Source: a virus
Virus record (IMG/VR): IMGVR_UViG_3300042455_002571
Location: 1 to 23,697 of that record
DNA: 23,697 nt
Direction: 5' to 3' (one strand)
In this document: one piece after another, positions 1 to 23,697 of the stretch
Numbering within the stretch: position 1 is the first letter of the stretch
Layout: the number at the start of each line of letters is the position of its first letter
Made by a program: the position numbers and the translations under genes
Notes under the pieces: generated by a model
Seen by the model: the letters and a program-made list of their open reading frames with translations, nothing else
Databases searched by the model: none
What the model was told of the DNA's origin: nothing

Positions 1-379
1 CTGTTGGTTTTCTACCCTTTTGTGCTTGGCTCATTCGAAGTTTTTGATCAACTGTACGCTTTTTACCTGTATTTTTTGCTACTCTTTTTTCTATAGTTTC
101 GGTAGTAGCTATTCTTCCAGATACACCTTCACCGCCATCAGTTAGATTTCTAAGTATACCAGTTCCTAAGTCTTTTCTTCCGTGGCATGCAATAAGCTCA
201 ATTTCTAACCTAAATGCATCCTCTTCAGATAGATTTTTTTTAATCAGTTGTATTCTATTATTATCAGCAGGCTTGGGTGTGGTTCTATTATTGATATAGG
301 CCCTATTACCTTTTCCTTTGCCGATGTAATACGGAGTTCCGTCTTCCCTAAGATATTGATAAACATAATAATTATTCAT
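1..379 (-). CDS. GIY-YIG homing endonuclease with NUMOD3-type region, 3' end outside the window
   Basis: Reading leftward from an ATG at 379, 126 codons stay open to the window edge, so the C-terminus is missing. The N-terminus reads MNNYYVYQYL, and YYIGKGKGNRA follows at about residues 17-27: the GIY-YIG nuclease signature with the conserved K/R-rich turn. E58 or E60 in the following helix may supply the metal-binding glutamate. From about residue 85 the sequence becomes GVSGR..., then Lys/Arg-rich with KNTGKKRT and SQAQKGRKPT, typical of NUMOD3 DNA-binding repeats. This is a free-standing mobile endonuclease that would cut an unoccupied allele to spread itself. It lies 28 nt downstream of the gp51-like ORF on the same strand. 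Its ATG has no Shine-Dalgarno but follows CATAAATA by 5 nt, so it may have its own late promoter. The family call is firm; the cleavage target is unknown. Confidence 0.88.
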   Translation of the reverse strand, partial: MNNYYVYQYLREDGTPYYIGKGKGNRAYINNRTTPKPADNNRIQLIKKNLSEEDAFRLEIELIACHGRKDLGTGILRNLTDGGEGVSGRIATTETIEKRVAKNTGKKRTVDQKLRMSQAQKGRKPT

Positions 380-384
380 AAATT

Positions 385-392
385 TATTTATG
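385..392 (-). promoter_or_regulatory. T4-type late promoter box (CATAAATA) for the GIY-YIG gene
   Basis: On the minus strand CATAAATA lies 5 nt before the ATG at 379. It matches the T4 late consensus TATAAATA at seven of eight positions. With T4 geometry, transcription would start at or next to the start codon. Confidence 0.5.
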
Positions 393-407
393 TGGTTTAC
401 CTTTTTT

Positions 408-584
408 CTAAAAAAAAGGTAATCCCGACTTCTTAGTAGTCTCTAAATTCTCTTTGACAATGTTGTTGACAATTTCTCGTTCGCGACTACTCATGTTCAT
501 TCCTTCAGAGTAGGACAGACCACCGCGCATGTACCAACACAATTTTAATACTTCGCTGCGTATGCTCATGGCCTCCTTTTCCAT
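408..584 (-). CDS. Small gp51-like baseplate hub assembly protein; probable -1 frameshift extension of the gp26-type gene
   Basis: A 58-residue ORF, MEKEAMSIRS... ending KKSGLPFF, with the central stretch LKLCWYMRGGLSYSEGMNMS. Size, position behind a gp26-type gene and the WYMRG...SxxE pattern resemble the short proteins annotated as gp51 (baseplate hub assembly catalyst) in T4-like cyanophages; the match is from memory and tentative. The ATG at 584 has no usable Shine-Dalgarno. The internal ATG at 569 has AAGGAGG only 2 nt away, which is too close. The same reading frame stays open upstream through 638, where a T TTT TTC slippery heptamer lies in the gp26-type gene. The main product may therefore be a 351-residue fusion of 275 residues from that gene plus 76 from this frame, with this ORF only its tail. 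Confidence 0.6.
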   Translation of the reverse strand: MEKEAMSIRSEVLKLCWYMRGGLSYSEGMNMSSREREIVNNIVKENLETTKKSGLPFF

Positions 585-644
585 GCCGTCGATCAGTTTG
601 ACAATTTGCTCTGTGTCTAATGTCAGGAGGCGGCTACGAAAAAA
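571..644 (-). promoter_or_regulatory. Candidate programmed -1 ribosomal frameshift signal
   Basis: On the minus strand the heptamer T TTT TTC occupies 644-638, in phase with Asn273-Phe274-Phe275 of the upstream gene. A 6-nt spacer follows, then GCCTCCT (631-625), which is fully complementary to AGGAGGC (577-571). Inside the loop TGACA and TGTCA can also pair. The zero frame stops at 625-623. The -1 frame is open from just after a TAA at 647-645 to the stop at 410-408. Confidence 0.6.
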
Positions 645-1462
645 TTAGACATGTCCAAGGTAAAAATCTGGCGATACTGATGTGTACACGACGGACACGT
701 GATATCCAACGGCTGTATCTCGCTGGATTCCCTCAGTTTGATCACAAAATCTCGTATGCTGTTGAAAACAACACGGTCGCAATTGACAATAAATTCTTCA
801 ATGTGTTCTTGTTCTGTAACAATGGCAGCAGGGGTTCTGATTTCGGTAATGCTTTGGCTTATGGCCTTGACAGTGACTTCCACCAAGGTTTTCATCATGG
901 CGTTCATTTTCTCAATCTTGTCTTTTTCTGCAAGTTCGGTACTTTCGTTTACCATCTGCAGTGTCTTTTGCTGCTCAAACTGTTGCAAGCTGTTGTCAAC
1001 CATTTCGCGATAATTAAGCGGCCTAAAATGAAATGTAAGATCACCTTGGGTCAACGGTTTATTATAGTCACTAGACTTCAGCCTGTCGACAACACCGCGC
1101 AAATCTAATCCAAAATCATGTTCTTCGCCGCAGGCTGGACATGTAGAACCAATATCCATGTCGTGACCGTAACTGGCGATACGAATAGCTATCAGCAACA
1201 CATCGACATCGGGCGCAGGAACAGCCCATGCCTGTTTGATATTTGGAACACAACTTTTGATAACTCCCACCACTGCTTCCCCGTTGAACAAGGCATCTGG
1301 TGTGCGATAACTGATTTCGTCGATGGCAGTCATGGGCAACACAGGTATTTCGCCGTTAACCGGGTAATCGAGCGACCCGGGTAGCCAGTGTTGGCCTTGA
1401 CTGGGCAATCGAATATAAATTGCCGGTTGGCGAAAAAATTTCGATAAGGGATTTGAATTCAT
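623..1462 (-). CDS. gp26-type baseplate hub protein, proximal copy
   Basis: A 279-residue protein of the T4 gp26 baseplate family, longer than T4 gp26 (208 aa). The N-terminus has NPLSKFFRQPAIYIRLPS, then the family-like block VLPMTAIDEISYRTPDALFNG (residues 41-61) and KSCVPNIKQAWAVPAPDVD. Two cysteine pairs, C108/C111 (CPAC) and C256/C259 (CPSC), probably bind one zinc. Residues 165-200 are charged and helical. The start has AAAGGA 6 nt before the ATG. The upstream neighbour at 1485-2306 is a paralogue, 22 nt away, and the two are probably cotranscribed. The last residues (MSNFFVAAS) contain the putative frameshift heptamer, so this gene may give both a 279-residue and a 351-residue product, as tail-assembly chaperone pairs do. 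The family is recognised from sequence pattern and context. Confidence 0.8.
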   Translation of the reverse strand: MNSNPLSKFFRQPAIYIRLPSQGQHWLPGSLDYPVNGEIPVLPMTAIDEISYRTPDALFNGEAVVGVIKSCVPNIKQAWAVPAPDVDVLLIAIRIASYGHDMDIGSTCPACGEEHDFGLDLRGVVDRLKSSDYNKPLTQGDLTFHFRPLNYREMVDNSLQQFEQQKTLQMVNESTELAEKDKIEKMNAMMKTLVEVTVKAISQSITEIRTPAAIVTEQEHIEEFIVNCDRVVFNSIRDFVIKLRESSEIQPLDITCPSCTHQYRQIFTLDMSNFFVAAS

Positions 1463-1484
1463 AGCGATCCTTTGAGCAACGCAG

Positions 1485-2306
1485 TTACTCGTTGTTTGAT
1501 AAATTCAGGCTGTAGGCCTGTGTATATTGGTTAGCACAATTGCTGCAGGTCACTGCAGCAGGTTTGAGTTCTGCTGGGGCACGGCGAGCAATAATGTTGT
1601 TTTGCAGTTGCATGTAAACCGTACGATCGCAGTTGCGTAACCATTCTGCTATGTGTTCTGGATCGCGAACTTCGGCCTCAGGAGTTTGCACCGAGTGTAT
1701 GTTTTTTGTCAGCACCTGGGTGGACAACGATCTAACTTTGGTCAACAGTTCGTCGATTTTTTCTGCTTGATTGACAGGATCGGCGTTGTCTTGTAGCAGG
1801 CGTTCGGCATCTATATCGCTAAATTGATTTTGATTTATGTCAGTTATTTCGCGATAAGTGATAGGCTTAAAAAATACTTTAAGATCAGCAATTTGTTCGG
1901 GTATATCGTAGTCAACTGACGAAATCTGGTTAATAGCATCTGATAAATTAACAGATATTTTTTCTTCGTGCTGACAAGCAAGGCATTGTGCAGCCACAGA
2001 CAGTTCTGGACCGTGTGTGGCTATCTTGATTGCAGTCAACAGTTTGTCGATGTCAATGACTGGTACTGCCCAGGCATCTTTGATGTCGGGAACACAACTT
2101 TCAATCACAGATACAACAGCAGTACCGGTAGCTTGTCCAACGTCTGACATAAACACCAACTCATCCTGCCTGGTCATGGCCAACACAGGATACTGATTAT
2201 TTTCCGACGGATTGATGGCATTTTTGGAATAGAACTTTCCGCCGCTGGGCAACGACACCTGCAGCACAGAATGTCTAAAGTATTGGTTTAACGGGTTTGG
2301 AGTCAT
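1485..2306 (-). CDS. gp26-type baseplate hub protein, distal paralogue
   Basis: A 273-residue protein that aligns end to end with the product of 623-1462. Shared blocks are NPLNQYFRH, the YPVLAMTRQDEL block, VIESCVPDIKDAWAVP, CLAC near residue 109 and CSNC near residue 255, the latter followed by NQYTQAYSLNLS. The conserved cysteine pairs suggest a zinc-stabilised fold. It is the first gene of the leftward unit, 47 nt from the divergent tape-measure gene. TATAAGTA, a late-promoter-like box, lies 29 nt upstream on the same strand. No clear Shine-Dalgarno precedes the ATG. Two gp26-type genes in tandem suggest duplication followed by subfunction, or a hetero-oligomer in the hub. No slippery heptamer was noticed at its 3' end. 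Confidence 0.75.
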   Translation of the reverse strand: MTPNPLNQYFRHSVLQVSLPSGGKFYSKNAINPSENNQYPVLAMTRQDELVFMSDVGQATGTAVVSVIESCVPDIKDAWAVPVIDIDKLLTAIKIATHGPELSVAAQCLACQHEEKISVNLSDAINQISSVDYDIPEQIADLKVFFKPITYREITDINQNQFSDIDAERLLQDNADPVNQAEKIDELLTKVRSLSTQVLTKNIHSVQTPEAEVRDPEHIAEWLRNCDRTVYMQLQNNIIARRAPAELKPAAVTCSNCANQYTQAYSLNLSNNE

Positions 2307-2319
2307 GGTTTGTTTGCCA

Positions 2320-2327
2320 GGTAAATA
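2320..2327 (+). promoter_or_regulatory. Late-promoter-like box (GGTAAATA) for the tape-measure gene
   Basis: GGTAAATA in the divergent spacer keeps the TAAATA core and lies 26 nt before the GTG at 2354. It is the best rightward candidate, but the flanking bases match poorly. Confidence 0.3.
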
Positions 2328-2335
2328 TATCTGTA

Positions 2336-2343
2336 TACTTATA
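2336..2343 (-). promoter_or_regulatory. Late-promoter-like box (TATAAGTA) for the leftward hub genes
   Basis: TATAAGTA on the minus strand differs from TATAAATA at one position. It lies 29 nt before the ATG at 2306, inside the 47-nt divergent spacer. Confidence 0.4.
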
Positions 2344-2353
2344 GGCTAAAACG

Positions 2354-5300
2354 GTGGACGAACAAAAAATCAATGACCTAATTTACGAGATTCAAATTCT
2401 TGTCAGTACTCTCAGTAAAGGCAGCACAGCCACTAGCAGTAGCACCACCACCACCAGCAACAAAGGGATGACCGACAAGAGTGCTACTCAATTGATTGCG
2501 GCGCTGGGAGTCTTGGCTTCTAAATTAGGCGGTGCTGCTCGTAATCGCAAAGAAGAAATTCGAGCAGCTAACGATTTTGCCAACAGTGTAACAGTTGCTG
2601 CCAATCGCGCAGAAAAAGCAGCAGAAAAGCAAGCAAAAAAATCAGAAGATTTTGCCAACGCTGCTGCTGCAAATGCAGAGCAGCTTAGACGTGCTAGTTT
2701 GTCTGCAAAACAAATAGCACAAGACCAAGCCAATGCTAATAAACAATCAATAGTAGAAGCAAATAGATTAAAAAACGCAACCGACAATCTCAAACGGGGC
2801 ATGGACGACGCCTATAAATCCATTGCTAGTTTAGTAGCAAACACTCAAGCATCTACTCATGACTATGCATCTGCTATGTCAAGCGCAGCTACACCAGTAT
2901 TAAAATTTGCTTCTCTAATGGGTGGCCCAGTTACCAAAGGCTTGAGTTTTTTTGGCCAAGCATTAATTCAATGGGGAGTAGCAGCAGCCAAGCAAGCTGA
3001 TCAACAATTTAAGGCATTTGATCGATTAGCTAAAGTTGGCGGTAGCAGTATTGGGAGTCTCCGAGAGCTATACGAGCTGACTAAATCTTTTAACTACACA
3101 TCAAACGAATTAGATAAACTTGGTGATGTTTTAGTTGCAAATAGTGACAACATTGCATTGCTTGGCAAAGGATTCACTGATGGCAGCAAAGGCATTGGCA
3201 AAGTTATGTCCCAGTTTAGTGCTGGCGCAGATTCTTTTAGAGAACAATTTCGTGCGCTAGGCATGGCCTATGAATCACAAAACGAAGCTTTGATGGGATA
3301 TGCTGCCAACGAAGCCAGGCTGGGCCGAGCACGTCAATTACAAGATAAAAATGCTGGTGCAACATTTGCTGAATATTTAAAAAATGTTGAAGCTATTACC
3401 AGGCTAACTGGTGCCGATCGTGCAAAACAAGAAGCTGCGCAGGCTAAAACACTAGCTAAAGAGCAGTTCAGAGTCAGATTAGAACAAGCCAAGGCCCCAG
3501 GCGGCGATCCAAAAGAACTTGCAAGATTAACTAAAATCCAAGAAGCAATTACATTGGCTAGCGCATCTGGTGCAGAAGACGTGGCAGATCAGCTTCGTGC
3601 CTTAGCCGGCGGATTTATAGGAGCCAAAGGCGGCGAAGGTATTACACAACTGCTGGGCGGCGAAGCGTCGGCAATGCTGGACAGTTTAGACGAAAACACA
3701 GACGCTTTGGCGTTTGTTAAAAACTTGCTTGCAAAAACTACTCAAGCTCAAATTGGTGCTTTTGGAACACTAGGGCGTGTCGGCGGGCTGGAATCCCAGA
3801 CTGGTATTGGTGTAGGACAAACAGCTGACGCAGCCGCACGCCTCGGCGACGAAAAGACTCTTGCAGCAATAAGAGCAAAAATTGAAGAACAACTCAGGTC
3901 ACCTGATCCCATACTCAGAACAAAAGCTGAGACAGACAAAGCTACTTTAGAAAAAGGTCAGAATCTTCAAGATTTTATTCAAGTAGCAATTCCTGCTGCA
4001 ACCACGGCTACTAATATATTTGCTCGGGCATTATCAAACGCAACTGAATTTCTTGCAACTAAAAAAGATTCAGCACTAACAAAATCGTCCGACGATGCCA
4101 ACTATAAAGCCATGGGATTAATAGACAAGAGTTTTTCTCTTGTGGCACGCGGCTTAGAAAATGTTGCTGATATAGTTGGGTTAGACTATGTGGCTAGTCA
4201 AGCCCGGGGTAACCGTATTGAAAACGAAGGAAGATATTTTAAAGATTTAGTTTCAAGAAAATCTAAAGCTGCCCAAGAAGCAGGAGTTGAATCTGGGCTA
4301 ACTCAAGAGCAAATTGCAGCAGCCGCAGCTCGATCAGTAATAGAAAACGCACCAAAATACGCCACTGGCGGTATTGCTTCGGGCCCTGGTAGTGGACACT
4401 TGGCCATGCTGCACGGTACAGAAGCTGTTATACCTTTAGCCGGTGGTGGCATACCCGTAAAATTGTCCGGTGGCGGTGGTATAGAGTCAGGCCCGGTGTT
4501 CAATCCACAAACAGAAACCAATTTCTTATTGGAAAAAAACAACGAAGAACTGGTCAAGGCCAACGTGACGCTGAGTCAAATGCTGGAAGCTATAACTGGC
4601 GGCGCTACAGTAACCGGAGGCGGCGGCGGTGGTGGTGGAACCTCCGAAAAAGTTGCTCAAGAAGCATTAGCCGAACATGATCATGCACACCCGCATGAAC
4701 CTGCTGCTGCTGCAGATCCTGAACTGGCTAAACAGATTGGCAAGATTGTAATGCCACTGGAAAAGATGAATGTAACCAGCGGCTTTGGTAATCGCACAAT
4801 GGATGGCAAAGTGCAAGGACACGGTGCCATCGATCTAGCAGGCAAAATTGGTGACAAGGTCATGGCACCAATATCGGGCATAGCCAGAGTATTGAGCGAA
4901 AAAGAATCTGGTGGCTACGGCAACATGGTTGAAGTCACTGATGAGAAAACAGGTGTCAAGCACATGCTGGCTCACCTGGACAAGAGCATGGTCAAGACTG
5001 GTGAAGTGATCAAGGCTGGCCAACAGATCGGCACCTTGGGCAACACAGGCAAAAGCACAGGGGCTCACCTGCATCACGAAATGCGGGATAAATTTGGCAA
5101 AAAAATAGATCCTACCCAGTTTTATTCAGGTCCTGGATTTGGATCAACAGCAGGCGGAGCTGCTACTGGAAACCCCAACATTGCCAGACAAGGTCGAAGA
5201 GCAGGAGCAACTCAGTACCCTGCTGCACCTGATATGATGTCAGGCGAACTTGGCAAAATGTCTGAGAAATACGAAACCGGCGGTCGCGGAAGTGGAACAG

Positions 5301-6298
5301 TAGGTTGGGACAAAGTAGGCGGCACCAGCTACGGAAAATATCAAATAGCATCCAAAGTGGGTGCCATGAAAGACTTTCTCAAGTTTGCAGAACAGTCAGG
5401 TCGCGGCGATGTTGCTAAGAAATTACGAGATGCAGGCGCAGAATCCGATACAGGCGGAACCAGTGGTAAATCAGTGGACGTTTGGAAACAAATGGCTGCC
5501 AGCGGCGAACTAGGTGATCTAGAATCTCAGTTTATTAAACAAAAAAGTTTTGATCCAGCAATGGCTGGTCTCAAAGACAATGACCTCAGAAAGAGAATTG
5601 AAGGCAACAAAGCCCTTAAAGAAATGATGTTTAGCACCAGTGTGCAGCACGGCGGTGGCGGTGCTGCTGGCATCATGAACAAAGTCTACAAAAAAGGCAT
5701 GAGTGACGAAGACCTCATCAAGGCAACTTATGCAGAACGTGGCACCAGATTTGGCGGCAGCACCGCCGAAGTACAAAAAAGTGTTAAAAATAGATTTGTA
5801 AGCGAAGAAAAAGATGTAATGGCCATGTTGGGCATGCCAGCCGGTAACGGTGTTCCGGGGGCAGCCCCAGGCGCACCAATGGTTGCAGGTGCACAATCTG
5901 GTCCTAGAACCACAGGTTCCTTGAGATCAGCCCTGGGATTACCCGAAGGTAGCGCAGGTGCAGGTGCAGGTACAGGTGGATTGATGGGCATGTTGGGCGG
6001 CATGTTGGGTCTGGGAGGATCAACTACAGGACAAGCTGGAATCACGGCCGGTGGAGCTCCTGGCGCAATTGGATCTGATATCTCGGCTATCACACAGGCT
6101 ATGGAAGCACAAACAGCAGCAACACAAACAGCTATTACGTCAGGCATGGAAAATCTCACAACACAATTGGTAGATAAACTGGGAGGTGCCGGTGGCACCA
6201 ATGATCCTGCAGTGCCAACCTTGTTGGGAGAAATATTGGCTGCACAACGCGATCAAACCACAGCTATCAACAAACTAATTCAAGTTAGTACTGCGTAA
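2354..6298 (+). CDS. Tail tape-measure protein with M23 peptidase and lysozyme/chitosanase-like domains
   Basis: A 1314-residue protein starting at GTG; the only in-frame codon run upstream is cut by a TAG at 2342-2344. Residues 50-160 are Ala/Lys/Glu-rich coiled coil, and a hydrophobic stretch lies near 180-215. About residues 668-697 read ATGGIASGPGSG then HGTEAVIPL, a motif common in tape-measure proteins. A Gly8 run and a His-rich stretch (EHDHAHPHE, about 773-781) lead into an M23/LytM-like metallopeptidase with H823xxxD827, a central HLDK and H905-L-H907. After a linker, KYETGGRGSG (E974 a candidate acid) and TSYGKYQIASK open a domain resembling the lysozyme/chitosanase-type hydrolases of tail and VgrG proteins. 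The C-terminus is Gly/Ala-rich with short amphipathic helices. It likely sets tail length and digests peptidoglycan during entry. T4 gp29 is 590 residues and has neither enzyme domain. Confidence 0.82.
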   Translation: MDEQKINDLIYEIQILVSTLSKGSTATSSSTTTTSNKGMTDKSATQLIAALGVLASKLGGAARNRKEEIRAANDFANSVTVAANRAEKAAEKQAKKSEDFANAAAANAEQLRRASLSAKQIAQDQANANKQSIVEANRLKNATDNLKRGMDDAYKSIASLVANTQASTHDYASAMSSAATPVLKFASLMGGPVTKGLSFFGQALIQWGVAAAKQADQQFKAFDRLAKVGGSSIGSLRELYELTKSFNYTSNELDKLGDVLVANSDNIALLGKGFTDGSKGIGKVMSQFSAGADSFREQFRALGMAYESQNEALMGYAANEARLGRARQLQDKNAGATFAEYLKNVEAITRLTGADRAKQEAAQAKTLAKEQFRVRLEQAKAPGGDPKELARLTKIQEAITLASASGAEDVADQLRALAGGFIGAKGGEGITQLLGGEASAMLDSLDENTDALAFVKNLLAKTTQAQIGAFGTLGRVGGLESQTGIGVGQTADAAARLGDEKTLAAIRAKIEEQLRSPDPILRTKAETDKATLEKGQNLQDFIQVAIPAATTATNIFARALSNATEFLATKKDSALTKSSDDANYKAMGLIDKSFSLVARGLENVADIVGLDYVASQARGNRIENEGRYFKDLVSRKSKAAQEAGVESGLTQEQIAAAAARSVIENAPKYATGGIASGPGSGHLAMLHGTEAVIPLAGGGIPVKLSGGGGIESGPVFNPQTETNFLLEKNNEELVKANVTLSQMLEAITGGATVTGGGGGGGGTSEKVAQEALAEHDHAHPHEPAAAADPELAKQIGKIVMPLEKMNVTSGFGNRTMDGKVQGHGAIDLAGKIGDKVMAPISGIARVLSEKESGGYGNMVEVTDEKTGVKHMLAHLDKSMVKTGEVIKAGQQIGTLGNTGKSTGAHLHHEMRDKFGKKIDPTQFYSGPGFGSTAGGAATGNPNIARQGRRAGATQYPAAPDMMSGELGKMSEKYETGGRGSGTVGWDKVGGTSYGKYQIASKVGAMKDFLKFAEQSGRGDVAKKLRDAGAESDTGGTSGKSVDVWKQMAASGELGDLESQFIKQKSFDPAMAGLKDNDLRKRIEGNKALKEMMFSTSVQHGGGGAAGIMNKVYKKGMSDEDLIKATYAERGTRFGGSTAEVQKSVKNRFVSEEKDVMAMLGMPAGNGVPGAAPGAPMVAGAQSGPRTTGSLRSALGLPEGSAGAGAGTGGLMGMLGGMLGLGGSTTGQAGITAGGAPGAIGSDISAITQAMEAQTAATQTAITSGMENLTTQLVDKLGGAGGTNDPAVPTLLGEILAAQRDQTTAINKLIQVSTA

Positions 6299-6334
6299 TG
6301 AATAAGTATATAATTGTAAATTACGGATTAATAA

Positions 6335-8146
6335 ATGGCAGACTCGCAAAAAAACAGTAAAGGCGGCTGGCGCAAGTACTTCAAAGTAGCCAACGTAGGC
6401 GGAGAACTCAGTCCTCTCAGCGGCAAAGGTTCTGATGGCTTGCCTGGATACGGGCGTCAAGATGGACGTGATCCCTTGCGCGGCCATGCTGATGTGGTTT
6501 ATCGCAACTATGCAAGTCGTTTGCCCGAAGTGTATTCTGGTCACCCAAATCGTATCGAACGTTATAATCAATACGAAAACATGGACAGTGACAGTGAAAT
6601 CAATGCTTGTCTGGACATTTTGGCAGAGTTTTGTACTCAAACCACCAACGGCGAAGCAGTACCGTTTCAAGTAAACTATTCTGACAAGCCCACAGCCCAC
6701 GAAATTGAAATTATTAAAAAACAATTGCAGCAATGGGTCAAGTTGAATAAACTGGATCAACGCCTGTTTCGTATTTTCCGCAACACACTCAAGTACGGAG
6801 ATCAAGTGTTTGTGCGTGATCCTGAAACATTTGAAATGTACTGGGTTGACATGACCAAAGTTGCTCGAGTGATCGTAAACGAAAGCGAAGGCAAACAGCC
6901 TGAGCAGTATGTGATTCGTGACATCAATCCCAACTTTCAAAATTTAAGCATTGCTGTAAAAACTACCACTGATTTTCAATCTACACCACCGTCGGGTGCG
7001 TATGTAGCACCTTTCAACTATACAGCACCCAACGCCGGTGCTGGCGGCCAAGGCAGCGGCGGCAGTAGATTTTCAGCAGCCATGAACGAAACTGTAGTAG
7101 ATGCTAAACACGTGATTCATCTAGGACTAAGCGAAGGTTTAGACTTTTACTGGCCGTTTAGTATGAGTGTGTTGGAAACAATTTACCGAGTGTTCAAGCA
7201 GAAAGAACTGCTGGAAGATGCAGTGTTGATTTATCGTGTGAGTCGTGCACCTGAACGTAGAATTTTTAAAATTGACGTAGGCAACATGCCCAGTCACATG
7301 GCTATGGCCTTTGTGGAACGTGTCAAAAACGAAATACATCAGCGCAGAATTCCCAGTCACACCGGTGGCAGCAGCGGTCAAAACATTATGGACAGCAGCT
7401 ATAATCCACTCAGCATCAACGAAGACTATTACTTTCCACAAACTGCAGATGGCCGAGGTAGCAGTGTTGAAACCTTGCCAGGCGGTAGTAATCTAGGCGA
7501 GATTGATGACTTAAAGTATTTCAACAACAAGATGTGCCGTGGTTTGCGTGTGCCCAGTAGTTATTTGCCAACTGGGCCTGACGATTCAGATCGCCCTATG
7601 AATGACGGACGAGTAGGAACTGCATTAATTCAAGAGTATCGTTTTAATCAGTATTGCGAACGTTTACAACGACTAATCATCAACAAACTAGATGACGAAT
7701 TCAAGATGTTTATGCGCTGGAGAGGCTTTAACATAGACAGCAGTCTGTTTAGCATTGCATTTAATCCACCGCAGAACTTTGCCAGCTATAGAGAAGCAGA
7801 ACTGGACACCACCCGTGTTTCTACGTTCCAAGCTCTAGAGCAAATTCCTTATATGAGCAAGCGTTTCTTGCTCAAACGTTACTTAGGGTTAACCGAAGAA
7901 GAAATTCAGGAAAACGAAACGTTATGGAATGAAGAAAGAACAGATGCTGAGTTGCCACCCACTAGTGGTCAGGATCTGCGTGGTGTTGGAGTGACCCCAG
8001 CTGACTTCGAGGCTGATATTACCACCGGTGAAGAAATGAATACCATGGGTGCTCCAGGATCAGAAGCAACTGGTGGTGCTCCTGCACCAGGAAGTCAGCC
8101 AGGAGCAGCAGTGGCTCCCGGTGCAACAACTCCAGCTCCGGGCTAA
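6335..8146 (+). CDS. 20: Portal protein, T4 gp20 family
   Basis: A 603-residue portal vertex protein, somewhat longer than T4 gp20 (524 aa). It would form the dodecameric ring that starts head assembly, passes DNA and docks the tail. Family blocks in order: YENMDSDSEINACLDILAEF (about residues 76-95), LFRIFRNTLKYGDQVFVRD, YWVDMTKVARV, VIHLGLSEGLDFYWPFSMS, then YRVSRAPERRIFKIDVGNMP and the MCRGLRVPSSYLPTGPDD region. A Gly-rich insert lies near residue 230 and a Pro/Ala/Gly-rich tail covers about the last 30 residues. It starts the capsid module 36 nt after the tape-measure stop; only a weak GGA precedes the ATG, with no clear Shine-Dalgarno. A portal next to the tape measure differs from the T4 order, where the tube gene (19) precedes gene 20. 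Confidence 0.93.
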   Translation: MADSQKNSKGGWRKYFKVANVGGELSPLSGKGSDGLPGYGRQDGRDPLRGHADVVYRNYASRLPEVYSGHPNRIERYNQYENMDSDSEINACLDILAEFCTQTTNGEAVPFQVNYSDKPTAHEIEIIKKQLQQWVKLNKLDQRLFRIFRNTLKYGDQVFVRDPETFEMYWVDMTKVARVIVNESEGKQPEQYVIRDINPNFQNLSIAVKTTTDFQSTPPSGAYVAPFNYTAPNAGAGGQGSGGSRFSAAMNETVVDAKHVIHLGLSEGLDFYWPFSMSVLETIYRVFKQKELLEDAVLIYRVSRAPERRIFKIDVGNMPSHMAMAFVERVKNEIHQRRIPSHTGGSSGQNIMDSSYNPLSINEDYYFPQTADGRGSSVETLPGGSNLGEIDDLKYFNNKMCRGLRVPSSYLPTGPDDSDRPMNDGRVGTALIQEYRFNQYCERLQRLIINKLDDEFKMFMRWRGFNIDSSLFSIAFNPPQNFASYREAELDTTRVSTFQALEQIPYMSKRFLLKRYLGLTEEEIQENETLWNEERTDAELPPTSGQDLRGVGVTPADFEADITTGEEMNTMGAPGSEATGGAPAPGSQPGAAVAPGATTPAPG

Positions 8147-8149
8147 ATA
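8142..8149 (+). promoter_or_regulatory. Late-promoter-like box (GCTAAATA) before the 72-residue protein gene
   Basis: The box overlaps the TAA stop of the portal gene and lies 5 nt before the ATG at 8155. No Shine-Dalgarno is present, matching the close-spaced promoter pattern seen at five other genes here. Confidence 0.4.
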
Positions 8150-8154
8150 TCATT

Positions 8155-8373
8155 ATGATACTGACAGAATTATATCAACGCTCGCCTGAAGCTTACCAAG
8201 ACGTAGCACAAGACAATACCCAGCCCAGTCTGGGTGCATTGCGCAAGACCAAGCTGACTCTGCGTCAAATCAACAAGCTGCGTAGAATGAACGACGTTAG
8301 GTCGTACGAATTCAAAGAAAAATTAAAAAAAGTCAAACAGCAGTATGCGCCTCCGGCACAGCCCATGGTCTAG
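8155..8373 (+). CDS. Small basic protein in the gp67 position
   Basis: A 72-residue protein, MILTELYQRS..., with a Lys/Arg-rich second half that reads KLTLRQINKLRRMNDVRSY and then EFKEKLKKVKQQYAPP. T4-like cyanophages carry a similar short basic protein between the portal gene and the acidic core gene; that comparison is from memory. By position it would be a prohead core component or a portal-associated assembly factor, but the sequence itself shows no enzyme motif. The ATG follows the portal stop by 8 nt and has no Shine-Dalgarno, so it is read either by coupling from gene 20 or from a leaderless message started at the adjacent TAAATA box. Confidence 0.7.
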   Translation: MILTELYQRSPEAYQDVAQDNTQPSLGALRKTKLTLRQINKLRRMNDVRSYEFKEKLKKVKQQYAPPAQPMV

Positions 8374-8402
8374 CAATTTTTTAAAATACTAAGAAACATT
8401 AT

Positions 8403-8448
8403 AAAAAGGCATAAAATATACCTGTTATCTGGTATGTTTATGCCTTTT
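8403..8448 (+). terminator. Hairpin with T-rich flank, probable terminator (possibly bidirectional)
   Basis: AAAAGGCATAAA...TATACC (8404-8422) pairs with GGTATG..TTATGCCTTTT (8431-8448) around a TGTTATCT loop. A-rich and T-rich edges would allow termination in both directions. It separates the portal unit from the core/protease/scaffold/capsid unit. Confidence 0.6.
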
Positions 8449-8450
8449 GG

Positions 8451-8458
8451 TGTAAATA
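8451..8458 (+). promoter_or_regulatory. Late promoter box (TGTAAATA) for the core-to-capsid operon
   Basis: TGTAAATA directly follows the hairpin and lies 30 nt before the ATG at 8489. This gives a short leader that contains the strong Shine-Dalgarno GGAGG. Confidence 0.5.
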
Positions 8459-8488
8459 TACAACAGAGCCATTACATCGGAGGTCCTC

Positions 8489-9253
8489 ATGAATAAGTTT
8501 GAACAACTCATTGAATACGTAATCAATGACGACGAAGCCAAAGCACGTGAACTGTTTCACGACATCGTAGTTGAAAAAAGTCGTGCCATCTACGAAGAAA
8601 TGATGCAGGAAGAAGAAGAACAAATTGAAGAAGACATGGACGAAGAACTCGACGAAGAAGTTGAGGAAGTTGAAGAAGGCATGGGCGGCGATCAAGCCGG
8701 CGACCTGATTGACGATATCGAAGTAGAAGAAGAAGGCATTTCCATGGAAGGCGATGACGACATGGACAGCGAAGACCACCACGATGACATGGGTGGCGAC
8801 GAAGAATTAGAAGATCGTGTGGTTGATCTGGAAGACAAACTGGACGAACTCATGGCTGAATTTGAATCTCTCATGGGCGGTGATGACATGGGCGGTGACG
8901 AAGAAATGGACGTTGAAGTCAGCGATGAATTTGACACTCCCGACATGGACAGCGAAGAAGTTGTTGACGACGAACTCGAAACAGAAGGCATGTACGAAAA
9001 CGTCAGTTTGAAGGCTGTATCAAAGCCAACACACGGCGACAACGGTGCCAATACAAAAAGCCCAGTAGCTGCTAACAGCGGTGCTAAGGGCATGGCTGCC
9101 AAGCCAGTTCGCGCAGGCGGCGACGGCGGCAACGGACGTCCTGCTCCTACAGCCAAAGACATGGGCAGTACAACACAGCCCAACGTAAAACCTGCTCCCA
9201 AGCCACACCTGGCTCAGGCCGCAGGTGTCAATACTAAATCTGTAACCAACTAA
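8489..9253 (+). CDS. Acidic prohead core protein (gp67/gp68 type)
   Basis: A 254-residue protein whose first 45 residues (MNKFEQLIEYVINDDEAKAR, then FHDIVVEKSRAIYEEM) resemble the N-terminus of gp68-type prohead core proteins of T4-like phages. Residues 40-165 are extremely acidic, with Glu/Asp runs broken by GMGGD-type turns. The last 80 residues switch to a Lys/Pro/Gly/Ala-rich, presumably disordered tail. It would sit in the internal core of the prohead with the scaffold and be degraded by the gp21-type protease on maturation. A strong Shine-Dalgarno (CGGAGG) precedes the ATG. It is the first gene of the 8489-12220 operon. Acidic low-complexity proteins diverge fast, so gp67 and gp68 cannot be separated here. 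Confidence 0.72.
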   Translation: MNKFEQLIEYVINDDEAKARELFHDIVVEKSRAIYEEMMQEEEEQIEEDMDEELDEEVEEVEEGMGGDQAGDLIDDIEVEEEGISMEGDDDMDSEDHHDDMGGDEELEDRVVDLEDKLDELMAEFESLMGGDDMGGDEEMDVEVSDEFDTPDMDSEEVVDDELETEGMYENVSLKAVSKPTHGDNGANTKSPVAANSGAKGMAAKPVRAGGDGGNGRPAPTAKDMGSTTQPNVKPAPKPHLAQAAGVNTKSVTN

Positions 9254-9265
9254 GGAACCAGGTAA

Positions 9266-9889
9266 ATGGCTCTTTACCTTAGAGAAAACTTGACTTTCGA
9301 CGCTGCCCGCATGGTTGTGGAAGGCGCCGAAGGCAAGGATCTTTACATGAAAGGTATTTGCATTCAAGGTGGTGTCAAAAACGCCAATGAGCGTGTGTAC
9401 CCAGTGAGCGAAATTGAGCGAGCTGTTGGTACCCTTATGGAACAGATCAAGGCTGGCAGTTCAGTTCTAGGCGAACTGGATCACCCAGATGATTTAAAAA
9501 TTAACTTGGACCGCGTTTGTATCAACATGATAGAAATGTGGATGGACGGGCCCAACGGTTTTGGCAAAATGAAAATATTGCCAACACCCATGGGAAATCT
9601 CGTCCGCACACTGCTGGAAAGCGGTGTGAAATTGGGAGTTTCGAGCCGAGGTAGCGGTAACGTTAACGAAGCGAACGGACATGTCAGTGACTTTGAAATA
9701 GTCACTGTGGATGTGGTTGCCCAACCATCAGCGCCTAATGCTTATCCAAAAGCCATCTACGAAGGCTTGTTGAATATGCGCCACGGGCATCGCCTGCTAG
9801 AAATGTCACGCGAAGCTGGGTCGGACAACAAGGTACAGAGATTTTTGAAAGAGGAATTAAAACGCCTTATCAAAGATCTCAAAATCTAG
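9266..9889 (+). CDS. 21: Prohead maturation protease, T4 gp21 family
   Basis: A 207-residue serine protease of the gp21 family. Visible family features are GGVKNANERVYP (about residues 35-46), GELDHPDD with the probable catalytic His73, GVSSRGSG with the probable catalytic Ser127, and the DFEIVTVDVVAQPSAPNAYP block. It would be packed in the core, activate itself, and cut scaffold, core and capsid precursors. T4 gp21 cuts after Glu in (Leu/Ile)-x-Glu contexts, relevant to the VAE motifs of the protein at 14863-16626. AAGGA precedes the ATG by about 8 nt, and only 12 nt separate it from the core gene. The gene is complete and shows no missing motif. Confidence 0.92.
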   Translation: MALYLRENLTFDAARMVVEGAEGKDLYMKGICIQGGVKNANERVYPVSEIERAVGTLMEQIKAGSSVLGELDHPDDLKINLDRVCINMIEMWMDGPNGFGKMKILPTPMGNLVRTLLESGVKLGVSSRGSGNVNEANGHVSDFEIVTVDVVAQPSAPNAYPKAIYEGLLNMRHGHRLLEMSREAGSDNKVQRFLKEELKRLIKDLKI

Positions 9890-9898
9890 GAGAAATAG

Positions 9899-10987
9899 AT
9901 GTTTGATGCTATTAAACCACTGCTAGATAGCGGACTCATTAACGAGGACGTGGGACAAGAACTCAACGAAGCTTGGGAATCTAAACTCACAGAAGCTCGC
10001 GAACAGTTACGTGCAGAACTCCGCGAAGAGTTTGCACAACGCTACGAGCATGACAAGACAGTAATGGTTGAAGCCCTAGATCGCATGGTAACAGAAGGTC
10101 TTGCACAAGAGATCCAAGGCATTGCTGCTGAAAAGCAACAACTAGCCGAAGATCGTGTCAAGTTCCAAGCCAAAATGAAAGAAAGTTCTGTAAAGTTCAA
10201 CGACTTTATGGTTTCCAAATTGGCTGAAGAAATTGGCGAACTGCGCAAAGACCGCCGTGTTCACACCGAAGGTTTCCAGAAATTGGAACGCTTTGTTGTT
10301 GAAGCACTGGCCCAAGAAATCATGGAATTCCAACAAGACAAGCGTGATGTCGTAGAGACAAAAGTGCGTCTGGTTCGTGAAGCCCGTGGTAAATTGGAAG
10401 CTCTCAAGGCTAGATTCGTTACAGAATCTGCTGCCAAAATGAGCCGCGCTGTTGCTGGGCATCTTAAAGCTGAAATGAGTCAGTTGCACGAAGACATCAA
10501 GGTTGCTCGCGAGAACAATTTTGGACGTCGTATTTTTGAAGCGTATGCTGCAGAGTTTGGTTCAACATATCTCAACGAGAATGCTGAAATTCGAAAACTC
10601 AGCCGTGTAGTTGCTCACAAAAATCAGCAACTGGAAGAAGCAACACGAGTCGTCGAGGCAAAACAACGCCTGGTCGATTCCAAAGAGAAAGAAATTCGTA
10701 TTATCAAGGAATCCACACAGCGCGAAAGCACCATGGAAGAATTGCTTGCACCTCTCAACGAAGAGAAGCAGGAAGTAATGCGCAATTTGTTAGAAAGCGT
10801 TCAAACAAGTCGTTTGAAAGGCGCTTTCGAGAAGTATCTACCAGCTGTGCTGAACGATGCAAGCAGCAAGAACCGCAAGGTCATTGCTGAAAGTGTTCGC
10901 GAAGTAACTGGTGATAAAACCGTCAAGGCCGCAAAAGAAGAAGACCGTTCCAACGTGATCGACATCAAGCGCCTGGCAGGTCTTTAA
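9899..10987 (+). CDS. 22: Prohead scaffold protein, T4 gp22 family
   Basis: A 362-residue, charged and almost wholly helical protein located between the protease and capsid genes, as gene 22 is in T4. The N-terminus MFDAIKPLLDSGLINEDVGQ resembles gp22-type scaffolds. Residues 25-290 are rich in Glu, Lys, Arg, Gln and Ala and predict long coiled coils. The C-terminal part (about 275-335) includes TMEELLAPLNEEKQEVMRNL and LKGAFEKYLPAVLN, a compact helical segment seen in this family, then a basic end. It would form the major internal core around which the capsid protein assembles and be digested afterwards. The Shine-Dalgarno AGGAG precedes the ATG, 9 nt after the protease stop. Confidence 0.88.
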   Translation: MFDAIKPLLDSGLINEDVGQELNEAWESKLTEAREQLRAELREEFAQRYEHDKTVMVEALDRMVTEGLAQEIQGIAAEKQQLAEDRVKFQAKMKESSVKFNDFMVSKLAEEIGELRKDRRVHTEGFQKLERFVVEALAQEIMEFQQDKRDVVETKVRLVREARGKLEALKARFVTESAAKMSRAVAGHLKAEMSQLHEDIKVARENNFGRRIFEAYAAEFGSTYLNENAEIRKLSRVVAHKNQQLEEATRVVEAKQRLVDSKEKEIRIIKESTQRESTMEELLAPLNEEKQEVMRNLLESVQTSRLKGAFEKYLPAVLNDASSKNRKVIAESVREVTGDKTVKAAKEEDRSNVIDIKRLAGL

Positions 10988-11002
10988 TTAGAGGAGACTT
11001 AA

Positions 11003-12220
11003 ATGTCACAAGAACTGTTAGAAAGCCGTTGGGACGAGACCAAAGAAGCCCTTATGGAAGGCCTCAAAGGTAGCCGTCGTAACACAATGGGCGTTATCTT
11101 AGAAAACACCCGCAAGTACCTAAAAGAAAACGCAAGTGCAGGTTCAACTGTATCAGGCAACATCGCCACACTAAACCGTGTGATTCTGCCTGTTATCCGT
11201 CGAGTCATGCCAACTGTTATCGCTAACGAGTTGGTTGGCGTTCAGCCAATGACTGGTCCTGTTGGCCAAATTCACACATTGCGTGTGCGTTATGCCAGCA
11301 CAATGACAGACCAAACAGCAGCAGCAACATCAGTTGTAGCTGGTGAAGAAGCACTGTCACCTTTCAAGATCGCTGTTGCTTACTCAGCAGGCGCTCGTGG
11401 TGCTGACAACGCTGCAACAACACAAACTGCTGCACAAGGTTATTCTGGTGCACAGACAGCAACACTTGAAGGCAATGGCGGACGTCAAATCTCTGTACAG
11501 ATCCTCAAGCAAGCTGTTGAAGCTAAAACACGTAAGCTACAAGCTCGTTGGACTTTTGAAGCTGCTCAAGACGCACAAGCAATGCATGGTATCGACGTAG
11601 AAGCCGAAATCATGGCAGCTTTGGCTCAAGAAATTACAGCTGAAATTGACCAAGAGATCCTGTTGAGCCTGCGTTCGTTGGCCACAACTGAGTTTACATA
11701 CAACCAAGCTACTGTTTCTGGTACTGCTACATTCGTTGGTGACGAACATGCTGCTCTAGCTGTTCTGATCAACCGTGTTGCTAACCTGATCGCACAACGC
11801 ACACGTCGTGGTGCAGGTAACTGGGCTGTTGTGTCACCTGCTAGCTTGACTGTTCTTCAGTCAGCAACAACATCAGCATTTGCACGTACCACAGAAGGTA
11901 CATTCGAAGCACCTACAAACACCAAGTTTGTTGGTACATTGAACGGCGCAATGCGTGTGTTCGTTGACAGCTACGCTAGTGATAGCACACCTGTGTTAGT
12001 TGGTTATAAGGGTTCGAGCGAAGCTGATGCAGCAGCGTTCTATTGCCCATATATCCCCCTAATGAGCAGCGGTGTTGTTCTGGATCCGTCAACATTCGAA
12101 CCAGTCGTAAGCTTTATGACGAGATACGGATATATCGAATTGACAAACACAGCATCAAGCTTCGGCAATGCTGGAGATTATGTCGGCGAGATAGCCGTTT
12201 CGAATTTGAGCTTCAGCTAA
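11003..12220 (+). CDS. 23: Major capsid protein, T4 gp23 family
   Basis: A 405-residue HK97-fold capsid protein; T4 gp23 is 521 residues, so insertions such as the insertion domain are probably reduced. Diagnostic blocks are VIRRVMPTVIANELVGVQPM (residues 64-83), the TGPVGQIHTLRVRY stretch, KLQARWTFEAAQDAQAMHGI, then EIDQEIL and GNWAVVSP. The N-terminal helical segment up to about residue 45 looks like the removable propeptide; L40-K41-E42|N43 fits the gp21 (Leu/Ile)-x-Glu rule, and L17-M18-E19|G20 is another candidate. A strong Shine-Dalgarno (GAGGAG) lies before the ATG. Alanine, threonine and valine richness and even codon use fit a highly expressed gene. It ends the capsid operon before a strong terminator. 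Confidence 0.95.
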   Translation: MSQELLESRWDETKEALMEGLKGSRRNTMGVILENTRKYLKENASAGSTVSGNIATLNRVILPVIRRVMPTVIANELVGVQPMTGPVGQIHTLRVRYASTMTDQTAAATSVVAGEEALSPFKIAVAYSAGARGADNAATTQTAAQGYSGAQTATLEGNGGRQISVQILKQAVEAKTRKLQARWTFEAAQDAQAMHGIDVEAEIMAALAQEITAEIDQEILLSLRSLATTEFTYNQATVSGTATFVGDEHAALAVLINRVANLIAQRTRRGAGNWAVVSPASLTVLQSATTSAFARTTEGTFEAPTNTKFVGTLNGAMRVFVDSYASDSTPVLVGYKGSSEADAAAFYCPYIPLMSSGVVLDPSTFEPVVSFMTRYGYIELTNTASSFGNAGDYVGEIAVSNLSFS

Positions 12221-12250
12221 TCCATTTAGTTGTTATTCAAAAAGCAAGAA

Positions 12251-12271
12251 ACCCACTTCGGTGGGTTTTTT
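12251..12271 (+). terminator. Rho-independent terminator after the capsid gene
   Basis: ACCCAC-TTCG-GTGGGT stem-loop with a stable UUCG tetraloop and six T residues, 30 nt after the capsid stop. It closes the capsid operon. Confidence 0.9.
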
Positions 12272-12302
12272 GTTGGTTGACAAATATATAGAACTCACTT
12301 AT

Positions 12303-12310
12303 ACTAAATA
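12303..12310 (+). promoter_or_regulatory. Late-promoter-like box (ACTAAATA) for the HNH gene
   Basis: The box lies 5 nt before the ATG at 12316, downstream of the capsid terminator, with no Shine-Dalgarno. It would let the inserted endonuclease be transcribed independently and leaderless. Confidence 0.45.
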
Positions 12311-12315
12311 ACAAT

Positions 12316-13056
12316 ATGAACAAATACGAAAAATGGTATAATCAAATCACTGTTCGCGGTCAAACCCGTGTCACAGATCAACGTACAGAATCGCACCACA
12401 TTATACCTAAATGCTTAGGTGGCAGTGACGATGCTAGTAATCTAACCAATATCACATTACGAGAACATTTTATATGTCATTGGTTGCTGACAAAAATACA
12501 TCAAGGTAAGCACCGTCATCAGCTACTTAAAGCATTATGGATGATGAGAGCCGAGAATCAAAATCAAAAACGATACAATACTAAAATAACATCAAGAGTA
12601 TATGCCACTCTCAAAGAAGAATATAGCATGTTGCAAAGTCAAAGAGTAACAGGTGAAAACAATCCTATGTGGGGGAAAACACAAAGTGAAAAAGCTCGAG
12701 CACTAATTAGCCAAAAGAATACAGGGAAAAAGTTAACAGAAGAACAAATAGCAAAACAAATAGCTGCTCAGACTGGCCGTAAGAGAAAAACATTTTCAGA
12801 TGAATGGCTTGATAATATGTCAAAGAATCATAAAAGTAAACAGCCAGATTTTGATGGATCGTTAAAGGAAGAAACTAAGAAAAAAATTGGCGACAAGATT
12901 CGAGGACGCAAGCAAACAGATGAAGAAAAAGCAAGGCGCAGTGCTGCAAACTTGGGAAAAGTTAGACTTAAAAAACTGTGCCCACATTGCGATCAACAGA
13001 TAGCTGTAAACACCTATCCCAGATTCCACGGAGACCTTTGCCGCCACCGTACATAA
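12316..13056 (+). CDS. HNH homing endonuclease with NUMOD3 repeats and zinc-ribbon tail
   Basis: A 246-residue free-standing endonuclease. The HNH core is ESHHIIPKCLGG (His27/His28) followed by DDASNLTNITLREHF (Asn42, His51) and His55. Residues 113-160 hold a NUMOD3-like segment, GENNPMWGKTQSEKARAL then TGKKLTEEQIAKQI, and a second Lys/Arg-rich copy around 183-215 (GDKIRGRKQTDEEKARRSA). The C-terminus has C222xxC225 and H238/C242/H244, a likely small zinc module for DNA binding. The gene is AT-richer than its neighbours and sits in a terminator-bounded gap between capsid and fibre genes, consistent with lateral insertion. It shares the NUMOD3 architecture with the GIY-YIG gene at the left edge. 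The capsid gene is intact, so it is probably intergenic and not intron-borne. Confidence 0.92.
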   Translation: MNKYEKWYNQITVRGQTRVTDQRTESHHIIPKCLGGSDDASNLTNITLREHFICHWLLTKIHQGKHRHQLLKALWMMRAENQNQKRYNTKITSRVYATLKEEYSMLQSQRVTGENNPMWGKTQSEKARALISQKNTGKKLTEEQIAKQIAAQTGRKRKTFSDEWLDNMSKNHKSKQPDFDGSLKEETKKKIGDKIRGRKQTDEEKARRSAANLGKVRLKKLCPHCDQQIAVNTYPRFHGDLCRHRT

Positions 13057-13059
13057 ATA
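13052..13059 (+). promoter_or_regulatory. Late promoter box (CATAAATA) for the repeat fibre gene
   Basis: CATAAATA is 4 nt before the ATG at 13064 and overlaps the stop of the HNH gene. No Shine-Dalgarno is present. Confidence 0.5.
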
Positions 13060-13063
13060 CAGT

Positions 13064-14146
13064 ATGGCCAATTCACCCCCACCCTACAGCAACATAACCG
13101 GCATTAGTCGTGCCGCAATGAAAGACAATGCCCAGATCACCTTGGCCAACTACGACGGCAACGCCAGACCTGGCGAACTGGTGGTGGATCAGACCACCAC
13201 TGTGTTGTACATAGGCAATGCAGCAGGTGAACTCACAGCAGTGGCCACACCCGGCGGCGCAACAACCTGGGCCTTGCTGGACGACAAAACAGGTGCTGCA
13301 GGTCCCACTATCATAGCCCTGGGGCAAAATGCTGGATTTGATGGCCAGGACTCGGGAGCAGTAGCCATTGGATCAACTGCTGGACAAGGTGGCCAACAGT
13401 CAGCAGCCGTTGCAATTGGTCAAAATTCTGGTGGCAACACCACTCAAGGCTCAGGTGCTGTGGCCATTGGTATCTCAACTGGATTTGATGCTCAAGGCCA
13501 GTACGGAGTGGCCATTGGTGCTTTTACTGCAATGACTTTGCAAGGTGCTCGATCAGTGGCCATTGGACTCAGCAGCGGCCAAAGCAGCCAAGGTGCCAAT
13601 TCTGTGGCCATGGGTCAATATGCCGGCAACGAAACACAAGGTGTCAGTTCTGTGGCCATTGGCAACAATGCTGGTTATACTGGTCAAGGCATCAGTTCTG
13701 TGGCCATTGGCGACGGTGCTGGCGAGACCAATCAAGGCAATCAAAGTGTTGCCATTGGACAAAATGCCGGTGCTGCTCAGGGATCAACAGCAGTGGCCAT
13801 TGGACAAAATGCTGGTGGCGGCGTTGCCTTGCAAAATGATGACGCAGTGGCCATTGGGCACGGTGCAGGCGAAAATGGTCAAGGCACACAGGCCATTGCT
13901 CATGGATTATATGCTGGACAGGTCACACAAGGTATCAACGCAGTGGCCATTGGTGCATACGCCGGGCAAACTGCGCAGGGCAACAATTCAATCATTATGA
14001 ATGCCACAGGTGCTGCCCTAAATCAAACCACAGCCAACACATTCACTGTGAAACCTGTGCGCAACGGCGGATCCAGTGGATTACCTGCAGGATTTTTTCA
14101 AATGGCATACAATCCCACAACAGGTGAGATTGTTTACTACACCTGA
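13064..14146 (+). CDS. YadA-head-like repeat fibre or virion protein
   Basis: A 360-residue protein. Residues 1-65 contain ANYDGNARPGELVVDQTTTV and LYIGNAAGEL, the N-terminal pattern of phage fibre proteins. Residues 84-305 consist of about 14 imperfect 14-18-residue repeats of the type SVAIGxxAGxxxQG, the YadA-head repeat that folds as a trimeric left-handed beta-roll in bacterial trimeric autotransporters. The C-terminus (NTFTVKPVRNGG... then YNPTTGEIVYYT) resembles ends of other phage structural proteins. There is no signal peptide or membrane anchor, so it is a virion component and not a secreted adhesin; it may bind the host surface or decorate the particle. It follows the HNH gene by 7 nt and starts without a Shine-Dalgarno. 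Confidence 0.78.
   Translation: MANSPPPYSNITGISRAAMKDNAQITLANYDGNARPGELVVDQTTTVLYIGNAAGELTAVATPGGATTWALLDDKTGAAGPTIIALGQNAGFDGQDSGAVAIGSTAGQGGQQSAAVAIGQNSGGNTTQGSGAVAIGISTGFDAQGQYGVAIGAFTAMTLQGARSVAIGLSSGQSSQGANSVAMGQYAGNETQGVSSVAIGNNAGYTGQGISSVAIGDGAGETNQGNQSVAIGQNAGAAQGSTAVAIGQNAGGGVALQNDDAVAIGHGAGENGQGTQAIAHGLYAGQVTQGINAVAIGAYAGQTAQGNNSIIMNATGAALNQTTANTFTVKPVRNGGSSGLPAGFFQMAYNPTTGEIVYYT
13313..13980 (+). repeat. Coding tandem repeats (SVAIGxxAG units)
   Basis: About 14 degenerate units of 42-54 nt. Many share the DNA core GTGGCCATTGG with the same codons, which points to recent duplication or gene conversion in addition to selection on the protein. Confidence 0.8.
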
Positions 14147-14151
14147 GTTAA

Positions 14152-14159
14152 AATAAATA
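14152..14159 (+). promoter_or_regulatory. Late promoter box (AATAAATA) for the kinase-fold gene
   Basis: AATAAATA lies 7 nt before the ATG at 14167, with no Shine-Dalgarno between. Confidence 0.45.
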
Positions 14160-14166
14160 CCCCACA

Positions 14167-14814
14167 ATGAAAATCAATCAAATTGTCAACGAGGAAAGTC
14201 ACATAGATCCAGATATCATTGCTGCTCTCAAGAAAAAAGGTTACAAACCAAAAGGTCGTGGGGATGATGCAGTTGCATTTGTAGAACCCGGCACAGGACA
14301 AATTCTCAAAATATTTGGAACTGGCGACGGAGCAGATGTTACAAAAAAAGCTGGCCAGCAACAGACCAATTTTAATGAACATCAAAAGATGGCAATTTAC
14401 TGGGCCAAGTATTGCGCCGCAAATTCTGGTAATAAATTTCTACCAAAGTTTTCAGGGATTGAGAGCTTTCATTGGGGCAGTGCTGTGTATCTACAGATTC
14501 GTCAAGAAAGATTATATGACTTGGAAAAAGATCAAAAAAGAACGATAGAATCCATGGCCATGCAGGCCCGGCGCAAAGTTCCGTTTGACACCATGGATCA
14601 AAAGTACACCAATAATCATTATGCTGACACCAGAGCAGCATGGAAACAAATAAAAGACAAAATAGACAACAAAGATCTCAGATTGTTCTATCAGACCATG
14701 ATAGATATTGCCAATATCGGGGATCAAAAAAACTGGGCCTACGATCTTCACGGTGACAACATAATGATGCGTCGAGATGGCACACCAGTTATACTTGATC
14801 CCTGGGCTCTGTAA
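14167..14814 (+). CDS. Kinase-fold protein (protein kinase/aminoglycoside phosphotransferase-like)
   Basis: A 215-residue protein. ILKIF (K48) could be the ATP-binding lysine strand, YLQIRQERL (residues 108-116) fits a hinge, and D193-LHGD-N198 has the Asp-x4-Asn catalytic-loop spacing of the kinase clan (compare HRDLKPEN). I210-L-D211-PW supplies the Asp of the DFG-like position. The protein then ends at once, so the kinase C-lobe helices after DFG are missing: it is a minimal or degenerate fold. A glycine loop is not obvious; GRGDDAVAFV (30-39) may take its place. It sits among virion genes under its own late-promoter box, so it may be packaged or act late. Substrate is unknown, and catalytic activity is inferred only from the conserved Lys, Asp, Asn and Asp. 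Confidence 0.65.
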   Translation: MKINQIVNEESHIDPDIIAALKKKGYKPKGRGDDAVAFVEPGTGQILKIFGTGDGADVTKKAGQQQTNFNEHQKMAIYWAKYCAANSGNKFLPKFSGIESFHWGSAVYLQIRQERLYDLEKDQKRTIESMAMQARRKVPFDTMDQKYTNNHYADTRAAWKQIKDKIDNKDLRLFYQTMIDIANIGDQKNWAYDLHGDNIMMRRDGTPVILDPWAL

Positions 14815-14829
14815 ACAAGCAGTATCAGT

Positions 14830-14837
14830 GATAAATA
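14830..14837 (+). promoter_or_regulatory. Late promoter box (GATAAATA) for the modular protein gene
   Basis: GATAAATA lies 25 nt before the ATG at 14863. The leader would hold an AAGGA Shine-Dalgarno about 8 nt before the start. Confidence 0.5.
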
Positions 14838-14862
14838 AACAAACCGATCAAGGATCTTTCCA

Positions 14863-16626
14863 ATGACTATCAAACCTGTGCTAGTGCCCGACCATAACGC
14901 AGCTGACCTGCGTGACCTAATGAACCGATTCAGCACAGCAGCCCAATCAGCCACGCCGGCTGCACAAGCCAACCGAATAAGACAACAGCTAACTGAAAGC
15001 GCAGAACCGGGTGTGGCGGAAGCTCGTCCAGATGTCATGCGACATCGGGGTGATAAGACTGTGAAAATAGTCAAACGTGCGGGTAAACCCATTGGCGAGA
15101 TTGGTACGGATGCAGAAGCCAGTCCCGGCAATGGTCAGTACTATGTCAAACTGTACGACGGCAGCTACGATGCTGTGGGATACGACACAGCTGAAGAAGC
15201 CTTAGCAGAATTAAAGGCAGCCATTAAACAAGGTGTGGCGGAAGGTGGGCGTCTGGACATGAGCAGCCCAGAAGAGAAAGCAGCCCGTAAAGCATACATC
15301 AAGGCACACGGACATCCCCCACCGCTGACTCCAGACAGCGTGGTGGCCAAATATAACCCTGAGAATGATAAAAAAGTCAGAGACTATTATCTCAGAAGAA
15401 AAGGAATTCCACAAGACAAGCTGGACAAGATGAAGGAAGATGGTGTGGCTGAAGGCGAAAAGCCAGAGTATCAAAAACTATTAAAACAAATAAAACAAAA
15501 CGCTAAGAATGACCCAAATAGAATTCCTAGAGGTTATGAACTGACTGACCACGGCATGCTAGTAAAAAAACATAAGACCGAAAAGTCAAACGATGGTGTA
15601 GGCGGATTAGGGGAAGGCATGGTGGAAGGGACATTTCAAGATGATGGCAAGATGGATTGGAATGCATGGAAACAGAAAGCAAAAAAACACGGTGCAGTAA
15701 AGTTTACTGATACTGATAATAAGACTATTGCTTATGATAAAGATGGCAAAGTAGTCAGTTCTATAACCTGGTCGCAAAAGAAGTCAGGTATGGCGGAAGC
15801 AACTGGTGACACATCATTTGATTCAATGATGGGAAACATAGTCAAAGGTGCTAGATACAAGGGTGCCGCAGCTGATCAACGTGCCGATGCAGCATACAGT
15901 GGCATGATGAACAATATTACTAAAAATGCTGCTGATGTTGCAAAACCATCTGCTGACTCTAAGTTTGAACAAGTGTATAGCGCAGTAGAGAGAATACTTT
16001 TATCTAATAATGTTCATTGGGATATAGATGACGACATTTCGGACGCTCTTAAAAAGTTAAAAATCAAAGCATCGGACGCTCTCATGCAAAAACTTGAGAG
16101 AGAACTTATTAATCGTGTATCGGATGCGCTACAATATTATGATGATGGTGATTTAGCAGAGTCAGGTGTGGCGGAAGGATCAGAAAACAATCCAGTGGTC
16201 AATGCCATCACACGCAGAATTATGATGCAACGTTCAGACTTGTTGAGCAAGTACGGTCCAGAAAAGGTTGGGCAAGCTGTCGATGAAGTTGCTGACTTTG
16301 TGGGCAATGTGGAAGAAATTGGATCCAGCGATGTATCAGGTTGGGTTCGTCATGTGGAACAAATGTTGGGCAACATGGAGCAAGATGTAGCAGAAGAAGC
16401 AGCAGCGCCAACATTCAAGCCCGGAGATCGTGTGATGTATGCTGGTAAATTTGCCACTGTTGTTGCACAAGATGGTGATGCGTATGGTATTCGTGTTGAC
16501 GCACAACCAGGAACAATGAAGGTTCTGGCTAGCCAAATCAAGAAACCCAGCTACGACGAAAGTGTTGCCGAGTCAATTGACCCTATAGAACAGCTTCGTG
16601 CAGATATTCGACGTTTTGCACTGTAA
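14863..16626 (+). CDS. Modular protein punctuated by VAE|G/A motifs, candidate internal head polyprotein
   Basis: A 587-residue hydrophilic protein with no overall family match that I recognise. Short unrelated modules are separated by a recurring motif: GVAE53|A, GVAE127|G, GVAE197|G, GMVE255|G, GMAE312|A, LAE433|S, GVAE438|G, DVAE511|E and SVAE570|S. These resemble the gp21-type rule of cutting after Glu with a hydrophobic residue at P3 and a small residue at P1'. Modules include an alpha/beta piece (about 55-122), basic helical pieces (130-240), a lysine-rich beta piece (257-306), a helical piece (315-430), a helical piece (441-505) and a KOW/SH3-like piece (515-560, FKPGDRVMYAGKFATVVAQ). 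The C-terminus is DPIEQLRADIRRFAL. The AAGGA Shine-Dalgarno supports the start, and a terminator follows. I infer a capsid-packaged precursor that the prohead protease would cut into several internal proteins. Confidence 0.6.
   Translation: MTIKPVLVPDHNAADLRDLMNRFSTAAQSATPAAQANRIRQQLTESAEPGVAEARPDVMRHRGDKTVKIVKRAGKPIGEIGTDAEASPGNGQYYVKLYDGSYDAVGYDTAEEALAELKAAIKQGVAEGGRLDMSSPEEKAARKAYIKAHGHPPPLTPDSVVAKYNPENDKKVRDYYLRRKGIPQDKLDKMKEDGVAEGEKPEYQKLLKQIKQNAKNDPNRIPRGYELTDHGMLVKKHKTEKSNDGVGGLGEGMVEGTFQDDGKMDWNAWKQKAKKHGAVKFTDTDNKTIAYDKDGKVVSSITWSQKKSGMAEATGDTSFDSMMGNIVKGARYKGAAADQRADAAYSGMMNNITKNAADVAKPSADSKFEQVYSAVERILLSNNVHWDIDDDISDALKKLKIKASDALMQKLERELINRVSDALQYYDDGDLAESGVAEGSENNPVVNAITRRIMMQRSDLLSKYGPEKVGQAVDEVADFVGNVEEIGSSDVSGWVRHVEQMLGNMEQDVAEEAAAPTFKPGDRVMYAGKFATVVAQDGDAYGIRVDAQPGTMKVLASQIKKPSYDESVAESIDPIEQLRADIRRFAL
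15010..16177 (+). repeat. Dispersed 13-nt linker repeat (GGTGTGGCGGAAG) between modules
   Basis: Exact or near-exact copies lie at 15010-15022, 15232-15244, 15442-15454, 15616-15628, 15787-15799 and 16165-16177, all in the same frame. The modules between them are unrelated. Codon choice is kept in the copies, with GTG GCG GAA used repeatedly. Confidence 0.75.
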
Positions 16627-16633
16627 GAAAACG

Positions 16634-16652
16634 GCCCCGCAAGGGGCTTTTT
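16634..16652 (+). terminator. Rho-independent terminator after the modular protein gene
   Basis: GCCCC-GCAA-GGGGC stem-loop with a GNRA loop and five T residues, 8 nt after the stop codon. Confidence 0.88.
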
Positions 16653-16658
16653 GTTCTC

Positions 16659-16666
16659 TATAAATA
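16659..16666 (+). promoter_or_regulatory. Perfect T4 late promoter box TATAAATA
   Basis: An exact match to the T4 late consensus, just after a terminator and 4 nt before the ATG at 16671. Confidence 0.65.
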
Positions 16667-16670
16667 AAGC

Positions 16671-17276
16671 ATGCCCACATTCGTCACACCCTACTCTGGT
16701 TCAGCAGAACTCACAGCCAACACTGGATTAACAGTTGTCGACGCTGGCCTCTGGCGATACAGTCAAGCCGGTTACAACGACGGTGCTACTTTTGGACTCA
16801 GCTTAGGTCATCCCAATCCTTTATCTGGTGGTCTCTTGCACTTACGAGCAATAAATTGGACAATAGCAGTGATTGGAAATCAACTCACTGCTTACACTGA
16901 TCCCGACACTGGTCAAACATATCCGTCAGCTGCTTGTAGAATTACCGTGGCCGGATCTTGGTCAGTGATTCGACAGCCCAACAGCAACAGCTACAATAGT
17001 TTTGGTGTCAGCTGGGTGGGAACAACTGAAACAGATCTGGGCGGTCGAGAAATGAACCCTTACTTGTTAAGCTACAACAGTCCTGTAGCACAGTACGTGA
17101 TACAAGGGTCAGCAGTGTCAGGCGGTGCGCAAAATACATTTAGCAGTCGTGTGTTTGAATGTAGAGCCACAGAATCTGCCACCAGCGACAACAGCAATCG
17201 TGAGTTCCAAAGCAATACCATTACAAGACCAGTTTGGATTTATAACTATTCCAAGAGTTGGCAAACAGCAGCTTAA
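16671..17276 (+). CDS. Putative virion structural protein, unknown family
   Basis: A 201-residue protein rich in Ser, Thr, Asn, Gly, Tyr and Trp, with a beta-rich look, for example ELTANTGLTVVDAGLWRYSQ, ITVAGSWSVI and YNSFGVSWVGTTETDLGG. There is no signal peptide or membrane segment, and no domain that I recognise. Composition and place among fibre genes suggest a capsid-decorating or fibre-associated protein. It stands alone between two terminators with a perfect TATAAATA box, so it is its own late transcription unit. No Shine-Dalgarno is possible in the 4-nt gap, so a leaderless message is predicted. The gene itself is well supported; its function is unknown. Confidence 0.7.
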   Translation: MPTFVTPYSGSAELTANTGLTVVDAGLWRYSQAGYNDGATFGLSLGHPNPLSGGLLHLRAINWTIAVIGNQLTAYTDPDTGQTYPSAACRITVAGSWSVIRQPNSNSYNSFGVSWVGTTETDLGGREMNPYLLSYNSPVAQYVIQGSAVSGGAQNTFSSRVFECRATESATSDNSNREFQSNTITRPVWIYNYSKSWQTAA

Positions 17277-17304
17277 ACTGCTGGTATATAATAACAAGAT
17301 TGCA

Positions 17305-17312
17305 ACTAAATA
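17305..17312 (+). promoter_or_regulatory. Late-promoter-like box (ACTAAATA) upstream of the 17398 gene
   Basis: ACTAAATA followed by AAT. If used, it gives a leader of about 80 nt for the next gene, unlike the close-spaced boxes elsewhere in the window. Confidence 0.35.
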
Positions 17313-17320
17313 AATCATAC

Positions 17321-17340
17321 AACGCAAATGGTTGCGTTTT
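17321..17340 (+). terminator. Hairpin with short T tail, probable terminator
   Basis: AACGCAA-ATGG-TTGCGTT stem-loop with a four-T run (17337-17340), 45 nt after the stop of the 201-residue gene. The T tract is short, so it could also be a leader hairpin of the next gene. Confidence 0.5.
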
Positions 17341-17342
17341 AT

Positions 17343-17390
17343 GCGGTACCCCACCGCGTAAGGCCTAGAACGCCTAACTTTTAAAGGAAA
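17343..17390 (+). promoter_or_regulatory. Structured leader with two small hairpins and a Shine-Dalgarno
   Basis: GCGGT-ACCCC-ACCGC (17343-17357) and AGGC...GCCT (17361-17375) can each form a hairpin in front of AAAGGAAAAG before the ATG at 17398. I recognise no riboswitch consensus. Confidence 0.35.
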
Positions 17391-17397
17391 AGAAAAA

Positions 17398-18000
17398 ATG
17401 GGTCGCCCACTAAAAATTAAAAAGAGTACAACCAAAGACATTGGTTTCAATGCTTGGGATCAGCTGACTAATCCAGTATATCCTGCTACATTCAACACAG
17501 ACCAGTATCTTGGTGTGGTTGGTGGTGAAGGCAACGGCGGTGGTGTTGCTACTGCAGCATATCCTGTTGTCAAGTGCAGAGTTTTCATCACAGGACAAAG
17601 TGAAGAAGATGGTTGGATCGTTCGCCAAAAAGGCACAAGAAAGTATCTGGTTGAAGGTGCCAGTTCAGGTGCACAAGGCGTTTGCGTTTTGGCCAACGAA
17701 GCACAAGGCGTAATAACAGAAGGCAACATGAACATCAGCTTTGCCTTAGACGCAGACAGTTCCGAAGTTCTGATCAGCAAACTCACAAACAAGTATGCAT
17801 ATGACTTTACCGGCGGTGAAGTTGGTGGTGCAGCCGCTGGTGGCTTTGCGCAGAACCTGGTACAGCAGAACATTCGTTATGCAGCCAACTTCTTCACAGA
17901 CGAAGGCACAGAAATCAAGTCCGGTACTACAGGACAAGACAATACTGCTACACAGCAGAACCTGTTGAGCCTGGTAATTGTAGAAAACTACACTTCGTAA
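17398..18000 (+). CDS. Putative virion structural protein (GRPLKIKKS N-terminus)
   Basis: A 200-residue protein beginning MGRPLKIKKSTTKDIGFNAW. Similar short openings (GRPLKI followed by Lys-rich residues) occur in structural proteins of aquatic T4-like phages, by recollection only. The middle is beta-rich and Gly-rich (YLGVVGGEGNGGGVATAAYP, CRVFITGQSEEDGWIVRQKG and GTRKYLVEGASS), followed by FALDADSSEVLISKLTNKYA. A purine-rich Shine-Dalgarno (AAAGGAAAAG) and an organised leader suggest strong expression. It is bounded by a hairpin upstream and a strong terminator downstream, so it may be a separate, abundant product such as a decoration or fibre-attachment protein. No enzyme motif is visible. 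Confidence 0.7.
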   Translation: MGRPLKIKKSTTKDIGFNAWDQLTNPVYPATFNTDQYLGVVGGEGNGGGVATAAYPVVKCRVFITGQSEEDGWIVRQKGTRKYLVEGASSGAQGVCVLANEAQGVITEGNMNISFALDADSSEVLISKLTNKYAYDFTGGEVGGAAAGGFAQNLVQQNIRYAANFFTDEGTEIKSGTTGQDNTATQQNLLSLVIVENYTS

Positions 18001-18019
18001 TTTTTATATTACCTAGGAA

Positions 18020-18050
18020 CCCCTCAGCTACATACTGAGGGGATTTTTTT
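18020..18050 (+). terminator. Rho-independent terminator abutting the next start codon
   Basis: CCCCTCAG-CTACATA-CTGAGGGG, then A and seven T residues (18044-18050). The next gene's ATG begins at 18051, and its only Shine-Dalgarno-like bases (GAGGGG) are in the 3' arm of this stem. Confidence 0.88.
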
Positions 18051-18635
18051 ATGGCTGCTTTTGTATTAGGGAACGGTGTAAGCCGTAGTCACATTGACGT
18101 AGATCAGTTGTTGCGTGTTGGACCTGTATACGGGTGTAATGCTCTGTATCGAACACACACGCCCACTGTTTTGGTCAGCACAGATCGGCCCATCAGTGCG
18201 GCTATTCAAGCAGCAGGCTACCCATCTAGAAATAGATTTTATACTCGTCGTCCAGAAAATGGCACCGGAGCACAACCTGTTCCGCAAAAGTATCGAGGAT
18301 TCAGTAGTGGTCCCATTGCTGCTGGCATTGCAGCCGAGGATGGCAACACCATAATTTATCTGCTGGGGTTTGATTTAGGCCCCAACTCCACTGGAAATTT
18401 CAACAATGTGTATGCCGGCACAGAATTTTATAAACCCACCACAGCTCTGCCAACTTACACAGGAAACTGGATCCGTCAGTTGATAACAGTCACAACTGAC
18501 TATCCAAATCGGCAATTTATACGGGTACATGGCGACACAACTGCATCTATTGCAGAATTTTCCAAAATCAACAACCTCAGCAGTGTCACAATTGCAGACT
18601 TTGTTGACCGCATAAATACTCCAAAGGATTTATAA
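18051..18635 (+). CDS. Conserved phage protein with GNGVSR motif, function unknown
   Basis: A 194-residue protein. The N-terminus FVLGNGVSRSHIDVDQL, then VYGCNALYRTHTPTVLVSTD, looks like a Rossmann-like alpha/beta opening: a strand, a Gly-rich turn, a Cys-Asn-Ala element and a second strand ending in Asp. Similar GNGxSR...YGCNAxYR proteins occur in T4-like marine phages as hypothetical proteins, and a link to sugar or nucleotide-sugar enzymes is possible but unproven. A second block reads TIIYLLGFDLGPNSTGNFNN. The only Met is the first residue and no alternative upstream start exists, so the ATG right after the terminator T-run is the start. How it is expressed past the terminator is unclear. 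Confidence 0.65.
   Translation: MAAFVLGNGVSRSHIDVDQLLRVGPVYGCNALYRTHTPTVLVSTDRPISAAIQAAGYPSRNRFYTRRPENGTGAQPVPQKYRGFSSGPIAAGIAAEDGNTIIYLLGFDLGPNSTGNFNNVYAGTEFYKPTTALPTYTGNWIRQLITVTTDYPNRQFIRVHGDTTASIAEFSKINNLSSVTIADFVDRINTPKDL
18611..18618 (+). promoter_or_regulatory. Late-promoter-like box (CATAAATA) inside the end of the GNGVSR gene
   Basis: CATAAATA lies 20 nt before the small ORF at 18639 and upstream of the 18735 gene. It overlaps coding sequence, so the match could be chance. Confidence 0.35.
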
Positions 18636-18638
18636 CTC

Positions 18639-18734
18639 ATGCCCAACTGCATATTTGAAACAGTCAACCAAGGCAATCAGCTGACGCTTTCGTGCACCGT
18701 GTTTTTATTGCTAAATAAGGAACGAGGGCAATAG
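18639..18734 (+). CDS. Possible 31-residue small protein
   Basis: ATG to TAG ORF, MPNCIFETVNQGNQLTLSCT then VFLLLNKERGQ, placed 3 nt after the preceding gene. Its stop codon directly abuts the ATG of the next gene (TAG then ATG), as in translationally coupled pairs. AAAGGA precedes it at about 12 nt. The short length and lack of a known family leave it uncertain; it may be a leader ORF or spacer. Confidence 0.3.
   Translation: MPNCIFETVNQGNQLTLSCTVFLLLNKERGQ
18710..18717 (+). promoter_or_regulatory. Late-promoter-like box (GCTAAATA) for the 18735 gene
   Basis: GCTAAATA lies 17 nt before the ATG at 18735, leaving room for the GAGGG Shine-Dalgarno. It is the last TAAATA box found before the block of fibre genes. 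Confidence 0.4.
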
Positions 18735-19214
18735 ATGGCAACCTATAAGAGAATCAAAGGCAATTATACAATATCAACGCTGGATCCCGGCGATAAAATC
18801 ATTCTGGATTCTGATGTTGAAATTACCGGCAACGTAACTGGCAATATCACAGCTGGTAATATCACAGCTGACGTTATCACTGCCACCTACTACCTCGGCG
18901 ACGGGCAATTTTTAAGCAACGTCACTGCCAATGTTGGTGCAGCCACAATATTACAAAACGGAACTTCAAACGTTTCTATTCCTCAACTCAACGGAAATGT
19001 TCTAGTAGGAGTCAACGGACTGGGTAATACAGTGGTGTTTTCTACAACAGGAGCCAATATTACAGTGGGAACTGTATCTACCAGCAACATTACTGGTGCA
19101 TTGATTATCGATGGTGGCGCCGGAGTGGCAGGAAATATCTATGCTGATGCAATGTATGCTAACAATTTAGCAGTGTTAGATGTGGAATCTGTCATTGACG
19201 GCGGAACCTACTAG
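18735..19214 (+). CDS. Beta-solenoid fibre or baseplate-associated structural protein
   Basis: A 159-residue protein beginning MATYKRIKGNYTISTLDPGD. Residues 27-55 carry short repeats of the form GNVTGNITAGNITADVITAT, which suggest a beta-solenoid rung pattern. A second part has NGNVLVGVNGLGNTVVFS and GALIIDGGAGVAGNIYADAM, typical of phage tail-fibre proteins. No enzymatic motif is seen. GAGGG lies about 8 nt before the ATG. It starts a tightly packed group with the genes at 19229, 20890 and 21378, which probably build a fibre or adhesion apparatus together. Fibre identity rests on repeat pattern and context. Confidence 0.7.
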   Translation: MATYKRIKGNYTISTLDPGDKIILDSDVEITGNVTGNITAGNITADVITATYYLGDGQFLSNVTANVGAATILQNGTSNVSIPQLNGNVLVGVNGLGNTVVFSTTGANITVGTVSTSNITGALIIDGGAGVAGNIYADAMYANNLAVLDVESVIDGGTY

Positions 19215-19228
19215 AGAAAAGGCAAGAT

Positions 19229-20887
19229 ATGGCAAATACGATTTTACTTAAACAAAGTGCTGTAGGTAACGCTGTTCCTGAACTTGCTGATCTCCAGTTA
19301 GGCGAAGTAGCAATCAACACCTATGACGCTAGACTGTACGCTATACAACAACAAGGCGCATCCGAAGAAGTTGTTGACTTAACAGCAGCCACTCCCATCA
19401 CCAACACACTGTTTGTACAAACAACCGGAAACAACGACAACCTGGGCACAAGCTGGGCAGAATCGTTTGCCACTATTGAACGAGCAGTCGAAGTTGCCGA
19501 AGAAAGACGAGTAGCTGGTGCCACAATCACTTTGATCGAAGTGGGTGCCGGAGTATATGTTACAGAAGGGCATATAGATTTCCCAGACAACACAGTTATT
19601 AGATGTGCGCATAGAAGTGTTGCTATTCGTCCTGCAGCAGGATACGAAGAACGAAATGTGTTTCGAATAGGATCGGGTTGTTTTGTTGAAGGTTTTTTGT
19701 TTGAAAACTGGAGATTAGACAGTTTAACCGATCCATCAGAGGGATTTGCTATATCATTCAGACCAGGTGCTATAATTAATCGTGTACCATATGCTCATAA
19801 AATTGCTGTTAGAACAAATCCCTACTGGACAACTGTTCCTCCGCCGCTGGACAGAGATGCAGAGCCAGAACCCAACCCCCTGGTTGGTATAGGAGCCGGT
19901 GTTGCACTAGCAGACGGTAACGTGTGTTCACAATACAGTGTTTTCCCCAACATAATGACATGGGGTGCAACCCCAGTGTCGCAAAACGGCATAGGATATT
20001 GCGCCAAAAAAGGTGGGCTGATCAACGCAGTTAACGCAGTCAGTTTATGGGCTCACAAGCATTTTCTTGCCTTAGACGGCGGACAAATTGTTCTTTCTGC
20101 TTGTAGCACACAGTTTGGTGATTACACCATGTGGGCAGAAGGATCACGACCAATTGTTGACCCAACAGAAACAACAGGTGTAACTTTAGTGATAGATCTC
20201 ACAGCCGAAGCAGCAATTGAAGCAGCACAAACCACAATAATCAACAACATGTGGACGGCATTAAGCACCACAGTTGATCCGGCCACGGGCCAGGTCTATA
20301 CCTTTGGATGGGATGCCGAGGACGAAGCTTACACACGTCTAGATGCTGCTAATTTTTTGCAGTGTATAAGATGGGTTCTGGAGTCAGCTGATGAGCTGCC
20401 CATGTTGAATTTTGCTGAAGGTCTTTTCAATGTCGAAGGCAACAAAGTATATTCTCCCGATAAAGAAGATGCTTTTATATTTTCTTTCGACAACATGCGC
20501 GATCAAATGACAGCACTGGCAGGTGTCGGCACACAGTCTGATTTGATTATCACGGCGCTGGTCACTGCCTTGGAAGAAACATTAACCAACACAGTTTTTC
20601 AAACTCAACCATCCACTATCACTGCAATTGGACACACCTGGACTGGTGTTTTGTCTGGTGTGGCATTGACCAAAATTCCGCCTGTCAGAAACGAAGGCCT
20701 CATTGAAGAAAGTATTGTGGAACTTGATGATGGCGTAGTTATTGCCAGCGGGCAGGATGATCAAGGCAACGCTATATTTGTCGGCGGCATGAAGATCAGT
20801 GCCGACACAGGCGAATTGTCTGGACCACCGTTTGAACAAGCAGTTAACCGTATTGCCACTAAAGCAGCTATTGCAAGGAGCTTTTAA
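19229..20887 (+). CDS. Tail fibre/adhesin protein with parallel beta-helix
   Basis: A 552-residue protein. The N-terminus MANTILLKQSAVGNAVPELA followed by DLQLGEVAINTYDARLYAI is the common phage fibre attachment motif. GTSWAESFATIERAVEVAEE (about residues 73-92) is the pattern that starts pectate-lyase-type beta-helices, and it is followed by rung-like sequences to about residue 310 (ITLIEVGAGVYV, DNTVIRCAHRSVAIRP, LDGGQIVLSACSTQF). Residues 325-460 are more helical, and the C-terminal 80 residues (IVELDDGVVIASGQDDQGNA then IFVGGMKISADTGEL) look like a fibre tip or trimerisation end. AAAGG precedes the ATG. Probable role is host recognition or surface polysaccharide binding; no catalytic residues could be assigned. 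Confidence 0.78.
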   Translation: MANTILLKQSAVGNAVPELADLQLGEVAINTYDARLYAIQQQGASEEVVDLTAATPITNTLFVQTTGNNDNLGTSWAESFATIERAVEVAEERRVAGATITLIEVGAGVYVTEGHIDFPDNTVIRCAHRSVAIRPAAGYEERNVFRIGSGCFVEGFLFENWRLDSLTDPSEGFAISFRPGAIINRVPYAHKIAVRTNPYWTTVPPPLDRDAEPEPNPLVGIGAGVALADGNVCSQYSVFPNIMTWGATPVSQNGIGYCAKKGGLINAVNAVSLWAHKHFLALDGGQIVLSACSTQFGDYTMWAEGSRPIVDPTETTGVTLVIDLTAEAAIEAAQTTIINNMWTALSTTVDPATGQVYTFGWDAEDEAYTRLDAANFLQCIRWVLESADELPMLNFAEGLFNVEGNKVYSPDKEDAFIFSFDNMRDQMTALAGVGTQSDLIITALVTALEETLTNTVFQTQPSTITAIGHTWTGVLSGVALTKIPPVRNEGLIEESIVELDDGVVIASGQDDQGNAIFVGGMKISADTGELSGPPFEQAVNRIATKAAIARSF

Positions 20888-20889
20888 TA

Positions 20890-21378
20890 ATGCCTAGAAT
20901 ATATTGTCGTACACCGTCTACTGGAAAACCGTTGAATCTCATTTATCCAAATGTAACAACTTCCTATGCAACTATTCCTCTTGCAAATGCTCCGGATTAT
21001 TCGGTGCCAGATCCTTCTGAAGTTTATTCCGAAAGAGATCCTGACTTTCCCAGCAGAGCAATAATACCAGGAGAAATATTTTTCCTTACTCCGCTGTCGG
21101 CAGTTAACAAAAGTGATGCAGAACAATGGGTAGAAGTAATTCTTCTTACACAGGATGGCACGACTGTTGCTGTTGGACGAGCTGTTATTCCTGCAAGAGA
21201 CACTGCATATATTCCCTTGCAGGGTCGTAGCTTGCTCAAAACTGCCACTGAGGAACCTGCTGATGGCGACAGATTGCGAGTTCGTGCCAGTGCTGTTGAT
21301 GTGATTGATGTATGGGTTGCAGCAGATGAATCACCTGCCAGCCAGAACATAGGTGTCTTTACACCGGTGGTGCCATAA
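20890..21378 (+). CDS. Conserved virion structural protein, unknown function
   Basis: A 162-residue protein, [20 protein letters not shown]..., with a beta-rich second half: [39 protein letters not shown] and [20 protein letters not shown]. That half resembles a small beta-sandwich found in structural proteins of T4-like cyanophages, by recollection. A strong Shine-Dalgarno (AAGGAG) lies in the end of the preceding gene, 2 nt separate the two genes, and its own stop overlaps the next start as TAATG. The tight coupling suggests a fixed stoichiometry with the beta-helix fibre and the collagen-like fibre, for example as an adaptor or cap. Confidence 0.72.
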
Positions 21379-23697
21379 TGGCTAAACTGTTATCAAACCG
21401 AGTCCAAACAACTCCACCCGCTGATGCTGAACCAGATCGCACAGACTGGCTGGCACCGCAGGATGCAGAACCCAACTTAGGTGTTCCTGGAGCCAGCGGG
21501 CAAATTTTAGCATCGGGTGCTGATGGTTCTCGTTACTGGGTAGATCCAGGCGCAGGTGCAACTGGACCACAGGGCCCACAAGGACCGCGTGGACCACAAG
21601 GTCCCACAGGATCAACAGGTGCAACTGGACTCACTGGAGCAACAGGGTTTGAAGGGGCAACAGGATTTAGTGGGGCAACAGGATTCGAGGGGGCAACTGG
21701 AGCAACAGGATTTGAGGGGGCAACTGGATTCAGTGGTGCTACCGGACTAAATGGTTCTACTGGTGCAACCGGAACGGGTGGTGCCACCGGCGCCACCGGA
21801 CTTCAAGGTGCAACTGGAATAGCTGGTTCAAATGGACTCGACGGAGCCACCGGAATTACCGGGGCAACTGGTGATATTGGCCAAACTGGAGCTACTGGGT
21901 TAGATGGAGCTACCGGAGCAGGTGCCACTGGAGCTACTGGGTTAGATGGAGCAACTGGAGCAGGCGCCACTGGCGCCACCGGTCCACAAGGCCCACAAGG
22001 CCCAGCAGGCTCAGGAGCTACTGGTTTTGATGGAGCTACAGGTGCAACTGGAGCAGGTGCCACAGGTGCCACAGGACCACAAGGACCACGCGGGCCACAA
22101 GGAGTAAATGGATTTGTTGGAACTACTGGAGCTACAGGATCAGAAGGACCACAAGGACCCACTGGACCCACAGGACCACAAGGACCCACAGGACCCACAG
22201 GACCACAAGGACCTGCTGGAACTTCTGTGACCATTATCGGATCAGTACCTGATGTTAATGTAGTACCACCTGGTAATCCTCAGACCACACTAAATGCTGC
22301 TTTTCCTGGTGCAATAGCCGGGAATGGTGTTATTGATACAGCCACTGGTAATTTATGGGTATACGACGGAGCTCTTTGGGAAAATGTGGGTCAAATCACA
22401 GGTCCGCAAGGAGCTACTGGTGTTAACGGTCTTACAGGTGCAACTGGCCTAACTGGTACTACTGGACTAGAAGGATCAACGGGCCCACAAGGACCACGCG
22501 GTCCTCAGGGATTCTTCGGATCTACCGGACCAGATGGAGCCACTGGAGCTACTGGTTTTGATGGATCTACAGGTGCAACTGGAGCAGGTGCCACTGGTGC
22601 TACAGGACCACAAGGACCACAAGGACCAGCAGGTGCAGGTAGTACAGTACCGGGACCACAAGGACCACAAGGACCACAAGGACCCATTGGACCGCAAGGA
22701 CCCACAGGACCCATCGGACCCATTGGACCACAAGGACCACGTGGACCACAAGGACCACAAGGACCACAAGGACCACAAGGACCCATTGGACCACAAGGAC
22801 CACAAGGACCCATTGGACTAACAGGTGCAGGTGCTACCGGAGCAACCGGACCACAAGGACCACAAGGATCAGAAGGACCACAAGGACCCACAGGACCACA
22901 AGGACCACGTGGACCACAAGGACCCATTGGGTTAACTGGACCACAAGGACCCACAGGACCGCAAGGACCCACAGGACCACAAGGACCACAAGGACCACAA
23001 GGACCACAAGGTTCTACAGGCTCAGGAGCTACTGGAGCAACAGGACCACAAGGACCACGCGGACCACAAGGTGAAGGTGCTACCGGAGCAACTGGACCAC
23101 AAGGACCACAAGGACCACAAGGACCCATTGGACTAACAGGTGCAGGTGCCACTGGAGCAACAGGACCACAAGGACCACAAGGACCACGTGGACCACAAGG
23201 TGAAGGTGCCACCGGAGCAACAGGACCACAAGGACCACAAGGACCCATTGGACCAACAGGTGCAGGAGCCACTGGAGCAACAGGACCACAAGGACCACAA
23301 GGACCACAAGGTTCTACAGGTGCAGGAGCCACTGGAGCAACAGGACCACAAGGACCACAAGGACCACAAGGACCCATTGGCCCAACAGGTGCAGGAGCTA
23401 CCGGAGCAACTGGTTTAACAGGATCCACTGGACCACGTGGACCACAAGGACCACAAGGACCCATTGGACCCATTGGACCACAAGGACCACAAGGACCAAC
23501 AGGTGCAGGAGCCACTGGAGCAACAGGACCACAGGGACCGCAAGGACCACAAGGACCACAAGGTGCAGGTAGTACAGTACCAGGACCACAAGGACCACAA
23601 GGACCACAAGGACCCATTGGACCACAAGGACCACAAGGACCAACAGGTGCAGGAGCCACTGGAGCAACAGGACCACAGGGACCGCAAGGACCGCAAG
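21378..23697 (+). CDS. Collagen-like fibre protein, 3' end outside the window
   Basis: An ORF of at least 773 codons starts at the ATG that overlaps the preceding stop (TAATG) and stays open to the right edge. Residues 1-55 are non-repetitive ([20 protein letters not shown]... then [17 protein letters not shown]), the usual head of phage collagen-like fibres. From about residue 58 the protein is Gly-x-y repeat, first rich in GAT and GFEG/GLDG units, later almost pure GPQ, GPR, GPT and GPI. The collagen run is interrupted at about residues 282-341 by a globular module ([20 protein letters not shown], then [15 protein letters not shown]), which looks like the small beta domain common in such fibres. 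Trimeric collagen triple helix is expected. The mutation-prone GGACCACAA repeats could change fibre length. Confidence 0.88.
21547..23697 (+). repeat. Collagen-coding 9-nt repeat tract (GGACCACAA and variants)
   Basis: Gly codon phase is kept throughout, with GGACCACAA as the dominant nonamer in the second half and larger blocks of roughly 100-120 nt that recur with few changes, including a GGTGCAGGTAGTACAGTACC block near 22633 and 23563. The interruption at 22221-22400 is non-repetitive. Confidence 0.85.

Follow-up and report, generated by a model that had tools for sequence, protein, structure and literature searches.

Could a single phage protein carry several internal head proteins at once, to be cut apart by the prohead protease? 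This question is raised by an ORF at 14863–16626 (+) of the window, i.e. the whole 23,697-nt stretch that was analysed, which encodes 587 amino acids with a pI of 5.7. A sequence-only reading had claimed nine VAE-type cleavage sites in it, and all nine glutamates lie where they had been placed (E53, E127, E197, E255, E312, E433, E438, E511 and E570). With the residue following each Glu given after a slash, the flanks read GVAE53/A, GVAE127/G, GVAE197/G, GMVE255/G and GMAE312/A, followed in the C-terminal half by DLAE433/S, GVAE438/G, DVAE511/E and SVAE570/S. Six of these are literally VAE; E255, E312 and E433 instead read MVE, MAE and LAE. Two further sites of the pattern hydrophobic-x-E-small, LTE45/S and LGE251/G, had gone unlisted.

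A chance origin of the motifs can be rejected. When the protein was shuffled 20,000 times, VAE (six observed, mean 0.33) and GVAE (four observed, 0.03) never reached their observed numbers, and [ILVM]xE[GASTN] (ten observed, 2.67) did so three times; by the same measure, the T4 motif in its literal form, [LI]xE, shows no enrichment (5 against 3.84). A mechanical listing over 160,000 bases of a 160,607-base record of the same phage gave 163 ORFs; of their 17 tight motifs, seven lie in this ORF, and the next best ORFs hold two.

The enzyme proposed to do the cutting had been placed 5 kb upstream, and it is indeed found there, 4,974 bp ahead of the ORF; two other genes of interest lie in between:

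9266–9889 (+): gp21-type prohead protease, proposed processing enzyme; Peptidase_S77 E 6e-27, phrog_207 E 3e-56
9899–10987 (+): protein in gp22 (scaffold) position, its putative scaffold role resting on that position
14167–14814 (+): kinase-like neighbour with a T7 gp0.7-type profile; phrog_15752 E 1.6e-8

T4 gp21 cleaves after L/I-x-E (PMC9026906). Sites of the form hydrophobic-x-E-small are enriched in the candidate polyprotein, as they are in the gp22-position protein (16 against 3.4 expected), whose sole good match is phrog_10922, a family of unknown function; P3 of the candidate polyprotein is mostly V or M, mainly V, whereas T4 has L/I. The N-terminus of the kinase-like neighbour, MKINQIVNE/E, appears CTS-like. 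Of nine large records with a T4 portal, eight also have gp21, the portal of the ninth reaching the contig end. Among 16 large records that carry related polyproteins, all hand-picked for size, seven show neither portal nor gp21 nor gp23; these could be fragments or belong to other phages. In the eight gp21-less records, PF03420 gave no match at E<=10 and neither did phrog_207, a search in which the controls were also silent, so that absence is not proven.

Taken as boundaries, the sites divide the protein into two caps and seven modules:

14863–15021 (+): N-terminal cap, aa 1–53, predicted helical, with sites LTE45/S and GVAE53/A
15010–15021 (+): seam GVAE53, DNA spelling GGTGTGGCGGAA
15022–15243 (+): module A, aa 54–127, predicted beta-rich with a C-terminal helix
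15232–15243 (+): seam GVAE127, DNA spelling GGTGTGGCGGAA
15244–15453 (+): module B, aa 128–197, helical, basic
15442–15453 (+): seam GVAE197, DNA spelling GGTGTGGCTGAA
15454–15627 (+): module C, aa 198–255, basic
15616–15627 (+): seam GMVE255, drifted, start of the module D DNA homology to locus L017
15628–15798 (+): module D, aa 256–312, predicted alpha plus beta, basic
15787–15798 (+): seam GMAE312, DNA spelling GGTATGGCGGAA
15799–16176 (+): module E, aa 313–438, acidic, predicted helical at low confidence, with DLAE433 inside
16150–16161 (+): candidate extra site DLAE433 within module E, kept in L037
16165–16176 (+): seam GVAE438, DNA spelling GGTGTGGCGGAA
16177–16395 (+): module F, aa 439–511, acidic, helical
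16384–16395 (+): seam DVAE511, a low-confidence stretch separating helical F from barrel G
16396–16572 (+): module G, aa 512–570, putative SH3-like small barrel
16561–16572 (+): seam SVAE570, a low-confidence stretch ahead of the C-terminal cap helix
16573–16623 (+): C-terminal cap, aa 571–587 (SIDPIEQLRADIRRFAL), predicted helix

The modules had been described as having no resemblance to each other, and this holds: between-module blastp at E<=1 yields only spans of 8–12 residues, with a best E of 0.05. Their pI values range from 4.5 to 9.3. Since four of the seven are neutral or acidic (A, E, F and G, 4.5–5.8, with B, C and D at about 9), DNA-binding peptides, one of the suggested cargoes, are not the general case. 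Searches of the candidate polyprotein returned no Pfam family above the cut-off, no PHROG at E<=0.1 and no tblastn match among 50,697 phage records, the last being true of the L018 polyprotein as well.

What identifies the units between the sites as self-contained modules is comparison with other phage proteins, in which they recur beside different neighbours. Module A belongs to a cluster of nine segments from eight proteins (this one counted) with six different right neighbours; short ORFs of L024 and L025 are partially related to it, of which L025 lies outside the site pattern. Module B is found at 90–95% amino acid identity in L014, L017 and L027, with other neighbours, and module D in L017 (95% amino acid and 96.7% DNA identity). 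Module E recurs between other flanks in L037, the same gene as L012 (90% amino acid and 93.3% DNA identity), and in L013 (90% amino acid identity). Relatives of module F occur in L019 (79% amino acid identity) and, more weakly, in L053, L059 and L074; those of module G in L130 (65%) and, more weakly, in L021. For module C, relatives were not found beyond identical copies of the gene. This recurrence beside other neighbours and the lack of mutual similarity lead us to reject a structural repeat within one fold.

The exchange can be located at the seams in DNA. Module D matches L017 at 60/60 positions just within both of its ends, and at 17/60 and 14/60 beyond them; the homology thus ends at both seams, with identity at chance level past them. 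For module E and L037, the corresponding values are 56/60 and 56/60 within, and 14/60 and 21/60 beyond. Seam GMAE312 is both the end of the D homology and the start of the E homology. The sequence-only reading had proposed to search related phages for the same punctuated layout: in the orthologues L021, L122 and L125, which adjoin gp23 genes of 97.8–98.8% identity, the caps are the same and the cargo differs. The N-terminal cap is kept in four distinct orthologues (these three and L124), each with L(T/V/N)ES and with differing downstream modules, and is a candidate head-targeting propeptide. The C-terminal cap is kept in L021, L122 and L125; the ORF of L124 and that of L123 leave the contig before the end.

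On a broader scale, BLAST matches were compared among 38 motif-rich proteins, a selection out of 335 relatives: of 226 match ends, 32.7% have a site no more than 5 aa away, against a null of 9.2% and a maximum of 16.8% in 1,000 shifts. A motif-agnostic count around 5,358 match ends across the 335-protein family gives a far weaker signal than the 38–39 motif-rich proteins do: hydrophobic-x-E-small is favoured 2.0-fold, against 1.8 for hydrophobic-x-E-acidic and 1.7 for other x-x-E-acidic patterns in the same count, and unrelated repeated peptides rank far above it. When 268 segments were grouped into 203 sequence clusters, 18 of the 20 testable module clusters had at least two different right neighbours; the clustering took in the 120 loci of the 18-mer scan described below, and the set was therefore partly chosen by the seam.

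The hydrophobic-x-Glu pattern also persists in diverged copies. When module boundaries were projected onto such copies with no motif requirement, P1 was the best-kept position (E in 53% of 299 and 56% of 332 boundaries), and hydrophobic-x-E stood at about half of them (139/299 and 175/332), drifted forms including GVTE, DVAE, SVTE, GITE and ILSE. The claim that the sites share the logic of T4 gp21 cleavage is thereby partly supported: the surviving pattern resembles the T4 gp21 signature in its hydrophobic-x-Glu core, but at P3 Val predominates where T4 has Leu or Ile.

Beyond the protein level, the seam is conserved as DNA, which suggests an evolutionary role beyond what the author of the sequence-only reading could see. 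GVAE is spelled GGT-GTG-GCG-GAA (GGTGTGGCGGAA) at 32/48 sites of polyprotein ORFs, against about 0.3% predicted by the product of codon frequencies, and at 1/12 in one-site ORFs. The loci behind this count, and behind a related one of 32/46, were found by peptide patterns, not by the 18-mer; the 32/48 count also takes in whole-genome tiles, and its ORF rules differ. (A larger count of 282/387 exact spellings, from 80 of the 120 18-mer loci, is biased by the 18-mer scan and was set aside.) The 18-mer CAAGGTGTGGCGGAAGGC is present in at least 120 stretches of virus contigs, and the exact 12-mer in 15 of the 16 large records hand-picked for size. Rare-codon pausing at domain borders is an alternative reason for GTG-GCG, GCG being the rarest Ala codon of this phage (4% of Ala codons). 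GGT and GAA are common, however, and one fixed word therefore fits better than a rare-codon rule. Tentatively, and with the odds somewhat against it, CAAGGTGTGGCGGAAGGC may be a dual-coded seam of 12–18 bp, which serves as a prohead-protease site in the protein and as an in-frame recombination seam in DNA; this double role would then explain why the word is conserved in so many uncultivated phages.

Structure prediction had been suggested for each module by the sequence-only reading. In the whole-protein model (pTM 0.24), low-confidence stretches fall at E53, E127, E197 and E255; since 393 of the 587 residues are below pLDDT 50, these are weak evidence alone. The predictions show separate small folds for modules A, D, F and G, with 10-residue blocks of pLDDT 54–82 in the body of A and 72–88 in D. 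Of the MAFFT alignments, A1, A2, A3 and A4 were dropped as partly misaligned; folding used A5 and A6. Since A5 contains no relatives of the caps or of modules C, E, F and G, the low confidence of these parts there is hardly informative; separate models were made of F and of G, the latter again with no relative in its alignment. Foldseek returned none of 478 matches at E<=0.001 for the whole model and, for module G, PWWP/KOW/Tudor barrels at E of about 7e-3, none at 1e-3; the best VIA Z for G was 7.2, below the 8 looked for in a fold match that stands clear of common arrangements.

The virion data concern distant relatives of the modules and a positional equivalent. Virion mass spectrometry of the cultured phage S-CREM2 lists gp137 and gp160. 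gp137 ends in DUF6321 (E 3.5e-10) and aligns at 50% identity over 86 aa with the L012 polyprotein, which also holds module E of the 587-aa protein; gp160 shares a CWxxY module with gp137 (47% over 30 aa, E 1e-4). By sequence similarity, two module types of related polyproteins thus occur in virion-listed proteins, with the caveat that co-purification is a concern raised by the S-CREM2 authors themselves. In PA5oct, gp281, annotated ESI-MS/MS, occupies the slot of this phage's second polyprotein; blastp does not match it to the 930-aa polyprotein, and in G001 the corresponding slot consists of nine ORFs, not one. Across 88 PA5oct proteins (coordinates copied by hand, CTS-like N-termini called by a custom regular expression, and the very short or cut gp338–341, gp348 and gp255 left out beforehand), 9 of 14 with CTS-like N-termini were MS-detected versus 27 of 74 others, which lends no support (Fisher p=0.075).

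Taken together, we consider the gene to be probably a cargo polyprotein of the prohead core. Its conserved caps would act as targeting and docking peptides that bring it into the prohead, where the gp21-type protease would cut after Glu at the hydrophobic-x-E seams and free about seven small domains of 6–14 kDa. These would stay among the packaged DNA and reach the host together with it, and the cargo list would evolve by cassette exchange, modules being gained, lost and swapped in frame at the seams between phages. By analogy with T4 IPI and Alt, we guess that the modules may be counter-defence or host-takeover factors.

Three other explanations deserve to be weighed against this. The protein might stay uncut, its VAE motifs being flexible linkers of a structural protein or of an effector of the polyvalent type known from phages and conjugative elements, which likewise join many unrelated domains in one polypeptide and deliver them (PMC5512222). 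The present protein shares this trait, its modules recurring separately; modules can shuffle whatever the fate of the protein, linkers would tolerate the joining, and in S-CREM2 the gp137 coverage of 4.1% is too low for cutting to be judged. Linkers can drift freely, though, yet here the P1 Glu is best kept and a hydrophobic P3 persists as other positions change. Moreover, one widespread module, KATxxRLDPKCWKGKK, stands both behind internal seams and directly behind CTS-like N-termini that end in hydrophobic-x-Glu (MKINEILSE, MKSNEFITE and MRITEIITE in L063, L055 and L057). Polyvalent proteins also carry embedded peptidase domains, and the authors who described them drew the polyprotein analogy and proposed release by these domains (PMC5512222); neither such a peptidase nor another known effector domain was found here at the Pfam cut-off or in PHROGs at E<=0.1, and the short modules have sites that fit a separate prohead protease. 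We regard an uncut protein as unlikely.

Slightly less likely still is a disposable core filler. The T4 core proteins gp22, gp67 and gp68 receive several gp21 cuts each, as proposed here, and are mostly removed, making room for DNA (PMC9026906), and the many sites in the gp22-position protein suit such a fate. Those T4 cuts mostly dismantle a scaffold whose pieces leave, however, whereas the pieces here are exchangeable and unrelated: swappable modules and variable cargo between constant caps are unlike a conserved scaffold, four modules are predicted to fold separately, and two related module types were detected in virion proteins of another phage. Least probable, and by some distance, is a seam that acts as a DNA recombination element only, or as a site for a nuclease or recombinase, GVAE having no proteolytic meaning. 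Its fixed spelling far above codon expectation and the location of module exchange at the seam in DNA would agree with this; against it, the exact 18-mer is in the GVAE frame 153 of 154 times across all 120 loci of the scan, and seams with drifted DNA still encode hydrophobic-x-Glu.

Among known systems, the cargo polyprotein would come closest to the T4 internal proteins IPI, IPII, IPIII and Alt, with which it would share cutting at hydrophobic-x-Glu by a gp21-type protease (PMC9026906, PMC3012670) and N-terminal targeting, with variable cargo behind a constant targeting part. Each T4 internal protein is a single cargo that loses a short N-terminal propeptide (seven residues in Alt, which loses a C-terminal one too; PMC9026906, PMC3012670), whereas here about seven cargo units would have a site between each, and no fewer than seven seams beyond the N-terminal one separate unrelated modules. 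Neither is this a small basic protein, and its N-terminal cap is long, with 45 residues up to LTE45/S beside the ten that suffice for targeting of T4 IPIII (PMC9026906). The prohead protease of SPN3US likewise cuts after Glu, with several cuts in one protein, but of its 14 mapped cuts 13 take off N-terminal propeptides and one a C-terminal propeptide, and none is described in the available text as separating a row of cargo domains (PMC10052503). Recombining domains are also a feature of domain mosaicism in phage proteins (PMC10684548); the main text of that study does not mention prohead, protease or polyprotein, and a punctuating cleavage motif is not seen in it. Among the papers listed by a literature search and judged by title and start of abstract, none describes such a polyprotein, which is not proof of absence, and none was found on GVAEG in phage or on DUF6321.

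Counter-defence and host-takeover factors can be sought among the proteins that phages package, a source that is still little read and in which many are hard to spot, being small and unrelated. If the seam marks cargo, one short DNA word would point at many small candidate domains and give their exact ends. If the cargo polyprotein is true, tailed phages would gain a polyprotein strategy that uses the head protease itself, and the exchange of single domains a concrete mechanism. Should the seam be dual-coded as well, the head polyprotein would be an open cassette array whose modules are loaded and exchanged between phages, an exchange that can be likened to that of integron cassettes but would act on domains within a single polypeptide.

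The window, a single virus record of 23,697 bases, covers head genes of a myovirus related to T4:

6335-8146, portal
9266-9889, gp21-type prohead protease
9899-10987, protein in the gp22 (scaffold) position
11003-12220, + strand, gp23
14863-16626, + strand, 587-aa candidate polyprotein, the target

Six contigs, among them a 160,607-base record of the same phage (G001), carry full-length copies of the target gene at 100% identity; two further contigs have partial ones. The best-ranked relatives of gp23 among named phages are those of Vibrio phage 2.275.O, the PA5oct group (Pseudomonas) and Sinorhizobium phage Phosso, at ~66% identity. A homing endonuclease adjoins gp23 (12316-13056, + strand; phrog_655, E 5e-45, NUMOD3), and PA5oct has a Hef-like endonuclease annotated directly after its gp23. 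Further upstream lies the putative tape measure (2354-6298, + strand), 1,314 aa long, which combines a Peptidase_M23 domain with a C-terminal VgrG3-like one. A 384-aa GPCGPCGP ORF (22505-23659, − strand) was rejected as an antisense artefact; the + strand has a long collagen-like (Gly-x-y) frame running off the window end.

The sequence-only reading had described a protein punctuated by nine VAE-type sites, and this observation is real: all nine glutamates (E53, E127, E197, E255, E312, E433, E438, E511 and E570) were confirmed, six within a literal VAE, and E45 and E251 add two hydrophobic-x-Glu-small sites that it had not listed. VAE occurs six times (0.33 expected) and GVAE four times (0.03 expected), counts never reached in 20,000 shuffles, while the T4-literal [LI]xE is not enriched in this protein (5 versus 3.84). 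Across the 163 ORFs surveyed in G001, 7 of 17 tight motifs fall in the target ORF.

Searched against 2.9 million virus contigs, the target protein matched 22 loci, many of them over a single site-bounded stretch only. The modules between the N-cap (aa 1-53) and the C-cap (aa 571-587) recur in virus-contig loci (L-numbers) as follows:

Module A, aa 54-127, also in L018, L020, L021, L022, L123 and L125
Module B, aa 128-197, also in L014, L017 and L027
Module C, no relative found in the same comparison across loci
Module D, aa 256-312, also in L017; doubtful match in L066 (E 0.002)
Module E, aa 313-438, also in L013 and L037
Module F, aa 439-511, also in L019; weaker relatives in L053, L059 and L074
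Module G, aa 512-570, also in L130 and L021

Part of module A also forms a separate short ORF in L024 and L025, preceded by MIE/S and QIE/G (slash, putative cut), respectively, the latter outside the site pattern. Constant caps with variable cargo show most clearly in the orthologues encoded next to a gp23 that is 97.8-98.8% identical (85% in L124). All of L021, L122/L123, L124 and L125 retain the N-cap M(T/S)IKPVLVPD... and, if the contig includes the gene end, also the C-cap DP(I/V)EQLRADI(R/L)RF, whereas most modules in between differ, module A being common to L021, L122/L123 and L125. More broadly, 84 non-redundant ORFs with at least three sites, from a locus set partly selected by the seam, yielded 268 segments. 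These fall into 203 sequence clusters, of which 165 are singletons and 38 span at least two proteins. For 20 clusters the right-hand neighbour could be observed at least twice, and in 18 of them it differed.

By eye, several unrelated polyproteins (e.g. L020, L067, L069 and L276) look alike at their C-termini, where a short amphipathic stretch, ES..L..IKRL/KKL..L, may be a common docking helix. In tblastn, the L015 polyprotein (6771-10058) matched 124 phage records; the best 40 all fell on one ~40-aa stretch (query 377-431, module FSAKYPG...DDLE), mostly in hypothetical proteins of ~40-kb cyanophage, pelagiphage and roseophage records.

In both protein and DNA, the target and its relatives show exchange of cassettes at their seams. 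In 38 motif-rich proteins, 32.7% of 226 match ends (at least 60% identity) fell no more than five residues from a site; circular shifting gave 9.2% (1,000 shifts, maximum 16.8%). Ungapped comparison of 60 bases inside and outside each seam (11 comparisons) gave 60/60 and 60/60 inside versus 17/60 and 14/60 outside for module D against L017; the corresponding values were 56 and 56 versus 14 and 21 for module E (L037), 52 and 56 versus 28 and 10 for module B (L027), 53 and 54 versus 18 and 16 for module B (L017), 45 and 42 versus 21 and 15 for module A (L021), and 37 versus 20 at one seam of module F (L019).

With the alignments available, structure prediction gives small alpha/beta units for modules A (pLDDT blocks 54-82) and D (72-88) and places E53, E127, E197 and E255 in low-confidence stretches, a weak observation with two thirds of the model low. 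Folded separately, module F is helical and module G an SH3-like barrel; confidence is low around E511 (506-514) and E570 (564-578). By Foldseek, module G is similar to PWWP, KOW and Tudor barrels (E ~7e-3); its VIA Z of 7.2 is inside the range of common arrangements.

The seam is also conserved as DNA. In loci found via peptides, independently of the DNA word, GGT-GTG-GCG-GAA encodes GVAE at 32 of 48 distinct positions in ORFs with at least three sites, at 5 of 10 in two-site ORFs and at 1 of 12 in one-site ORFs; GCG reaches 87% at seams, 5% elsewhere in those proteins and 4% in G001. The 18-mer CAAGGTGTGGCGGAAGGC occurs at least 154 times in at least 120 stretches of virus contigs, 153 of 154 reading in frame as GVAE within the longest local ORF, and information outside it is at most 0.3 bits per base, but 0.5 at base -5 (134 sites). 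Together, these counts mean that most unrelated junctions are identical over all 12 bases; homologously placed module copies differ at 3-30% of bases. From these sequences, we read the seam as one that may have been copied or used in recombination, drifting afterwards while the protease pattern held. The DNA conservation may alternatively have a translational reason.

To guard against circularity, the module ends of motif-bounded queries were transferred to diverged copies, 35-90% identical, that had been chosen irrespective of motif. Glu occupied P1 at 53% of the 299 boundaries on the right and at 56% of the 332 on the left, a share that no single residue reached at any other position; P3 was V, M or I at 55% of right-hand boundaries, and hydrophobic-x-Glu was retained at 139 and 175 boundaries, respectively. 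Drifted forms such as GVTE, DVAE, SVTE, GITE and ILSE still fit the protease pattern, which a linker would not need. T4 gp21 cleaves after L/I-x-E, and does so repeatedly in core proteins (PMC9026906). The gp22-position protein has 16 hydrophobic-x-E-small sites (3.4 expected) with V, L, I and M all present at P3. Nine of 16 large records with related polyproteins have a T4 portal, eight of them with gp21 and gp23 as well, the portal of the ninth extending to the contig end; the other seven have none of the three and are therefore uninformative on the polyprotein-gp21 link.

That the target protein is packaged and cut is something we infer, and virion data from other phages bear indirectly on its packaging. 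In S-CREM2, virion mass spectrometry reports gp137 (4 unique peptides) and gp160 (7) alongside a kinase and a cytidylyltransferase (PMC10665884), with the authors' caution about co-purification. S-CREM2 gp137 has a C-terminal DUF6321 (E 3.5e-10) and, across 86 aa, is 50% identical to the L012 polyprotein, which shares a CWxxY module with gp160 (47% over 30 aa) and also bears module E. In the window, a kinase-like protein (14167-14814, + strand; T7 gp0.7-type profile, E 1.6e-8; N-terminus MKINQIVNE/E) is possibly head-packaged too, a virion kinase being reported in S-CREM2.

The PA5oct row gp284, gp283, gp282, gp281 and terminase gp280 corresponds to G001 genes at 121343, 121789, 122308 and 130577. 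In G001 the gp282 relative is separated from the terminase by nine ORFs. The first of them encodes another polyprotein, of 930 aa (G001:122919-125711; L047:2919-5711), whose sites have drifted further (DVAEA, VEEG, VDEA); it stands in a row of genes, upstream of the terminase, that have N-termini like the T4 capsid targeting sequence (CTS): MKTFAQYLTE/S, MKKLADYIAE/S and MRAREFV...ITE/T. PA5oct gp281 is annotated as detected by ESI-MS/MS; blastp gave it no match to the 930-aa polyprotein and just a questionable match to the target (21%, E 0.005), and CTS-like N-termini were not significantly associated with detection in PA5oct (p=0.075).

The target is probably a prohead cargo polyprotein cut by gp21. 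It would work like T4 internal proteins strung in series; unlike them, it has neither a single cargo nor small basic size, features that were tested, and is therefore not classed as one. More tentatively, and with some doubt on our part, one DNA word could encode both the protease site and an in-frame recombination seam. After its probable cut, LKE/NASAGSTVSGNIATL, gp23 resembles the starts of small CTS-like proteins (L149, L166, L168 and L169; e.g. MKIKDILE/SATAGATSSGNIATV), and phrog_17311 matches both this gp23 (E 0.0015) and PA5oct gp281 (E 2e-4). If common to gp23 and these small proteins, the post-cut sequence would flag further gp21 substrates.
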